Of a stretch of DNA of 64,000 nucleotides, positions 1-64,000 are shown in pieces; the stretch's first letter is position 1; each line of letters starts with the position of its first letter. The DNA comes from an uncultured Tropicimonas sp. (GTDB taxonomy: Bacteria; Pseudomonadota; Alphaproteobacteria; Rhodobacterales; Rhodobacteraceae): positions 1 through 64,000 of the forward strand of contig CANLZY010000008.1 in the NCBI GenBank assembly GCA_947495685.1, written 5' to 3'. The translations under genes and the position numbers were made by a program. The notes beneath the pieces are model-generated. The model had not been told where the DNA came from. It saw only the letters and a list, made by a program, of their open reading frames with translations, and searched no databases.

Positions 1-425
1 GATCCGTGTGAAGCGGAAGCTGAACTCGACCGAAGTGATCGATGCGCTGACGGACCTGTTCATTCTGCGCGGCGTTCCTTCCTTCATTCGCTCAGACAAC
101 GGCCCTGAATTCATTGCGGAAGCTGTCAGAGGTTGGATCAAGGCCGTCGGAGCCAAGACCGCCTACATCGAACCAGGTTCCCCATGGGAGAACGGATACT
201 GCGAGAGTTTCAATGGGCGAATGCGGGACGAACTGTTGAACGGCGAGATCTTCTACTCGCTGAGAGAAGCACAGATCATCATTGAAAGCTGGAGAAATCA
301 CTACAACACTAAACGACCCCACAGTGCATTGGGCTACCGTCCACCGGCGCCGGAAACCATCGTCCCGATGGACCAACGACCAACCATGCACTAACTTTCA
401 GATTGGACCACTCAAGTGGGGCCGC
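1..425 (+). mobile_element. Right part of an IS3-family insertion sequence
   Basis: The left end lies outside the window. It carries the C-terminal part of a DDE transposase that stops at 394, followed by about 30 bases of non-coding end sequence. These contain a perfect self-complementary core (ccactcaagtgg, 408-419) and then run directly into trbL coding sequence. The exact right boundary, about 420-428, is inferred from where TrbL-like sequence resumes. No target-site duplication can be checked because the other end is missing. Confidence 0.8.
2..394 (+). CDS. IS3-family transposase OrfB, C-terminal fragment
   Basis: This is the catalytic C-terminal part of an IS3-type transposase (retroviral integrase fold), which cuts and joins element ends. 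The second catalytic Asp is visible in RSDNGPEF and the Glu region in [18 protein letters not shown], followed by the family's typical [19 protein letters not shown] tail. The reading frame is open to the first base of the window, so the gene starts upstream. OrfA and the first Asp are not in view. Family assignment is confident; the IS name cannot be given. Confidence 0.9.
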
Positions 426-1263
426 TCAAACCCTGGCGGGCTTCGTGCTGATCCCCTTCGGCCTCTTTGGCAAGACCGCCTTCATGGCCGAACGGGTGCT
501 GGGCAACGTCGTCTCCTCCGGCATCAAGGTGCTGGTGCTGGCCGTGATCATTGGCATCGGTTCGACGCTCTTCGGCCAGTTCACCGCTGGCTTCGGGGGC
601 GTGACGCCCACCATCGACGAGGCCATGGCGATCGTGCTGGCCGCCCTTTCGCTTCTGGGTTTGGGTATTTTCGGCCCCGGTATCGCCACCGGTCTTGTCT
701 CCGGCGGCCCGCAATTGGGCGCAGGCGCCGCCGTGGGAACCGGTCTCGCCGTGGGCGGTGCAGCGGTGGCGACCGGCGGTGGCGCTATGCTCGCCGCGCG
801 CGGAGCAGGCGCTTTGGCCTCCGGTGGCACCGTGGCCACGCGCGGCGCGGCCTCTGCGGCGGGATCCGCCTCAACCGCCTACAGCCTCGGGTCGATGGGC
901 CAGACCGGTGCGGCAGGAGTCGCCTCCGGTTTGGGTGGTGTCGCGCGCTCTGCAGGCTCTGCCGCAGTCTCTCCACTGCGCAAGGCCGCAGCGTCAGCCA
1001 CGGAAAGCCTGCGCACAAGCCATGCCGAAGGCGCGCGTGCCGGGTTCGCCGCCACCGGCGGCACCTCAACCTCAGGCTCGATTGCCAGTGCTGCCAATCC
1101 AGCTTCCGCCGGACCTGCCGGCGGCCCGCCCGCTTGGGCCCAATCCATGCGCCGCAATCAGGCGATGAGTCACGGCGTCTCTGCCGCCACCCATGCGCTG
1201 CGCGCGGGCGACAGCCCGGGCGGCGGTGCCTCTGTCCCCCTGTCGGAAAGTGATCGCACATGA
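424..1263 (+). pseudogene. trbL: TrbL conjugal transfer membrane protein, truncated by IS
   Basis: TrbL (VirB6-like) is the polytopic inner-membrane component of the P-type conjugation system. Only the C-terminal 280 or so residues remain. They hold two hydrophobic stretches (VVSSGIKVLVLAVIIGIGS and AIVLAALSLLGLGIFGPGI) followed by a long low-complexity Gly/Ala/Ser tail typical of TrbL. The 5' part has been displaced by the IS ending just upstream; the apparent ATG at 403 belongs to IS end sequence. The stop overlaps the trbF start (ATGA). With the N-terminal membrane segments missing, conjugation through this system is probably broken unless an intact copy exists. Confidence 0.8.
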
Positions 1264-1949
1264 GTTTTTTCAAGCGCTCCACCACCCATTACGGCAAAAC
1301 GCCTGAACCTGAGACCCCCTATCAAAAGGCCGCGCAAGTCTGGGACGAGCGCATGGGGACGGCCCGGGTGCAGGCGAAGAACTGGCGCCTCATGGCCTTC
1401 GGTTGTCTGATCCTCTCAGCCGGCTTCGCTTCTGCGCTGGTCTGGCAATCGGCGCGCGGCACCGTGGTTCCTTACGTCGTCGAAATCGACGGGCATGGCG
1501 AAGCGCGGGCAGTTGAAGCCGCGACGGCAGGATACAGCCCGACCGATCCGCAGATCGCATGGCATCTCGCCCGTTTCGTGGAGGAAGTCCGGGGCTTGCC
1601 CGCTGATCCGGTCGTCGTGCGCCAGAACTGGCTGCGCGCCTATGAGTTCACCACTGATCGCGGGGCAACGGCGCTCAACGACCACGCCCGCGCCAACGAT
1701 CCGTTCACGAGGGTGGGCGAACAGCAGGTTTCGGTCGACGTCTCAAGCGTGATCCGCGCCTCGCCGGACAGTTTCCGTATCGCCTGGACGGAGCGGCACT
1801 ATGACAACGGCCAGCTTGCCCGGACCGAACGCTGGACCGCGATCCTGACCCTCGTGATCGACCCGCCGCGCACGGCAGAACGTCTGCGCGCAAATCCCCT
1901 CGGAATCTATGTCAATGCGATCAACTGGTCGCGGGAGATGAGCCAATGA
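1260..1949 (+). CDS. trbF: Conjugal transfer protein TrbF (VirB8-like)
   Basis: TrbF is the VirB8-type bitopic inner-membrane scaffold of the mating-pair-formation complex. The 229-residue protein has a short cytoplasmic N-terminus, one membrane segment around residues 42-62 (LMAFGCLILSAGFASALVW) and a periplasmic NTF2-like domain with the family's VVPYVVEID start and a NPLGIYV motif near the end. It overlaps the trbL remnant by four bases and trbG by four bases, so the genes are translationally coupled. It appears intact. Confidence 0.9.
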   Translation: MSFFKRSTTHYGKTPEPETPYQKAAQVWDERMGTARVQAKNWRLMAFGCLILSAGFASALVWQSARGTVVPYVVEIDGHGEARAVEAATAGYSPTDPQIAWHLARFVEEVRGLPADPVVVRQNWLRAYEFTTDRGATALNDHARANDPFTRVGEQQVSVDVSSVIRASPDSFRIAWTERHYDNGQLARTERWTAILTLVIDPPRTAERLRANPLGIYVNAINWSREMSQ

Positions 1950-2932
1950 CCTACACCCGTCCTGTCCTGCCCATCGTCTTGCTAGCCGCTACATTCCTGA
2001 TCGGATGTGCCAGCGACCGTCCGCCCGAATTCGCCTATGACGACGATGTCCCGCCCTTGCCGACGCCGCCAGTGACCGCGCCGGACGACCGTCCGCGCCC
2101 GCTCCATGTCCCGCCTGCTTGGACTCCGAGCCGGGGCGGGGAAGAAGCGACGACCCCTGTTGCGCAGGTCGGCAATGCCAATGACGCGGCCCGCGTCGAA
2201 CCGAGGCAGGCGGGGTATTTCAACGCGATCCAGATCTATCCCTGGTCCGAAGGCGCCCTCTATCAGGTCTACGCCGCTCCGGGCCAGATCACGACCATCG
2301 CGCTCGAGCCCGGTGAACGTCTCGCCGGCACCGGCCCGATCGCGGCGGGCGATACCGCGCGCTGGATCATCGGCGACACTGAAAGTGGCGCGGGTCGGGA
2401 CACCCGCGTCCTCGTCCTCGTGAAACCCACACGGCCCGACATCAGCACAAACCTCGTAATCTCCACCGACCGGCGCACCTATCTGATCGAACTCAATGCT
2501 TCCGAAGAGACCTGGATGCCCGCCATCTCCTGGGCCTATCCGAGGGCACCCGAGACACCGCGCATCGCCGCCGCCACGCCGCGCATCCCGGCACCCCATG
2601 CACGCAATCACCGCTACGGGTTGCAGGTGCAGGGCGACAGCCCGCCCTGGCGCCCGGTCTCGGTTTTTGACGACGGTCGCCGGGTCTATGTCGTCTTCCC
2701 GCGCGGCATCGCCCAGGGAGAGATGCCACCGCTCTTCGTCCTCGGGGCCGATGGTGAGTTGGAGATCGTCAACTCCCGCATCCACGGCAACGTGCTGATC
2801 GTCGACCGGCTCTTCGGCGCGGCCGAATTGCGCCTCGGGCGCGGTCCCCGGCAGGAGGTGGTGCGCATCCTGCGGATCGAACCGCAGACCGACGCAGCCG
2901 CCGCCGAAGGAACTGCGGAGCGGCCGACATGA
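1946..2932 (+). CDS. trbG: Conjugal transfer protein TrbG (VirB9-like lipoprotein)
   Basis: TrbG/VirB9 is part of the outer-membrane core complex of the conjugation machine. The 328-residue product has an N-terminal signal sequence ending in a lipobox (FLIGC, Cys about residue 22), a proline-rich linker and two beta-rich halves typical of the family. The second half contains RNHRYGLQV and DGRRVYVVFPR. Coupled to trbF and trbI by four-base overlaps. It looks complete. Confidence 0.9.
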   Translation: MTYTRPVLPIVLLAATFLIGCASDRPPEFAYDDDVPPLPTPPVTAPDDRPRPLHVPPAWTPSRGGEEATTPVAQVGNANDAARVEPRQAGYFNAIQIYPWSEGALYQVYAAPGQITTIALEPGERLAGTGPIAAGDTARWIIGDTESGAGRDTRVLVLVKPTRPDISTNLVISTDRRTYLIELNASEETWMPAISWAYPRAPETPRIAAATPRIPAPHARNHRYGLQVQGDSPPWRPVSVFDDGRRVYVVFPRGIAQGEMPPLFVLGADGELEIVNSRIHGNVLIVDRLFGAAELRLGRGPRQEVVRILRIEPQTDAAAAEGTAERPT

Positions 2933-4065
2933 CGGAGACTCCTCATGACACTGCGTCGGCTATGCGCCTGCGCGCTGATCCGCCTCGCGTCACCCGGATT
3001 TCGCGCAAGGTGATCATCGGCCTTGGCGTCGTCGCGGGCCTTGGCGTCGGCGCGGCCCTGATCTACGGCCTGCAGCGCCCGGATCGAAGTGCTGCAACGG
3101 AAGAGCTGATCACCACGGAGCGACGCCCGCCTGCCGATGGCTTGCGGGATCTGCCGGGCAGTTATGACGCCATTCCTCGGCTTGGTCCGCCCCTGCCGGG
3201 CGATCTGGGTGGCGGCATCCTCGACGCCCAGCGGCGGGGCCAGCCTGTTGCGACCCCGAGCCTCACACCGCCCACCACGGACCCGGCGGAACAACAGCGG
3301 CTTGCCGAGCTGGAAGCGGCCCGCGTCAGCGATCTCTTCTTCCAGACCCGGCCCGGGTCGCCAGCGTCCACGGGATTCCAGATGCCGCCTGCGGCGCCGG
3401 GGATCGAGATGGCTGCCACCCCGGAAACCGATCCACGTCAGGCCTTTCTCGACGCGCCCACTGACCGCCGCACGGTAGCGCCTGACCGCGTCCAGCGCCC
3501 GGCCTCGCCCTTTCTATTGCAGGCGGGATCTGTCATTCCAGCCGCCCTCATCACCGGGGTCCGCTCCGACCTGCCCGGGCAGATCACCGCCCAGGTCACA
3601 CAGAACGTCTATGATACCCCGACCGGCAGCCTGCTCTTGATTCCCCAAGGCACACGCCTCATCGGCGAATACGATGACGGTGTAACCGTCGGGCAGCGCC
3701 GCGTGCTCCTGATCTGGACACGGCTGATCTTCCCAGACGGACGGTCGCTGGTGCTCGAACGACAGCCCGGTGCCGATGCCGCGGGCTATGCCGGTCTCGA
3801 AGACCGCGTCGACAATCACTGGGCCAGCATCCTGCGCGCCGCGGGGCTTTCCACCCTGCTGGCCGTCGGGTCGGAACTCTCCCTCGACGAGGAAGACCGC
3901 CTCGCACGTGCCCTCCGCGACGGGGCCCTCGACACGATCAACGAGGCGGGCCAGCGCATAGTCCAACGCCAGTTGGAGGTCCCGCCGACCCTCACCATCC
4001 GCCCAGGCTTCCCCGTCCGCGTGATCGTCACGCGCGACCTTGTCTTCGTGCCACCCGGAGGCTGA
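2929..4065 (+). CDS. trbI: Conjugal transfer protein TrbI (VirB10-like)
   Basis: TrbI/VirB10 spans from the inner membrane to the outer-membrane core. Visible parts are a cytoplasmic N-terminus, one membrane segment at about residues 28-48 (IIGLGVVAGLGVGAALIYGL), a proline-rich periplasmic linker and the conserved C-terminal beta-barrel region beginning LQAGSVIPAALITGV and containing LLLIPQGTRLIGEYD. Length (378 residues) is normal. It is the last large trb gene before the DUF2274 gene; the two are separated by one base. Confidence 0.92.
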   Translation: MTETPHDTASAMRLRADPPRVTRISRKVIIGLGVVAGLGVGAALIYGLQRPDRSAATEELITTERRPPADGLRDLPGSYDAIPRLGPPLPGDLGGGILDAQRRGQPVATPSLTPPTTDPAEQQRLAELEAARVSDLFFQTRPGSPASTGFQMPPAAPGIEMAATPETDPRQAFLDAPTDRRTVAPDRVQRPASPFLLQAGSVIPAALITGVRSDLPGQITAQVTQNVYDTPTGSLLLIPQGTRLIGEYDDGVTVGQRRVLLIWTRLIFPDGRSLVLERQPGADAAGYAGLEDRVDNHWASILRAAGLSTLLAVGSELSLDEEDRLARALRDGALDTINEAGQRIVQRQLEVPPTLTIRPGFPVRVIVTRDLVFVPPGG

Positions 4066-4066
4066 C

Positions 4067-4315
4067 ATGACCAAGCTGAAACTCGGACCTATCCCGGACG
4101 ACAAGCCGGTAAAGCTGACCGTGGAGCTACCGGCAGAGCTGCATCGCGACCTGATCGCCTATGGTGAAATCCTCGGCCGGGAAGCGGGGGAGGAGCCGAT
4201 CGAACCCAGGAAGCTGTTGGTCCCCATGCTTGAACGGTTCATCGCGACGGATCGTGGGTTCGCCAAGGCGCGGCGAACGCTCCCAAGACGCGGTATGGCG
4301 AAGCAAGGACCATGA
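4067..4315 (+). CDS. DUF2274 family small protein downstream of trbI
   Basis: An 82-residue protein of the DUF2274 type that commonly closes trb operons; its function is unknown. It begins MTKLKLGPIPDDKPVKL and contains a ribbon-helix-helix-like LTVELPAELHRDLIAYGEIL stretch, so DNA binding is conceivable but unproven. I chose the ATG at 4067, one base after the trbI stop, rather than the upstream in-frame ATG inside trbI, because this matches the family N-terminus. It is the last gene before the AT-rich island block. Confidence 0.8.
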   Translation: MTKLKLGPIPDDKPVKLTVELPAELHRDLIAYGEILGREAGEEPIEPRKLLVPMLERFIATDRGFAKARRTLPRRGMAKQGP

Positions 4316-4767
4316 TCCACGGATCCACACTCTAGGCAGAAACGAGGTGGCGTAGCCGCGTGAAGGCAACATCGGTCTGGTGATGGATTGGACCGGTTTA
4401 ACAATACTTTGAATGACTTAGTCGGGATAGTGTGCACCGTATGTGCAACTTGCAATCGCCTTGTGGCGCGCTCTGTTGGGTGTTCTGCAGTTCAACTGGT
4501 TTGTTCCGATCGCGGCTCGTTTGAGCTGCGTTGAACAGCGTTAGCGAGCATTCTCCAATATACAACGGCAACCGGCATGATGAGTGGGTCCTAGCTGGCA
4601 ATCCTCATCTTCTCAGTCTGTTTGGTGTCCAATGCTCGGTTTTCTTGCCTTCTCAAACGGCAATCCATCCTTTAGTTCGTTTGAGACCGCTTTGAAAGGA
4701 GCCGGGCGTCCTCGCAGGCCGTCGTTTTCAATTTGGTGCATGAACTACAACTTGGAGGCAGCCCGGG
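4316..4767. other. Gene-free junction between trb block and island cargo
   Basis: No convincing coding sequence. Base composition changes from GC-rich to AT-richer across this stretch. It contains a dusA-5'-like sequence at 4381-4395 (listed separately) and, at its right end, a good ribosome-binding site (GGAGG, 4754-4758) for the gene starting at 4768. Confidence 0.6.
4381..4395 (+). other. Possible second dusA-type attachment remnant
   Basis: tgatggattggaccg matches the 5' part of dusA at 12211-12225 (tgatcgactggacgg) at 12 of 15 positions, and both can be read as (M)-D-W-T codons. It sits at the composition break between trb and cargo genes, where the distal end of a dusA-integrated island or a junction of tandem islands would lie. 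The match is short and imperfect, so coincidence is possible. Confidence 0.3.
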
Positions 4768-6147
4768 ATGAAAGAAGATAAGACTCTATCCCATTTTCGA
4801 CTAGAGTCAGATGGCTACGCAGCAGGAAATCGAACTAACAAAGGTGTTCCTGAAGGCGAAAGAAGGGCCGTCGTGGAGCGCCCGAGTATCTACTTTGATG
4901 TAGACCAAAAAAACCTGGCGATGGACCGGATTGCGAATAAGCTATTTGTAAATGACGCCGACAGAAACGAGTTTCACGGAGCCCAGAAATGGATTTCTGA
5001 ATGTGCGGGTCAAGTTAAGCTCCCCATCAATTTCTGCGGTGGTGTGCTTATTGTCCGTCTTTGTCGGCGGTTAGTTCCAGTCGAGCAACAGACTGAGGAA
5101 TGGTCCTCTGCAGTTCACCGCCTTGCTGCGGCTTACGACTTTGCCTTCTTGGCGCTAGGTCACGCAGATGATGAAGCGGATCTGACACGTGAAAGGGACG
5201 GTATTTCTGCGCGCTGGACGACGCATCCACAGACTCGTGCGGTAGACGGGATCAATCTCCTACTCGCAGGAATAACTGACATTCAAGATGCACTTAATGA
5301 ATGGCCCATATTGCCACGTAACCACCAACCTAACTCTAAGCGAGTGCTTGAAGAACTATTGCGAGCTTTGCGGGAGGCATCTTTTCCAATTTTGCTTGAT
5401 AGATCTGGACTTGGCTATGATCACGCCGAGTCGGATGGTGATAGGTATCTGGGTCTACAGATAGACGATGCTAGCTTAAACAATGTTGCGCTATACGCGA
5501 GGCATCGAGCGCATACCTATTTTCTACGGGCGCTTTGGATAGCAGTTTTCGCAACTGGGTATAATAAGATCGACACAGAGCTTGAGCGACTTCTGGAACG
5601 ACTTCTTGAACTTTTAGCTTCCATTGGCGCCGCATCCGACGATATGCAAGACACTTTTGTCGATTTTTCCGCGCGAACGCACTCTGTAGTGTCCGTAATG
5701 GCGCATCTATGCGTGGCAGATGAGCTATCGCTGCGACCTCTGTTTCGACGGAAAGTAGAGGAAGCAGAGATCCAACATCAAAGGCAACTCTTGTCCGATG
5801 TATGGGGTGCGGCCTCGGACCAAGCGGGCAGGGAGAAAATCACTCAGCTATTTGAAAGTATCGAGCTGAAAAAAGCGCTGTACCAACACTACGAACCTCA
5901 GTGCATAGAATTTGCCAACTGTATGTTCACAGCGGTCAAGTCGTATGGTTTCAGTGTCGAGTTGATGTCCGAGATTGTCGCTTACGTGTGCCAAGATAAA
6001 GAATTTTCCATTCCTTCTCAGTATATTTCTATGCTTGAGTCGCTGGATGATGAAGTTCTCATAGGCTTAGTGAATCTGGAAATCGGAAAGTATATTACCG
6101 GATATTTTCTTGATAAGTTTCTTCCCTCAAAAGAAAAGACACACTGA
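4768..6147 (+). CDS. Prenyl-diphosphate-synthase-like protein (putative)
   Basis: I read this 459-residue protein as a divergent trans-isoprenyl diphosphate synthase, an all-helical enzyme condensing IPP with an allylic diphosphate. It has two Asp-rich motifs, DDEAD at 134-138 followed by an Arg, and DDMQD at 291-295, about 157 residues apart. The upstream GG pair at 91-92 is about 43 residues before the first motif, as in the family. However, the usual GGKxxRP motif is degenerate (GGVLIVR), so the substrate or reaction may be unusual. The C-terminal 130 residues are unassigned. ATG at 4768 follows GGAGG at good spacing. Base composition is AT-richer than the chromosome. It could instead be a class I terpene synthase or an inactive relative; assignment is from motifs only. 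Confidence 0.5.
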   Translation: MKEDKTLSHFRLESDGYAAGNRTNKGVPEGERRAVVERPSIYFDVDQKNLAMDRIANKLFVNDADRNEFHGAQKWISECAGQVKLPINFCGGVLIVRLCRRLVPVEQQTEEWSSAVHRLAAAYDFAFLALGHADDEADLTRERDGISARWTTHPQTRAVDGINLLLAGITDIQDALNEWPILPRNHQPNSKRVLEELLRALREASFPILLDRSGLGYDHAESDGDRYLGLQIDDASLNNVALYARHRAHTYFLRALWIAVFATGYNKIDTELERLLERLLELLASIGAASDDMQDTFVDFSARTHSVVSVMAHLCVADELSLRPLFRRKVEEAEIQHQRQLLSDVWGAASDQAGREKITQLFESIELKKALYQHYEPQCIEFANCMFTAVKSYGFSVELMSEIVAYVCQDKEFSIPSQYISMLESLDDEVLIGLVNLEIGKYITGYFLDKFLPSKEKTH

Positions 6148-6244
6148 CCTGCGCCTGAACCCTTAAGTTCTAGTGTTGTAGCGCGCTTGCTTGCACACGG
6201 CGCGATATTGCCAAGTTTCCTAAATTTTTTTGATACTTGAGGAA

Positions 6245-7639
6245 TTATCTTTCCCCAAAAATTGTGGCCAAGATCGGGTCAATTTGTTGAAGTCTGCCAA
6301 CTAAATAGCTATCCTTGAGGAAGAACCATGCTCCTACCAAGATTGAAATAACCACAAGTGTTGTGCGTACTCTATGCAGGCGATAAATAGTCAGTCCTGG
6401 ATGGTATCTTGTGCTAAACAAATGATCAAATGCGACCTCTGGGTCTGCTTTGGTTTCTTCAATTCGTCTGCGGCTTTTCCTAATGTTGTCCACCCAGAAA
6501 TACAAAGTGATTGTGAGTAGAGCACTTGGAAAGCTAAACCATTGCCAAGGCTGGTTTAAGAACCTTTCCCAATCGAGGACTAGAACCCAGCCAATAGGGT
6601 TAAAAATATCTGTTTGCTGATTCCATTGATTCCACACCGGCCAATCCACAAGTGCAAATAGCGCCACAATCAAGGCAGTAGATGAAAGGAATAAGCGCAA
6701 TTTTTCGAATGCTGGAGGATGTCGATCAATCAGGAGTTTCCGCAGTTCCGGATCAGCAAACTTTCCTGGTGTAGATATCAATACCAATGGGGCATAAAAC
6801 CAAGACGTGGATTTTAGGCTGTAGCGCCAAACGAGAGAAGGGACAAAGACTACGAATACTAAGAACAGCCCACCAATTTTTTCCGGGAGGGTTCCATTCA
6901 CAACCCGTTTAAAGTTGTGCGCAAAATGGAAACCCTCGTTCCTTTGCGTGACGCCGGGAAGCAGCTCGGGGGCGTGTGCGACATCCTCAACAAGCATTAT
7001 TCGTTGCCAGTTACTTGATATGTTGCGCGCTCCAGCAAGTGGATGACGGGCTACCGAGATTGCGCGTACCAGTATCGAGCGCCCTAAGAACCCTACGAAG
7101 AGGCCCAGCCCAGAAAGTATTGCAAACAAACTAAGAAAGATGGGGGTTCTGACACGCTTCGCAATTCGAGAGGAATATGCAACTATGGCATCTGGGGAAA
7201 GTGTAACAGCCATAGCGATAAGAGTGTTGAGTGAGATCCAAGCTACGACTCCTTTCCGCACTATCGAAGTGCTCTTGCCAACTTCATGAGGCCAGTACTT
7301 TGCTAGGAGTTGAGTAAAAAGCCAGGTAGCAGTGACAGCTACTAATAAGATTATTAGGTTTTGCGCTGACCAAGGGGATAGCTCTTTATTTCTAAATGAG
7401 AAACGGTCCCACAACTCCTGTGCGTACTCTACAGATTTTTCTGATCTCATCAGTACAAGAGGTGCGGCTACGATGGTGATCATTAGGTGAAGATGGGTCT
7501 GCCAAGTAATCGCAATCCACCAATATAGCCCAACTGAAAAAATAAGTTCGATTGCAGCAAGCATTGAAGGTTGTCGATGCCTAATAGAATTTTTTGAGGA
7601 ATATAAAACCCATTTGTTGTTTTGCCGTACTTTGTCCAT
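6245..7639 (-). CDS. Unknown polytopic membrane protein
   Basis: Not recognised. The 464-residue product has roughly nine or ten hydrophobic segments: about residues 27-45, 49-62, 92-110, 127-146, 165-186, 255-275, 282-292, 312-332, 355-385 and 430-448. A soluble loop of about 65 residues in the middle holds conserved-looking polar residues (SNWQRIMLVEDVAHAPELLP). I see no transporter signature, heme ligand set or UbiA Asp motif. It lies downstream of the cyclase and SRPBCC genes on the same strand, 209 bases after the latter, and faces the prenyl-synthase-like gene. Its role may be in the same pathway (export or membrane anchoring), but that is inference. AT-rich like its neighbours. Confidence 0.7.
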   Translation of the reverse strand: MDKVRQNNKWVLYSSKNSIRHRQPSMLAAIELIFSVGLYWWIAITWQTHLHLMITIVAAPLVLMRSEKSVEYAQELWDRFSFRNKELSPWSAQNLIILLVAVTATWLFTQLLAKYWPHEVGKSTSIVRKGVVAWISLNTLIAMAVTLSPDAIVAYSSRIAKRVRTPIFLSLFAILSGLGLFVGFLGRSILVRAISVARHPLAGARNISSNWQRIMLVEDVAHAPELLPGVTQRNEGFHFAHNFKRVVNGTLPEKIGGLFLVFVVFVPSLVWRYSLKSTSWFYAPLVLISTPGKFADPELRKLLIDRHPPAFEKLRLFLSSTALIVALFALVDWPVWNQWNQQTDIFNPIGWVLVLDWERFLNQPWQWFSFPSALLTITLYFWVDNIRKSRRRIEETKADPEVAFDHLFSTRYHPGLTIYRLHRVRTTLVVISILVGAWFFLKDSYLVGRLQQIDPILATIFGER

Positions 7640-7848
7640 TTATTGATCCCCATACCGATCTAAAGCAGCGCATGAGCTTGACGCGATATTACTGGGCAAG
7701 GCTTTGGTGCCCATCAAGTTTATGAAGTTAGTTACTCTGCTTGCTCGTTGGTGGAACTGGTCTATCGCTTTCATTTACTCTTTCGGAAGGCTTGATGAAC
7801 TCTATCTCATCGCGATGGATGTCTACAGCGCAAAGTCGATTTCTACTA

Positions 7849-8316
7849 TCACTCGTCCGGATCCCTGTTTCTTGCATGTGCCCTAATTCTCGCAATCCCA
7901 TCTTCCATGTCTCTTGACATCGTATTAGTTACAATCGGCGTCCCTAGCGAAAGAAACGGCGACAGTCGGATGTCTATCTTCCAGCTAACCTCAGTCGCAA
8001 CTGTTTCAAACCCATCGGAAAAGATGAACTCGCTTTGGTATGATATGCCATTCGAGTGGCCTGATGATTTGAAATAGGACGATGCCTCAACAGCTACGAA
8101 ATCAAAAGTAGCATTTTTCGCGAAGCCAAATGCTTTGACTCTGCAAAGGACCTGGCTTCCAACAAATATTCTCCCTTTCGGTCTGTGGGAAACATAGCTG
8201 AGGCCCGGAAGCCATTTTGAGGTGTTCCTTGGATCAATCAAAAAGGAAAATGTGCTTTCACGCGTCGATTCGACCGAGAAATCCTTGCGCAGTGATATAT
8301 CCCAATCTTCAGTCAT
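7849..8316 (-). CDS. SRPBCC (START-like) fold protein
   Basis: A 155-residue protein resembling the SRPBCC/polyketide-cyclase superfamily, whose members bind hydrophobic ligands in a deep cavity. It begins with a beta strand (ISLRKDFSVES) followed by a helix region (STFSFLIDPRNTSKWLPG) in the order usual for the fold, and ends with a long amphipathic helix. I chose the ATG at 8316 over a TTG one codon earlier. It starts 25 bases after the cyclase gene on the same strand and is probably cotranscribed. A role in binding or shuttling a terpenoid intermediate is plausible but not shown. Family assignment is by pattern only. Confidence 0.6.
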   Translation of the reverse strand: MTEDWDISLRKDFSVESTRESTFSFLIDPRNTSKWLPGLSYVSHRPKGRIFVGSQVLCRVKAFGFAKNATFDFVAVEASSYFKSSGHSNGISYQSEFIFSDGFETVATEVSWKIDIRLSPFLSLGTPIVTNTMSRDMEDGIARIRAHARNRDPDE

Positions 8317-8341
8317 CAAGAGGCGTCCAGCCTGTCCAGTA

Positions 8342-10237
8342 TCAGCAATTCATCTTCTCCCGCTCTTTTTTGTAGACGTGGAGACTCTTTGCCGCAAAGT
8401 ATGTCGGAGTGTTGGAGAAATTTGAATACCAGAGCCCTGGCACGCCGGCGGCAAAGAAATCATTGTTCGTCCACGTCCCTTCTGGATCTTGGTTCTCAAG
8501 TAGCCAATTCGCTGCGCTGTGCGCGATTGCCGTATCCGCAGAGCCGCAGAAACAAAGGCACAAAAGGCCACAAGCTGTGTGAAATGGGGTCGATGGCGCT
8601 GCCACATAGCCGTTCTCTGGCCCGGAGTCTGGAGCTTCGCCGAAGCCACCGTCTTGATTTACGATGGAACGAAGCCAGCCTATGGTTGTGTCAGAGTTTC
8701 TTGCGTGACCGAGTTCCCTGAACATTTCGAGAGCGTGGCTAGTCCCGTAAAGATAGTGCGTAAACCAACTGCCATACCACTTACCCTGAACTTCTTGGTT
8801 CTCAACCCATGCCGCTCCTGAAGCCAACGCTCTTTGGAACTTCTTGCATAGTTGTTCGTCAAGGTCATCGCAGTCCAAGAGAAGCCTTCTAAGCAGTAAT
8901 ATTGCCCGCGACGTAATGTCGACTGCTGGCAAGTCACGAGCAAACCAGGGACCTCCGTTGGGAATTTTCATCCAATTGCGATCATTTCGATCCCAACTGG
9001 CCCAGCCACCGTTGGAGCATTGCATCGAGACGAGCCATTTTGCTCCTTCAAGGCTCGCGTTTCGGCACACCTCATCCCTATGTGACAGCAGCGCTAGCGA
9101 GGCAAACGCTGTAGTGTCGCAATCTGGATACCACTTTCCAACTCTCTGGAAACACCAAGCGCCGCCAGCAGCTACATCGACGCGCTTGAACCAATCTCCG
9201 CGGTGGAAATTCTGGTTCTCAATGAGATAGTTCCGGGGCCTTTCGACGTTCTGTTTACTCCTGCTTCCATCAATTCTTTGCAGCAAGTCCAGAAATAGGA
9301 TTGTGTCCCAGGTCGTGCTATCCGTGAATTGCTGCGAGAGTCCGTTTCTCTCATTTCGATGCCAAGCCCGTAGGGCTTGAAGACCGGCTTGTATTTGAGG
9401 TTCAAAAAGCTTTGAGTCTAGTTTGTGGAGCGCCACAACCGCTATGGAAGTCATATGAACTGAAGAGAAGAAGGAGCCATCATCTTCTTGATGCTGAAGT
9501 AGAAAGTTTACCGCCCTCTCAAATTGCTTTTGGCTTGGGAAGACAGCTTCGACAGCTCTCACTATTTTGCTGATAATTTCTAGCGGACTCGAACGACGTT
9601 TAGTGTGATCGGTAATCCAATCTTTTATCCAGGATTTGAACGCTTTGGTATTGGGTGTCTCTGGAAGATGTGTCTTTGCCACTTTGTCTGGCACATGCTT
9701 GAGCTCAATTGCTTGAATTATGCTTGTCGCTACTACGGCAAGCCTCAAAAAACTAAAATCAAATATGTTTGGACGAACCCAATTTGGATGCCCAACGATC
9801 CTGACGGACAGGTGTGGTGTCTCGGACCACGCGAGGTGTCCATTCAGTGCTAGGTAGCCAAGCCAAAAGGAGTCGAGTTCAGGAGGCTTCTGATTTACTA
9901 GCCATTGCCTGGCACCCTCTCGGGCAGCAACTCCGTCATCCGACGTACAGGACTCAAGAGATAGAGCGCATACGAGTGTGACATCGACGTTTGGCCCGCT
10001 GCCTGGCCACTTTTCCCACCCACCGCAGTCTAATTGTTCCTGTTTGAGGAAGGCTTCCAACTTCGGAATGCTTTTGTCCGATGAACGTCCGGTGTTTCGA
10101 ACGGTGTTGAGAAAGAAAGCCGTCGCTCTTGCATCGCTCCTGACAGCGCCGTCCCATGTCCCGTCCTCAAGCTGACTTGATATCAAGAATTCAGACGTCT
10201 TCGCCAACGCTTCTTTCACTTCTTGGAGTGTGGACAT
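8342..10237 (-). CDS. Squalene-hopene-cyclase-like class II terpene cyclase
   Basis: The 631-residue protein matches the squalene-hopene cyclase fold in length and landmarks. These are repeated QW-type motifs (QLEDGTW near 22-28, QCSNGGWASW, QDGGFG, QDPEGTW), a GHPNWVRPNIFDFS segment, and the catalytic region GGAWCFQRVGKWYPDCDTTA. The general-acid motif is D372-C-D374-T375 rather than canonical DxDD. The middle Asp, the proton donor in the family, is kept and the third Asp is Thr. Such enzymes protonate a polyene and form fused rings. Its natural substrate is unknown; no squalene synthase is in view, but a prenyl-synthase-like gene lies 2.2 kb away. AT-rich composition and island location indicate transfer. 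Confidence 0.85.
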   Translation of the reverse strand: MSTLQEVKEALAKTSEFLISSQLEDGTWDGAVRSDARATAFFLNTVRNTGRSSDKSIPKLEAFLKQEQLDCGGWEKWPGSGPNVDVTLVCALSLESCTSDDGVAAREGARQWLVNQKPPELDSFWLGYLALNGHLAWSETPHLSVRIVGHPNWVRPNIFDFSFLRLAVVATSIIQAIELKHVPDKVAKTHLPETPNTKAFKSWIKDWITDHTKRRSSPLEIISKIVRAVEAVFPSQKQFERAVNFLLQHQEDDGSFFSSVHMTSIAVVALHKLDSKLFEPQIQAGLQALRAWHRNERNGLSQQFTDSTTWDTILFLDLLQRIDGSRSKQNVERPRNYLIENQNFHRGDWFKRVDVAAGGAWCFQRVGKWYPDCDTTAFASLALLSHRDEVCRNASLEGAKWLVSMQCSNGGWASWDRNDRNWMKIPNGGPWFARDLPAVDITSRAILLLRRLLLDCDDLDEQLCKKFQRALASGAAWVENQEVQGKWYGSWFTHYLYGTSHALEMFRELGHARNSDTTIGWLRSIVNQDGGFGEAPDSGPENGYVAAPSTPFHTACGLLCLCFCGSADTAIAHSAANWLLENQDPEGTWTNNDFFAAGVPGLWYSNFSNTPTYFAAKSLHVYKKEREKMNC

Positions 10238-10862
10238 GATTATTTAAAAACTCGATGGGACCGCTCTTTCAAGTTTGCAGTAGATCCAGCAAAACATCCA
10301 GACGGAGCAACACACTCAGCTATTTCGGTTGCCTTCGTCTGCTGGGACATCCATGAAAAACTCATAGTTGCAAAAATAGGGCTTTGTGTTGCTCATCGTT
10401 TTTCCTGGTTGGAAGATCTGGTTCAAGTCGAGACTTGGCTCCAACGATAGACCGCCCATGGAGAATGGGATCGAAACTGACGTCAGATCAACGGGTTAGG
10501 TGGTCGGTCTGTGCAATCTGTGTGCATTGGACGCATGCCAAGCCTCGTGTCCAAGCGAAGCCGACGTGACGACTGAGAACGATGTGATTGGCAGAGGCGT
10601 TCACCTTTCTCACGCTGCAAGCTGCGGAACTCCGCTCTCGACCAACAGCAAAAATCGTAAGTTGCGAGCCCGCGCAACCAACTGTGTTTGCGAACCAGCC
10701 GATGGCCCGATCTATGATGTGGGCGCTCGATCTGCTGGAGTTTCGTGAGGAGTAGATCGCACCAGGCGAATGCTGCGAGTGGCGATCGTGGACGATCGAG
10801 CTCTAGGTATCTTGAGGTTGAATTATATGTATAACAGTGCATTGCGCATCTATCTTAATGCT
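10238..10862. other. Gene-free region between cyclase and integrase
   Basis: About 620 bases in which I find no convincing gene: the open frames on either strand are short, lack ribosome-binding sites and have no recognisable protein. It should contain the cyclase promoter (left, reading minus) and the 3' end of integrase transcription. No strong terminator hairpin or clear promoter was identified. Confidence 0.5.
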
Positions 10863-12041
10863 CTAATTCCCATGCTTTCGAGCTGACTTGGTCCGGATTT
10901 GGACGGCAGCAGGACGTCGTGACGGCTTTCTCGTGCGTTGGTTTGGGTCGGGTGTGGTGACTTCCGGTGTCCAGCCCCAGCCTTCGTACTTGTCACCCGC
11001 CTGACGCAGGTGCGTGTATCGCTTGAGTGATACCCAAGATCGGTGCCCAGAAACCGCAGCGGCATGCGGGACGTTGTAGCCGATCTCGAACAGGCGTGAG
11101 ACGCCTTCATGGCGAAGATCGTGGAAACGTAGATCCGCAATGCCGAGAAATTGGTTGGCGCGTGTGAAGGACGCGCTGATCGCGTCGGTCGAGTAGGGGA
11201 AGATCTGGTCTGTATGTCGGGGCATCGCCTCGATGATCGCAAGGGCTGGATCAGGAAGATCGCACCACACGTCGTTGCCGATCTTTTCGCCCGGGTTCTT
11301 CATATCCCGGACCAGCACACGTCTGCCGTCCTCGTCGAGGTCGGCCCATTTGATGCGTGTGATTTCCTCTTGTCGGCGGGTCGAGAAGATCGCGAAAGCC
11401 ATGACGCGATGCATGGGGACGGAGGAGGGGCGTCGGATCGACCGGTCGAGGAAATGCGTCATTAGGCGATCAAGCTCGTCCAACGTCGGCCGCCGGTCCC
11501 GATGTCGGCTCTTCTGGGTCAGGCCGAGCTTCTTCGCGACAATCAGGGCGTCGCGCATTGCTTTCTCGTCCAGGGGATAGTTCCAGGCGGGTCCAGCAAC
11601 GGTGAAGACCGCGCTCATGTGCGACATGTAGTTTGACACCGTCTGAGGCGTCACACCCGATTTCAGCTTTTCCTGTGCGAAGGCGACGATGTCCGCGCTG
11701 TCGATCTCAGCGCACGGCTTACCCGCGATGTCGAAATTCTTGATGCTTTTGAGTACTTGGGACTTAGTCCGACCGATTGCCTTTGCGCTATCATCGACAT
11801 ATTTATCTATGGCATCGGCGAGGGTTGCATCACGGCGTTTGTGGTCGCCAGCGCGGAAGCCCCCCAACGCACCGGGTTTCGCCAAGTCCTTCTCGCGTTT
11901 CTCGAGCCAGGCGGCGGCGATCGAACGGCGCTCGAAGGTACGGTTCTCGCGGAAAACCGTCTTTCCTGCTCGCCGGATCGCGATTTGGGCGAGCCAGGAA
12001 GTGGAGCCGTCTTTCCGCTTTCGCTTGATGATGGTACCCAT
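10863..12041 (-). CDS. int: Tyrosine recombinase/integrase of the dusA-associated island
   Basis: A 392-residue phage-type integrase that should catalyse excision and integration at dusA. Visible parts are an N-terminal arm-binding domain (MGTIIKRKRKDGSTSW), a SAM-like core-binding domain (about residues 90-170) and the catalytic domain. The catalytic domain has Arg in FSTRRQEEI, HDLRHEG, SGHRSW and the nucleophile Tyr in SLKRYTHL. I chose the ATG at 12041 over one 17 codons upstream, because it gives the usual N-terminus and leaves the TTACAACAT repeats outside the gene. It sits just upstream of dusA in opposite orientation, the arrangement described for dusA-targeting integrases. Confidence 0.92.
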   Translation of the reverse strand: MGTIIKRKRKDGSTSWLAQIAIRRAGKTVFRENRTFERRSIAAAWLEKREKDLAKPGALGGFRAGDHKRRDATLADAIDKYVDDSAKAIGRTKSQVLKSIKNFDIAGKPCAEIDSADIVAFAQEKLKSGVTPQTVSNYMSHMSAVFTVAGPAWNYPLDEKAMRDALIVAKKLGLTQKSRHRDRRPTLDELDRLMTHFLDRSIRRPSSVPMHRVMAFAIFSTRRQEEITRIKWADLDEDGRRVLVRDMKNPGEKIGNDVWCDLPDPALAIIEAMPRHTDQIFPYSTDAISASFTRANQFLGIADLRFHDLRHEGVSRLFEIGYNVPHAAAVSGHRSWVSLKRYTHLRQAGDKYEGWGWTPEVTTPDPNQRTRKPSRRPAAVQIRTKSARKHGN

Positions 12042-12045
12042 GGGG

Positions 12046-12114
12046 TTACAACATGAGGCCTGAGTTACAACATTTGTTGTAAACCATGCCAAAAATGGGC
12101 GAGAATTACAACAT
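12046..12114. repeat. TTACAACAT repeats and palindrome upstream of integrase
   Basis: The nonamer ttacaacat occurs at 12046-12054, 12065-12073 and 12106-12114. The middle copy is half of an 18-base perfect inverted repeat (ttacaacatttgttgtaa, 12065-12082). The cluster lies between the integrase and dusA starts and is AT-rich. It is likely a regulator operator or recombinase arm-binding site; which of the two cannot be told from sequence. Confidence 0.6.
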
Positions 12115-12149
12115 ATGAGACAAGAACGGGACGGATGACTGAGCGGTAA

Positions 12150-13175
12150 ATGGCTGATAAAGATAAAAAATATAATGTTCTCAATGCGTCCCGTTTATCC
12201 GTCGCGCCGATGATCGACTGGACGGATCGTCACTGCCGGGTGTTTCATCGCACGATGTCTGCACAGACCCTGCTCTACACCGAGATGATCACCGCACCGG
12301 CGCTGGTGCGCGGAGGAGCGCGGCATCTTCTGGCATTCTCCGAGGTCGAGCATCCGATTGCCGTTCAGTTGGGCGGTTCGGACCCTGTCGAACTCGCCCG
12401 CGCGACCGCGATGGCTGAGGAGGACGGGTACGACGAGGTCAACCTGAATGTCGGTTGTCCATCGGACCGCGTGCAGTCCGGGTTCTTTGGAGCGGTGTTG
12501 ATGGAGCACCCTGCTCTGGTCGGAGAGTGCGTCTCTGAGATGGTTGCCGCGTGTGCCCTTCCGGTGACAGTGAAGTGCCGGATCGGTGTAGATGATCAGG
12601 CCCCCGAAGAGGTGCTGCCGGCGTTCTTGCAGACCCTGTGCGATGCCGGTGCACGCCGCGTGACCATCCACGCGCGCAAGGCTTGGTTGCAGGGGCTGTC
12701 TCCCAAGGAGAACCGGGACATCCCGCCGCTGGATTACCCGCTTGTGCATGCGATGAAGGCCGCCTTTCCGGGGATACACATCTCGATCAATGGCGGGTTC
12801 GACACGCTGGACGCAGCCGAGGCACATCTCGCCGCCGGGATGGACGGGGTGATGATCGGACGCGCGGCCTACCACACGCCGGCTGACATCCTGTTGCCGG
12901 CGGACCGTCGGATCTTTGGCGCGGATACGATGGATAAGTCCCGCTGGCAGGTGCTCGACGAGATGCGGTCGTATATCTCGGGCCAACTGGCCCAGGGGCA
13001 GCGGTTGAACTCGATCACCCGGCACATGATGGGTCTGTTCGCGGGGCAACCCGGCGCGCGGCTCTGGCGGCGTATTCTCAGCGAGGGGGCACATCGGGCG
13101 GGTGCCGGGCTGGAGGTGGTCGACGCCGCTGCCGAGGCCGTGCAGGCGGCGCAGGCTTCAATGCTCGACCCCTAG
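12150..13175 (+). CDS. dusA: tRNA-dihydrouridine synthase A
   Basis: DusA reduces uridine to dihydrouridine in the D-loop of tRNA using FMN. The 341-residue TIM-barrel protein shows APMIDWTDRHCR, the catalytic Cys in NVGCPSDRVQSG and the SINGGFDT and GVMIGRAAYH phosphate-binding parts. The first 15 or so codons (MADKDKKYNVLN) are strikingly AT-rich, whereas everything after about position 12200 has host composition. The start and promoter were therefore probably supplied by the integrated island, keeping the gene intact. Confidence 0.95.
   Translation: MADKDKKYNVLNASRLSVAPMIDWTDRHCRVFHRTMSAQTLLYTEMITAPALVRGGARHLLAFSEVEHPIAVQLGGSDPVELARATAMAEEDGYDEVNLNVGCPSDRVQSGFFGAVLMEHPALVGECVSEMVAACALPVTVKCRIGVDDQAPEEVLPAFLQTLCDAGARRVTIHARKAWLQGLSPKENRDIPPLDYPLVHAMKAAFPGIHISINGGFDTLDAAEAHLAAGMDGVMIGRAAYHTPADILLPADRRIFGADTMDKSRWQVLDEMRSYISGQLAQGQRLNSITRHMMGLFAGQPGARLWRRILSEGAHRAGAGLEVVDAAAEAVQAAQASMLDP
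12200..12230 (+). other. Probable island attachment site inside the 5' end of dusA
   Basis: Published dusA-associated islands recombine within the 5' end of dusA. Here the AT-rich island-like sequence switches to GC-rich host codon use around 12195-12210, just before the codons for MIDWTD. The exact core cannot be fixed without the other end or an uninterrupted relative. Confidence 0.45.
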
Positions 13176-13516
13176 CCGTCCCTGCGCGCGAGCACGCCTG
13201 CGTCAGCAGGCGCCATGCCCAACGGGATGAGGGGCTGGCAGGCCCCAAAGACGGGCGGGAGCGCTCCCGTTTTCGGAGGTGATCGCTCTGGAGTGGCAGC
13301 CGTCACAGCGTCATCCGTGGCCGGCTGCCAGACCTGGCCCTCGCGACAGGTCCAGGGCCTTGCACGACCGCGCGGATCTCTTGGCCGGGTATTGACCGTT
13401 GGTCGTTTGCCCGGGCGTCGTGGCCCATCGTTGCGCAGCGCCATCCAGGCATCAGTATCCGCCAGGAATTTCTGTCACTGAATCGACACGTCGGTCGCTG
13501 CCACGCCGGTCCTCTT
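13176..13516. other. Gene-free region after dusA
   Basis: No supported gene on either strand; the open frames here have no family resemblance. It contains a terminator-like hairpin just after dusA (listed separately) and a small hairpin formed by ggggc and gcccc near 13231-13246. The convergent DUF1289 gene ends at 13517. Confidence 0.55.
13256..13273 (+). terminator. Candidate terminator after dusA
   Basis: cgggagcgctcccg (13256-13269) is fully self-complementary and followed by TTTT, about 80 bases after the dusA stop. It fits a short Rho-independent terminator. Confidence 0.5.
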
Positions 13517-13750
13517 TCAACCGCCCACGCGTGCCGCCCGTCCGCCGCGACGCCGTTGCAATCTCGGGGCGCGGGTGGGCAACTCGGCCATGATCTCCCG
13601 CCGTTGCTTCGGCGACATACGTCCCCAGGCGGCAATTTCGTCCATGCTGCGCAGGCAGCCCGTGCAGATCCGTTCCGCGGGATGGATCACGCAGATCTTC
13701 GTGCAAGGCGATTCCACCTCGTCCCGCGTCCAGATATCGTCGTCTTTCAC
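13517..13750 (-). CDS. DUF1289 family protein
   Basis: A 77-residue protein with the DUF1289 cysteine pattern: SPCTKICV, then [12 protein letters not shown], then the W-x-x-M-S-x-x-Q-R motif ([13 protein letters not shown]). The four Cys suggest a small metal-binding domain; its function is not established. I chose the GTG at 13750, preceded by GAGG, because the N-terminal extension in the longer frame has no family resemblance. It overlaps the ruvX 3' end by four bases, so the two are cotranscribed. Confidence 0.8.
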
Positions 13751-14223
13751 GGTGCGCGCCTCAAATGTCCAAGCCTGTCCAAGGCTCCCTGCAGGATAAA
13801 CCCGGCCGCGACATGATCTATGACCTCTGCGCGACGTTTTCGAGACGTATCCGCCTCCAACAAGGCTCTTTCGGCGGCAACGGTCGACAGGCGCTCGTCC
13901 CAATAGGTGATCGGCAGGTCGGTCAGCCGTTCGAGGTTGCGGGCAAAGGCGCGAGTCGACTGGCAGCGCGGGCCTTCGGAGCCGTCCATGTTGCGCGGCA
14001 ACCCCAGGACGATCCCGGCGGCTTCGCGCTCCGTCAGGATCTCCAGCAGCCGCGCGGCATCGACGCCGAACTTCTTGCGACGGATCGTTTCGGTTGGTGT
14101 CGCGGTCGACAACAGCCTGTCGGATATCGCGACGCCGATCGTCACGGTGCCCAGATCCAGCCCGGCAATGGCGCGGGTGGGCGGCAGCAGGGCCGCAAAT
14201 TCCGCGATCTCCTCACAGATCAT
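13747..14223 (-). CDS. ruvX: RuvX/YqgF RNase H-fold nuclease
   Basis: YqgF/RuvX is an RNase H-like nuclease implicated in 16S rRNA maturation and Holliday-junction processing. The 158-residue protein has the catalytic Asp in [12 protein letters not shown], the [13 protein letters not shown] loop, YWDERLST and the final Asp in [12 protein letters not shown]. It lies four bases after ccmI on the same strand and overlaps the DUF1289 gene, so ccmI-ruvX-DUF1289 looks like one operon. Confidence 0.92.
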
Positions 14224-14227
14224 CGGG

Positions 14228-15739
14228 TCATTCCGCCACGCCGGCGGCCACGGCCCCCTCGCGAACGATTTCCAGGGCGGCTTGGTCCTTGAACCGTTCC
14301 TGTGCTTCGGCCCAGATCGCGGCCGCCTGATCGCTGTTGCCCAGCACGCCGTGCGCGCTGATCAACCGGGCCCAGTCCTGCGGCGGACCACCTTCGGTGG
14401 CCAGCCGTTCGCCCAGCTGGTCGACCATCGCCCGGATCATCGCCTCGCGATCCTGGGGTTCCATCTCTGCGGCGTTCTGGATGTCTTCTTCGGTCGGCCC
14501 GCGACCGTCCGAGCCGACGCTTTCGACGCCGGCCGACACGGCGGCCTCGCGGATCGGCGCAAGAGTTTGGGGGTCGGCGAAGGTCCGCTGCGCCTCGGCC
14601 CAGATCGCAGCCGCGCGGTCGGTGTTGCCCAACACCCCGTGCGCCCGGATCAGCTTGGCCCAATCCGACGGCGGACCGCCTTCTTCAGCCATACGCGCGC
14701 CCAACTGGTCCACCATGCCTTGGACCATTTGCTTGCGGTCCTCGGGGCTCATGTCGGCGGCGGCGGCCATGTCTTCCGCGCTCGGGCCTCTGGGGTCTGT
14801 CAGCGGGTCGGGCGGCAAGGTGTAGTGGATTCCGGCGAGCGCCGCGACGCTTTCCAGTCGGGCCCGGATCACCGGGATCCAGGGCGCATCCGGCGGGCCT
14901 TCGCGCACCAGCGGCTCCCAGAACTGGAAGGTCTGGTCCGGTCGCTGGGTCTGCAGGTGCATCAGGCCGGCATAGTACCGGGCGATCGGATTGCCCGGAT
15001 CGCGGCTGAGCGCGCCGTTGAGCGCCGCGTCGGCCTCGGCCGAGACGCTCCCGCCGGCGGCCTGGATCAGCATGGCCGCATAGGTCGTGTAGTCCTGGCT
15101 GGTCGCCTCGTCGCCCTTCAGCTCGATGACCTTACGCTGTGCGGCATGGGCGGCGGGGATATTGCCCAGACCCGCCTCGTTGCGCGCCAACAGCACCCAG
15201 CCCTGCAACTCGTCCGGCTTTTCCGTCACCGCCGCGCGGAGCTGTTCGATCAGTTCCAGGAATTCCGGACTTGCATCGGCGGCGGGGGACACTGGCATGC
15301 GCGCTTCGAACTCGGCCTGGGTCAGGCGTTCGGCGCGGATCTTCTCGGCCTCGGCCATGCGTTTTTTCAACGGTTGGTCCTCGTACCCCGGCGCGCCGAT
15401 CTGGTCATAGATCAGATAGGCCCCACCGATCAGAGCCGTCCCGACAATTGCCGCGGCGGCAAAACTCAGCTCGCGCGGCGCAGTGCTCGCTTCGACGCCG
15501 CCGTCTCGGTCGGCGTCCAGAATGCGGCGCTTGATCTCGGTGCGCAGCCGGTCGGCCTCGTCGGCGCCGACAACGCCGCGCGCCACGTCCTTTTCAACCG
15601 CCTGCAACTGGTCGCGATAGACCTGGATGTCGACCGGTTCCAGCGTCGTGTCCGCGGCCTTGCCGGGCCGCAGCAGGGTCCAGCCGATCAGCAAAGCTGT
15701 GAGCAGGGTCAGTGCCCCCGAGATGATCCAGAATGTCAT
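14228..15739 (-). CDS. ccmI: c-type cytochrome biogenesis protein CcmI
   Basis: CcmI (CycH) presents apocytochrome c to the heme ligation complex in the periplasm. The 503-residue product starts with a membrane segment ([20 protein letters not shown]), then the conserved [19 protein letters not shown] region, a second membrane segment near residues 95-112 ([18 protein letters not shown]) and a large periplasmic TPR-like part. Two similar copies of a block with AxGVLGN and AAAIWAEAQ occur near the C-terminus, an internal duplication. Other ccm genes are not in the window. Confidence 0.9.
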
Positions 15740-15968
15740 GCGCCCTCCAGGCCGGTGTCGTCGGTCCGAACCTCATCTACCCGGAACCGGCGGCAGGGCA
15801 AAGCCCCTCACGACATGCGGCGCACCGATTGCGGCATCACAAGGTCGTTTACTGCCTGCAAGATGCCGCAGGGGGGCACATGTTCTTCCTGAATCAATTC
15901 CAAAAGGGATACCGTGCCGCTGGGCATCCCGACGGGATTGCCATGCCCGATGATGAACGAGGATTGCC

Positions 15969-17216
15969 ATGCGCCGATACTCTGCCTTTGCCATTGCCCG
16001 TGAAGCCCTGCGCCACCACACGGGGTGGGAACGCGCCTGGCGCTCGCCCGAGCCCAAGAAACACTACAAGATCATCGTGATCGGTGCCGGGGGGCACGGG
16101 TTGGCGACGGCCTATTACCTCGGCAAGAACTACGGGATTCGCGATATCGCGGTGCTGGACAAGGGGTGGCTCGGCGGCGGCAACACCGGGCGCAACACCA
16201 CCATCATCCGTTCGAACTACCTGCAGGACCCATCGGCGGCAATCTACGAGAAATCCCGCAGCCTGTACGAGACCTTCAGCCAGGACCTGAACTATAACGC
16301 AATGTTCAGCCCGCGCGGCGTGCTGATGCTGGCGCAGACCCATCACGAGGTGCGCGGCTACCAGCGCACGGCCCACGCCAACGCCCTGCAGGGCGTGGAA
16401 ACCGAATGGGTCGGCCCGGAGCGGGTCAAGCAGATCGTGCCGATCATCAACATCGATGGCCCGCGCTATCCGGTGCTGGGCGGGCTCTGGCAGGCGCGTG
16501 GCGGCTCGGCACGCCACGACGCCATTGCCTGGGGCTATGCGCGGGCCTGTTCGGGCATGGGCATGGACATCATCCAGCAATGCGCGGTCACCGGGGTGCG
16601 CTCCGACGGCGGCACGGTCACCGGCGTGACGACGACCAAGGGCGACATCAATTGCGACAAGCTTGCCATCGTCGTGGCAGGCCATTCGGGGCACCTGGCC
16701 GAAATGGCGGGATTCCGGCTGCCGTTGGAATCGGTGGCGCTTCAGGCGCTGGTCAGCGAGCCGATCAAGCCCTGCATGGATTGCGTGGTCATGGCCAACA
16801 CCGTGCACGGCTACATGAGCCAGTCCGACAAGGGCGAGATGGTCATCGGCGGGGGCACTGACGGCTACAACAACTACACCCAACGCGGCTCGTTTCACCA
16901 CGTCGAGGAAACCGTGCGCGCCCTGATCGAGACTTTCCCGATGATCAGCCGGCTCAAGATGCTGCGCCAGTGGGGCGGCATCGTAGACGTAACGGGCGAC
17001 CGCTCACCGGTGATCTCGAAAACCCCGCTGGGCAATTGCTTCATCAATGCCGGTTGGGGCACAGGGGGGTTCAAATCCATTCCCGGCTCCGGTTGGGCGA
17101 TGGCCGAGCTGGTCGCAAAGGGCGAGCCCGGCCCGCTGGCCGCCGACTTTGGCCTCGACCGTTTCCGCGAGGGTCGCTTCATCGACGAGAGTGTTGCGGC
17201 AGGGGTGGCGCATTGA
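15969..17216 (+). CDS. soxB: Sarcosine oxidase beta subunit
   Basis: SoxB is the flavin-bearing catalytic subunit of heterotetrameric sarcosine oxidase, demethylating sarcosine to glycine. The 415-residue protein has the FAD-binding motif IIVIGAGGHGLATAYYLG at about residues 37-54, the GGGNTGRNTTIIRSNY region typical of the family, and C-terminal GTGGFKSIPGSGW near the flavin. The N-terminal HTGWERAWR segment is also characteristic. It begins the operon; the stop overlaps the start of an inserted unknown gene (ATGA). Confidence 0.95.
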   Translation: MRRYSAFAIAREALRHHTGWERAWRSPEPKKHYKIIVIGAGGHGLATAYYLGKNYGIRDIAVLDKGWLGGGNTGRNTTIIRSNYLQDPSAAIYEKSRSLYETFSQDLNYNAMFSPRGVLMLAQTHHEVRGYQRTAHANALQGVETEWVGPERVKQIVPIINIDGPRYPVLGGLWQARGGSARHDAIAWGYARACSGMGMDIIQQCAVTGVRSDGGTVTGVTTTKGDINCDKLAIVVAGHSGHLAEMAGFRLPLESVALQALVSEPIKPCMDCVVMANTVHGYMSQSDKGEMVIGGGTDGYNNYTQRGSFHHVEETVRALIETFPMISRLKMLRQWGGIVDVTGDRSPVISKTPLGNCFINAGWGTGGFKSIPGSGWAMAELVAKGEPGPLAADFGLDRFREGRFIDESVAAGVAH

Positions 17217-17908
17217 TGGATTGGTCTAGTCTTGTTCCCACATTGGTGGGGGCCGGTATTTCGGTTGCCATTACTATAGTTATGTTTGGGCTGACAATAC
17301 GGAAAGAAAAGGTGCAACGTGAATCTGAAAAAGAGTTGGCTGCGGCACAGAATGCCTTCATTGGCATTCAGAAACTGCTGAAAACAGCAAATGGTATTTT
17401 GGGTTTGGCAAGGCATCTTGATGAAGAGTTTCAACAGGCGCAAGAACAAGGGATGGTTGAGGATGATCCATCAAATTTCGTTCGTGAGATTGCGGGAACT
17501 TTAGTGGAAGTTGAACCCATTTTGGCCGTAGAGACGTCATTTTTGGTGGGAAAAGACGGATTTGATTTGGTCTTTGATATATGGGAGATCCAGTGGCGAG
17601 CCAAAAACAACAATCGGCTTGTGCAAAAATATAATGATCTAAAGCGAGAATATGCGGGTTTCATAGAAGGAAACTCGTCTGGAATCTATGAAATGGATTC
17701 TAGTGTTGCGCGTTATCGATTTGACGGAGACGCCGCGAAGGTGGCGACAATGAAGATGGGAAGGATGAACACTATTATCGGTTCATTGGTGGATGCAATT
17801 GAAAAAGATCGAGAAACAGTTAAGAGCGTAGTCGAAAGATATATCGCTGCTGCGGCGCAACGGTTTGGCGATGCGTTTCCGATGAAAACAGTCGAGTGGA
17901 GGTCTTAG
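17216..17908 (+). CDS. Unknown membrane-anchored protein inserted in sox operon
   Basis: Not recognised. The 230-residue product has one N-terminal membrane segment (residues 7-27, VPTLVGAGISVAITIVMFGL) and a charged, mostly helical remainder, including a coiled-coil-like region at about 28-45 (KEKVQRESEKELAAAQ). I take the ATG at 17216, which overlaps the soxB stop; the longer upstream frame runs inside soxB. soxD follows one base after its stop. Codon use and composition are clearly AT-richer than soxB and soxD. In the standard operon soxB is followed directly by soxD, so this looks like a later insertion that kept translational coupling. Confidence 0.75.
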   Translation: MDWSSLVPTLVGAGISVAITIVMFGLTIRKEKVQRESEKELAAAQNAFIGIQKLLKTANGILGLARHLDEEFQQAQEQGMVEDDPSNFVREIAGTLVEVEPILAVETSFLVGKDGFDLVFDIWEIQWRAKNNNRLVQKYNDLKREYAGFIEGNSSGIYEMDSSVARYRFDGDAAKVATMKMGRMNTIIGSLVDAIEKDRETVKSVVERYIAAAAQRFGDAFPMKTVEWRS

Positions 17909-17909
17909 C

Positions 17910-18233
17910 ATGCTGATCCTTACTTGCCCCTATTGCGGCATCCAATGTGATGAAACCGAGCTTGCGCCCGGCGGCGAGGCGCATCTGACCCGTCACGGCC
18001 CCGGCTCCACGGATGAGGACTTCGAGACCTATCTGTTTGACCGCGCCAACCCGATGGGCGTGCATTTCGAGCGCTGGCGTCATGCAAACGGCTGCGGCAA
18101 GTGGTTTCTCGCCGCGCGCTGCACCGTCACGCTGGAGGTGTTCGGCACCTACAAGGCACAGACCACCGAGCCGCCGGCGGAGATCGTCGCGGCCATCAAG
18201 GCGCGGCGACCGGAGTGGGAGGCAGGCCGATGA
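17910..18233 (+). CDS. soxD: Sarcosine oxidase delta subunit
   Basis: SoxD is the small zinc-binding subunit of heterotetrameric sarcosine oxidase. The 107-residue protein has the N-terminal CPYCG pair with a following Cys (IQCDE), a His in HLTRHG and the ANGCGKWF region that completes the metal site. Its stop overlaps the soxA start. Normal length and host composition. Confidence 0.93.
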   Translation: MLILTCPYCGIQCDETELAPGGEAHLTRHGPGSTDEDFETYLFDRANPMGVHFERWRHANGCGKWFLAARCTVTLEVFGTYKAQTTEPPAEIVAAIKARRPEWEAGR

Positions 18234-21200
18234 GCATTCGTCTGGAACAGGGCGGGCGCTTGATCGACCGCAACGCGCCGCTCGATTTCACCTTCGACAC
18301 CAAGCATTTCGGCGGATTTGCGGGCGACACGCTGGCCTCGGCGCTGCTGGCCAATGGTCAGACCGTGGTCAACCGCAGCTACAAGTATCACCGGCCACGC
18401 GGCATCATGGCCAGCGGCCCGGAGGAACCCAACGCGCTGGTCGGGCTGGGGCAGGGGGCGCGGTTCGAACCCGATCAGCGCGCCACCACGACCGAGCTGT
18501 TCGACGGGCTGGCCGCGATGAGCCAGAACGCCTGGCCCAGCCTTGGCTTTGACATGATGGCGGTCAATCAATGGTTCAGCTCGATGATGCCGGCGGGGTT
18601 CTACTACAAGACCTTCATCTGGCCGCGTCCATTCTGGAAACATGTCTACGAGCCGATCATTCGCGACGCCGCCGCCAGTGGCCTGCCGCCGAAGGAGGCT
18701 GACGCCGACCGATACGAGCATTTCTATGCATTCGTCGATCTGCTGATCGTCGGGGGCGGTATCGCGGGGCTTCAGGCCGCGCTGACCGCCGGACAGACCG
18801 GTGCCCGCGTTCTGTTGATCGAGCAGACGGCCCATTGGGGCGGGCGCGCGCCGGTGGATGGTGCCGAGATCGACGGCAAGCTGGCGGATGTCTGGATCAG
18901 CGAAACGCTTGCCGTGTTGGCGGCGATGGAGAACGTCTCGCTGCGGAGCCGTTGCATGGGGGCGGGGGTCTATGACCACGGCTATGCGCTTGGTTACGAA
19001 CGGCTGACCGACCACGCCCCACAGGTGGCTGGCCCGCGTCACCGGTTGTGGCGGATCCGGGCGAAACAGATCGTCACCGCGACCGGTGCCATCGAACGCC
19101 CGCTCAGCTTTGCCGGCAACGATGTGCCCGGTGTCATGCTGGCCTCTGCGGTGCGGGACTATGTCGTCAACTTTGGCGTGGCACCGGGGCACAGGACCGT
19201 TGTCGTCACCAACAACGACGATGCCTATCGCACCGCGCTGGCGCTGATCGATGCCGGGCTGGAAGTGCCCGTCGTGATTGACGCGCGCGACCGAAACGAC
19301 GGCCCGCTGGCCCGCGAAGTCATGCGCCGCGGCGTGCAGGTCGAGCTGGGTGCCGCCGTGATGAAGGTCAAGGGCAGCAAGCGGGTCGAAGGCGTGATGC
19401 TGTGCCGTGCGAATGGCACCGGTGGGGCAGGCGCGCTGGTGGAATGCGACAGCGTTGCCATGTCGGGCGGCTGGTCGCCGGTGGTGCACCTGTATTCCCA
19501 TTGCGGTGGCAAGCTGCTGTGGTCCGAGGACCACGCGCATTTCTATCCCGATCCGTCGCGCCCGCCCCTGGGCGCCGATGGGCTGGGTTTCGTGCGATGC
19601 GCCGGGATTGCCGCGGGGGCCATGGGCACCCGGTCGGTGTTGGCCGATGCGACCGCCGCCGCGCTCGCCGCTGCCAGCGCCGCCGGACACACCGGGGCAG
19701 CGACGCCGCCGGTTGCCGATGATGCCGAGGAAACCCCGATGACGCCTGTCTGGATCATGCCGCAACAGGCGTTGCCGGAACTGCGGGCCAAGATGTTCCT
19801 GGATTTCCAGAACGATGTGAAGGTGTCCGACGTCCAACTGGCCGCGCAGGAGGGGTTCGAAAGCGTCGAGCACGCCAAGCGCTATACCACGCTGGGCATG
19901 GCAAACGATCAGGGCAAGCTCAGCAACATCAATGGCCTGGCGATCCTGGCGGACAGTCGCGGCGAAAAGATCCCGCAGGTCGGGACCACGACCTTCCGAC
20001 CGCCCTATCAACCGATCTCGTTCGGCTCGATCGCCGGTGAGGCACGTGGCGAGATCTTCCAGCCGCTGCGGCGCACGCCGATGCATGACTGGCACGAAAC
20101 GCAAGGTGCCTATTGGGAACCGGTCGGTCATTGGCGCCGCCCGTATTGCTATCCCAAACAGGGCGAGAGCCATGACGCGGCGGTCGCCCGCGAGGTTCTG
20201 GCCACGCGCAATTCGCTCGGGCTGCTGGACGCCTCCACGCTGGGCAAGATCGTGGTCAAGGGGCCGGATGCCGGGCGCTTCCTCGACATGCTCTACACCA
20301 ACATGATGTCGACGCTGAAGGCGGGCAAATGCCGCTATGGGCTGATGTGCAGCGAGAACGGGTTCCTGTCCGACGACGGTGTGGTGGCGCGGATCGATGA
20401 GGAGACGTTCCTGTGTCACACGACCTCGGGCGGGGCCGATCGCATCCACGGCTGGATGGAAGACTGGCTTCAGTGCGAATGGTGGGACTGGAAGGTCTAT
20501 GTTGCCAACGTGACCGAGCAATGGGGCCAGATCGCCGTTGTCGGCCCCAACGCGCGCAAGCTGCTGGAAAAACTCGGCGGGCTGGACGTGTCGAAGGCGG
20601 CGTTGCCCTTCATGGGCTGGGTCGAGGGCGAGTTGGCCGGCGTGCCGGTGCGGGTCTATCGCATCTCGTTCTCGGGCGAGTTGAGTTATGAAATCGCGGT
20701 GTCGGCCGGGCAGGCAATGGCGCTCTGGAGCAAGCTGCTGGTCGCGGGCTGGGAGTTCGGCATCACGCCCTACGGCACCGAGGCGCTGCACATCATGCGG
20801 GCCGAAAAGGGCTTCATCATGATCGGCGACGAGACCGATGGCACGGTGATCCCGCAGGACCTGGGCCTTGGCTGGGCGATCTCGAAGAAGAAGGACGACT
20901 ACCTTGGCAAGCGTGCACAGCAGCGCAGCCACATGACCGATCCAAACCGCTGGAAGCTGGTCGGGTTGGAAACGCTGGACGGTTCGGTGCTGCCTGATGG
21001 CGCCTATGCGGTGGGCGAGGGTTACAATGCCAATGGCCAACGCAACACCATTGGCCGGGTGACCTCGACCTATCACTCGCCGACGCTGGGGCGCGGCATT
21101 GCCATGGGGCTGGTGCATCACGGGCCGGATCGTATGGGCGAGGTGATCCGATTTGCCAAGGTTGACGGCGCGTTGATCGATGCGCGGATTGTCAGCCCGG

Positions 21201-21238
21201 TGTTCCATGACCCGGACGGGGAGAAGCAGGATGTCTGA
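18230..21238 (+). CDS. soxA: Sarcosine oxidase alpha subunit
   Basis: SoxA (1002 residues) carries the dinucleotide-binding and folate-binding parts of sarcosine oxidase and channels the methyl carbon to tetrahydrofolate. Visible parts are an N-terminal ferredoxin-like domain (GFAGDTLASALLANG), a dinucleotide fold (LIVGGGIAGLQAALTAG, about residue 167) and a C-terminal GCV_T/aminomethyltransferase-type domain from about residue 610 (FSGELSYEIAV). The ATG at 18230 overlaps the soxD stop; the longer frame upstream is inside soxD. soxG overlaps its 3' end. Confidence 0.95.
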   Translation: MSIRLEQGGRLIDRNAPLDFTFDTKHFGGFAGDTLASALLANGQTVVNRSYKYHRPRGIMASGPEEPNALVGLGQGARFEPDQRATTTELFDGLAAMSQNAWPSLGFDMMAVNQWFSSMMPAGFYYKTFIWPRPFWKHVYEPIIRDAAASGLPPKEADADRYEHFYAFVDLLIVGGGIAGLQAALTAGQTGARVLLIEQTAHWGGRAPVDGAEIDGKLADVWISETLAVLAAMENVSLRSRCMGAGVYDHGYALGYERLTDHAPQVAGPRHRLWRIRAKQIVTATGAIERPLSFAGNDVPGVMLASAVRDYVVNFGVAPGHRTVVVTNNDDAYRTALALIDAGLEVPVVIDARDRNDGPLAREVMRRGVQVELGAAVMKVKGSKRVEGVMLCRANGTGGAGALVECDSVAMSGGWSPVVHLYSHCGGKLLWSEDHAHFYPDPSRPPLGADGLGFVRCAGIAAGAMGTRSVLADATAAALAAASAAGHTGAATPPVADDAEETPMTPVWIMPQQALPELRAKMFLDFQNDVKVSDVQLAAQEGFESVEHAKRYTTLGMANDQGKLSNINGLAILADSRGEKIPQVGTTTFRPPYQPISFGSIAGEARGEIFQPLRRTPMHDWHETQGAYWEPVGHWRRPYCYPKQGESHDAAVAREVLATRNSLGLLDASTLGKIVVKGPDAGRFLDMLYTNMMSTLKAGKCRYGLMCSENGFLSDDGVVARIDEETFLCHTTSGGADRIHGWMEDWLQCEWWDWKVYVANVTEQWGQIAVVGPNARKLLEKLGGLDVSKAALPFMGWVEGELAGVPVRVYRISFSGELSYEIAVSAGQAMALWSKLLVAGWEFGITPYGTEALHIMRAEKGFIMIGDETDGTVIPQDLGLGWAISKKKDDYLGKRAQQRSHMTDPNRWKLVGLETLDGSVLPDGAYAVGEGYNANGQRNTIGRVTSTYHSPTLGRGIAMGLVHHGPDRMGEVIRFAKVDGALIDARIVSPVFHDPDGEKQDV

Positions 21239-21803
21239 TGCGGTAACGGCCCTTGGGGCCATGGAGTTCTCAGGCCCTGCGGTGCAGGTGAAGGAAGCCC
21301 CGCTTCGGGGGATGATCACGGTGCGCGGTGACCTGTCCGGCTCGGCATTTGCGGGTGCGGTGCGGGCGGCAACGGGCTGCGACATGCCGCAACCGCGCGA
21401 AATCGTGCATGGCGGGGATGCCTCGGTCGGCTGGATGTCACCGGATGAACTTCTGCTGCTGGTGCCTCATGACAGTACCGCAGCGGTGGTGGCGGATCTG
21501 AGCCGGGATCTGGCCGGCGTGCATCACCTCGCGGTGGATGTGTCGGACGCCCGCGCGGTACTGTGCGTCGAGGGGACGGGCGCGCGAGAGGTTCTGGCCC
21601 GGCTCTGTCCGGCCGACCTGTCGCCCGCGGCCCTTGGCCCGGGGGAGTTGCGTCGAACACGGCTGGCCCAGATCCCGGCGGCGTTCTGGATCGATCCGGC
21701 AGGGGGGATCACGCTGGTCTGCTTCCGCTCGGTCGCCCGCTACACGTTCGACGTGGTGTCGGATGCGGCCAACGCTGCGCCGGTGGAATTCTTGCCGGGG
21801 TAG
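21231..21803 (+). CDS. soxG: Sarcosine oxidase gamma subunit
   Basis: SoxG (190 residues) is the fourth subunit, structurally related to the GCV_T fold. It begins with MSDAVTALGAMEF and ends with the family-typical RSVARYTFDVV segment. I chose the ATG at 21231, eight bases inside the soxA end; the upstream in-frame ATGs lie in soxA. It is the last gene of the operon. Confidence 0.9.
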   Translation: MSDAVTALGAMEFSGPAVQVKEAPLRGMITVRGDLSGSAFAGAVRAATGCDMPQPREIVHGGDASVGWMSPDELLLLVPHDSTAAVVADLSRDLAGVHHLAVDVSDARAVLCVEGTGAREVLARLCPADLSPAALGPGELRRTRLAQIPAAFWIDPAGGITLVCFRSVARYTFDVVSDAANAAPVEFLPG

Positions 21804-21824
21804 GGGCTCTGCTCGGGCGGAGGG

Positions 21825-22850
21825 TTAGGCGCTCCGTTCGGGATTCTTGCCTGATGTCAGGAACACGGCGGCCAGCGGGTCCTGTACCAGGTCGGCCAGC
21901 CGGACCTGCACAGCCTCGACCGAGGCGCGGTGTGCCGCGGCCAGGTCAGGGTCTGCCAGCATCTCGGCCCGCACGCGGTGCATGCCGTCGGTCGGGATCG
22001 ACAGGTCCTTGCGTGTATTCAGGTTGGCCGATGTCCAGTACCGGAAGCTGAAGCGATCCTTGTTCTTTGGCACGCCGCTGCCCCGGAACCGCTTCAGCAG
22101 GAATTCCTCGCGGGATTTCACCGCGTAATGGTTCAGCTGCACCAGGTCGAATCCCACCGATTCTGCCGTGGACTGCACTCCGCGCAAGTTGAACCCCGGA
22201 TGCATCGGCTGGCCCGAGCCGTTCAGCCAGACACGGCGTTGGTGCCGTTCAAGCAGTGGTTTCAAAGGGCCAACGCACAGCCTGCGCCAGCGGCCCAGGT
22301 GCAACCATGGGCGGTGGGTGCTGAAGCCATCGAAGCGATCGGGGCGGAACAGCGTCTTGATCGTCCAGATCCGCGGATGGCTGCGGTCAAGGATGTCGTT
22401 GCCGCGCTGGAACCGTTCGATCACCGGTACGTCGCGGAACTTTTTCCGACCGTTGCTCCCCATGAACCGCCAGTTGATCGAAATGGCGTCGACGGAGTCT
22501 CCGGTGGCATCGATCAATGCGTCGAGGGTCTGATCGCCGATCTGAACGTTGATGAACTCGTCCAGATCGATCACGGCCACCCAATCCGCGGCAAGGATCT
22601 CCGGCATCTTTTCGGCCCGCCGCCACGCCTGATCCTGCACGCTGACGTCGGCGTCGCCGGGGTTGTCGAAATGCCGGATCAGGCCCATCTGCTGCAACCG
22701 GGTCAGGATCCGGTTGGTTCCATCGGTGCAATCGTTGGAAAAGATTGTGAAATCTGTCACGCCAATGGCGCGGTGATACGCGATCCATTCGACCAGGTAG
22801 GGACCCTCGTTCTTGACCGAAGTCACGATATGGAAACTGCGGCGCGCCAT
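21825..22850 (-). CDS. Glycosyltransferase (GT2/GT92-like)
   Basis: A 341-residue soluble glycosyltransferase, probably transferring a sugar from a nucleotide sugar to a cell-surface glycan. The N-terminus (FHIVTSVKNEGPYLVEWIAYHRAIGV) is the typical start of the DUF23/GT92 and GT2_4 group. The metal-binding Asp motif is seen in VIDLDEFINV, and a His-rich HYAVKSREEFLLKR segment follows near residue 260. The ATG at 22850 gives the family N-terminus; the longer frame adds 33 unlikely residues. It converges on soxG and is divergent from the hydrolase-like gene to its right. Acceptor unknown. Confidence 0.8.
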   Translation of the reverse strand: MARRSFHIVTSVKNEGPYLVEWIAYHRAIGVTDFTIFSNDCTDGTNRILTRLQQMGLIRHFDNPGDADVSVQDQAWRRAEKMPEILAADWVAVIDLDEFINVQIGDQTLDALIDATGDSVDAISINWRFMGSNGRKKFRDVPVIERFQRGNDILDRSHPRIWTIKTLFRPDRFDGFSTHRPWLHLGRWRRLCVGPLKPLLERHQRRVWLNGSGQPMHPGFNLRGVQSTAESVGFDLVQLNHYAVKSREEFLLKRFRGSGVPKNKDRFSFRYWTSANLNTRKDLSIPTDGMHRVRAEMLADPDLAAAHRASVEAVQVRLADLVQDPLAAVFLTSGKNPERSA

Positions 22851-23087
22851 GCGGATCCTTTGCTGTTGAACGCTGTCGGGGTCCGTCGGACCCTGCCGGG
22901 GATCGGCGCGGTGATCAAGGGGCCGAACGGCGCCCATGCACTCGGCCACGGCTGGTGGCGTTTAGCCAAACGGGGTGCCTTCAGGGCTGGGTTCGTTCCA
23001 GTTTGGTCATAGAATGACCGTATTTTTCAGGGACTGTTGCGCAGACATGTCCTGAAAGGGCGGATTCGGCAGACGGGAGCGCAAACC

Positions 23088-24260
23088 GTGCAGAACAGGC
23101 ACAGCGAGGGCGATGCAACGCAGGCGCCAGGAAGGCAACCGGACCCGGAATGCCTGTTCGAGGGCACACATGTCCGTTTGCTGCATCATTCGAGCGATGG
23201 CAAGCGGGTCATTGTGGCCTTTGGTCCCGAAACCGTACGGGCACGCGGCGGTGACGCGCATGCCGTCGGTTTGGCGCGCAGGACAGAGTCGGACCTGTTC
23301 GAGGTCGTGCCCACGCAACCAAGCTGGTACCCGGCGGTCGAGATGGACAAGGTCTGCAAACTCGTGAACAGACATCGCGACCAGCGACCGGCGAGCGGGA
23401 TTGGCGCCTCGATGGGCGGCTACGGGGCGCTGCGGTACGGTGCGTTGGCCGGCTGCGACACGGTTCTGGCGTTTTCACCTCAGGCCCGTATCTCGCCCGA
23501 CATGCGGGGGGCGGCGGCGGCGCGGTATGCGCGCCATTATCGCCCCGATCTGCACGCGCAGATGGGCATCTCGGCGGCAATGGTTCCTGCAAATGCCGTC
23601 GTGATGTTTGATCCCTACGAGCCGCATGACCGACTTCAGGCTGACCTGTTGCACCACGAAACCGGTGTTCGCCTGATTGCGCTGTCCTACATGGGGCACC
23701 ACACCGAACAGGCGCTGTCCACCGTTGCGGTGGCGCAACAGGCGTTGCAGGCGGCAGAGGCCGGAGAGTGGACGCGGTTGGCACGGGTCTTGCGGCGCGG
23801 GCGTCGTGGCGCGCCGGCCTATCTTGCACGGCTGTCCCAGGCCTGTTCGGCACGGGAGCATTTTCGGTGGGCGGCGGATGTGGCCGACATGGCGCCAAGC
23901 GATGCTGCCGATCGTCTGCCCGACCTGCGCATCGCGATCGCGATGGCCAGGGCCGGGTTGGGGCATCCGCTGGAGGCGCTGGAAGAACTGGAGGCGCTGG
24001 TTGTGTCGGCACCGCGGAACCTGCGGTACTGGAAAGTGCTGGTGGATCAGTACGAGGCGATGGACCAGATGGGGGCCGCGGCCGATGTTCTGGAAATCGC
24101 AGTTGGGGAAACGGAAAATTTTACCTTCTGCTGGAGACTCATCAACAACCGGATCGGGGTTGGGGCGCTCAAAGAGGCCCGTGCCATCGCCGACCTGGCT
24201 ATGGAGATGTGGCCGGACCGCCGGCCGCAGGTCCAGCGGATTCTGGCAAGGATCGCCTGA
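23088..24260 (+). CDS. Alpha/beta-hydrolase-like protein with helical-repeat C-terminus
   Basis: About 390 residues. The N-terminal half resembles an alpha/beta hydrolase, with strand VIVAFGPE and a nucleophile elbow (GIGASMGGYGA, G-x-S-x-G type), and a candidate His in SYMGHHTEQ. The C-terminal 180 residues are Ala/Leu-rich helices that look like TPR repeats. I prefer GTG at 23088, with GGGAG eight bases upstream, over a TTG at 23037. The substrate is unknown. It precedes the GSCFA gene on the same strand, suggesting a shared role in glycan or acyl modification. A shorter relative may be encoded at 50984-51901. Confidence 0.6.
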   Translation: MQNRHSEGDATQAPGRQPDPECLFEGTHVRLLHHSSDGKRVIVAFGPETVRARGGDAHAVGLARRTESDLFEVVPTQPSWYPAVEMDKVCKLVNRHRDQRPASGIGASMGGYGALRYGALAGCDTVLAFSPQARISPDMRGAAAARYARHYRPDLHAQMGISAAMVPANAVVMFDPYEPHDRLQADLLHHETGVRLIALSYMGHHTEQALSTVAVAQQALQAAEAGEWTRLARVLRRGRRGAPAYLARLSQACSAREHFRWAADVADMAPSDAADRLPDLRIAIAMARAGLGHPLEALEELEALVVSAPRNLRYWKVLVDQYEAMDQMGAAADVLEIAVGETENFTFCWRLINNRIGVGALKEARAIADLAMEMWPDRRPQVQRILARIA

Positions 24261-24413
24261 ATCCGACCGAAATACCCCCCCTGCCGGTGCATCGCCGCCG
24301 GCAAGCAGAGCAGGGCGCGGACGACCCGCGGACGCAATGTCTCGCGTCGGAACGCAACGCCCGTGATACGTTTGGCTGGGGCGGACCGTAACCGCCCGGA
24401 AAGGCAAAGACCG

Positions 24414-25781
24414 ATGTCTGACACGAACCTTGAACGGCGCCCGGCCCTGGAGGCCTATTCCGAGGCTTCCCGGAACGCGCTTCGCCGCTATCCCTCCCCC
24501 GAAAAGGACGGCGACCGGTTGTATCCGCTGGCCACGCCGGTGTTGAAACCCTCGTTCACCATGACCCCCGATGACACCGTCTTTACCATCGGGTCCTGTT
24601 TTGCCCGCAACGTGGAGGCGGCGCTGGTCAACGCAGGAATCGAGGTGGTGAGCCGCGATTTCGACCTTGGGCCGATTGGCGAAAGCCTTGGCTTTGCGGG
24701 GAACTTTTTCAACAAGTACTCGATCCACTCGGTCAACAACGAGCTTCGCTGGGCGTTGGACCGGGCGTCCTTCCCCGGTAAGGATATCCTCTATCCGTTG
24801 CAGGACGGAGATCGGAAATACTGTGACCTGCAATTGGGCTCGGCCAAGTTGGAGTTCCCGTCGGACGAGATCCTCGATTTCCGTCACCGGTTCCTTGACG
24901 TCATGGCCCGCGCCGCCGAGGCGGATGTGGTCATCGTCACGCTCGGCTACGTGGAGGTCTGGTACGATACAAAGCTGGAGATCTACCTGAACGTCGCACC
25001 GCCGGCGCAATTGGCCCGCAAGGATCCGGACCGGTTCGAGTTCAGGGTGCTCAGCTACGAGGATGTGCTGGGCGGGCTGCGGGATCTCTACCAGATCCTG
25101 AGCCAGTATCGGACCAAGCCGATGCGGATGCTGGTCACGGTGTCGCCGGTGCCACTGCTGTCGACCTTTCGCAACATGGATGTGCTGGTGGCCAACACCT
25201 ATTCCAAATCCGTGCAACGTGCCGCCATCGACGCCTTCATCGCCGAGACAGACGGCGTGGACTATTTCCCGTCCTATGAATTTGTCGTGCTCAGCGATCC
25301 GCGGGTGGCCTGGTCGCGTGGCGACTATCGCCATGTGTCGCCCGACCTCGTCTCTCGCATCATGTCGACGGTGCTGACCCGCTATGTCGAAGGGGCCGCG
25401 CCGGACGAGGGTGCGGGCACCAGCACCGAGTTGCTGTCGGACGAGGCACTGGAGGCATCCGTGAGGATGACGCTGAAGCTGAAGGAGCATGCGGCCGCGC
25501 TGGCGCTGCTGGAACGGCACGCCGATGTCGTGTCGCACAGCGCAGTCCTGTTGCAACTGAAAGGCGTGGCGTTGAGCGGCCTGGACCGCTTCGAGGATGG
25601 CTTTGATGCGATGGGTGCATCCTTTGCGTTGGCGCCGGGCAATGCCGGCCCGCTGGAACGCCAGATCGCCTGGTGCCGCCGGTTGGACCGGCACGAGGTT
25701 GCAAAGCAGCTTCTGGTCACGCATCTTGAACGCTTCCCCGGGCGCGGCGAGTTCCGCGACGGCCTGACCTGGCTGAAATGA
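24414..25781 (+). CDS. GSCFA domain protein (SGNH-hydrolase-like)
   Basis: The family is named for its motif, seen here as TIGSCFARN near residue 60, with Ser as the presumed nucleophile. A candidate Asp-His pair is in DYRHVSPDLV near residue 308. The fold is related to SGNH/GDSL acyl-esterases and acyltransferases; the family's reaction is not established. Residues about 350-455 form a TPR-like helical tail. The ATG at 24414 follows AGGCAAAGACCG; upstream in-frame starts lack support. It is followed after 25 bases by the FkbH-like gene, so they are probably cotranscribed. Confidence 0.8.
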   Translation: MSDTNLERRPALEAYSEASRNALRRYPSPEKDGDRLYPLATPVLKPSFTMTPDDTVFTIGSCFARNVEAALVNAGIEVVSRDFDLGPIGESLGFAGNFFNKYSIHSVNNELRWALDRASFPGKDILYPLQDGDRKYCDLQLGSAKLEFPSDEILDFRHRFLDVMARAAEADVVIVTLGYVEVWYDTKLEIYLNVAPPAQLARKDPDRFEFRVLSYEDVLGGLRDLYQILSQYRTKPMRMLVTVSPVPLLSTFRNMDVLVANTYSKSVQRAAIDAFIAETDGVDYFPSYEFVVLSDPRVAWSRGDYRHVSPDLVSRIMSTVLTRYVEGAAPDEGAGTSTELLSDEALEASVRMTLKLKEHAAALALLERHADVVSHSAVLLQLKGVALSGLDRFEDGFDAMGASFALAPGNAGPLERQIAWCRRLDRHEVAKQLLVTHLERFPGRGEFRDGLTWLK

Positions 25782-25806
25782 CCCCTTCCCGAACGGGACC
25801 ACGACC

Positions 25807-27528
25807 ATGACCACCTATCCGCTGAGCAACATCGACGCGACCGTCAAACTGCTGATCTGGGACCTTGACGAGACCTTCTGGTCGGGGACCCTGTCGGAGG
25901 GCGGCATCACCGCCCGCCCGCAGAATATCGCACTGGTACGCACGCTGGCCGAACGCGGGATCGTGTCGTCGATCTGCTCCAAGAACGACCTTGCGCAGGC
26001 TCGGGCCAAGCTCGAAGAACTCGGGGTCTGGGAGTATTTCGTGTTTGCCCATATTGACTGGACGCCCAAGGGGCAGGCGATCAAGGGCATCATCTCCGAC
26101 ATGGGGTTGCGGGACGAAAATGTCGTCTTTCTGGACGACAATGCCATGAACCTGGAAGAGGCGAAGTTCTTCAACTCGCGGCTGATGTGTGTGGATGGAG
26201 ATTTCGATCTGTCAGGCCTGCTGGACCTGCCGCAGGCACAGGGCAAGGACGATGGCGCCCTGTCACGACTGAACCAGTACAGGGTGAACGAGGCCAAACA
26301 CCGCGAAAAGACGACAGGCCAGCTGTCGAACGAGGAGTTCCTGCGCCAGTCGGATATCCGACTGCGCTATGTCTATGACATCGAGGACAATTGGGCCCGG
26401 GTTCTGGAACTGATCAACCGGACCAACCAGCTGAACTTTACCAAGAAACGGGTAGAGACTGACGCGGCCGAGGCTGACTTGCGCGAAATGCTCCGGATGC
26501 CGGGCGCCCATGCCGGGCTGATCCAGGTGTCGGACCGGTTCGGCGACTACGGGATGGTCGGGTTTTTCCTGATGGTCAAACGGTCGTCCGGATCCCGGCT
26601 GGAACACTTTGCGTTCTCCTGCCGGACGCTGAACATGGGCGTCGAGCAATATGTCTATGACGCGCTGGAACGCCCCGACCTGCGCATCGCCCAGCCGGTT
26701 GCCAATGGTCTGGACAAGTACGACCGGGTCGATTGGGTCACGGAGACGTTTGGCGAGGATGACGGCTTCGCCGCGCCGGACCGTCGCTTGTGCCTGGTGG
26801 GGGGGTGCGATCTGCTTCAGATGGCCTTTTATTGCGGCTCCAACCGCGATGAATTCGTCAATATCGTCCGCAATGGCATGGTTGTACGCTACGACGATGT
26901 CGGGTTCATCCTGTCGGAGCGCGACGATCCCGGCATGGATCGATTCCGCACCCGGTTGGAGATGTGGAGCCGCGACGAGATGCTGGCCTTCGACGCTGCG
27001 CTGGGCGCGGCTGATGTGGTCATCCTGTCGCTGTATCAATCCGCTGCGGGGCAGAACTTTTTCACCTTTGGCGGCTCGGAGTTCGGCGGCAAGCACCTGA
27101 TGCACGTTCCGGCGCAGGCGATGCGCACCGTTCTGGCCTCGGACAACGCGGCCTGGTTTGCCAAGAGCTTCTACCACAGGCGGTATACGCTGGGGCAAAA
27201 GCTGACCCTGGTGAAACGCGCCTATGATCGGGTGCAGTCTCTGGTGCGGCCGGGCACGCCGATCGTGCTGATCGGCGCCAACGAAACCGGCGAGCGGGCC
27301 CAACGGTCGCTGGAGACCCGGAAGGGGTTCAACGCCGTGTCGCGCGATTTCGCCGTCAGCAATTCCAACGTGACCTTTGCCGACCCGGCCGACATCATGG
27401 CCGCAGAGGACATCGTCGACGACAACCATTTCACCCGCATCGGCTATTTCAAGCTGGCGCAGTTCATCAATGCAATTGCCGCAACAGATGACGGCACCCT
27501 GATGCCGGAGGCGGTTGCGGGAATGTGA
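25807..27528 (+). CDS. FkbH-like HAD protein with SGNH-like C-terminus
   Basis: The 573-residue protein starts with an HAD phosphatase-type domain of the FkbH family, with D19-L-D21 in LLIWDLDETFW, SKND in motif II and VFLDDNAMN as motif IV. An acyltransferase-like middle follows (LINRTNQLNFTKKR, FGDYGMVGFF). FkbH proteins in polyketide clusters load glyceryl groups from 1,3-bisphosphoglycerate onto acyl carriers. The C-terminal third looks SGNH-like, with LVGGCDLLQ and DDNHFTRIGYFKLAQ near residue 540. A complete HAD-acyltransferase-SGNH enzyme could acylate a glycan or carrier; the substrate is unknown. No acyl carrier protein is in the window. Confidence 0.8.
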   Translation: MTTYPLSNIDATVKLLIWDLDETFWSGTLSEGGITARPQNIALVRTLAERGIVSSICSKNDLAQARAKLEELGVWEYFVFAHIDWTPKGQAIKGIISDMGLRDENVVFLDDNAMNLEEAKFFNSRLMCVDGDFDLSGLLDLPQAQGKDDGALSRLNQYRVNEAKHREKTTGQLSNEEFLRQSDIRLRYVYDIEDNWARVLELINRTNQLNFTKKRVETDAAEADLREMLRMPGAHAGLIQVSDRFGDYGMVGFFLMVKRSSGSRLEHFAFSCRTLNMGVEQYVYDALERPDLRIAQPVANGLDKYDRVDWVTETFGEDDGFAAPDRRLCLVGGCDLLQMAFYCGSNRDEFVNIVRNGMVVRYDDVGFILSERDDPGMDRFRTRLEMWSRDEMLAFDAALGAADVVILSLYQSAAGQNFFTFGGSEFGGKHLMHVPAQAMRTVLASDNAAWFAKSFYHRRYTLGQKLTLVKRAYDRVQSLVRPGTPIVLIGANETGERAQRSLETRKGFNAVSRDFAVSNSNVTFADPADIMAAEDIVDDNHFTRIGYFKLAQFINAIAATDDGTLMPEAVAGM

Positions 27529-27540
27529 AGGAGAGGCCCC

Positions 27541-28341
27541 ATGCGCAGGATATTTGACCGGCTGTACGCCGAGGACCCGTTTGTCGATGCGCCGCTCGCG
27601 GATGTCGAGGTTGACATGCAGGGCTGGGGCTCGACCCATTTCTTCTTTCGCGAGATCCTGAACTACCTGAAGCCCTCGTTGATCGTCGAGGTCGGCAGTT
27701 GGAAGGGCAGGTCGGCGATGCACATGGCGGATCTGGCGAAAGATCTGAACATCCCGAACCTGGAAATCTGTTGCATCGACACCTGGCTCGGCTCATCCGG
27801 CGTCTGGGCCCGAAAGGAACAGGTGGCCGAGATCCTGAAGCTGAAGAACGGCTGGCCGATGCTGTACTTCACTTTCATGAAGAACGTCATCGAACGCGGT
27901 CACCAGGATGTGATCACTCCGATGCCCATGCCGTCGGACATGGGATATTTCGTTCTCAAGCGGCTGAACGCCAAGCCCCAGATGATCTACCTCGATGCCG
28001 CGCACGAATACGAAAGCTGCAAACGTGATCTGGAATTGTATTTCCAGCTGCTGGGCGAGGACGGCATCCTGCTGGGGGACGACTACGAGACATTCGAGGG
28101 CGTGACACGGGCCGCAGATGAGTTTGCCGAGGAAAACGGACTGCAACTGGTCAGCACGCGCAGCAAGTTCGTCCTGTCCAAGAATCCTGATCACGTGCGG
28201 GCGATGCAGGGAGTCCTTGCCGAGGTCGAGGCGCGCCGGGTGCGCGTGGCAGCCTCCCGGGCCGAGCGTGACGCCCGGATCGCGGCGGAGTCCGGGGCCG
28301 ACACGCCGCCGCCAGAGGGCCGGGAACCGCAGCAGGGCTAG
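27541..28341 (+). CDS. Class I SAM-dependent methyltransferase (MTase_24-like)
   Basis: A 266-residue protein with a Rossmann methyltransferase core: motif I LIVEVGSWKGRSAMHMA (residues 41-57), the acidic strand end CCIDTWLGS, and MIYLDAAHEYESC followed by GILLGDDYE, as in the CmcI/MTase_24 group acting on sugars or small molecules. The C-terminal 50 residues are Arg/Ala-rich and probably disordered. It starts 12 bases after the FkbH-like gene, ending the presumed decoration operon. Substrate unknown. Confidence 0.78.
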   Translation: MRRIFDRLYAEDPFVDAPLADVEVDMQGWGSTHFFFREILNYLKPSLIVEVGSWKGRSAMHMADLAKDLNIPNLEICCIDTWLGSSGVWARKEQVAEILKLKNGWPMLYFTFMKNVIERGHQDVITPMPMPSDMGYFVLKRLNAKPQMIYLDAAHEYESCKRDLELYFQLLGEDGILLGDDYETFEGVTRAADEFAEENGLQLVSTRSKFVLSKNPDHVRAMQGVLAEVEARRVRVAASRAERDARIAAESGADTPPPEGREPQQG

Positions 28342-28430
28342 GGGCGAATTGGCTGCGGCGGCTTGACGCCGTGGCGGTGGGGCTGCAGAACCCAAGCAGG
28401 AGAAACGCCGCACACGAAGGAATCCGAGTC

Positions 28431-29030
28431 ATGACTTTCGAACTCCCAGATCTTCCCTATGCCCACGATGCCCTTGCCGCCAAGGGCATGAGCGTAGAGA
28501 CGATGGAATTTCACCACGACCTGCACCACAAGGCCTATGTCGACAACGGCAACAAGCTGATCGCCGGCACCGAGTGGGAGGGCAAGTCCCTCGAGGAAAT
28601 CGTCAAGGGCACCTATGATGCCAGCGCCGTTGCGCAGAACGGTATCTTCAACAACATCTCGCAGCTCTGGAACCACAACCAGTTCTGGGAAATGATGGGG
28701 CCGAACGGTGCTGCCATGCCGAGCGAGCTGGAAAAGGCGCTGGTCGAGAGCTTCGGCTCTGTCGACACGTTCAAGGCGCAGTTTGCCGCCGCGGGTGCGG
28801 GTCAGTTCGGCTCGGGCTGGTGCTGGCTGGTCAAGGATACCGACGGCTCGCTGAAGGTCACCAAGACCGAGAACGGCGTGAACCCGCTGTGCTTTGGTCA
28901 GACCGCGCTGCTGGGCTGTGATGTGTGGGAGCATTCCTACTACATCGACTTCCGCAACAAGCGCCCGGTCTACTTGTCGAACTTCCTCGACAACCTGGTG
29001 AACTGGGAAAACGTCGCCTCGCGCATGTAA
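28431..29030 (+). CDS. sodB: Superoxide dismutase (Fe/Mn family, probably Fe)
   Basis: Converts superoxide to hydrogen peroxide and oxygen in the cytoplasm. The 199-residue protein has all metal ligands: His in MEFHHDLHHKAYVD, His in WNHNQFWE, and Asp and His in CDVWEHSYYIDF. The signature GQFGSGWCWLV points to the iron type, although metal choice is not certain from sequence. The ATG at 28431 matches the family start. A strong terminator follows. Confidence 0.95.
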   Translation: MTFELPDLPYAHDALAAKGMSVETMEFHHDLHHKAYVDNGNKLIAGTEWEGKSLEEIVKGTYDASAVAQNGIFNNISQLWNHNQFWEMMGPNGAAMPSELEKALVESFGSVDTFKAQFAAAGAGQFGSGWCWLVKDTDGSLKVTKTENGVNPLCFGQTALLGCDVWEHSYYIDFRNKRPVYLSNFLDNLVNWENVASRM

Positions 29031-29051
29031 CCGCGAGCGTATCTCGACAAT

Positions 29052-29080
29052 ACACCCCGCGGATTCTTTCCGCGGGGTGT
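29052..29080 (+). terminator. Terminator hairpin after sodB
   Basis: A perfect 12-bp stem (acaccccgcgga with tccgcggggtgt) and a 5-base loop, 22 bases after the sodB stop. The T-tract is poor, but stem strength and position support termination. Confidence 0.75.
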
Positions 29081-29141
29081 GCCCCTGCGGCGGCGCGCCG
29101 TCGAGCTGGGCGAACCGGGGGCTGCGGAGGCTACCGAAGCC

Positions 29142-29693
29142 TCAGCTGTGAAATCCGCTGAATCCCTTGAATTCTTCCGCCTGACCGGAGCGGTTCTCGT
29201 CCCAGTCCTTGTATCGGAAGATATACGGATTATCGGTATCCAGGGTCACCCACCAATCGAAGACATACTCGCTCTCGTCGATGGTCAGGACGTAGACGCC
29301 GCTATGGGAAAAACTTGTGCTTCTGGGGCGGGGTTCGGCGAGTTTGACGGCGGGAATTCCGGAAATCGCCGCCATGATTGCGCTCGACGCGGCCTCGGCA
29401 ATCCCGGTGCACTGAAGCTCATAGCCCGCCGATCCGGGAAGGTTGGGATCGAACGGGTTCCAGTTGTTTCCAAGCGCAACGTCGAACCGGACCTCGGCAT
29501 GCTGGGCGCCAAGGTCCAGCAGTCCCTCACCGAGCGCCATTCCCAGGTTGCGGATCGTGCCGCGCATCCCGCGGATGCCAGGCACCATGAGCCCCGGAAT
29601 ATACTGGAGAAAGCTGTCGATACGCGCGGTCGCCACCTTGTCGTTCTTGACCGCCTCGACGATTTTGGTTGCTGTCAGCTTTGATAGCGACAT
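29142..29693 (-). CDS. Hypothetical protein
   Basis: Not recognised. A 183-residue protein starting MSLSKLTATKIVEAVKND, with an amphipathic N-terminal half rich in Gly and Ala and an aromatic, acidic C-terminal half (SEYVFDWWVTLDTDNPYIF). There is no signal peptide or clear membrane segment. The long upstream extension of the open frame is discarded because it is basic low-complexity sequence antisense to rarD. Function unknown. Confidence 0.6.
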   Translation of the reverse strand: MSLSKLTATKIVEAVKNDKVATARIDSFLQYIPGLMVPGIRGMRGTIRNLGMALGEGLLDLGAQHAEVRFDVALGNNWNPFDPNLPGSAGYELQCTGIAEAASSAIMAAISGIPAVKLAEPRPRSTSFSHSGVYVLTIDESEYVFDWWVTLDTDNPYIFRYKDWDENRSGQAEEFKGFSGFHS

Positions 29694-30005
29694 GGGTCTT
29701 CTCCGTTCTGAAATGCGGTTGTGAAAAGCTGTGGTTCGCGAAAGCCAGAGGACCCAAACGCCGACCTGCCCGATCTGCAAATACCGATTGGGAAGGCGGC
29801 GGGCCATGAACGACAGCCTAGAGCCGCCTGGACCGTTTTGGCAAGAAAGGTGTCGGTCTGTACGAATTGCCGGGCCCTTGAGCGTCAAATGCAGGGGAAC
29901 AGGTGTCCAGCGCCGGTTCACCATCCTGGGACGCGGCGCGGGGATGTGGCCCGATGTACTTGCGCACCGCCCCGCTCTGTGATCGGTGGCGCCCGGAGGT
30001 GTCAC
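29694..30005. other. Divergent intergenic region before rarD
   Basis: No gene recognised. It should contain promoters for the unknown gene to the left and rarD to the right. A clear GGAGG lies six bases before the rarD ATG. Confidence 0.5.
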
Positions 30006-30887
30006 ATGGGAGACGGTCAAAAAGGCATTCTGGCGATGATCGGGGCCTGTGTGATCTGGGGCCTGTCGCCATTGTTTTTCAAACAGTTGGTCGAGGTGCC
30101 GCCCGGAGAGGTCCTGGCCCACCGCACGATCTGGTCCTGCCTGTTCTTTGGGGGGGTCCTGCTGGTCCAGGGACGGCTGGGCGAGGTGCCACGGCTGTTG
30201 CGGCAGCGGTTCGGGGTGGTGGTGCTGGCGTCGCTGCTGATTTCCACCAACTGGTTCGTCTTCATCTGGTCGGTGCAGGTCGGCCGGGCGATGGAAGCGA
30301 GCCTGGGCTACTACATCTTTCCGCTGGTTGCGGTGCTGCTTGGCGCGCTGGTCTTTGGGGAACGGTTGCGTTGGGGGCAATGGGTGGCTGTGGGGATGGT
30401 CTGTTCGGCCGTTGTGGTCTTGACCCTGGGGTTGGGCGTTCTGCCCGTCGTGGCGCTGGTCTTGGCGACAACCTTCGGGCTGTACGGCATGCTCAAGAAA
30501 CGGCTGAGCGCCGGTCCGGTGGTTTCTGTCACCGCCGAGGTTCTGCTGCTTGCGCCAGTGGCGATGCTCTGGTTGCTGTGGTTGCATGGCGGTGACGCCG
30601 GCCTGCCGTACCCGCCGCGCACCCTTGGCCTGCTGGCACTGTCAGGACCGTTGATGACAGCGGTGCCGCTGATGCTGTTTTCGTATGCAACCCGGCGGGT
30701 GCGGCTCGCGACGGTCGGGCTGGTGCAGTACCTGAACCCGACATTGCAGTTCTGCTGTGCCGTTTTCGTCTTTGGCGAACCCTTCACCCCATGGCATGCG
30801 GGCGCCTTTGGGCTGATCTGGGTTGCCCTGGCGCTGTATTCCGGCCAGAGCCTTATGCAGGATCGGGCGGAGCGTCGGCGGGTATAG
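30006..30887 (+). CDS. rarD: RarD-type EamA transporter
   Basis: A 293-residue inner-membrane protein of the drug/metabolite transporter superfamily, RarD subgroup, with about ten hydrophobic helices in two EamA halves. The family start GILAMIGACVIWGLSPLFFK and the strongly conserved NWFVFIWSV and SLGYYIFPLV segments are present. The transported substrate is not known for most members. The ATG at 30006 follows GGAGG; the long upstream frame is not supported. Confidence 0.88.
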   Translation: MGDGQKGILAMIGACVIWGLSPLFFKQLVEVPPGEVLAHRTIWSCLFFGGVLLVQGRLGEVPRLLRQRFGVVVLASLLISTNWFVFIWSVQVGRAMEASLGYYIFPLVAVLLGALVFGERLRWGQWVAVGMVCSAVVVLTLGLGVLPVVALVLATTFGLYGMLKKRLSAGPVVSVTAEVLLLAPVAMLWLLWLHGGDAGLPYPPRTLGLLALSGPLMTAVPLMLFSYATRRVRLATVGLVQYLNPTLQFCCAVFVFGEPFTPWHAGAFGLIWVALALYSGQSLMQDRAERRRV

Positions 30888-30911
30888 GACCACGCCGTCG
30901 GTCCTGTCGGG

Positions 30912-31472
30912 CTATTGCGCTGGCTGCGCGGCTTTCAGCGCGGCGATCAGCGTCGGCACATCCGGAACCGTTTGCACAAAACTCAGCAGGCTCGGTTCCG
31001 CAAACCCCTGGGCGACGACATGCTCCATCAGCGCGGTCAGAGGCGCCCAGAAACCGTTGACGTCCAGCAGGAAGATCGGCTTGGCGTGCAGGCCCAACTG
31101 GGCCCAGGTCAGCGTTTCAAAGAACTCGTCCAGACTGCCGGCACCGCCGGGAAGAACGACAATCGCGTCCGCGTTCATGAACATCACCTTCTTGCGCTCG
31201 TGCATCGTCTCGGTGACGATGAAGGTGGTCAGGTCGCGCTTGCCGACCTCGCGGTCGAACAGGTGCACCGGGATCACGCCAAAGGTCTCGCCGCCGCCCG
31301 CCTGGGCGCTTCGGGCAACGCGGCCCATCAGGCCGATGTCGCCGGCCCCATAGACCAACCGCCAGCCCTGAGCGGCGATTTCCTGACCCAGCGAGTCGGC
31401 CGCAGCGGCATAAGAGGGCGCAATTCCATCGCGGGAGCCGCAATAGACGCAGATTGAGTGTGTTTGGGGCAT
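30912..31472 (-). CDS. LOG family protein (TIGR00730-type)
   Basis: A 186-residue Rossmann-fold protein of the LOG group, whose members cleave ribose-5-phosphate from nucleoside monophosphates, releasing free base (cytokinin in plants, less clear in bacteria). It shows SICVYCGSRDG, RLVYGAGDIGLMG and the PGGAGSLDEFFE active-site motif. These proteins are often mislabelled lysine decarboxylase. I take the ATG at 31472; an ATG eight codons earlier (31496) is also possible. Confidence 0.88.
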   Translation of the reverse strand: MPQTHSICVYCGSRDGIAPSYAAAADSLGQEIAAQGWRLVYGAGDIGLMGRVARSAQAGGGETFGVIPVHLFDREVGKRDLTTFIVTETMHERKKVMFMNADAIVVLPGGAGSLDEFFETLTWAQLGLHAKPIFLLDVNGFWAPLTALMEHVVAQGFAEPSLLSFVQTVPDVPTLIAALKAAQPAQ

Positions 31473-31583
31473 CAGTTCAAGACCTTGCGGTGACATCGTT
31501 TTGACCCCTGATAGCCGTCTTGCTACAGTCTCTCAACCCGTGCTGGGGATGGCTACGGGATACTATCGGAGATAGGGCGCAAA

Positions 31584-33155
31584 ATGTCTGAGAAGGCTCT
31601 TCTCGGCGGGCTTGGTGCGGCAGGCGCCGCTGCGGTCGTGGCCGTTGCCGGTGCGATCGGCTATGTGGTGCTGATGGCTCCTGAGGATGCGGTGACGCCC
31701 GAACAGGCAGCCTTGCGCGGTGTACCGCAGGTTCTGACGACGCCGGAACCGGCAGTCCCGCCGTCCGATCCGACCGATGACCTGGCCCCTGATGCTTCCG
31801 AACCCATGGGTGCTTCCGAACCCTTGGATGTATCCGAACCCATGGATGCTGCTGAACAGGCCGATCCAAAGGAAGCAGACCCGGAACCGCCGGTGGCCGA
31901 ACTGCCAACGCCCGAAGCCAAGCAGACTCCCGACGCCGCGAAGGCGCTCGGCCCGGCAGAGGAGCCACCGCTGTTCGAATTGGTGCGCGTCGCTGCTGAT
32001 GGCAGTGCCATCATCGCGGGTGCAGCGCCCGCGGGGTTCGACGTCGCAATCGAGGTTGACGGGGCCGAACTGGCCAGCGCCCGCGCCGACAGCCAGGGGG
32101 CTTTCGCGGCGCTGTTCGATCTTCCGGTGTCAGATGCGGCCCAGATCGTGTTTCTGGTTGCCCGAGGGGCAGAGGGGCAGGAGGTCCGGTCCGAGGACAG
32201 TGTCATCCTGGCGCCGCGTGTCGGGCTTTCGGCAACCGTGGCACAAACCCCAGAGGCACACCCGGATGGCGAAGAACCGGGCATCATGGCCGCTGCCCCT
32301 GAGGAGGATGCCGGGGCTGCCGACGATGGCGAAAGCGCGTCTCTGACCGAGGCCGCGGAGGAAGGCGATCCGGGGTCTGAAAAGACGCAAGCTGGCCGCG
32401 CGACGAACGACGTGACGATGGAAGAAACCGCCCAGACGACCGCCGAAGACCCGACCGAAACGGACCTGTCGACCCTTGTGGCCGAGCGCCCTGCTGCGAC
32501 GGACGGCGTGGAGGTCATTCACGATACCCATCTGGCCAAGGCGGCAGACACCGTGGCGGCGGGGCAGGCCGCCGGCTTGCAGGCCGCTCCGACGGTGCTG
32601 CTTGCCCGCAAGGACGGTGTGGAGTTGTTGCGTCCGGCGGAAACCGCGCTGGAGCGCCTGCGGGACCGGGTGATTGTCGATGTCATCAGCTATTCCGACG
32701 ACGGCAGCGTCACGCTCGAAGGCCGCGCCGCCGCTGCAATGCCCAAGGCCGACCGCGTGCGGGTCTATCTGAACAACAAGCCGATCCAGACGGCCAAGGT
32801 GGCCCGGGATGGCAGTTGGCGTCTGCGCCTGCCGCCGGTCAAACCCGGGATCTACACCCTGAGGGTCGATCAGGTCGATGCTGCCGGGCACGTGGTGGCG
32901 CGGTTCGAGACGCCGTTCAAACGTGAGGACCCGAGCGCGTTGGCGCGGCTGACACCGACGGACCTTGCGCCGGGGGCCGTCGCGGCTGCCGTCATCACCG
33001 TGCAGCCCGGATATACCCTGTGGGGCATCGCGTCTGATCGCTATGGTGACGGGTTTGACTATGTGCAGATCTTCGAAGCCAACAAGGCGCAGATCCGAAA
33101 CCCGGACCTGATCTATCCCGGACAGGTGTTCGAACTCCCGGAGACGGTCGAGTAG
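31584..33155 (+). CDS. Membrane-anchored LysM-domain protein
   Basis: A 523-residue envelope protein: an N-terminal membrane anchor (residues 8-30), a long acidic Pro/Glu/Ala linker containing an 18-base tandem repeat, two beta-rich Ig-like regions (about 130-210 and 355-440) and a C-terminal LysM peptidoglycan-binding domain (about 470-520, starting VQPGYTLWGIASDRYG). LysM proteins of this layout are common next to cell-wall enzymes in alphaproteobacteria. A structural or peptidoglycan-organising role is inferred. Confidence 0.85.
   Translation: MSEKALLGGLGAAGAAAVVAVAGAIGYVVLMAPEDAVTPEQAALRGVPQVLTTPEPAVPPSDPTDDLAPDASEPMGASEPLDVSEPMDAAEQADPKEADPEPPVAELPTPEAKQTPDAAKALGPAEEPPLFELVRVAADGSAIIAGAAPAGFDVAIEVDGAELASARADSQGAFAALFDLPVSDAAQIVFLVARGAEGQEVRSEDSVILAPRVGLSATVAQTPEAHPDGEEPGIMAAAPEEDAGAADDGESASLTEAAEEGDPGSEKTQAGRATNDVTMEETAQTTAEDPTETDLSTLVAERPAATDGVEVIHDTHLAKAADTVAAGQAAGLQAAPTVLLARKDGVELLRPAETALERLRDRVIVDVISYSDDGSVTLEGRAAAAMPKADRVRVYLNNKPIQTAKVARDGSWRLRLPPVKPGIYTLRVDQVDAAGHVVARFETPFKREDPSALARLTPTDLAPGAVAAAVITVQPGYTLWGIASDRYGDGFDYVQIFEANKAQIRNPDLIYPGQVFELPETVE
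31791..31844 (+). repeat. Three 18-bp tandem repeats in the LysM gene
   Basis: Copies at 31791-31808, 31809-31826 and 31827-31844 with unit gatgcttccgaacccatg (few differences) encode DASEPM, GASEPL and DVSEPM; a degenerate fourth follows. The period preserves the reading frame, so copy number could vary without inactivating the gene. Confidence 0.8.
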
Positions 33156-33157
33156 AC

Positions 33158-33958
33158 CTAGACCTTCTTGGGCGTGATCGGCACCACATTCGGCTTGTCG
33201 GTCGCAAGTCTCTCTTCCAGAACAAAGGGTTCGCTCCGTCCCGTGGCCGGCTCGTACTCCAGCCCCGGCAGCAGATCGATGAGATCCTGCTCCAATTGGG
33301 CGATCTGCGTGCGGCGGACCGAATCCTCGACGTTCAGCTGCTGGTTCCAGCGACGCAATTCGTCCAACGTGCGGCCAACAAGCGCCAGGCGTTCGTCAAA
33401 GGCGGCGGCTTCCTCCTGCCGCTGTTGCAGGAACGTTCGGGCGCGCTCTACCTTTTCGGTCGAATAGATATCGGCCAGTTCGCGGGATTTCTCGCTCATC
33501 TGGGCCGCCACTTCGAGCACATCCGGCTCCAGGGAACGAAGATCCGGATGATCGCGCAGAAAGGCCAGACGTTCCCGCACGCCGTCGAATTCGGAGGACA
33601 GATGAAACAGCCCCTCGCGGTCGCGGGCGTGGGCCAGCCGATAGGCATTGGAAATGTCGTCCATTGAGATCTGGAATTCGCGGTGCGATTGCTCCAGCCG
33701 CAGCATCCGGCGATCCGTCGGCAGGAAGAACAGGAGCCCCACCAACAAGGCGGTCATCCCGATCTGAAGCGCCATTCCGGCGTACGGCAGGGGCGCGTTG
33801 CCAAGCCTGAGATCAAGGGTCAGCCACGGCAGGTACCCGGTTGCCGACGCGGCGGTCAGGGCCGACAACCCAATCGCCAGAAACACGATGAGCCCCAGTG
33901 CCAGGTATCGCCCCAGCAAACCCCATTGTTCCAAGGCGGTCATTCGTTGCGACGTCAT
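33158..33958 (-). CDS. Hypothetical membrane protein with coiled coil
   Basis: Function not recognised. The 266-residue protein has two N-terminal membrane segments (about 15-37 and 58-80) and a long cytoplasmic helical part with many charged heptads (about 90-235), probably a coiled coil. It ends with a basic PITPKKV tail. It converges on the LysM gene with only two bases between the stops. I chose the ATG at 33958. Similar conserved proteins of unknown function seem widespread in Rhodobacteraceae; that is recollection, not a search. Confidence 0.65.
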   Translation of the reverse strand: MTSQRMTALEQWGLLGRYLALGLIVFLAIGLSALTAASATGYLPWLTLDLRLGNAPLPYAGMALQIGMTALLVGLLFFLPTDRRMLRLEQSHREFQISMDDISNAYRLAHARDREGLFHLSSEFDGVRERLAFLRDHPDLRSLEPDVLEVAAQMSEKSRELADIYSTEKVERARTFLQQRQEEAAAFDERLALVGRTLDELRRWNQQLNVEDSVRRTQIAQLEQDLIDLLPGLEYEPATGRSEPFVLEERLATDKPNVVPITPKKV

Positions 33959-34143
33959 CCTGCAATTCCCCCGGCCACGATAATCACTCAAATATTGGCT
34001 GCTCGACGGGGGCAATAAATCCCGCCATTCTGAGCTACCTGACCATCAATATAGTACGGCCACATGAAGAGTCACGGCTAGCGTGCTGTTTCACAACAAT
34101 AATGAACTTTGGTTTCAGTTTTGCAACAAATGCTGCCGTAACG

Positions 34144-34890
34144 TCAACGAACGGCCTCGATCGGACCTTCGGCCCGACCGTGGATGAATTGCTGCACATA
34201 GGGGTCGGCGCAGCTATCCAGTTGATCGACGGGCCCGGACCATTGGATGACCCCGTCATGCAGCATGGCGACATCGTCGGCGATGGCGCGAACGCTGGTC
34301 ATGTCATGGGTAATGGTCATCGCCGTGGCGCCCATTTCGACCACGATCTCGCGGATCAGGTCGTTGATGACACCAGCCATGATAGGGTCAAGCCCGGTGG
34401 TGGGTTCATCAAAAAAGATGATCTCGGGGTCGGCGGCGATGGCACGGGCCAGCCCGACGCGTTTCTGCATGCCGCCCGACAATTCGGCCGGGAACAGGTC
34501 TGCCGTTTCCGATGACAGCCCGACGCGGCGCAGTTTTTCGATGGCGATGTCGCGCGCTTCGGTTTTGGGTCGCTTGAGGCTTCCGCGAAGCAGGCGGAAC
34601 GAGACGTTCTGCCAGACGGTCAGGCTGTCGAACAGGGCACCGCCCTGAAACAGCATGCCAAAGCGCGCCAGGAAGGCGTCCCGGTCGCGCCCGTCCGCCG
34701 GTTGAGAGTCGACCGAGATGGTGCCGGACTCCGGCTTCACCAGGCCCAGCACGCATTTCAGCAAAACCGACTTTCCGGTGCCCGACCCGCCGATGATGAC
34801 CATGCTTTCGCCCTTTGGAATCGTCAGGTTGACTCCGCGCAGCACGCGTTTGTCGCCAAAGGACTTGTGAACGTCGGTCAGGGTGATCAT
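34144..34890 (-). CDS. mlaF: ABC transporter ATPase, MlaF type
   Basis: MlaF is the ATPase of the Mla phospholipid transporter that maintains outer-membrane lipid asymmetry. The 248-residue protein has Walker A GGSGTGKS, signature LSGGMQKR, Walker B IIFFDEPTTGLDP and the switch His in ITHDM. The LFQGGALFDSLTVWQNVSF segment is typical of the Mla/Ttg2A group. It overlaps the mlaE 3' end by four bases. The substrate-binding MlaD and periplasmic MlaC/B are not in the window. Confidence 0.9.
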   Translation of the reverse strand: MITLTDVHKSFGDKRVLRGVNLTIPKGESMVIIGGSGTGKSVLLKCVLGLVKPESGTISVDSQPADGRDRDAFLARFGMLFQGGALFDSLTVWQNVSFRLLRGSLKRPKTEARDIAIEKLRRVGLSSETADLFPAELSGGMQKRVGLARAIAADPEIIFFDEPTTGLDPIMAGVINDLIREIVVEMGATAMTITHDMTSVRAIADDVAMLHDGVIQWSGPVDQLDSCADPYVQQFIHGRAEGPIEAVR

Positions 34891-35678
34891 GCGGAGAAAA
34901 ACAGTTCTGTCAGCAGATAATTGGACGAAAGGATCAGCACCGATGCAGTAACGACGGCCTGCTTGGTTGCTTTGCCGACGCCCTGGGCACCGCGGCCCGA
35001 GTTCATGCCGTGATAGCAACCCATCAGGGCGATCAGGAAGCCGAACACGGCACCCTTGGCAATGCCGGAGGCGATGTCCCAGGGCTCCAGGAAATCGATC
35101 GTGTTGCGCAGGTAGGTGGCCGAGTTGAACCCCAGCCGATTGATACCCACCAGCCACCCACCCATGATGCCGATGGCATCGCCGACGGCGACCAGAACGG
35201 GCACGGTCAGGGTTGCAGCCAGGACCCGCGGCACCGCCAGGTATTTCAGCGGGTTGGTCGAGAGTGTCACCAGCGCGTCGATCTGCTCGGTCACCTTCAT
35301 GGTGCCAATCTCGGCGGCGATCGACGAGGCGACCCGTGCCGCGACCATCAGGCCGCCCAGCACCGGGCCAAGCTCGCGCACCATGCCGATCGCGACGATG
35401 GAGGGCACGACCGCTTCGGCACTGAACCGGGAGCCGCCGTCATAGATCTGCAGCGCCAGCGCGCCGCCGGTAAAGACCGCCGTCAGGCCGACGACCGGAA
35501 GCGAGTACCAGCCGATTGTCATGACCGCGTGGGCGAATTCCTTGAAATAGAATGGCGGTCGCAGGATGTGGCTGACGACCGCGAGGCAGAACAGCACCAT
35601 GCGCCCGATGCTGGCCAGCGCCGCCAGGACAAGCCGACCGATGGCGGCAAGAGGGGTAGCGACCAATGTGGGGCTCAT
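34887..35678 (-). CDS. mlaE: ABC transporter permease, MlaE type
   Basis: MlaE is the inner-membrane permease partner of MlaF. The 263-residue protein has five or so helices and the family core [38 protein letters not shown] and [18 protein letters not shown] at 35678; the longer frame is inside alr. Gene order alr-mlaE-mlaF with four-base overlaps indicates one transcript. Confidence 0.92.
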
Positions 35679-36727
35679 GACAACGCGCCGCCGCTGCTGT
35701 GGCGGGTATAGCGCGCGCCAAGCGAGGTCAGGATCTCGTATCCAATGGTTCCCGCCGCCGCTGCCAGATCGTCCACGCCCTGTTCGGCGCACAGGATGTC
35801 GAGAGTGACGGGAATGTAGTTCAGCGCGCTGATATCGACGGTGATGAGGTCCATCGAGACGCGCCCGATGATCGGGCAGCGGATGCCGTCGGAATAGAGC
35901 GCCGCCTTGCCGGAAATGGCGCGGATCAGGCCGTCGGCGTAACCGGCGGCGACGGTGGCAACGAGGGTTTCGGACCCTGCCATCCAGGTCGCGTTGTAGC
36001 CGACCGTTTCGCCGGGCTCGACCACCCGGGTCTGGATCACCGGCAGCGACAGGGCGGCCACGGCCTGCGCATCGGCAAAGGGAGCGCCGCCATAGAGGCC
36101 AATGCCGGGGCGGGTCAGTTCGAAATGATAGTCAGGGCCCAATAGGATGCCGCCCGTCGCCGCCAGGGAGCGCGGAACCCCAAGGCCATCGGTCATGTCG
36201 TGAAACTGTTGCAGCTGGTCGCGGCTTTGCGGGCTGTCGGGGTCGTCGGCGCTGGCGAGGTGGCTCAAGAGCAACCGGGGCTGTTGCCCAAGCGCCAGAC
36301 CGGCAACGATGCTCCACTCCTCCGGCTCCAGCCCGAGCCTGTTCATGCCGCTGTCCAGCTGGATCCCGAACGGGCTGTCCGGTAGCGCTTCGAAATGGCG
36401 AGTGAGCTGGTCGATCGAGTTCAACAAGGGGGTCAGGTCGAGGTCGCCGATCATGTCGGTGTCACCGGCCATGTGCCCGCCAAAGACGTAGATCTCCGGG
36501 CCGCGGCCCAAGGCTTCACGCACGACTGCGCCTTCCTCGGCAACGGCAACGAAGAAACGCCGCGCCCCGGCCCGTGCCAAGGCCCGGGCCACCCGTGCGG
36601 CCCCGAGCCCATAGCCGTCGGCCTTGACCACGGCGCCGGTTTCGGTCGCGTTGCCGGTTCTTGCGTTCAACGCCTGCCAGTTTGCGGCAATCGCGTCGAG
36701 ATCGATCGTTAGGGTTCCTGTCGCCAT
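35675..36727 (-). CDS. alr: Alanine racemase
   Basis: Interconverts L- and D-alanine for peptidoglycan, using PLP. The 350-residue protein has the PLP Lys in [12 protein letters not shown], the catalytic Tyr region in VGYNATW, and the conserved GIGLYGG and GRVSMDL motifs. The ATG at 36727 removes 31 unlikely residues of the longer frame. First gene of the alr-mlaE-mlaF set; its stop region overlaps the mlaE start. Confidence 0.95.
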
Positions 36728-36940
36728 GGCCCCGGTTCTGCCATTCCGGCGCCCGAGGTCAAGGGGAAAGGCGCATGGCCATTGCCGCAGGCGTCGAGTG
36801 CGGCGAAAGAAGCCGCACACTCGGGCGGCGCTGCCGCCGTCGTTCGCGGCTCGCGCCCCCTTGGGGCACGGGCGCGGATGTCACCGTTGCGAGCACGGGA
36901 TCCGGCAGCAAGAGCGGGGCGGACAGCGCGGCGTTGGCGT

Positions 36941-38449
36941 CTAGTATTCGTCATCTCGTTGCTGCCAGGGCTGCACAAGGTTGCCGAAGCGGGTGAATTG
37001 CCCTTCGAAGCTCAGATCGACCGATCCGATCGGGCCGTGACGTTGCTTGCCGATGATCACTTCGGCCTTTCCGTGCAAGTGCTCCATGTCTTCCTGCCAT
37101 CGGGCCATGGCTTCGAGGTTGTCCTCGCCGGGCTTCTCGCGTTCCTTGTAATACTCGCCGCGGTAGACAAACATCACGACGTCGGCGTCCTGTTCGATCG
37201 AACCGGATTCGCGCAGGTCGCTCAACTGGGGCCGCTTGTCGTCGCGGCTCTCGACCGCGCGGGACAGCTGCGACAAGGCCATCACCGGGATGTTCAGTTC
37301 CTTCGCGATGGCCTTCAGGCCCTGGGTAATCTCGGAGACCTCGTTGACCCGGCTGTCCTTTGCGGTCGCGGGGCGGACCAGCTGAAGATAGTCGATGAAC
37401 AGCACGTCCAGTCCGTGGGTGCGCTTCAGGCGTCGGGCCCGCGCAGCCAGTTGGCTGATCGGCAGGGCCGGCGTGTCGTCAATGAACAACGGGCAGGATT
37501 CGAGGTCCTTGGCGGCGGCGACGAAGCGTCGGAATTCCTCTTCGGTCATGTCGCCGCGACGGATCTGCTCGCTGGGCACTTCGGAGGCCTCGGAGAGGAT
37601 CCGCGCCGCCAGTTGTTCGGCTGACATCTCCAACGAATAGAAGCCGACGATACCACCATCGACGGTGCCCTCGGTGCCATCGTTGAGCGTCCCGCGCCGA
37701 TAGGCCTTGGCGATGTTGTAGGCGATGTTACAGGCCAGCGACGTCTTGCCCATCGACGGACGCCCGGCGAGGATCAACAGGTCGGATGGGTGCAGGCCGC
37801 CGAGTTTCTTGTCGAGGTCGTTCAACCCGGTCGAGGTGCCCGCCATTCCGCCGTCACGCTGATAGGCCGCATGGGCGTTCTGGACGGCATCGGTCACCGC
37901 CCGCAGGAAGCTCTGGAAGCCGCTGTCGGCCTTGCCTTCTTCGCCCAGTTTGTAGAGCGCCTGTTCGGCCTCCACGATCTGTTCCTTGGGTTCGGAGGCC
38001 ACATCGACATTGGCGGCCTTGGCCGAGATGTCCTTGCCGAGGGCCATCAGTTCTCGACGGATCGCGAGGTCATAGATGATCTGCGCGTAGTCGCGCGCCG
38101 CGAAACTGGAGATCGCGCCGCCGGCCAGTCGGGCCAGGTAGGCCGGGCCGCCCAGTTCCTTGAGGCCGGCATGATCCTCCATGAACGCCTTCAACGTGAC
38201 CGGGGTGGCCTGAAGGTTCTTGGCGATACGCGCCGCGGCGACTTCGTAGATTCGGGCGTGCACCGGATCATAGAAGTGTTCGGTGGAAATGACGGACGCG
38301 ACCCTGTCGAAGATATCGTTGTTCGTCAGGATCGCGCCCAGGAGTTGCTGCTCGGCCTCGATATTGTGGGGCAGAAAGTCCTCTACCCGCGCACTGCTCT
38401 CGTTCGCCTGTGTTATTGCAAGTGGCGTCACCGCCGAAACGTCATTCAT
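36941..38449 (-). CDS. dnaB: Replicative DNA helicase DnaB
   Basis: DnaB unwinds DNA at the replication fork as a hexamer. The 502-residue protein has the N-terminal primase-interaction domain (LPHNIEAEQQLLGAIL), the linker, and the RecA-like ATPase with Walker A ILAGRPSMGKTS and Walker B LDVLFIDYLQLV, then SQLSRAVESRDDKRPQLSDL. ATG at 38449 fits the family; the 53-residue upstream extension does not. No intein is visible. Confidence 0.96.
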   Translation of the reverse strand: MNDVSAVTPLAITQANESSARVEDFLPHNIEAEQQLLGAILTNNDIFDRVASVISTEHFYDPVHARIYEVAAARIAKNLQATPVTLKAFMEDHAGLKELGGPAYLARLAGGAISSFAARDYAQIIYDLAIRRELMALGKDISAKAANVDVASEPKEQIVEAEQALYKLGEEGKADSGFQSFLRAVTDAVQNAHAAYQRDGGMAGTSTGLNDLDKKLGGLHPSDLLILAGRPSMGKTSLACNIAYNIAKAYRRGTLNDGTEGTVDGGIVGFYSLEMSAEQLAARILSEASEVPSEQIRRGDMTEEEFRRFVAAAKDLESCPLFIDDTPALPISQLAARARRLKRTHGLDVLFIDYLQLVRPATAKDSRVNEVSEITQGLKAIAKELNIPVMALSQLSRAVESRDDKRPQLSDLRESGSIEQDADVVMFVYRGEYYKEREKPGEDNLEAMARWQEDMEHLHGKAEVIIGKQRHGPIGSVDLSFEGQFTRFGNLVQPWQQRDDEY

Positions 38450-38729
38450 CCCGATTGCCCTTTGCCGATCCGTTCGCATCCTGTTTGTGAGGTCGCGCGC
38501 GAAGCTGCTTCGCTGCGGATCGGGTATTGTTGTTGCCAGACCTGATACCGCCTCGGGCGGGCTCTGGCAAAATGTATAATTCTGTGGATAGAGTGTGAAC
38601 GAAATCACGCACCATATCTGGATTCTTGCGGGCCAGGTGGCGCGTCATGTTGTGGCATTGGGGCGGTTTCATGCCTTGCGACTTCTTGCCGATGTCTCGT
38701 CGATTTCCCCTATCAGAAAACGGTGTCTG

Positions 38730-39404
38730 TCAGCTGCGGGCGGCTTGCCAGGCGCGCGGATCGTCCAGGAATGCCTCCACTTCGCGCAGTGTCTCGGCGT
38801 CGAATGCCTTGCGCGCCCGCGCGACGTCCAGAACATCCCGCCAGGTGCACAGATGGTGCAATGCAACACCGTGATCGCCGAGTGTCTTTGTCGTCTCCGG
38901 AAAGATTCCGTAGTAGAATATGACGGCGGTATGGGCACAGTTCGCCCCGGTTTCGCGGATCGCATCGACAAAGCTCAGCTTGGAGCCGCCGTCAGTGGTC
39001 AGATCCTCGACCAGCAGAGCCCGATCCGTTTCACCCATCACACCCTCGATCCGGGCATTGCGGCCATAGCCCTTGGGCTTCTTGCGCACATAGGTCATCG
39101 GAAGGGCCATCCGCTCGGCCACGAGCGCGGCAAAGGGAATGCCGGCGGTCTCGCCGCCCGCAATATTGGTGAAGGCTTCGAAGCCGGCATCACGCATGAC
39201 CTTGGCGGTGAGGAAATCCATCAGCGTGGTGCGAATGCGGGGATAGGAGATCAGCTTGCGACAGTCGATGTAGGTGGGCGAGGGCAGTCCGGACGCAAGC
39301 GTGAAAGGTTCGCGTGCGTTGAAATGCACCGCGCCAATCTCCAGCAGCATGCCAGCGCTGATTCGGGCCATGGTCGCGTCATCTGGGTGGGTCGTCGGGA
39401 TCAT
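38730..39404 (-). CDS. pyrE: Orotate phosphoribosyltransferase
   Basis: Forms OMP from orotate and PRPP in pyrimidine synthesis. The 224-residue protein has the substrate loop region [11 protein letters not shown] and the PRPP-binding motif [15 protein letters not shown] strong CAGGAGG precedes the ATG. The dihydroorotase gene pyrC lies 1.6 kb upstream on the same strand, separated from pyrE by an RTX protein gene. Confidence 0.95.
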
Positions 39405-39560
39405 CTCTGCCTCCTGTTTCTTCTTGGTGAAAATACCCCGCCCAGGGCCTGAAATCTCATACCGCCCGCCGGGGTCTCGAACCTCGGGCGGACCTACTTG
39501 AACCCACGAAAAAAGGCCAGCCCCAACGGGCCAGCCTCCGTGTTTCGTATTGGGTCGGGA

Positions 39561-40670
39561 TCAGAACAGAAAGTCGTCCCTGCTCAGATCGTCCATGCTT
39601 ACATCGATCACGGTGATCGTGTTGCCCTTCTTGTCCTTGATGAGCGCATCGCCATCCGCAGTCTCAGTGAGGTGGTTGTTCTTGAGGTCCTTCCAATTCT
39701 TGATCGGTTTCACGCCCTTGAGGTCGATTACCTCGTTGGGACCGGAGACGGTGAAATCATCGATGACGTCCTTGCCGAACTTGGCGGCGAAGACAAACAC
39801 GTCGCTGTCGCCGCCACCGGTAAGTTCGTCGTTGCCGCCGCCGCCGATGATCCGGTCATCTCCGAGGGAGCCGAAGATGTTGTCCTTGCCGCCGCCACCT
39901 TTGAGGATGTCGTTGCCGTTGCCTCCGTCCAGTCCGTCCTTTCCTCCGCCTCCGTCGAGCTTGTCATTGCCGTCATCACCGTTCAGGAAATCATTTCCGG
40001 CACCGCCTTTGAGAATGTCGTCGCCATCGTCGCCCCATCCGGTGTCATCGCCGGTCCCGAGGAGAACCGTGTCATTGCCGCCACCAGCCCTGACCTGGTC
40101 ATTGGCCTTTCCGGTGTTGATCCAGTCATCGGTTCTGTCATCGTCATCCTGATCGCCAAGCGTGACGTTGTCTTCCTCGCGGACATCGATGGTGAGAAGC
40201 GACTTGAACTTGATCTTGACTCCCGGGCGCAGGGGGCCGGAGGTGATCATCCCCGAGGCATCGATATCAAGGCTGTCGATAACGGCTTCCCATTCCGCCC
40301 GGGTGTTGGAAGAGATATTCGGCTCGGCGAGCGAGAAGTACCCGTTGGGAATGTCAGGGTTATCATTTTGGTCAGCATAGACCCGCAACCAGGGCGTCGT
40401 ACCTACCTCCCAGACGATATTGCCCAGACGATGGTCGTCGATGCTGTCCATGCGCTGTCCGTCGTCGGAAGGCGAATCCTCGCCGAGGAACATGTAACCG
40501 CCCTTGGGAAGGACGATCTTGACGTCGTTGTGCGGATCGCCTTCCGCTTTCTCCTTCAGGACTTCGTAGCTGAAATGTTTCTTCTTGTCGGGAACGACGA
40601 ACTCCAGTTCCGTTCTTTCAAAGAATTTGTCGCCGATGTTCCCGACGCCAAGCAATGTATAGGTGGTCAT
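39561..40670 (-). CDS. RTX-type calcium-binding secreted protein
   Basis: A 369-residue acidic protein with a block of GGxGxDxLx nonapeptide repeats (about residues 195-300, such as GGAGNDFLNGDDGNDKLDGG) that bind calcium outside the cell, and a C-terminus (SRDDFLF) of the kind recognised by type I secretion. The N-terminal 190 residues are not assigned. No secretion ATPase or membrane fusion gene is nearby, so export would use a system elsewhere. GAGGG precedes the ATG. It sits between pyrC and pyrE with its own long leader. Confidence 0.85.
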   Translation of the reverse strand: MTTYTLLGVGNIGDKFFERTELEFVVPDKKKHFSYEVLKEKAEGDPHNDVKIVLPKGGYMFLGEDSPSDDGQRMDSIDDHRLGNIVWEVGTTPWLRVYADQNDNPDIPNGYFSLAEPNISSNTRAEWEAVIDSLDIDASGMITSGPLRPGVKIKFKSLLTIDVREEDNVTLGDQDDDDRTDDWINTGKANDQVRAGGGNDTVLLGTGDDTGWGDDGDDILKGGAGNDFLNGDDGNDKLDGGGGKDGLDGGNGNDILKGGGGKDNIFGSLGDDRIIGGGGNDELTGGGDSDVFVFAAKFGKDVIDDFTVSGPNEVIDLKGVKPIKNWKDLKNNHLTETADGDALIKDKKGNTITVIDVSMDDLSRDDFLF

Positions 40671-40910
40671 TTCTATCCCTCTTTTTCAAATGGTTCCCGC
40701 AGGCGTGCTTCCCTGGGGATCACGTTGCTAACGCCGACATCACGACATCCGGGACAATTGGATTTAATGGTATTGTCCGAGCTGGGCCCGGCAGAATTCA
40801 ACTGACAAAAAAGGGTTCGATCTGTTGCGCGTGCGGTGAAAGGATTTTTCAGCGCGCCTTATAAGTCAAGCGTCTGTTTGGTTTACCTTAGGTAACTTTG
40901 GGCCTGTAAA

Positions 40911-40940
40911 CTCCCTTCCGCTGTCCTTTGCGGGAGGGAG
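40911..40940 (-). terminator. Terminator after pyrC
   Basis: ctcccttccgc (40911-40921) pairs with gcgggagggag (40930-40940) over 11 bp with one G-U pair and an 8-base loop. Read on the minus strand it is followed by TTTACAGG, 30 bases after the pyrC stop. Confidence 0.65.
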
Positions 40941-40969
40941 CTATCGACACTGGGGCAGCGTGGCTGCCT

Positions 40970-42010
40970 TCAACCGGAAACCTTCCAGAGCACAGACGTG
41001 CCGGGGTCAAAAACGACCACCGGCCCATCGCCGGTCTCTATCTGGGGCGGGATCTCAAGAACGTCTCCCTTCACGAGAGTGATCGTCTCGTCGTTCGGCG
41101 CCATCCGATAGAAGGCCGGGCCATTCAGCGAGGTGAACGCCTCCAGCTTGTCCAGCGCGCCGGCGTCATCGAAGACCTGCGCGAGGCAGGGCATGGTGAC
41201 AGAGGCCGAAAAGACGCCGGCGCAGCCGCAGGCGCTTTCCTTGTTGGCCTGGGTATGCGGTGCAGAATCCGTGCCAAGGAAGACTTGCGCGAAGCCGGAG
41301 GTCGCCAGTTCCACCAGCGCGGCGCGGTGGCTTTCGCGCTTGGCCACGGGCAGGCAATAGTAATGCGGCTTGATCCCGCCCACGAGGATGTGGTTGCGGT
41401 TGATCATCAGGTGGTGGGTGGTGATCGTGGCCCCGAGCGACCCGTCGCTCTCCTTCACATAGGCGCAGGCGTCCGACGTGGTGATGTGCTCCATGACCAC
41501 CCGCAGGCCGGGCGTGCGGCGACGGATCGGGTCGAGGACCTCTTCGATGAAGACGGCTTCGCGGTCGAAGATATCGATCTCGTTGCGGGTGACCTCGCCG
41601 TGCACACACAGGGGCACGCCAGCCTCCGCCATGGCCTCGAACACCGGCTGCACCTTGTCCATGTCGGTCACACCGGAAGCGGAATTGGTGGTGGCGCCCG
41701 CCGGGTAAAGCTTCACGGCCGAGATCAGGCCCGAGGCATGGGCGGCGATCACATCGGCCGGATCCGTGCCTTCGGTCAGGTACAGAGTCATCAGTGGCGT
41801 GAAATCCATGCCCTCGGGCAGGGCGGCCAGAATCCGGTCGCGATAGGCACGGGCGTCGGCCGATGTCACAACCGGCGGCACCAGGTTGGGCATGATGATG
41901 GCGCGCGCAAAGTCGCGGGCGGTTTCGGGAAGGACAGCCTGCAACATTGCGCCATCGCGCAGGTGCAGGTGCCAGTCATCGGGGCGGCGGAGCGTGAGGG
42001 TCTGGGTCAT
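40970..42010 (-). CDS. pyrC: Dihydroorotase (PyrC type)
   Basis: Cyclises carbamoyl-aspartate to dihydroorotate. The 346-residue protein is the class II PyrC form, with HLHLRD metal motif, carboxylated Lys in [14 protein letters not shown], His in CVHGEV and MEHITTSDA, and the catalytic Asp in [11 protein letters not shown] at 42010 is the family start; the longer frame overlaps the pyrC-ureD intergenic region. Divergent from ureD. Confidence 0.95.
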
Positions 42011-42195
42011 GGCACATCCGACGTACCGCAGCCCGCCGCCAAGCGCCAGAGTGCCGAAGGCCGCAACCGGTCCGTGGGGGTGCCGCGAAAATGGGCAGTG
42101 AGCGGAAAAATGAGCAGAAGTGGGCGTGTGGCATTCATGCTGCATTGCAGCATTCGCGTCGCCGGGTTAGGGTCGGGCAACCCGGCGGAGAGCCC

Positions 42196-43026
42196 ATGTT
42201 CGACCTTGAGACAGAACCGAAACAGCTTCAGCGTGCCCGTGGGCGGGCCGAAGTCGGTTTTGTGCTGCGTCAGGGGCAGACCCGGTTGAAGCACCTTCAC
42301 CAGTCCGGCTGTGCCAAGGCGATGCTGCCGCAGGTGCCCGGCGCGCCCGAGGTGGTGTTCCTGAACACGGCGGGCGGGCTGACCGGTGGAGACCGGCTGG
42401 ATTATCGCGTGACGCTGGCCGAGGGCACCCGGGCCACCGCAACTACACAGACCGCCGAACGTGCCTATGCTGCCATCCGGCATGCAGCCCCCGCGACCGT
42501 GTCGTGCCGGATGCAGGTCGGTGCGGGTGCGGCGCTCGACTGGCTGCCGCAGGAGACGATCCTGTTCGAAGGCTCGGCGCTGGAACGGACAACCCGAATC
42601 GACCTGGATGCCGGGGCGCGGCTGCTATTGTGCGAAACGCTGGTGTTCGGGCGTGCGGCGATGGGCGAGACGCTTGGCCGGCTGAGCCTGTTGGACCGGC
42701 GCGAGATCTGGCGCGAGGGACAACCGGTGCTGGTCGATGCTGTGCGCATGGATGACGCCAGCCTGACCCGACCGGACGCGCCTGCGATGCTGAATGGCGC
42801 CCGGGCGGTGGCCTTGGTGGCTCTTGTCGCCGATGGGGCCGAGGATGCATTGGGACCCGTACGGGACCTGCTGGCCAACACCGACGTGACTGCGGCGGCG
42901 TCGGCCTGGAACGGGCGGTGCCTTGTGCGGTTGATGGCGGGCGACGCCTGGCCGCTGCGCCGGGTGCTGGTGGCCCTGCTGACACATCTGAGAGGCACGG
43001 CGCCGCCGCGCGTCTGGCAAACCTGA
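42196..43026 (+). CDS. ureD: Urease accessory protein UreD
   Basis: UreD (UreH) binds apo-urease with UreF and UreG during nickel insertion. The 276-residue protein shows the family's [14 protein letters not shown] segment and [11 protein letters not shown] chose the ATG at 42196 ([10 protein letters not shown]), as the 35 residues upstream look non-coding. First gene of the urease cluster, divergent from pyrC across 185 bases, which should hold the promoter. Confidence 0.92.
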
Positions 43027-43034
43027 GGACCAAC

Positions 43035-43337
43035 ATGAACCTGACTCCGCGTGAAAAAGACAAGCTTCTGGTCAGCCTTGCCGCGATGGTGGCGCGCAAC
43101 CGGCTGGAGCGTGGCGTGAAGCTGAACTATCCCGAAGCGATTGCCCTGATCACCGATTTTGTCGTCGAGGGCGCACGCGATGGGCGGTCAGTGTCCGAGT
43201 TGATGGAGGCGGGGGCCAGGGTCGTTGGTGTCGATCAGTGCATGGACGGGATCCCCGAGATGATTCACGAGGTTCAGGTCGAAGCGACCTTTCCCGACGG
43301 CACCAAGCTGGTGACCGTGCATCACCCGATCCGCTGA
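43035..43337 (+). CDS. ureA: Urease gamma subunit
   Basis: The 100-residue small structural subunit of urease, with the characteristic [12 protein letters not shown] start and NYPEAIALI. Eight bases after ureD, preceded by GAGG. Complete. Confidence 0.96.
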
Positions 43338-43347
43338 GGCTCCGTCG

Positions 43348-43812
43348 ATGCTGGCAAGTTTCTTCTTTTCCGCCCTCGCCGGGTACCTGACGCGCCATGT
43401 CGAGGCGCCGCTGGAGGCGCTGATCGCCCGCGTGATCAAGGTCGACATCCGGCTGGATGCGCTGGAATTCCGGGTGCTGACCTTCGGGTTGATGCTGATG
43501 CTGGCGGCGGTGGCGACGGCGTTGGTCGGGGCGGACAGTTCTGCCTACATGGCGGCGACGGGCGCGTTACTCGGGTTTTTCGGAAAGGATCTCTATGCAT
43601 TCCTGCGCGATCCGAACAAGACCGGTGGCGTGGACGAGGACGACTGGGACGGCGAGCTTGACGAAGCGGGCCGCCGCCGCGTGAAGGATCACGGTTCCGG
43701 CGAATCCGACACGGAAGAGACCCTGCGCTCGGTGCGGCTGGCTTTGCAGGACAGTGACGGCCCGCAGGTCGATCCGACAGATGGCGTGACAGACAAGGAG
43801 CACGAGCGATGA
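43348..43812 (+). CDS. Unknown membrane protein between ureA and ureB
   Basis: Not recognised. The 154-residue product has a weakly hydrophobic N-terminus, two membrane segments at about residues 45-62 ([18 protein letters not shown]) and 67-80, and a highly acidic, probably disordered cytoplasmic tail ([13 protein letters not shown]). It starts 10 bases after ureA and overlaps ureB by four bases, so it is translated as part of the operon. A role in urea or nickel handling is possible but nothing in the sequence proves it. Confidence 0.7.
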
Positions 43813-44114
43813 TCCCCGGAGAAGTAATGACGGCCCCCGGCGAAATCACCCTGAACGAGGACCTGGAGGTTGTCGCGCTGATGGTAGCCAACACCGGGGA
43901 CCGCCCTGTCCAGGTGGGCAGCCACTACCATTTCGCCGAGACCAACTCGGCACTCGAATTCGACCGCGAGGCCGCCCGCGGCATGCGGCTCGATATAGCC
44001 GCCGGAACGGCGGTACGTTTTGAACCCGGCCAGAGCCGCGAGGTGGCGTTGGTGCCGCTTGGGGGCGCCCGCCGGGTCTTCGGTTTCAACCAGGCCGTGA
44101 TGGGAGACCTCTGA
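43809..44114 (+). CDS. ureB: Urease beta subunit
   Basis: The 101-residue beta subunit, beginning MIPGEV and showing [17 protein letters not shown] and [10 protein letters not shown]. Its start overlaps the preceding membrane-protein gene by four bases. Complete. Confidence 0.96.
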
Positions 44115-44169
44115 CAGGTCGACGGCCCGATCCGCCCACGGGCGGCCAATCCATTCAGGAGACTACAGG

Positions 44170-45006
44170 ATGTTTCAGTACAAGATGCCGATCGACTATT
44201 GGCGCGAGAGCATGACGCTGATGAGCCGGACTGCGGAATTGCAGGTCGAGATGCTGCGCATGGGCCTGGGCATGGTCGATACCATGACCGACACCCCGCT
44301 CAAGGCGACCGAAATGATGAGGCTGTTCACGCCGACCGGCATGTCCTCCAAGAGCCGGAGCGCCGCTGCGCCGGCGACACCGGCAGCGACCACGCCGCCG
44401 CAACCCGCCGCCAAGGCGCCTGCGCGCCGCGCCGCGCGTCCGGCTGCCCCCGTCGCCAAGCTGGTGGCCGTCGAAACGCCGCCAGCCAAGGAGGTCGCGA
44501 AAAAGGCCTCTACACCCAAGCCGGCTGCCAGGGCGACGACGACACGCCGCCGGGCTGCTTCCAAGCCGGTCGCCCCGACGATCGAGACCGAAACTGTTGC
44601 GCCCGCCAAAACGGCCAAGCCGGCGCCGCGCCGTCGGGGTGCGGCCAAGCCGGCCGTCGCCAAGCCGGTCGCCGCGAAGGCCGCCCAAGGTGCCAAGGTC
44701 GCCACGCCAACGCAGCCCAAGGCCGCCGCCATCGAGACACCCGCTGCCGCGCCCGCGGTTGCCCCGGCTGCAAAACCCAAGGTTGCCAAGGGTGTCGCGA
44801 AACCGGCCACCGCCAAGGCAAGCCCGGCAACTGTGGCGGCAAAGCCGACCGCTGCCGTCGAGACCAAAAAGACCGAATCGGCCGCCAAGCCGGCAACCGC
44901 ACCTCTGGCGGCCCCTTTGAAGCCTCAGGTGACCGCAGCGACCGCTGAAAAAGCAGGCGCAGAAACAACGGCTTCGGCCCCTGCGACAAAGAAGGATCAA
45001 GCGTGA
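44170..45006 (+). CDS. Phasin-like N-terminus with Lys/Ala/Pro-rich tail
   Basis: A 278-residue protein in the middle of the urease operon. Residues 1-55 (YKMPIDYWRESMTLMSRTAE) are amphipathic helical and recall phasin-type surface-binding helices. From about residue 60 it is a long repetitive Ala/Lys/Pro/Thr tail like histone H1 or AlgP-type proteins, strongly basic. Such tails bind nucleic acid or polyanions in other proteins. The role here is unknown. Because its composition is so biased, some automatic pipelines may give it meaningless names such as antifreeze protein. Confidence 0.65.
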   Translation: MFQYKMPIDYWRESMTLMSRTAELQVEMLRMGLGMVDTMTDTPLKATEMMRLFTPTGMSSKSRSAAAPATPAATTPPQPAAKAPARRAARPAAPVAKLVAVETPPAKEVAKKASTPKPAARATTTRRRAASKPVAPTIETETVAPAKTAKPAPRRRGAAKPAVAKPVAAKAAQGAKVATPTQPKAAAIETPAAAPAVAPAAKPKVAKGVAKPATAKASPATVAAKPTAAVETKKTESAAKPATAPLAAPLKPQVTAATAEKAGAETTASAPATKKDQA

Positions 45007-45093
45007 CCGCTAACGGTTTGTGTTCTCCCCTTGCACCTCGCGGTGCGAGGGTTACTTTAATGAGCAGTCAAGGGATGCCGGAAGGTTCCACTT

Positions 45094-45195
45094 ATGCGTC
45101 TGCTTTCTCTGATCGATCGTCTACTGGGCCTGCTGGCGCCTGCGCCGCAACCCATTCCGATTCCCGTACGGGAACCGAAGGGGCCGCGTCGCTAG
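45094..45195 (+). CDS. Possible 33-residue small protein
   Basis: A short open frame with ATG at 45094: a hydrophobic, positively flanked N-terminus (MRLLSLIDRLLGLLAP) and a Pro-rich basic tail ending KGPRR. It lies in a 200-base gap between two operon genes and shows third-position G/C preference. The presence of a real product is unproven; it may be a small membrane-associated peptide. Confidence 0.35.
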   Translation: MRLLSLIDRLLGLLAPAPQPIPIPVREPKGPRR

Positions 45196-45214
45196 GCCAT
45201 TTCCGGGTCGTCAC

Positions 45215-45550
45215 ATGACGGGCCGTGCTTCAGCCGTCGATATCTTGTCTCGGGACCTGTTGGACACAGGTGCGGAAGCAACCATGCTTGCCATGGAGGC
45301 GCATGTTGTTTTTGCCTATCGCACCTTCGGGTTGTGCGGGTTCCGCCCGATGAGCTCCGAGGAGATCACCAAGATGGTCTCCGAGAAACCCTCCGCCTTT
45401 GCCGCCTCTGCGATGGCTGCCGGCTTTACCGCTATGATGGGCCAACGGCCCGATCAGGTCATGGCCGCCGCGATGCACCCCTTGCGTGCGGAAACCAATC
45501 GGAATGTTCGCCGCCTTGCAGGCAGCGACGTGGAAGAGGGCGCAGCGTGA
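45215..45550 (+). CDS. Hypothetical protein in urease operon
   Basis: Not recognised with confidence. The 111-residue protein is Ala/Met-rich and helical (ATMLAMEAHVVFAYRTFG, FAASAMAAGFTAMMGQ), again reminiscent of phasin or polyhydroxyalkanoate-granule proteins. It precedes the acetyltransferase and ureC on the same strand. Function unknown. Confidence 0.6.
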   Translation: MTGRASAVDILSRDLLDTGAEATMLAMEAHVVFAYRTFGLCGFRPMSSEEITKMVSEKPSAFAASAMAAGFTAMMGQRPDQVMAAAMHPLRAETNRNVRRLAGSDVEEGAA

Positions 45551-45614
45551 TGCCCGGCTGGCCCCTGTCCGATGTCTGCCAGCTGGCGGGGGCCGTCCAG
45601 CCCTGGGGGGGGGC

Positions 45615-46118
45615 ATGAGCACGCCGCGCCCCGTCCGAAACGCCGCCGACGTGGCGGCGGCCAGCCAGCTTGCGCGCGATTTCTTCGAGGTGATCCGTGG
45701 CCGATACCCCGAGATGACCGACCTGATCGACGCCTACCTGGTCGATCAGGATTTCGAGGGACAACTTGCCAATTTTGCCTCTCACTTCAATCCGCCAGCA
45801 GGCGAATGCCTGATGGTGGACCTTGACGGTGTGCCGGTCGGGATCGTCATGCTGAAACGCTACAGCGGCGCTGTCTGCGAGATGAACCGGATGTTCGTGT
45901 CCGAGGCCGGTCGGGGCCGGGGGCTTGGCCGCAAGCTCGGCGAACAATTGATCGCCGAGGCGCGCGCGCTCGGCTATCGCGAGATGCGCCTGGATGCGCT
46001 GCATCGCCATGTCGAGGCGCTCCCGCTCTATGCGTCCCTCGGCTTTCTGCCCGACGCGAACCCGCCCGCCTTTTCCCGTTCCGATCCCAATATCATCTCG
46101 ATGCGCCGCACCCTTTGA
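45615..46118 (+). CDS. GNAT family N-acetyltransferase
   Basis: A 167-residue acetyl-CoA-dependent acyltransferase with the acetyl-CoA loop RGRGLGRKLGEQLI (motif A, about residues 97-110), and EMNRMFV and ALPLYASLGF framing it. Substrate not predictable. Located just before ureC; its start follows a run of G residues that could serve as ribosome-binding site. A functional link to urease is not evident beyond position. Confidence 0.85.
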   Translation: MSTPRPVRNAADVAAASQLARDFFEVIRGRYPEMTDLIDAYLVDQDFEGQLANFASHFNPPAGECLMVDLDGVPVGIVMLKRYSGAVCEMNRMFVSEAGRGRGLGRKLGEQLIAEARALGYREMRLDALHRHVEALPLYASLGFLPDANPPAFSRSDPNIISMRRTL

Positions 46119-46142
46119 CTTGCCGCCAGAAAGGTTCCTGAC

Positions 46143-47852
46143 ATGCCCGCAAAGATCACCCGCGCCACCTATGCCGCGATGTTCGGCCCGACCACCGGCG
46201 ACCGCGTCCGGTTGGCCGACACCGAACTTGTGATCGAGGTCGAGAAAGACCTCACAACCTACGGGGAAGAAGTGAAATTCGGCGGTGGCAAGGTGATCCG
46301 CGACGGCATGGGTCAGTCGCAGGCGACGCGCGCGGACGGGGCCGTGGATACGGTCATCACCAATGCGCTGATCCTCGACGTGACTGGCATCTACAAGGCC
46401 GATGTCGGGCTGCGAGGCGGCAAGATCGCCAGGATCGGCAAGGCGGGCAACCCGGACACCCAGCCGGGCGTCGATATCATCGTTGGCCCGGGCACCGAGG
46501 TCATCGCGGGGGAGGGCAAGATCCTGACGGCGGGTGGCTTTGACAGCCACATCCACTTTATCTGCCCACAACAGATCGATGACGCGCTGCACTCCGGTGT
46601 GACGACAATGCTGGGCGGCGGCACCGGCCCGGCGCACGGAACCCTGGCGACCACGTGCACGCCGGGCCCGTGGCACATCGGGCGCATGTTGCAATCGCTG
46701 GACGCCTTCCCGATGAATTTCGGCCTGTCCTGCAAGGGCAACGCCAGCCTGCCCGGGGCGCTGGTCGAAATGGTGAGCGCGGGCGCCTGCGCGATGAAGC
46801 TGCACGAAGACTGGGGCACGACCCCCGGCGCCATCGACTGCTGCCTGAGCGTGGCCGACGACATGGACGTGCAGGTGATGATCCACACCGACACGCTGAA
46901 CGAATCCGGTTTCGTGGAAAACACGGTCGCGGCGATCAAGGGCCGCACGATCCATGCCTTCCACACCGAGGGGGCCGGCGGCGGCCATGCCCCCGACATC
47001 ATCAAGGTGGTGGGCGAGCTCAACGTGATCCCGTCGTCGACCAATCCGACGCGGCCCTACACGGTGAACACGCTCGAAGAGCATCTGGATATGCTGATGG
47101 TCTGCCATCACCTCGACAAGTCGATCCCCGAGGACGTGGCCTTTGCCGAAAGCCGGATCCGCAAGGAGACCATCGCCGCCGAGGACATCCTGCACGACAT
47201 GGGTGCCTTCTCGATCATCGCGTCCGACAGCCAGGCGATGGGCCGGGTGGGCGAGGTTCTGATCCGCACCTGGCAGACAGCCCACAAGATGAAGGTGCAG
47301 CGCGGGCGGCTGGCCGAGGAAACCGGCGACAACGACAATGTCCGGGTCAAGCGCTACGTTGCCAAATACACCATCAACCCGGCGATCACGCATGGCATGT
47401 CGGCGCATATCGGGTCGATCGAGGTGGGCAAGCGCGCCGACCTCGTCCTCTGGTCGCCGGCTTTCTTCGGCGTGAAGCCGGAAATGGTGCTGCTGGGTGG
47501 CACCATCGTCGTGGCCCAGATGGGCGACCCCAATGCCTCGATCCCGACTCCGCAGCCGGTCTATACGCGCCCGATGTTCGGGGCCTTCGGACGGTCGGTG
47601 GAACGGTCCGCCGTCACCTTTGTCTCGTCCGCCGCGCAAGCCGACGGGATCGGCAAACAGCTTGGGTTGGCCAAGGATACGTTGGCCGTTGGCGATACGC
47701 GCGGAATCACCAAGGACGACATGGTGATGAACGATGCCCGCCCCAACATCGAGGTGAACCCCGAGACCTACGAGGTGCGGGCCAACGGCGAATTGCTGAC
47801 CTGCGAACCGGCCAGCGAACTGCCGATGGCGCAACGATACTTCCTGTTCTGA
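46143..47852 (+). CDS. ureC: Urease alpha subunit
   Basis: The 569-residue catalytic subunit hydrolysing urea to ammonia and carbamate. Nickel ligands and active-site parts are intact: [14 protein letters not shown], the carbamylated Lys in [12 protein letters not shown], the flap region [19 protein letters not shown], and [11 protein letters not shown]. Normal length and family N-terminus ([20 protein letters not shown]). Confidence 0.97.
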
Positions 47853-47855
47853 CTG

Positions 47856-47885
47856 GAACGCCACGCCGGGTGCCCGGTGGCGTTC
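47856..47885 (+). terminator. Terminator hairpin at end of ureC
   Basis: gaacgccac (47856-47864) pairs with gtggcgttc (47877-47885) and an inner ccggg/cccgg pair, beginning three bases after the ureC stop and followed by tcttg. It may partly separate ureC from the downstream genes. Confidence 0.65.
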
Positions 47886-47949
47886 TCTTGCCGCCGGATG
47901 CCTCGACCCGTTGCCCGGCCACCGGCTCCGCCCGTTGATGGCAAACACG

Positions 47950-47985
47950 CTGCCCTTCGCCAGCCTTGCGTCTGGCGAAGGGCAG
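47950..47985 (+). terminator. Second strong hairpin after ureC
   Basis: A perfect 14-bp stem (ctgcccttcgccag with ctggcgaagggcag) with an 8-base loop, followed by cctttcg. Terminator or RNA-processing hairpin in the ureC to DUF1127 gap. Confidence 0.6.
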
Positions 47986-48070
47986 CCTTTCGCTCGGGCC
48001 GGTATCTTGCGGACCGGCGGTGCACTATAGCCCCCAAGAGGGAGATCCAGTGCATACGGAAGGGGCAGGA

Positions 48071-48289
48071 ATGTCCGACAAAATCAACGAGAGATCGATC
48101 GACATTCTGGATGTGCTGATGGCGCCCTTGCGCGGCGCCTTGGCCCTGATCGTGTCACCTGCTCGCCACAGCCAACGGGTGCACCGGGTCGAATACCTGA
48201 ATGGGCTGAGCGACGACCAACTGGCCCGCCGCGGCCTCAAGCGCGAGGACATCGTCCGCCACGTCTATCGCGGTTTGTCGGCGGGCTGA
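48071..48289 (+). CDS. DUF1127 family small protein
   Basis: A 72-residue protein ending with the DUF1127 core: LNGLSDDQLARRGLKREDIVRHVY. Members with related domains act as small regulators linked to RNA turnover and phosphate or carbon metabolism in alphaproteobacteria; the function of this one is unknown. It has its own leader after the ureC hairpins and a start supported by GGGGCAGGA. Confidence 0.8.
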   Translation: MSDKINERSIDILDVLMAPLRGALALIVSPARHSQRVHRVEYLNGLSDDQLARRGLKREDIVRHVYRGLSAG

Positions 48290-48361
48290 TATCGCCATCC
48301 CGACCACTGCGTGGTAGCGTCTCCCGAACGAGCCACCGTCCGGCTCCGAAAGGCTGCTTTG

Positions 48362-48970
48362 ATGCGATCTACTCTCTTTGCCGTCCTGGTGGTTGCCGCG
48401 GGGCCGGCACTGGCCGACTGCCCGACCGGCGATGCGATGCGCGCGGGCGAACCCGCCTATGTGATCTATCCCGATGGTGGGCTGGTCGAGCTGAAGCGGC
48501 TGGGCGAGGGGGTCGTGCAGGAAACGACCCGCTACGAGGACGGGACCGGGGAGTTCCGGATGGTGTCGATGGGGGGCGTGTTCATCATCGACGAGGTGGA
48601 CATGGACGGCGACGTCGAGGTCGACCACAGCCGTGTTCGCTCGATCTATCCCGGCACGGAGGATTTGCATCTTCCGCTGCGCCCACGGCAGACCTTCTCG
48701 GTCGCGGCGCTCAACACCTTTGCCGACGGGTCCGAACCGGAAGAGGAATACATCGAGGTGCGGACCGGGGATCTGGCCGAGATCGACATTGCCGGATGTC
48801 ACTACGAGGGGTTTCCGGTTCTGCTGACCTATCATTGGTCCAGCGAGGATTTCACATCGATGATGACCCATCTGCCCGACCTTGGCGTGTCGCTCGAACT
48901 TGCCCGCATGGATCACGGTCAGGATCCGCTCCCCTTCGCGCCGCGGTATTTCGACCTTGATCACCCTTGA
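48362..48970 (+). CDS. Secreted hypothetical protein
   Basis: Not recognised. A 202-residue protein with a clear Sec signal peptide (MRSTLFAVLVVAAGPALA-DC), one early and one later Cys (CPTGDAM and AGCHYEG) that could form a disulfide, and a beta-rich acidic body. I chose the ATG at 48362 because it places the signal peptide at the N-terminus. It lies between DUF1127 and ureE; no evidence ties it to urease. Confidence 0.7.
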   Translation: MRSTLFAVLVVAAGPALADCPTGDAMRAGEPAYVIYPDGGLVELKRLGEGVVQETTRYEDGTGEFRMVSMGGVFIIDEVDMDGDVEVDHSRVRSIYPGTEDLHLPLRPRQTFSVAALNTFADGSEPEEEYIEVRTGDLAEIDIAGCHYEGFPVLLTYHWSSEDFTSMMTHLPDLGVSLELARMDHGQDPLPFAPRYFDLDHP

Positions 48971-49042
48971 TCTGGCTCTTGGCTTGCTGCGGTGCAGCGG
49001 ATAGCCTGACATGACCCCTGCAAGGCAAGGAGCGACCGACAG

Positions 49043-49522
49043 ATGACTCGACAGACCCGATCCCTTTCCGTCGAACGGCAGTCCCGGGCGGATGCGGTCG
49101 ATCATGTCCGGCTGGACTACGAGGGGCGGTTTCTGCGCCGAAAGCGGTTGTTGACCGAGGGCGGACTTGCCGTGATCGTTGATCTGCCCGAAACGACCTC
49201 GCTGGAAGACGGTGATGCGCTGGTTCTGGAGGACGGAACCCGGATTGGCGTGGTGGCCGCCGACGAGCCGTTGCTGGAAATCACCGGAGCGACCCTGCCG
49301 CGGCTGGCCTGGCATATCGGAAACCGTCACACGCCCTGCCGGATCGAGGCCGACCGTCTGCTGATCCGCCAGGATCATGTGCTTGCCGCGATGCTGGAAG
49401 GACTGGGGGCGAGCGTCCGCCCTGTGATGGCGCCCTTTGCGCCCGAAGGCGGTGCCTATGGGCATGGCCGCACGATGGGCCACGCGCATGGCCCCGATGA
49501 AGATCCCCACCATGCCCATTGA
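49043..49522 (+). CDS. ureE: Urease accessory nickel chaperone UreE
   Basis: UreE delivers nickel to the urease activation complex. The 159-residue protein has the two-domain family layout, with the dimer-interface segment LAWHIGNRHTPCRIE and the metal-binding His-rich C-terminus (GHGRTMGHAHG and HHAH). Complete. It restarts the urease cluster after the DUF1127 and secreted-protein genes. Confidence 0.93.
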   Translation: MTRQTRSLSVERQSRADAVDHVRLDYEGRFLRRKRLLTEGGLAVIVDLPETTSLEDGDALVLEDGTRIGVVAADEPLLEITGATLPRLAWHIGNRHTPCRIEADRLLIRQDHVLAAMLEGLGASVRPVMAPFAPEGGAYGHGRTMGHAHGPDEDPHHAH

Positions 49523-49564
49523 CTCCTGCCCACGTCGCCGGACGGCGCCCATGGTGGCAGGCCG

Positions 49565-50200
49565 ATGACCACAGGATTGCTGACGCTGACGCAATGGCTG
49601 TCGCCCGCGTTTCCGGTGGGCGGCTATGCCTATTCGCACGGGTTGGAAACGGCCATTTCCGATGGTCAGGTCCGGACAGCCGAAGATCTGGAGGCCTGGC
49701 TTGGCGATATCCTGTGCCACGGGGCCGGGCGGATGGATGCGACCCTTCTGGCCCACGCAATGCACCCGGATCAGGACCTTGCCGAGCTGGCGGCTCAGGC
49801 CGGTGCCCTGGCCGGATCTCGCGAACGTTGGCTTGAAACCATGGAACAGGGCGCCGCCTTCACCCGCACGGTCAACGCGTTGACCGACAGCAGCCGTCCG
49901 GACTGGCCGTTTCCGGTGGCCGCTGGGGCGGCCGCGGCCGGGCTGGGCCTTGACCCGGCACAGGTCATTTCGCTGTACCTGCATGCCTTCCTGTCCAATC
50001 TGGTCTCGGTCGGCGTACGGTTTGTCCCGCTGGGCCAGACCGAGGGGCAGGCCGTGCTCGGCCACTTGCATGGCAAGGTCGTCGAGGTTGCATTGGCCGC
50101 AACCCAGACACCGTTGAGCGCTGTCGGCGGCTCGGTCTTTGGCGCCGACATGGCCGCGATTGCCCACGAAACGCAGGACGTGCGCCTGTTCAAGACATGA
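49565..50200 (+). CDS. ureF: Urease accessory protein UreF
   Basis: UreF (211 residues) works with UreD and UreG in loading nickel and carbon dioxide into the active site. The family start [23 protein letters not shown] is nearly intact and the helical body follows. ureG starts at or just after its stop. Confidence 0.92.
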
Positions 50201-50244
50201 CACCAGACCTGAACGCCCTCGCTCTGCAACAGGAGAAGCCCCGA

Positions 50245-50856
50245 ATGCCCAGCCCCAATGGCCCCCTGCGCGTCGGAATCGGCGGTCCTGTCGGTGCCGG
50301 CAAGACAACCCTCACCGAACAGCTCTGCCGGGCCTTGGCCGACAAGGTGTCGATGGCCGTGGTGACCAACGATATCTATACCCGCGAGGATGCCGAATAC
50401 CTGATGCGGGCGCAGGTCCTGCCGCTGGAGCGCGTGCGCGGAGTCGAAACCGGCGGCTGCCCGCACACTGCCATCCGCGAGGATGCGTCGATCAACCTCG
50501 CTGCCATCGACCAGTTGGTCCGGGATTTCCCCGACCTTGACCTGGTGCTGATCGAGTCGGGTGGAGACAACCTGGCGGCGACCTTCAGCCCGGAACTGGC
50601 CGACCTGACAATCTATGTGATCGACACTGCGGCCGGTCAGGATATCCCCCGCAAAAGGGGGCCGGGGCTGACCCGGTCCGACCTTCTCGTGGTCAACAAG
50701 GTCGATCTGGCACCGCATGTGGGCGTCGATCCCGAATTGCTGGAGGCCGATACGCGGGCCGCGCGTGATGGCCGCCCCCATGTCATGGCGGCGCTGCGGC
50801 ACGGGACGGGCGTGCCCGAGGTGGCCGCGTTCATTCTGGAACAGGGCGGCCTCTGA
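50245..50856 (+). CDS. ureG: Urease accessory GTPase UreG
   Basis: UreG is the SIMIBI-class GTPase that powers nickel delivery. About 203 residues: P-loop [13 protein letters not shown], metal/nucleotide-linked CPH in [25 protein letters not shown] and NKVDLA. I chose the ATG at 50245 because AGGAG lies nine bases upstream and the N-terminus then matches the family; an ATG at 50197 overlapping ureF would add 16 residues. Last urease gene. Confidence 0.95.
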
Positions 50857-50983
50857 CACCTGCCGCTGGTCGAAACGACAACACATCGTCCAATTCGTCC
50901 TGGGTCAGATACCCACGGCAACACCACCTGACGCGAGCGCTGCGCAGAGCATTGTGGACCATTCGGCCGTGCAGCGCTGGCTG

Positions 50984-51901
50984 CTACTCGGCCACCTGGG
51001 CGGCAGGTCCGGTGGCGATGGCGGCCCGAACGCCACGCGCCCAGATCAGCCGCAACCTGTCCCGGTGATCCTGCCCCAACCGGTTCAGGACCCGTCGCAG
51101 GTAGGGGCGATGCTGATGGCGGCGACGATACAGGTCGTAAAACTGCCCGGGGTTGAACTTCCCCCGCCCCGCAGCTCGCAAGATCGGCACCAGAATCCCC
51201 ATCTGCGCAAGGTCGCGTTCGGGCGATGGGCCAAGGTTTGCACAGCGCAATCGCGTGGCGCCGCCTTGTGCAAACAGGGTGGCATGCATCGCGTCCTCGG
51301 TCACCTGCGGGTCATGAATGACATAGGTCGCGGACGCCCCCTCCAGCATGGCGGGCGCATATCCATAGCGGTCGGTGAAATCGACCCGGCGCATCGCCGG
51401 GTGACGTCGATCCCATTCGGTCAGGTCGGGATCCAGCGTTGCTAGCGGGCGCACCAGGATCGCAATGGCTTCTGGCGCAACCACCGAAAAGGCTGCCGCA
51501 GCATACCCGCAAGAGCCCGCGCCATAGAACACCACCCGCTCGAACTGATCAAAGAAGCCGCTGTCGACCAACTCGTCGAGAAAGCCAAAGACATCCGGGT
51601 CACGGAAAAACGTGTCGCCCTCGCAATACAGGCACAGGTGAGACCAGCCTTCGCGACCGGCGGTGGCCAGCCCGTCGGGCAGGCCGGTCCGGTTATGCTG
51701 TCGAATGGCATCGGCGTTTTCCAGCGTGACCAGCAGGATGTCGTCATCCTCGGTGAACAGGACGCCGTGGCGGTCTCCCAATCGTTTGTGAAAGCCGTGC
51801 TCCCGGCCATGCTCATCCAGAATCCCGTGCCAGGCCTCGATCTGGGCCGTGGGCCCAGTCGGTACGGACGATGTGCCTGAATCACTGCTGGCGTGTGTCA
51901 T
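50984..51901 (-). CDS. Alpha/beta-hydrolase-like protein of unknown function
   Basis: A 305-residue protein with a putative nucleophile elbow (VVFYGAGSCGYAAA, G-x-S-x-G) after a hydrophobic strand. Proteins of this kind are sometimes labelled PAPS reductase, but none of the CysH cysteine motifs are present. A local pattern G-x-S-x-G-Y-x-A followed by L-x(3)-P-x-A-x(3)-P-D is shared with the hydrolase-like protein at 23088, suggesting distant kinship. The ATG at 51901 is chosen over an earlier in-frame start that adds a basic extension. Confidence 0.55.
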   Translation of the reverse strand: MTHASSDSGTSSVPTGPTAQIEAWHGILDEHGREHGFHKRLGDRHGVLFTEDDDILLVTLENADAIRQHNRTGLPDGLATAGREGWSHLCLYCEGDTFFRDPDVFGFLDELVDSGFFDQFERVVFYGAGSCGYAAAAFSVVAPEAIAILVRPLATLDPDLTEWDRRHPAMRRVDFTDRYGYAPAMLEGASATYVIHDPQVTEDAMHATLFAQGGATRLRCANLGPSPERDLAQMGILVPILRAAGRGKFNPGQFYDLYRRRHQHRPYLRRVLNRLGQDHRDRLRLIWARGVRAAIATGPAAQVAE

Positions 51902-52033
51902 CTGGTATCGTGTCTTTCCGTCTGCGTGGAAGCGCCACGTCGGTTGTTCTTTCCGTTGCGTAACTTTTGGCCGTGAATTGGGGCCGAAATGCGTAGCTGC
52001 CAAGGGAAAAAGACGACTTCTCCCCCTTAAGAA

Positions 52034-52594
52034 TCATACCGACCATTTCGCCAGAAAAGTTACCACATTTCCAGAGGATTGGCGGGGAAAGTAGGTCAGG
52101 CCAGCATCTGCCATTCTGGCAAAGGTTTCCGAGATCAGCGATGTGTCGTCCGGAATCCGAAGCACCGCGCCGCGCAACGATCCACTTGGCAGTGCCTCGG
52201 GCAACAGGGTTTCCTCCTCGGAAAGATCGGCCACGAGCAAGGTCGGATCGCTCTCCAGAGGCACGGTGACAGAGATCCCGATCCGGAACAGGCCGTTCAC
52301 ACTGGCCGTTTGTTCCAGATATGCCCGCCGGCCCGGGTCCGGCTCGACCACATGCACCCGTGGCACGCCAAGGTTGCCGGCCAGCAGCACCGGGACAATC
52401 GCCGCCCCGGACCCCAGAACCAGAATCCGGTCCGATGTCCGCGCGACCCCAACCGCCGTATTGGCCAGAGTCTCCGTTCGCATTCCATCCCGGACAGCCA
52501 TGCGGACATGATTGCTCTGGGCGCTCTGGTCCCGGGGAAAGCCGAGACCGCGCACCTGGATAACGTCGACCGGGATATTTTCCTGCATCATCAT
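52034..52594 (-). CDS. SAM-binding methyltransferase-like protein
   Basis: About 186 residues with a methyltransferase-type motif I (ILVLGSGAAIVPVLL) followed by an acidic strand end (VHVVEPDP), consistent with a class I SAM-dependent methyltransferase or related fold. The substrate is unknown and the protein is short for the class. Three consecutive ATGs (52594, 52591, 52588) follow AAGGGAC; the last has the best spacing. It runs in the same direction as the hydrolase-like gene and is divergent from the YeeE pair. Confidence 0.55.
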   Translation of the reverse strand: MMMQENIPVDVIQVRGLGFPRDQSAQSNHVRMAVRDGMRTETLANTAVGVARTSDRILVLGSGAAIVPVLLAGNLGVPRVHVVEPDPGRRAYLEQTASVNGLFRIGISVTVPLESDPTLLVADLSEEETLLPEALPSGSLRGAVLRIPDDTSLISETFARMADAGLTYFPRQSSGNVVTFLAKWSV

Positions 52595-52700
52595 GTCCCT
52601 TCCGTGCCCTGACACTGCGATACCCGGAAACCTCCAGCAAGGACAATGGGCCTTGCCTGCGCCGTTTGACCGAGATCAAGGGCGTGCCTTCAAATGGTGA

Positions 52701-52718
52701 TACATATTCGAATGTGTA
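52701..52718. promoter_or_regulatory. Palindromic operator candidate upstream of YeeE genes
   Basis: tacatattcgaatgtgta is symmetric at 16 of 18 positions and lies 22 bases before the first YeeE start in an AT-rich stretch. Related sulfur transporter genes in alphaproteobacteria are controlled by ArsR-type persulfide sensors (BigR/SqrR), whose operators contain ATTC and GAAT half-sites. Here the half-sites abut rather than being spaced, so the regulator is uncertain. Confidence 0.45.
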
Positions 52719-52739
52719 ATTTTCGAAGGGGGGAGAACC

Positions 52740-53294
52740 ATGGTTCTGAACTGGAAGGTCGGAGGGGTTCTGCTTGGGTTGACCTTTTTCCTGGCCGTAT
52801 TGCTTGTAAAGCCCATCGGAGTCTCGACCCAATTCGTGATCTTCGACGGCATCCTTTGGGACGCCATTGATCAAACCGTCGTCACGCAGACCGATGATGG
52901 TGCCTATACGTCGACCAACGCCTATCTCGCGAAGTCGGGCGGCAAATATGCCAAGTCCGTTGCCAATCCGCTCAACTACAGCTTTGTCTTTGTCATCGCG
53001 ATGATGCTTGGCGGGTTCCTGTCGGCGATGGCGCGTGGCGGTCTCAGCCGTCAGGAGAAAAAGATGCCTGCCTTGTGGCGGGTCAATTTCGGCGACAGCC
53101 AGGGCACCCGGTTCCTGGCGACGTTCGTTGGTGGATTTGTCGTGCTCTATGGTGCGCGGCTGGCAGGGGGGTGCACGTCGGGGCACATGATGTCGGGCAT
53201 GGTGCAGACCGCGTTGTCTGGCTATATCTTTGCCGCAGGCGCTTTCCTGGCCGCCATCCCCACCGCGATGTTCCTATTCCGTCAGGAGCCCTGA
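52740..53294 (+). CDS. YeeE/YedE family transporter, first half
   Basis: A 184-residue membrane protein of the YeeE/YedE (TsuA-like) family, which imports thiosulfate or other sulfur species. Four or so helices; the conserved Cys motif is GARLAGGCTSGHMMSG (about residues 139-154). GGGGGGAG precedes the start. It forms a two-gene transporter with the next gene, three bases downstream, as in PmpA/PmpB-type pairs. Confidence 0.85.
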   Translation: MVLNWKVGGVLLGLTFFLAVLLVKPIGVSTQFVIFDGILWDAIDQTVVTQTDDGAYTSTNAYLAKSGGKYAKSVANPLNYSFVFVIAMMLGGFLSAMARGGLSRQEKKMPALWRVNFGDSQGTRFLATFVGGFVVLYGARLAGGCTSGHMMSGMVQTALSGYIFAAGAFLAAIPTAMFLFRQEP

Positions 53295-53297
53295 ACC

Positions 53298-53882
53298 ATG
53301 TCCATTCTGCTTGCTCTACTCATTGGCGCGGCCTTTGGTGCCGTTCTTGACCGCATTGGCGCGTCGAATCCGAACTACATCGGCAAGATGCTGAATCTCA
53401 CGAATCTTCACCTGATGAAGACGATTTTGCTGGCCATCGGCACTGGATCGGTGTTGATGTTCGGCGGACAGATGCTCGGAATGGTCGATGTCGGCCATAT
53501 GTCAGTTAAATCCGCGTATCTGGGCGTGTTTATTGGTGGGTTGCTGTTGGGTTTCGGCTGGGCCTTGTCGGGCTATTGTCCGGGGACCGGCGTCGTAGCC
53601 GCGGCCACAGGGCGGCGCGATGCACTGGCGTTTATCGCCGGAGGTCTGCTGGGCGCCGCCGCATACATGGCAACCTATCCTGCAATAAAGACCACGGGCA
53701 TGCTCGATGCCATTGCCGGTGGTGCGGTGACGCTGGGTACAGTGCCCGGTGCAAAATACGAGGGGGTGACGACCCTTCCCGGCGACGTTCTGGGGATTGC
53801 CCTGGGACTGGTGTTCATTCTGGTGGCGTTCATTCTGCCAGAACGGATCGCGGGACAGCCGGATGTCGTCGCCGCCGAATAG
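53298..53882 (+). CDS. YeeE/YedE family transporter, second half
   Basis: A 194-residue membrane partner of the preceding gene, with about five helices and the second conserved Cys in WALSGYCPGTGVVAAATGR. The two Cys motifs from the two subunits together resemble the relay in single-chain TsuA transporters. Sulfur-compound uptake is inferred from family and supported by the sulfur operon at 57-62 kb, although that is not adjacent. Confidence 0.85.
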   Translation: MSILLALLIGAAFGAVLDRIGASNPNYIGKMLNLTNLHLMKTILLAIGTGSVLMFGGQMLGMVDVGHMSVKSAYLGVFIGGLLLGFGWALSGYCPGTGVVAAATGRRDALAFIAGGLLGAAAYMATYPAIKTTGMLDAIAGGAVTLGTVPGAKYEGVTTLPGDVLGIALGLVFILVAFILPERIAGQPDVVAAE

Positions 53883-53973
53883 CGAGGTCCAGGGAGGGGA
53901 CACCCGGCCGGAGGGATGATGTTCGCATCGTTTGTCCGGCCGGTACGCTCCTCGCCTCAGGAACGGTTCCAAC

Positions 53974-54005
53974 AGACCCGCCCGGAAACGGTGCGGGTCT
54001 TTTTG
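53974..54005 (+). terminator. Rho-independent terminator after YeeE pair
   Basis: agacccgc (53974-53981) pairs with gcgggtct (53993-54000), followed by TTTTGTT. It lies 92 bases after the YeeE stop and ahead of the arginase leader. A second, longer hairpin (ccggccgga with tccggccgg, 53904-53943) precedes it. Confidence 0.8.
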
Positions 54006-54106
54006 TTGCCTGCCGGGCCTTCATTGGCTAGAACCCCCGCATTGCGAACGCCCCCGTAGCCACGCACCCGTTTCGGGACGCGAGGAGGGGCAAACAGGAT
54101 CACACC

Positions 54107-55036
54107 ATGAACAGGATCGTTCTGCTGGGGGCCCCAGTGGAAGAGGGCAGCGGCCGTCGCGGCTGCCTGATGGGGCCGGATGCCTATCGTACCGCCGGCA
54201 TCGTCGAAGACCTGGAGTCACTGGGCTTTGAAGTTGAAGACAGGGGCAATGCCACCCCTGCGCCGGCATCCGACGCGGCGTCCGACATCCCGCATCTGAA
54301 GAACCTCGAGGCGGTGGCGGGGTGGACCCGCAGCCTGTTCGGCAAGGCGCACGGCCTGGCAACAGAGGATGTCTTTCCGATCTATCTCGGTGGCGATCAC
54401 AGCCTGTCCTTGGGAACCGTCGCCGGACATGCCGTGGCCGCCCATGACGCCAGGCGGCCGCTGTTCGTGCTCTGGCTTGATGCCCACGCGGACTTCAACA
54501 CCTTCGCCACCACCGAAAGTGGCAACCTGCATGGCACGCCACTGGCCTATGCCTGCGGCGAGCCAGGATTCGAGGCCTACCTTGGCCAGCCCCTTCCGGC
54601 GACGGTCGATCCGGCCAACGTCTGTGTCCTGGGCTTGCGTTCGGTCGACCCGCGGGAGCGCGAGCTGGTTCGGGCGGCGGGCGTCGAGGCGTGGGACATG
54701 CGCGCCATCGACGAACACGGAATCTCGGCCCTGCTGACGCCCTTTCTGGAGCGGGTCGGGCGCGAGAACGGATTGCTGCACGTGAGCCTCGACGTGGATT
54801 TCATCGAGCCTGACATCGCGCCCGCAGTGGGCACGACGGTCCCGGGCGGGGCGACCTTTCGCGAGGCGCACCTCGTGATGGAGATGTTGCACGACAGTCG
54901 CCTTGTCACATCGCTCGATCTGGTGGAACTGAACCCGTTCCTGGATGATCGCGGACGCACCGCGCGGCTGATGGTGGACCTGACGGCGAGCCTGTTCGGA
55001 CGCAAGATCCTGGACCGACCGACACGCAGCTACTGA
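54107..55036 (+). CDS. rocF: Arginase
   Basis: Hydrolyses arginine to ornithine and urea with a binuclear manganese centre. The 309-residue protein has the metal motifs LGGDHS, WLDAHADFN and SLDVDFIEPDIAP. The last has Glu where most arginases have Asp in the DP pair, a mild deviation. The family N-terminus (MNRIVLLGAPVEEGSGRRGC) is present. Located 3.3 kb after ureG, it would supply urea to the neighbouring urease. Confidence 0.92.
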   Translation: MNRIVLLGAPVEEGSGRRGCLMGPDAYRTAGIVEDLESLGFEVEDRGNATPAPASDAASDIPHLKNLEAVAGWTRSLFGKAHGLATEDVFPIYLGGDHSLSLGTVAGHAVAAHDARRPLFVLWLDAHADFNTFATTESGNLHGTPLAYACGEPGFEAYLGQPLPATVDPANVCVLGLRSVDPRERELVRAAGVEAWDMRAIDEHGISALLTPFLERVGRENGLLHVSLDVDFIEPDIAPAVGTTVPGGATFREAHLVMEMLHDSRLVTSLDLVELNPFLDDRGRTARLMVDLTASLFGRKILDRPTRSY

Positions 55037-55401
55037 CCCCGGAGGGCGATCCGCCTTTTGCGGGGCGCCACGCGGTCCAATCCTCGGGTGTCCTCCAGAC
55101 GTATGGAGTGTTCCCGAGGACGCGGACACGTCAGGTGGTCTCTCATGCCTGCAACTTGTCAGAGCAGATGGCCGCGACCCGCCGGCCAGTGCCGTTGTGT
55201 CTGAAACATCGTTCCACTGCGGCCCGATTCGACCACGGTGGTTTCTTGCGGGGCAGCGATCCCGGCCGGGAGAGGACCCGGGCAAGGAAAAACCCCCGCG
55301 TTGGCGGGGGCTGATGCACTTTGTTCCATGGAGGACGTCTGGCATGAAGTGGTGCGGGTGTCGGAATTCACCGACGCCTCGTCATCCACCCAACGCTGCC
55401 G
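55037..55401. other. Convergent intergenic region, arginase/infC
   Basis: No supported gene. Short open frames on both strands lack family resemblance. It contains the infC-side terminator at 55293-55310. No rpmI or rplT gene follows infC here, unlike in many bacteria. Confidence 0.6.
55293..55310 (-). terminator. Terminator downstream of infC
   Basis: cccccgc and gcggggg form a 7-bp stem with a 4-base loop. Read on the minus strand it is followed by GTTTTTCC, a good T-tract, about 90 bases after the infC stop. Confidence 0.8.
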
Positions 55402-55947
55402 TTATTTCGGCAGCGGCCCGATCATCATGACCATCTGGCGGCCTTCCATCTTGGGCATGTTCTCGACCTTGCCCAGATCCTTGATGTCTTCGGCAACCCG
55501 TTCCAGCAATTCGCGACCCAGATTCTGGTGTGCCATCTCGCGGCCACGGAACCGAAGGGTGACCTTTACCTTGTCACCGCCTTCGAGAAAGCGGAAAACG
55601 TTGCGCATTTTGACATCGTAGTCGTTTGTATCGGTGTTGGGGCGGAACTTCACCTCCTTCACCTCGATCGTCTTCTGCTTCTTTCGAGCTTCGGCTTCCC
55701 GCTTCTGGGTTTCGTACTTGAACTTGCCGAAATCCATGATCTTGCAGACCGGCGGTGCGGCGTTCGGCGAAATCTCCACAAGGTCAAGCCCGACCTGCTG
55801 GGCAAGCTCCATTGCGCGCGCGGGGGTTACCACGCCGACGTTCTGGCCCTCCGGGCCGATAAGCCTGATTTCGTTGGCCCGGATACGGTCGTTGACACGG
55901 GGGCCGGTATCGCGCTGCGGGGGCGCGTTGTGGGGTCTGCGGGCTAT
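55402..55947 (-). CDS. infC: Translation initiation factor IF-3 (ATA start proposed)
   Basis: IF3 binds the 30S subunit and checks start-codon pairing. The 181-residue product shows the family N-terminus ([19 protein letters not shown]) and the C-terminal parts [17 protein letters not shown] and [13 protein letters not shown]. No in-frame ATG, GTG or TTG gives the full N-terminus. The only start-like codon is ATA at 55947, with AGGA eight bases upstream, giving a normal length (E. coli 180). infC of E. coli starts with AUU and is autoregulated because IF3 rejects weak start codons; an ATA start would allow the same control. The GTG at 55833 would remove 38 conserved residues. Confidence 0.85.
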
Positions 55948-55967
55948 GACGACTGTCCTTTTGTCAT
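55944..55967 (-). CDS. Possible 7-codon leader overlapping the infC start
   Basis: ATG at 55967 begins MTKGQSS and stops at TAG (55946-55944), which overlaps the ATA start of infC; the infC ribosome-binding site lies inside it. It may be chance, or a leader coupling translation to infC. No upstream ribosome-binding site is obvious. Confidence 0.2.
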
Positions 55968-56132
55968 TGCGGGGGAAAAAGTGAGCAGAAAATAGACGCG
56001 TATGGCCGATCTTTCAAGTCGTCTTGGCGGATTTGCGTCGATTCTCCGTTCGCCAACATGTGCGCCTTCCCCTCCCGCTCAGACAATGCCATGTAGCGGC
56101 CATGCCGCAACAGGGGCGGCACCAGTAAAGGA

Positions 56133-57122
56133 ATGAGTTTGATGAACAAGACCATTGCGTTCGTTGCCGCAACTGCGGTTGTCGCAGGTGCGTATTTCGT
56201 GATGAAGGACAAGGACGTGCCGACCTCCGATGTGAGCGATGCAGTGTCCATGGACGGAACCGCTGCGAAGGTTGACGAGGCAAAAGAAGCCGTGAGCGAG
56301 GCCGCCAAATCTGTCGGCGCGGCCGCGGAAGCCGTTGCCACGGACGCTGCGGACAAGGTGGCCGACACGGCTGCCGCAGTGACCGAAGAGGTCAAGACGG
56401 CGGTTGAAGGTGCTACAGAAGCCGCCACCGAGGCAGCGACCGCCGTGAGCGAAGGCGTGACCGAGGCCGTCGAAGGTACCGAAGCTGCAGTGAGCGAGGC
56501 TGTTGCCACCGCCACCGAAACCGCCACCGAAACGGCGACGGAAGCGGCGACCGCAGTGACCGAAACCGTGGCAGACACAGCAGCGGCTGCCACCGAGGCC
56601 GCAACTGCCGCCACGGACGCTGCCGCCGAGGTTGCAACCGAAGCCGCCGCCGCCGCCACCGATGTGGCGACAGAGGCTGCAACAGCGGCCTCCGACATGG
56701 CTACCGAAGCTGCCACTGCCGCGACCGATGCGGTTGAAGGGGCAACGACTGCTGTCGAAGGCGCCGCCACGACGGCGACCGAAGCCGCCACCACTGCGAC
56801 GGCAGCACCTGCAGCCGCCGCGACGGACACGGCCGCCGCTGTTGCCGAAACGACCGCCGATGCGACCGAGACGGCGACGGCGACGGCGACGGCTACCGCT
56901 GCAGACGCAACTGCCACGGCTGCCGATGCGGCCGCTGCAATCGATCCGTCCCTCTTCACCGTGGACGGGTTCAACCTCGAGCAAGTCTCCGGGCTGATCG
57001 ATTCCGCGCCGTTGTCCGACACTCAGAAGACAACTCTGAAATCGGCAATCGATCTTGCCAAGAGCAACCCGACGCTTTTGCAAGGGGCCCTTGACCAGGC
57101 CCGTGGTGCCTTGGGCATGTGA
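56133..57122 (+). CDS. Membrane-anchored Ala/Thr/Glu repeat protein
   Basis: A 329-residue low-complexity protein. An N-terminal hydrophobic segment (residues 5-22, TIAFVAATAVVAGAYFVM) anchors or exports it. Residues about 45-275 are degenerate repeats of the type ATEAATAATDA with regular acidic and Ala positions, predicted long amphipathic helix like apolipoprotein or LEA proteins. A compact C-terminal domain (about 280-329, SLFTVDGFNLEQVSGLIDSA) is non-repetitive. A four-copy acggcg hexamer run lies near 56874-56897. Function unknown; envelope protection or membrane binding is a guess. Confidence 0.7.
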   Translation: MSLMNKTIAFVAATAVVAGAYFVMKDKDVPTSDVSDAVSMDGTAAKVDEAKEAVSEAAKSVGAAAEAVATDAADKVADTAAAVTEEVKTAVEGATEAATEAATAVSEGVTEAVEGTEAAVSEAVATATETATETATEAATAVTETVADTAAAATEAATAATDAAAEVATEAAAAATDVATEAATAASDMATEAATAATDAVEGATTAVEGAATTATEAATTATAAPAAAATDTAAAVAETTADATETATATATATAADATATAADAAAAIDPSLFTVDGFNLEQVSGLIDSAPLSDTQKTTLKSAIDLAKSNPTLLQGALDQARGALGM

Positions 57123-57130
57123 TGTCATCT

Positions 57131-57197
57131 GGCCGGTGAACCGCACCGGCCACGGCAGATAAAACAACGGGCCGCGTCCATCTGGACGCGGCCCGTT
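57131..57197 (+). terminator. Double hairpin terminator
   Basis: Two stems in series: ggccggtg/caccggcc (57131-57151), then aacgggccgcgtcca pairing with tggacgcggcccgtt (57166-57180 and 57183-57197), a perfect 15-bp stem followed by TCGTTTGG. It ends the repeat-protein gene. Confidence 0.85.
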
Positions 57198-57402
57198 TCG
57201 TTTGGGGATAGCGATGGATCACTCAAGCGGCTGCACGCCAGATCGCGTCGTTGGATACAGACCCTCCTTGCCGGCCTTCACGCAAGGGGCCGGTCAACGA
57301 AGCGTCACAGGCCGCGCAGAAAAACACCGCCGGCAGTGGGGTGCAGGCGGTGTTGGCGGATAAAGCGGGAATGTCCGGGCGAATGCACATCGCCGGCCGG
57401 GA

Positions 57403-58254
57403 TCAGTCGACGAAAGCCTTCTCGACGACGTATTCCTTGGGCTCCGAATTCGCCCCCTCGTGCAGTCCATACTCTTCCAGCATGTCCTTGAGCTCGAGGT
57501 TGAATGCCAGGTTGCCACAAACCATGGCACGGTCGCTGTCTGGATGAATCGGTGCAACATCCAGATCCTTGAACACCTCGCCCGAGCGCATCAGATCGGT
57601 GATGCGGCCCATCTTGGGGCTCTCTTCGCGGGTGGTGGTCGGGTAATACCGCAGCTTCTTGTGGAAATCCTCGCCCATCAGCTCGGCCAGCATCTCGTCC
57701 TTGCGGATGCTGTCGATCAGGTCGGCGCCATAGGCAAGTTCGCCCACCTGACGGCAGGTGTGGGTCATGATGATCTCGTCGTAATCCTCGTAGGTCTGCG
57801 GATCCCGCAGCAACGACGCAAATGGCGCAAAGCCGGTGCCGGTGGCAAAGAACCACAGCCGTTTGCCGGGCAGCAGCGCGTCGTGCACCAGCGTGCCGAC
57901 GGGCTTGGGGCGCAGGATGATCTCGTCCCCGACCTTGATGTTCTGCAACCGCGAGGTCAGCGGGCCGTCGGGCACCTTGATGGAGTAGAACTCCAGTTCT
58001 TCGTCCCACGACGGCGAGGCGATGGAATAGGCGCGCAGGATCGGCTTGGCCTTGCCGGTCTTGGGATCCGGATCACCCATCAGGCCGATCATCACGAATT
58101 CACCAGACCTGAACCGCATCGATCGCGGTCGGCTGCAGCGGAAGCTGAACAGCCTGTCGGTCCAATGCTGGACGAAGGTTACCTTCTGCGCATCGGGCAG
58201 GGTCGGAACGGCCTTGATCGGGTGTGCGTCGGTCACGGGTCTTTGCTCGGTCAT
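57403..58254 (-). CDS. fpr: Ferredoxin/flavodoxin-NADP reductase
   Basis: A flavoprotein exchanging electrons between NADPH and ferredoxin or flavodoxin. The 283-residue protein has the FAD-binding LRAYSIASPSWDEELEFYS, the NADP-binding GTGFAPFASLLRD and MVCGNLAFN, and a C-terminus ending KAFVD, as in alphaproteobacterial Fpr. ATG at 58254 matches the family. Its position at the end of the sulfur operon suggests it reduces the ferredoxin that feeds sulfite reductase. Confidence 0.92.
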   Translation of the reverse strand: MTEQRPVTDAHPIKAVPTLPDAQKVTFVQHWTDRLFSFRCSRPRSMRFRSGEFVMIGLMGDPDPKTGKAKPILRAYSIASPSWDEELEFYSIKVPDGPLTSRLQNIKVGDEIILRPKPVGTLVHDALLPGKRLWFFATGTGFAPFASLLRDPQTYEDYDEIIMTHTCRQVGELAYGADLIDSIRKDEMLAELMGEDFHKKLRYYPTTTREESPKMGRITDLMRSGEVFKDLDVAPIHPDSDRAMVCGNLAFNLELKDMLEEYGLHEGANSEPKEYVVEKAFVD

Positions 58255-58331
58255 GTCATGCGTCGCAACGCCCTTGAAGAGCGCCGTCCTGTTGCTGTAT
58301 TCGAGAAGATGGTTTTTTGGAAGGGGGCGGG

Positions 58332-58745
58332 TTACCCGGCCAACCGCGACCGATAGTCGTGATTTTGCCAATCGGCGCGGGCCAACCACTGGTCCTCGGG
58401 CTGCCGGGCGGCGAGGTCATCGTCGATTTCGACCTCGTCGAATCCCGACCGCCGGGCCATCGCGTACTGGTCCGCCAGCACATGCCCCTTGGCCCGAAGC
58501 CGGCCGGTATAGCCCAGACGGCGCAGGGCACGGCCAATGGAAAATCCGCGTCCGTCGGCAAAGCTGGGGAAATCGATCCGGATCAGTCCCAGGTCGTTCA
58601 GCCGGCCTTCGAGCGCCGTCGGATCGGTGTAGGGCGGCAGGTCCAGCGCGTGATGCACCCCCATGCCCGGAAGCGTATCGGGAGCGGTGAACACTCCCTC
58701 GAAATCCTCGGGGGCGAAGCCCGAGTCGGTGACGATGACAGCCAT
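58332..58745 (-). CDS. DUF934 protein of sulfite-reduction operon
   Basis: A 137-residue DUF934 family protein, usually encoded beside cysI and cysH. It contains FPSFADGRGFSIGRALR and the RLRAKGHVLADQYAMARRSGFDEV core. Its biochemical role is not established; association with assimilatory sulfite reduction is by context. The ATG at 58745 lies six bases downstream of the cysH stop. Confidence 0.88.
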   Translation of the reverse strand: MAVIVTDSGFAPEDFEGVFTAPDTLPGMGVHHALDLPPYTDPTALEGRLNDLGLIRIDFPSFADGRGFSIGRALRRLGYTGRLRAKGHVLADQYAMARRSGFDEVEIDDDLAARQPEDQWLARADWQNHDYRSRLAG

Positions 58746-58750
58746 GTGCC

Positions 58751-59503
58751 TTACTCCTGTGCCGGGGCGGCGGTGCCGGTGCGCACCATTCGGCCATTCA
58801 CGAAATGAATGCCGCACTCATCCTTGTCCTGACCGCGCCAACGGCCCGACCGGGGGTCTTCGCCTGCGGCGACCCGGCTGGTGCAAGGGCCGCACCCGAT
58901 CGACGGATACCCTTGAGCGACCAGCGGGTGACGCGGCAGGTCATGGGCGTCGATGTAGCCGGCAATGTCTTGCGTCGACCAGTTGGCCATCGGGTTCAGC
59001 TTGAGCTTGCCGTCGGTGTCCTCGACCAGCGGCAGGGCGGCGCGGGTGCCGCTCTGGTGCCGTTTGCGACCGCTGATCCAGCTGTCGAACCCGCTCAGCG
59101 CGCGCGCCAGTGGCCGGGTTTTGCGCAGATCGCAGCAGGCATCCGTGTCGCGCAGATGCAGCACGTTGGCCGGATCCTCCTGGGCAAGGTGGATCGCCCG
59201 GGCGCGGATCACCCGGATGCCGGTCAGGCCCAGGTGCTCCGCCAGCTCGCGCTGGTAATCCAGCGTTTCGGGGAACAGCATCTGGGTGTCCAGAAACAGC
59301 ACCGGCGTTGCCGGGGCGACCAGCGACAGTTGATGCAGCAGCACGACGGATTCCGCCCCGAAGGACGAGACCATCGCCGTCTGCCCCATCGACGGATGTT
59401 CCAGGGCGGCGGCCAGCAGCGCCGCACCGCTCAGCCCGTCAAGGGTGGCGGCCAGCCGCGCTGCCCGGTCGGCCGGGACGGTTGAGATGCGGTCAGGCGG
59501 CAT
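58751..59503 (-). CDS. cysH: Assimilatory APS reductase (CysH, 4Fe-4S type)
   Basis: Reduces adenylyl sulfate to sulfite. The 250-residue protein has SSFGAESVVLLH (nucleotide-binding loop), CCDLRKTRPL and GCGPCTSRV, and the redox Cys in DECGIHF. The CC plus CxxC set for a 4Fe-4S cluster marks the APS rather than PAPS form. I chose ATG at 59503; it overlaps the cysI 3' end. Confidence 0.93.
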   Translation of the reverse strand: MPPDRISTVPADRAARLAATLDGLSGAALLAAALEHPSMGQTAMVSSFGAESVVLLHQLSLVAPATPVLFLDTQMLFPETLDYQRELAEHLGLTGIRVIRARAIHLAQEDPANVLHLRDTDACCDLRKTRPLARALSGFDSWISGRKRHQSGTRAALPLVEDTDGKLKLNPMANWSTQDIAGYIDAHDLPRHPLVAQGYPSIGCGPCTSRVAAGEDPRSGRWRGQDKDECGIHFVNGRMVRTGTAAPAQE

Positions 59504-61157
59504 TGCGTTGTTTCTCCGGCCCATAGAGCGCTTCCTTGAAGGGGGCGGCGCCAAGGCGCCGGTAGGTTTGCAGGAAGGTTTCGGTGTCGCCCGCGCGGAT
59601 CTCCAGATAGGCCAGCATCAACCGTTCGATGGCGGGCACGATTTCGTCATAGGCAAAGCCCGGCCCGGTGCGCTGACCGACCTCGGCCGTTTCAGTGGCG
59701 TCGCCGCCCAGCGTGATCTGGTAGGTCTCGACCCCGCCGCGATCCAGCCCAAGGATGCCGATATGACCGACGTGGTGGTGGCCACAGGCGTTGATGCAGC
59801 CCGAGATCTTGATCTGCAGCGCGCCGACCTCGTGCTCGATCCGCAGGTCATCGATGCGTTGCGCCAGTTCCTGCGCGACAGGGATCGCACGGGCAGTGGC
59901 CAGCGCGCAGTAATCCATGCCGGGGCAGGCGATGATGTCGGAGGCCAGGCCGATGTTGGCCGTGCCAAGCCCAACCTGTTTCAGCGCCGCGTGCACCACG
60001 GCCAGATCGGCCTTGCGCACATGCGGCAGGATCACGTTCTGCTGGTGGCTGATGCGCAACTCGTCGTGGCCATAGCGTTCGGCCAGATCCGCCAGTACCC
60101 GCATCTGCTCGGACGTGGCATCGCCCGGTGTTGCGCCATGCGCCTTCAGCGACACGGTGACGATGGCATAATCGGGGTGGCGGTGCTCGGCCAGGTTGGT
60201 GTCGGCCCACGACCGGAACACCGGATCGCGGCGCGCGATGTCCAGCGCCTCGGCGCCGCCCGAGAGGAAGTCGGGAACTGTGAACTGGGCGCGAATGCGG
60301 GCGATCACAGCCTCATCGACGGCCTCGAACTCGCCCCGAATGCGCAGGAAGGCCTCTTCGACCTCGGCCCGGATGGTGTCCAGCCCGGCCTCGTGCACGG
60401 TGATCTTGATGCGGGCCTTGTACTTGTTGTCCCGGCGGCCGTGCTGGTTGTAGACGTGCACGACGGCTTCCAGATAGGGCAGCAGTTCGCGCTCGGGCAG
60501 GAAGTCGCGGATCACCTTGCCGATCATCGGCGTGCGCCCCAGCCCACCGCCGACGATCACTTCGAAACCGGGCTTGCCATCCTTGGTGACCATGCGCAGG
60601 CCGATGTCATGAGCGCGGGTCACGGCGCGGTCATTGGGGCTGCCGGTGATGGCGATCTTGAACTTCCGCGGCAGGAACTGGAACTCCGGGTGGTCGGTGG
60701 ACCATTGGCGGATCAGCTCGGCATAGGGGCGCGGGTCGGCAATCTCGTCGGCGGCCGCACCGGCAAAATGGTCCGAGGTCACGTTGCGGATCGTGTTGCC
60801 AGAGGTCTGGATCGCGTGAAGGTCGACCTCGGCCAGCGAGTCCAGCATGTCGGGCACATCGCCGAGCTTCGGCCAGTTGTACTGGATGTTCTGCCGCGTG
60901 GTGAAATGGCCATAGCCCTTGTCCCAGCGGTCGGCGATCAGCGCCAGTTGCCGCATCTTGGCCGAATCCAGCGACCCGTACGGGATCGCCACACGCAACA
61001 TGTAGGCGTGCAGTTGCAGGTAGAGGCCGTTCATCAGGCGCAGCGGCTTGAACTCGTCTTCGGTCAGCGAGCCGTCGATCCGACGCTCGACCTGGGCACG
61101 GAACTGGGCGTTGCGCGTGGCAAGGAAAGCGGCGTCGAAAGCATCGTAAACGTACAT
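59493..61157 (-). CDS. cysI: Sulfite/nitrite reductase hemoprotein (CysI-like)
   Basis: A 554-residue siroheme and 4Fe-4S enzyme, in this context reducing sulfite to sulfide. The cluster/siroheme Cys motifs are CPGMDYCALATA and KISGCINACGHHHVGHIG, with the substrate Arg region YGHFTTRQNIQYNW at about residues 83-96. Family members also include ferredoxin-nitrite reductases; the neighbouring cysH, DUF934 and fpr favour sulfite. Confidence 0.93.
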   Translation of the reverse strand: MYVYDAFDAAFLATRNAQFRAQVERRIDGSLTEDEFKPLRLMNGLYLQLHAYMLRVAIPYGSLDSAKMRQLALIADRWDKGYGHFTTRQNIQYNWPKLGDVPDMLDSLAEVDLHAIQTSGNTIRNVTSDHFAGAAADEIADPRPYAELIRQWSTDHPEFQFLPRKFKIAITGSPNDRAVTRAHDIGLRMVTKDGKPGFEVIVGGGLGRTPMIGKVIRDFLPERELLPYLEAVVHVYNQHGRRDNKYKARIKITVHEAGLDTIRAEVEEAFLRIRGEFEAVDEAVIARIRAQFTVPDFLSGGAEALDIARRDPVFRSWADTNLAEHRHPDYAIVTVSLKAHGATPGDATSEQMRVLADLAERYGHDELRISHQQNVILPHVRKADLAVVHAALKQVGLGTANIGLASDIIACPGMDYCALATARAIPVAQELAQRIDDLRIEHEVGALQIKISGCINACGHHHVGHIGILGLDRGGVETYQITLGGDATETAEVGQRTGPGFAYDEIVPAIERLMLAYLEIRAGDTETFLQTYRRLGAAPFKEALYGPEKQRNAA

Positions 61158-61219
61158 CTGGTGGCCTTTCGGTTGGTGCCGCGCGGAGGGGCGGCAATCC
61201 TCAAAGATCTGGGGACGGG

Positions 61220-61522
61220 TCAGTAGGATTCCTGTTTCCCGTGGGCATAGTTTGACGGCCCGCGGCTGCGGAAGGCTTCGCGGAAATGCACCGGTTCGGG
61301 GCCGTTGGGGCCGGACTTTGCATCGGCAAGGTAAGCGCCGACGACGACGTTGGCCTGGCGTTCGGCATCGAGCAGTCGGATCGTGGCGTGGGCCTCGTCC
61401 TCGATCAGCTCGGCTTCGTCGTGGCGGCGCGACCAGCGGTCGTCCTCGGTCAGATAGACGACATCGCCCTCCAGAAGGGCATTGGCGGTCACGATCTTGG
61501 GGGAAAACGGGCGAGCCATCAT
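61220..61522 (-). CDS. DUF2849 family protein
   Basis: A 100-residue DUF2849 protein, typically found upstream of cysI in Rhodobacteraceae and Rhizobiales. It begins MMARPFSPKIVTANALLEGDV and contains VYLTEDDRWS and FREAFRSRGPSNYAHG. Function unknown; sulfite reduction is implied by synteny. The start overlaps the end of the upstream short gene by four bases, indicating coupling. Confidence 0.85.
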   Translation of the reverse strand: MMARPFSPKIVTANALLEGDVVYLTEDDRWSRRHDEAELIEDEAHATIRLLDAERQANVVVGAYLADAKSGPNGPEPVHFREAFRSRGPSNYAHGKQESY

Positions 61523-61854
61523 GCGGGGTCCTTGATCAGGGGGGCGGTGGCGACCTGTGTCGCGGGCGTTTGCGGATGATGGCCGAGGCACATGACCGCG
61601 GGGGAGGGCAGACCCGCGCCGGCCATGTCCTCGGCCTGGAGTGAAAGTCGGCTGGGGAGGTGCCGACTCTCGGTCTTGACGTGTGTTGCGGGCGTGATGG
61701 GACGCCGGAGCAGAGTACCGTGCGCCGTCATCCCGGAGATCGCGGCCGGGGCGGCGGCGGTGGATTGTCCGGCACGTGCCAACGCCGCGTCGTCACCGCC
61801 CCACGGCGCGGTCGCTTGGTCGGCGATGGCCAGATCGTTCGGGAAGGACTGCAT
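61519..61854 (-). pseudogene. 111-codon ORF at the cysG position, possible cysG remnant
   Basis: First open frame of the sulfur operon. In relatives this place is usually taken by cysG (siroheme synthase, about 450-480 residues). The first 30 residues (MQSFPNDL, GGDDAALARAG) loosely echo CysG N-termini, and GAGLPSPAVMCLG near the end echoes the end of the methyltransferase domain. Everything between is short and low-complexity. An in-frame internal deletion that keeps coupling to DUF2849 would explain this. It could equally be an unrelated small gene; the similarity is by eye. Confidence 0.4.
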
Positions 61855-61998
61855 CGATGGCTCCGTTTGCGGTGTTTCTGCACTGCAATATAGAATTTTG
61901 TTCCATATCTTTGCTAGGTATTGCAAAAAAGAAGGGTGTCTGTTCTGAGGTACCTGCGTGATCTTGGAAAAACGTTCTGACTGGAGAGGGAAATCGAA
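61855..61998. promoter_or_regulatory. Divergent promoter region, sulfur operon and Lrp gene
   Basis: 144 AT-rich bases between the leftward sulfur operon and the rightward regulator gene (for example ttgcaaaaaagaag). The regulator probably binds here, by analogy with other divergently encoded Lrp/AsnC genes. No clear repeat motif could be defined. Confidence 0.5.
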
Positions 61999-62466
61999 AT
62001 GTCTGTCCGTCTGGATGCCACCGACCGGAAAATCCTCTCGGAACTGCAGCGGGATGCCGGGCAATCGCTCGACGAGATCGCGCGCAATGTCGGCTCGTCC
62101 AAGACACCGGTGTGGAATCGGATCCGCAAGATGCGCGAGGCGGAGGTGATCCGGCAAACCACCGTCCTGCTGGATGCCGAGGCACTGGGCCTGGAGGCCT
62201 GTTTCTTTGTGCTCATCCGGACCAGCGCCCACGAGGCCGATTGGCAGAAGCGGTTCCTGGAGGCGTTGAACGCGCGGCCCGAGGTTCAGGAAGCCCACCG
62301 GCTGGCCGGTGACATCGACTATATCCTGAAGGTGCGGGTGCCCAATGCGCGGGCCTATGACGTGTTCTACCAGGCGTTGATCTCGGAGGTGCGGATCCAT
62401 AACGTCACCGCGTTGCTGTCGATGGAAGAAATCAAGTCGACCACAATGTTGCCGCTGGAGGCGTAG
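61999..62466 (+). CDS. Lrp/AsnC family transcriptional regulator
   Basis: A 155-residue regulator with an N-terminal winged helix-turn-helix (LDATDRKILSELQRD through SSKTPVWNRIRKMREAEVI) and a C-terminal RAM ligand-binding domain (VQEAHRLAGDIDYILKVRV). Its divergent position suggests control of the sulfur-assimilation operon, perhaps in response to cysteine or a related amino acid. An upstream in-frame ATG is absent; ATG at 61999 follows GAGAGGGAA. Confidence 0.92.
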   Translation: MSVRLDATDRKILSELQRDAGQSLDEIARNVGSSKTPVWNRIRKMREAEVIRQTTVLLDAEALGLEACFFVLIRTSAHEADWQKRFLEALNARPEVQEAHRLAGDIDYILKVRVPNARAYDVFYQALISEVRIHNVTALLSMEEIKSTTMLPLEA

Positions 62467-62566
62467 GGCTCCCGCCCGTCTTCGACGCCTGCCGGCATCT
62501 CATCCCGTTGGGCATGGCACCTGCGGTGGGCGGGATGCACCCGGATGCGAGGATCCGAACAGGCCG

Positions 62567-63748
62567 TCAGCGGGCGACCATCAGCCGTTCCAACCCGTGA
62601 AAGTGATAGATGTCCGCATAGCGGGGCGGGTCTGTGAGGTGAAGCTCGGGGCAGGCCGCGAACAGGGCGGGCAGGGCGCGGGACAGTTCCAGCCGGGCCA
62701 ATGGCGCGCCGATGCAAAAGTGCAGCCCGGCGCCGAAGCTGGCATTGGTGATGATCGGGCGGGCCGGATCGAACCTGTCGGGGTCGCTGTAGATGGCGTC
62801 GTCGCGGTTGGCCGAGGCCAGAAGGCAGGCGACCTGATCGCCGCGTTGAAACCGGTGACCGAAAAGGTCGATATCCTCGGTTGCGTAGCGGGTGAACAGG
62901 TGCAGCGGCGGATCGTGGCGCAGGATTTCCTCGACCAGCATCGGCAAGACCTCTGCATTTTGAGTGACGTCGGCCTGTCCGGTCTCAAGCAGCGCTTTGA
63001 CACCGTTGCCGAGGGTATGCACGGTGGCCTCATGCCCGGCGTTCAACAGCAGGATCACCGTGGCGATCAACTCGTCTGCGGACAGACGGTCTCCGTCTTG
63101 CTCGGCAGCGAGCAACTGGCTGAGCAGGTCGTCGCGGGGGGCGGCGCGCCGCTGCGCAAATACGTCGCCAAGATAGTCGCGAAAGGCCAGGGTGGCAGCC
63201 ACGGCGGCGCCTTCCATTTCGCGCGTGCGGCGGGCCTGGTACATGCCGACCATGGCATTGGACCAGGTCAGCAGGTCGTCGGTGCGGGTTTCGGGCACCC
63301 CGAGCATCCGTGCGATGACCGTCACCGGCAACGGCCTTGCCAGGTGGTCCAGAAGGTCGAACGGACCGTCTGGGAACTGCGCGATCAGGTCCACTGTCAG
63401 GGAGTCGATATCCGTGGTCATCGCGGTGATCCGCGCCGAGGTAAAGGCCCGCACGACCAGCCCGCGCAGGCGAGTGTGGCGGGGTGGTTCCAGTTCCAGC
63501 ATCGAATTCGCCTCGACAGCATAGAACGGCGTCAGCCGTTCCGGCACCGGGTGGGCGAGTTCGGCGGGCAGCTCGCGCCCGAAACGGCGGTCCCGCAGAA
63601 TCGCATTGACCGCCGCATGGCTGGTCGCGGCCACCATGGCGTAGTCCTCCCACCAGACGAGGTCGCCGGCGGCGCGCGCCCTCGCATAGAACGGGTAGGG
63701 ATCCTGGACAAACGCGGGGTCGGTGGGGGATTGGCTGAGCTGCTGCAT
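62567..63748 (-). CDS. Cytochrome P450
   Basis: A 393-residue soluble bacterial class P450 monooxygenase. Landmarks are the I-helix oxygen-binding LLLNAGHEATVHTLGNG, EEILRHD (ExxR), and the heme-binding FGAGLHFCIGAPLARLE. Substrate unknown; partner ferredoxin is not adjacent. ATG at 63748 gives a normal length; the longer frame adds 23 residues. The terpenoid island is 50 kb away, so no link is claimed. Confidence 0.93.
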   Translation of the reverse strand: MQQLSQSPTDPAFVQDPYPFYARARAAGDLVWWEDYAMVAATSHAAVNAILRDRRFGRELPAELAHPVPERLTPFYAVEANSMLELEPPRHTRLRGLVVRAFTSARITAMTTDIDSLTVDLIAQFPDGPFDLLDHLARPLPVTVIARMLGVPETRTDDLLTWSNAMVGMYQARRTREMEGAAVAATLAFRDYLGDVFAQRRAAPRDDLLSQLLAAEQDGDRLSADELIATVILLLNAGHEATVHTLGNGVKALLETGQADVTQNAEVLPMLVEEILRHDPPLHLFTRYATEDIDLFGHRFQRGDQVACLLASANRDDAIYSDPDRFDPARPIITNASFGAGLHFCIGAPLARLELSRALPALFAACPELHLTDPPRYADIYHFHGLERLMVAR

Positions 63749-63861
63749 GCCACCTGTGGTGGCCAAAAACGCCGCGCGCCGCAAGGGGCCGTCGCACAGG
63801 CGCTGGCAGCTTTCCATCGCTGGCCGAGCGCCTTACGTTGCACCACGGGAGGACTGGACGC

Positions 63862-64000
63862 GTGAACCGCATTGTAGCTGCCTTGATTTATCTGCTCGCG
63901 GTTGCCGGATTTTCCGGCGGCGTGTGGTGGTTTGCGCTGACCTCGGACCTCAGGGCGCTGGCGCAACGGGGCGAGGCCGACCTGTCGGTCGCGTCCGACC
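63862..64000 (+). CDS. DctB-like sensor histidine kinase, N-terminal fragment
   Basis: Only the first 46 codons are in the window; the gene continues to the right. The GTG start follows GGGAGGA. It encodes a membrane segment (IVAALIYLLAVAGFSGGVWW) and then the ALAQRGEADLSVASD motif typical of the periplasmic N-terminus of C4-dicarboxylate sensor DctB. Assignment rests on this short stretch. Confidence 0.6.
   Translation, partial: MNRIVAALIYLLAVAGFSGGVWWFALTSDLRALAQRGEADLSVASD

Follow-up and report, generated by a model that had tools for sequence, protein, structure and literature searches.

A 631-aa class II cyclase, P4, encoded on a dusA-integrated element (positions 8342-10237, minus strand, of the window, the 64,000-nucleotide stretch of DNA analysed here), forms with a single relative from the same family what we infer to be a distinct subfamily of squalene-hopene-cyclase-like enzymes, whose substrate would be something other than squalene. 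P4 matched both SQHop_cyclase_C (PF13243; E = 6e-58, 196.8 bits) and SQHop_cyclase_N (PF13249; E = 1.8e-27, 96.7 bits) above their gathering scores (26.1 and 26.2, respectively), which bears out its preliminary description as squalene-hopene-cyclase-like. Judging from its sequence, it is a real homologue of the class II triterpene-cyclase superfamily but no ordinary squalene-hopene cyclase. It scored 257 bits on the squalene-hopene cyclase equivalog TIGR01507 (cut-off 431.1) and 219 bits on TIGR01787 (cut-off 323), below both cut-offs, and its relative scored 225.9 bits on TIGR01507. Identity did not exceed 33% with the cyclases of the sampled class and phylum genomes, and in our reading of the phmmer alignment the Alicyclobacillus enzyme is 29% identical to P4 across 595 aligned positions; 49 plasmid records matched P4, the best 40 of these 49 at no more than 27% identity, and a search of viral contigs gave no match. 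Such cyclases are rare in the host family: members of the superfamily occur in 8 of its 374 sampled genomes, that of P4 included (E ≤ 1e-10), and the available portion of PMC12583986 gives 3 of 203 Rhodobacterales genera. Literature searches combining squalene-hopene cyclase with DXDTT, with SRPBCC or with pocket mutants found no paper, and the combination with integrative conjugative element found only a paper on CRISPR interference in Zymomonas.

The relative of P4, in genome G022, is 39% identical to it over 629 aa (438 bits), and the two form a clade with support 1.0 on a stem of 1.63 substitutions per site. We compared this pair with 41 other cyclases at pocket and signature positions (A. 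acidocaldarius numbering). The pair has 32 residues in common at positions where at least 37 of the 41 agree on another residue, several of them in the active-site wall; these changes include E45 to F, P263 to H, Y420 to W, F605 to W, Y609 to F and Y612 to T. F601, F605, Y609, Y612 and P263 are invariant in all 41 cyclases and altered in both members of the pair, F601 being replaced by V or I. In its own numbering P4 reads V599, W603, F607 and T610 at the positions of F601, F605, Y609 and Y612, so that the usual set of active-site aromatics is not preserved (four fused proteins kept outside the 41 read F, A, Y and Y there). By contrast, P4 retains W312, F365, D374, D376, W489 and Y495, as do all 41 others, and it has in common with the squalene-hopene cyclase Shc/HpnF (PDB 1gsz) an alpha-alpha barrel homology over its whole length. 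Its catalytic motif reads DCDTT (residues 372-376) in place of DxDD, with both first aspartates kept and Thr replacing Asp377; this last position is D in 39 of the 41 others and T in two Acidobacteria cyclases (L039 and L040). We considered DCDTT as a mark of the subfamily and dropped it: the two Acidobacteria proteins, which have the pocket residues of ordinary cyclases, group apart from P4 and are not sister to it, and the G022 relative carries a canonical DVDDT. That the same changes recur in two proteins as diverged as these (39%) points to selection rather than decay.

The second candidate enzyme, P1 (459 aa; 4768-6147, plus strand, with GGAGG before its ATG), is likely, going by structural models, to have a very divergent isoprenyl-diphosphate-synthase fold. 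It carries two aspartate-rich motifs, DDEAD at residue 134 and DDMQD at residue 291 (two DDxxD motifs arose in 0.9% of 20,000 shuffles of P1), and is all helical in low-confidence models, with both motifs three residues after a predicted helix. Foldseek searches with two such models placed isoprenyl diphosphate synthases in 49 of 50 and 50 of 50 rows listed, at E values of 0.03-0.6 and TM-scores of about 0.2, from models with a mean pLDDT of 42 and 45 and without a decoy control. In contrast to the isoprenyl diphosphate synthases of PF00348, the two motifs lie 157 residues apart, against 127-130 (mostly 127) in 19 of 31 prenyl-synthase frames (164 in two, the other ten having a single motif), and P1 lacks a GGKRxRP-like motif, which we take to be typical of that family. 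Profiles did not recognise the protein: no Pfam family matched at E ≤ 1, polyprenyl synthases (PF00348) included, NCBIfam gave one irrelevant row (HrpD6, 0.084), an in-house IDS profile scored it at -2.1 bits, and in hhalign 11 of 100 shuffles equalled or exceeded its score. The earlier assignment of P1 as a prenyl synthase thus keeps its two motifs and a weak structural resemblance and loses the expected profile match. Exact 8-residue patterns revealed no close homologue in genome contigs, viral contigs or plasmids, and P1 was found in 1 of 146 and 1 of 248 genomes, in each case its own. A third search, of 398 genomes, added to its own genome two weak matches (phylum search, E = 7.5e-5 and 9.8e-4) that we judged from their context, by eye, to be chance, one being apparently antisense to a longer frame and the other lying inside an oxidoreductase-like frame.

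Two further genes complete the block. P3 (156 aa; 7849-8319, minus strand), which starts 22 nt downstream of P4, is an SRPBCC-type small ligand-binding protein with a Polyketide_cyc2 match above the Pfam cut-off (1.5e-7). P2 (464 aa; 6245-7639, minus strand) is a polytopic membrane protein without a known family, for which a simple hydropathy scan gave eight hydrophobic segments, two of them overlapping. Neither had a match in viral contigs or plasmids; P2 has a partial relative (34%) in genome G009, which has no match to P4 or P1, and a link between P2 and the cyclase is doubtful. We tentatively favour, at somewhat less than even confidence, a pathway with the P4 subfamily cyclase as its core, P1 as a divergent prenyl synthase supplying or consuming a prenyl diphosphate, and P3 as a carrier. 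P4, very probably an active class II cyclase, would protonate a terminal alkene through that Asp in DCDTT which corresponds to Asp376 in the Alicyclobacillus enzyme, and it retains part of the aromatic wall; since its pocket appears rebuilt, squalene is probably not what it cyclises, the likeliest substrate being a linear prenyl diphosphate, a prenyl alcohol or a prenylated aromatic. P1 would make (or consume) that prenyl diphosphate from host IPP/FPP, and P3 may bind or shuttle the hydrophobic product. P2 may help to handle this product at the membrane, or it may have no part in the pathway. That P1 feeds P4 is conceivable but rather doubtful, and it is unlikely that the island encodes a complete mobile squalene-independent pathway in which P1 is a new prenyl-diphosphate (or prenyl-coupling) synthase unrecognisable by sequence, P4 cyclises its product and P3 carries it, yielding a cyclic terpenoid lipid by no known route. 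Counting against the proposed pathway, P1 lies on the opposite strand to P4 and was seen in no other genome, and G022 also holds a CrtB-like enzyme.

P4 could instead be the only terpenoid enzyme of the block, modifying with P3 a host isoprenoid such as a prenylated precursor of quinones or a farnesyl derivative, with P1 and P2 as unrelated cargo, a possibility of some weight, if a somewhat less likely one than the proposed pathway. It draws on the G022 locus, which has the same 32 signature residues but differs from the island in its DVDDT motif, its higher-G+C surroundings and the lack of any integrase read in 38 kb. No credible match to P1, P2 or P3 was found in those 38 kb, P1 is absent from the whole G022 genome, and the cyclase gene adjoins instead those for a flavin monooxygenase of UbiH/squalene-epoxidase type and an RND/Patched-like protein. 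The four genes, whose conserved co-occurrence had been anticipated, are therefore not kept together in the sole relative of P4 found. The convergent position of P1 on the other strand and the two ordinary prenyl synthases of its own genome point the same way, whereas the structural hint in P1 toward prenyl synthases would then be a coincidence and the similar low G+C over P1-P4 suggests a shared arrival. The prenyl-synthase pathway is not outright refuted, since P1 may have been recruited as a prenyl synthase in this element alone. A defence role was also considered and rejected, P1-P3 matching no PADLOC family and P4 giving one spurious row.

We judged squalene supply by the presence of an HpnC/HpnD-type squalene-synthase pair, counting SQS_PSY matches per genome. 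The search of P4's own genome found no such pair, only one short match (72.7 bits, model positions 2-172 of 263) in a frame with one DxxxD. No pair was found in G022 either, where one of two SQS_PSY matches is CrtB-like and lies beside a CrtI-like gene (by eye) and the other is short like that of P4's genome. By contrast, two genomes of the same family with ordinary cyclases (G012 and G981) have two matches each, 1.4-2.4 kb from the cyclase gene. This absence, like the scores below the TIGR01507 and TIGR01787 cut-offs and the altered residues that are invariant in 41 of 41 cyclases, makes it quite unlikely that P4 is a fast-evolving ordinary squalene-hopene cyclase drawing squalene from an unrecognised source, possibly P1, even though it has the same fold as the Alicyclobacillus enzyme, with 29% identity and the catalytic Asp retained, and the Acidobacteria cyclases with DCDTT adjoin hopanoid-type genes (HpnH-like and mevalonate-pathway-like, neighbours read by eye). 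The pocket residues, the low score and the missing pair likewise run counter to the "hopanoid-like" label first given to the cluster.

The P1-P4 block lies between conjugation genes and an integrase. A conjugation module tail (403-4315, plus strand; frames 403-1263, 1260-1949, 1946-2932, 2929-4065 and 4040-4315) comprises trbL, trbF, trbG, trbI and a small downstream gene, the trb genes being named by DNA similarity to annotated ones of alphaproteobacterial plasmids. It is preceded by the end of an IS3-family transposase gene (1-421, plus strand; frame 8-394), which lies at the contig edge (base 1 of the window is base 1 of the contig), is annotated as such in a matching Phaeobacter inhibens plasmid stretch and apparently truncates trbL. 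On the other side, a tyrosine integrase (10863-12092, minus strand; Phage_integrase 8.8e-14, phrog_1 integrase 2.5e-46) abuts the 5' end of its integration target dusA (12150-13175, plus strand; Pfam Dus 1.4e-78), whose first bases (12150-12222, plus strand), the attachment-site region, are repeated beside a second integrase, 91.6% identical to the first, on contig C33, which would be the other end of the same element. The 1-kb windows between 5001 and 11000 have a G+C of 44-52%, lower than the 64-69% seen at 1-4000 and the 60-69% seen at 12001-17000. The block would be cargo of a formerly conjugative element integrated at dusA. The available part of PMC4482086 describes dusA-specific genomic islands that likewise have a tyrosine integrase next to the 5' end of dusA, a repeat of that 5' sequence and conjugation genes; their cargo includes phage, metal resistance, metabolism and conjugation, the terpenoid-type cargo being what differs here. 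That this cargo is functionless, drifting in a broken element, is very unlikely: the IS3 end directly before a shortened trbL frame and the long branch of P4 in the tree made before its relative was included (2.76, the median being 0.37) would agree with decay, but the four frames are intact with coding-like codon-position G+C, and P4 and G022 have the pocket changes in common. Of the terpenoid pathway first drawn for this AT-rich block beside an integrase, the four genes, the types assigned to P4, P3 and P2 and the dusA-integrated element have stood, whereas the P1 profile match, the co-occurrence and the hopanoid-like character have not.

Triterpenes made without squalene have a precedent in TvTS and MpMS, fused class I enzymes of fungi that, in the part of PMC9177416 available, obtain them from prenyl diphosphates that a prenyl-synthase partner makes, whereas P4 is a class II enzyme separate from P1. 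If our reading is correct, P1 would be a further prenyl-type enzyme that sequence profiles fail to detect, as the accessible text of PMC11234867 reports for some terpene synthases. The squalene-hopene-cyclase superfamily would then have a branch that moved off squalene, one member of which is carried on a mobile island within a family that seldom has cyclases of this kind, and a cyclase gene need not imply hopanoids, a caution for their use as biomarkers.

The 631-aa protein P4 (8342-10237, minus strand) clears the Pfam SQHop_cyclase C and N models, and its match to the A. acidocaldarius cyclase runs over the full length (E 8.5e-50; 174 identities over 595 aligned residues in our own mapping). 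It falls under the NCBIfam cut-offs for hopene cyclases (257 bits vs 431) and for squalene/oxidosqualene cyclases (219 bits vs 323). Cyclases were detected in 76 of 289 genomes of the class (E<=0.001), 48 of 398 of the phylum (E<=1e-20) and 8 of 374 of the family (E<=1e-10), samples that overlap and in which the host genome is counted. Identity to P4 does not exceed 33% among the class- and phylum-set matches listed, partial matches included. Within the family, the cyclase of genome G022 (L088) stands out (468 bits and 40% identity; 39% over 629 residues by tblastn), the six remaining ones showing 24-26% identity to P4. When aligned with 41 other cyclases, comprising the frames of 39 loci (L003-L031, L039, L040, and L080-L087, of which L039 is a fragment) plus L089 and L090, P4 and L088 form a clade (support 1.0), whose stem measures 1.63 substitutions per site (1.87 with the addition of four same-family fused proteins, L091-L094, kept outside this count and compared separately). 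P4 and L088 make up a divergent subfamily of class II cyclases, with one of the two on a mobile element.

At 32 positions, P4 and L088 have one residue in common and at least 37 of the 41 other cyclases have another. Among these 32, in A. acidocaldarius numbering (a mapping least certain near 434), are E45->F, P263->H, F605->W, Y609->F, and Y612->T, together with the Y420 position, occupied by W in both and by F in all 41 other cyclases. At the F601 position the residue is V or I. Both retain D374, D376, W312, F365, W489, and Y495, and at the D377 position P4 has T and L088 has D. The fused proteins retain F601, Y609, Y612, and P263 but differ at 605 (A) and 45 (Q). Since the same changes occur in two proteins that are only 39% identical, the comparison argues for a pocket that is working but different, rather than decayed. 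The altered pocket may mean other rings or another substrate; a literature search for mutants of cyclase pocket residues retrieved none.

The second locus of the subfamily (L095/L096, contig C1 of G022, about 277482-282746) continues after the cyclase with two genes, one for a UbiH-family flavin monooxygenase that has a weak squalene-epoxidase match and one for an RND/Patched-like protein (27.5 bits against HpnN, whose cut-off is 752). The 38 kb around this cyclase contain no credible match to P1, P2 or P3 (best E 0.35), and the G022 genome contains none to P1. Therefore, the four genes that the preliminary description had grouped as one terpenoid-type set are not kept together in the only relative found, and the cyclase is the constant part between the two loci. 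In the window, the SRPBCC-type protein P3 (Pfam; 156 aa, 7849-8319, minus strand) starts 22 nt past P4 and is likely co-transcribed with it. For the polytopic membrane protein P2 (464 aa, 6245-7639, minus strand), a partial relative (34%) turned up in one of 100 genomes, G009, where neither P4 nor P1 finds a match; the tie of P2 to the cyclase is weak.

The 459-aa orphan P1 (4768-6147, plus strand), which carries the motifs DDEAD and DDMQD, had been proposed as the prenyl synthase of the set. Profile searches do not bear this out: Pfam, PADLOC and PHROGs yield nothing at E<=1, the single NCBIfam row is irrelevant, and P1 scores -2.1 bits against a profile built on 31 frames of prenyl-synthase loci, while 11 of 100 shuffles align equally well to the prenyl-synthase profile in hhalign. 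No match was found among PDB sequences, and P1 occurs in 1 of 146 and 1 of 248 genomes, its own in both cases, and among 398 genomes in its own plus two matches judged to be chance. Two AlphaFold2 models predicted from the single sequence, one of the full-length protein (mean pLDDT 42) and one of residues 42-449 (mean pLDDT 45), were searched with Foldseek. For the first, 49 of the 50 rows listed (of 429) are isoprenyl diphosphate synthases, among them farnesyl and geranylgeranyl ones, the sole exception being a methane monooxygenase chain, and for the second all 50 rows listed (of 477) are isoprenyl diphosphate synthases. Across both listings E is 0.03 to 0.6 and TM-scores are ~0.2, with the same human enzyme recurring in many rows. 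In the low-confidence model, each DDxxD motif lies three residues after a predicted helix; the two Asp motifs of prenyl synthases likewise come after helices. Going by these models, a prenyl-synthase fold, function aside, appears somewhat likely for P1. The terpenoid reading is partly supported: what stands of it is the divergent class II cyclase, together with an uncertain but suggestive prenyl-synthase-like neighbor.

Concerning squalene supply, the host genome has one SQS_PSY match (72.7 bits, spanning 2-172 of the model's 263 positions). Its frame contains only one DxxxD, and it presumably belongs to a catalytically different short family. G022 has two, one short and one full-length, the latter read by eye as a phytoene synthase because a CrtI-like gene lies alongside. 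By contrast, G012 and G981, same-family genomes with ordinary cyclases, have two full matches each, at distances of 1.4 and 2.3-2.4 kb to the cyclase, a comparison of SQS_PSY matches only in a small sample of two genomes per side. More than one full-length match is likewise present in G036 and in G854, which encode fused proteins. All 12 genomes compared have at least one SQS_PSY match, so that mere presence is of little weight. PMC9177416 describes squalene-free triterpenes that fused class I enzymes make; this sets a precedent for the idea, although that machinery differs from P4.

The host genome comprises 5.64 Mb over 189 contigs, and the island lies on contig C8 (190,036 bases), whose first 64 kb make up the window. 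From the left, the gene order is an IS3-family transposase end (1-421), the conjugation genes trbL, trbF, trbG, and trbI with a small gene after them (together 403-4315, plus strand), P1, then P2, P3, and P4, all on the minus strand so that reading order starts with P4, a tyrosine integrase (10863-12092, minus strand), and dusA (12150-13175, plus strand). G+C is 44-52% between 5 and 11 kb and 60-69% in neighboring windows. By DNA similarity, the nearest plasmid counterparts of the IS and the trb genes come from Paracoccus and Phaeobacter, which is compatible with the placement of the host in Rhodobacteraceae. The integrase adjoins the dusA 5' end, the placement described for dusA-specific islands in PMC4482086. 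Frames, Pfam, and DNA similarity support this gene order, and the four genes and the dusA-side integrase are confirmed as initially observed. At 1-1263, the IS3 end stands immediately ahead of a shortened trbL frame; we infer that the IS shortened trbL, and the conjugation module is therefore probably broken there. A 1,269-base stretch, made up of the integrase plus 73 bases from the start of dusA, has a second copy (91.6% identity) at the left of C33, a contig on which other genes continue past the dusA fragment. The arrangement resembles a tandem of two such elements, the next of which has its left end on C33, and we infer that C33 is part of the element in the window. Beside this second dusA-type junction with its integrase copy, C33 (L048-L050) carries a gene run with TIR-like matches. 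It also encodes proteins as long as 2505 and 3718 aa (giant frames) and a CBASS-type cyclase with an E1-E2 protein, the latter cut short near the contig end, where an insertion sequence apparently starts.

Epoxidase-cyclase fusions occur in 4 of 374 family genomes (L091, G036 C28; L092, G854 C85; L093, G861 C104; L094, G878 C93; frames of 1137-1162 aa, L094 being cut by the locus end). They join a squalene-epoxidase-like flavin domain to a cyclase domain with an oxidosqualene-cyclase-like VSDCT motif (Pfam domains on two of the four), and a literature search for similar fusions found none. The squalene-hopene cyclases L040 (Acidobacteria bacterium Mor1) and L039 carry DCDTT and have, by eye, HpnH-like radical SAM, type 2 IPP isomerase-like, and squalene/phytoene-synthase-like neighbors, L040 additionally having HMG-CoA reductase-like and mevalonate-kinase-like genes. 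PMC12583986 finds shc in 3 of 203 Rhodobacterales genera and no clear horizontal transfer of hpn genes, and it leaves a second, divergent clade of Shc out of account; against that text, a mobile, pocket-altered cyclase in Rhodobacteraceae would be new.
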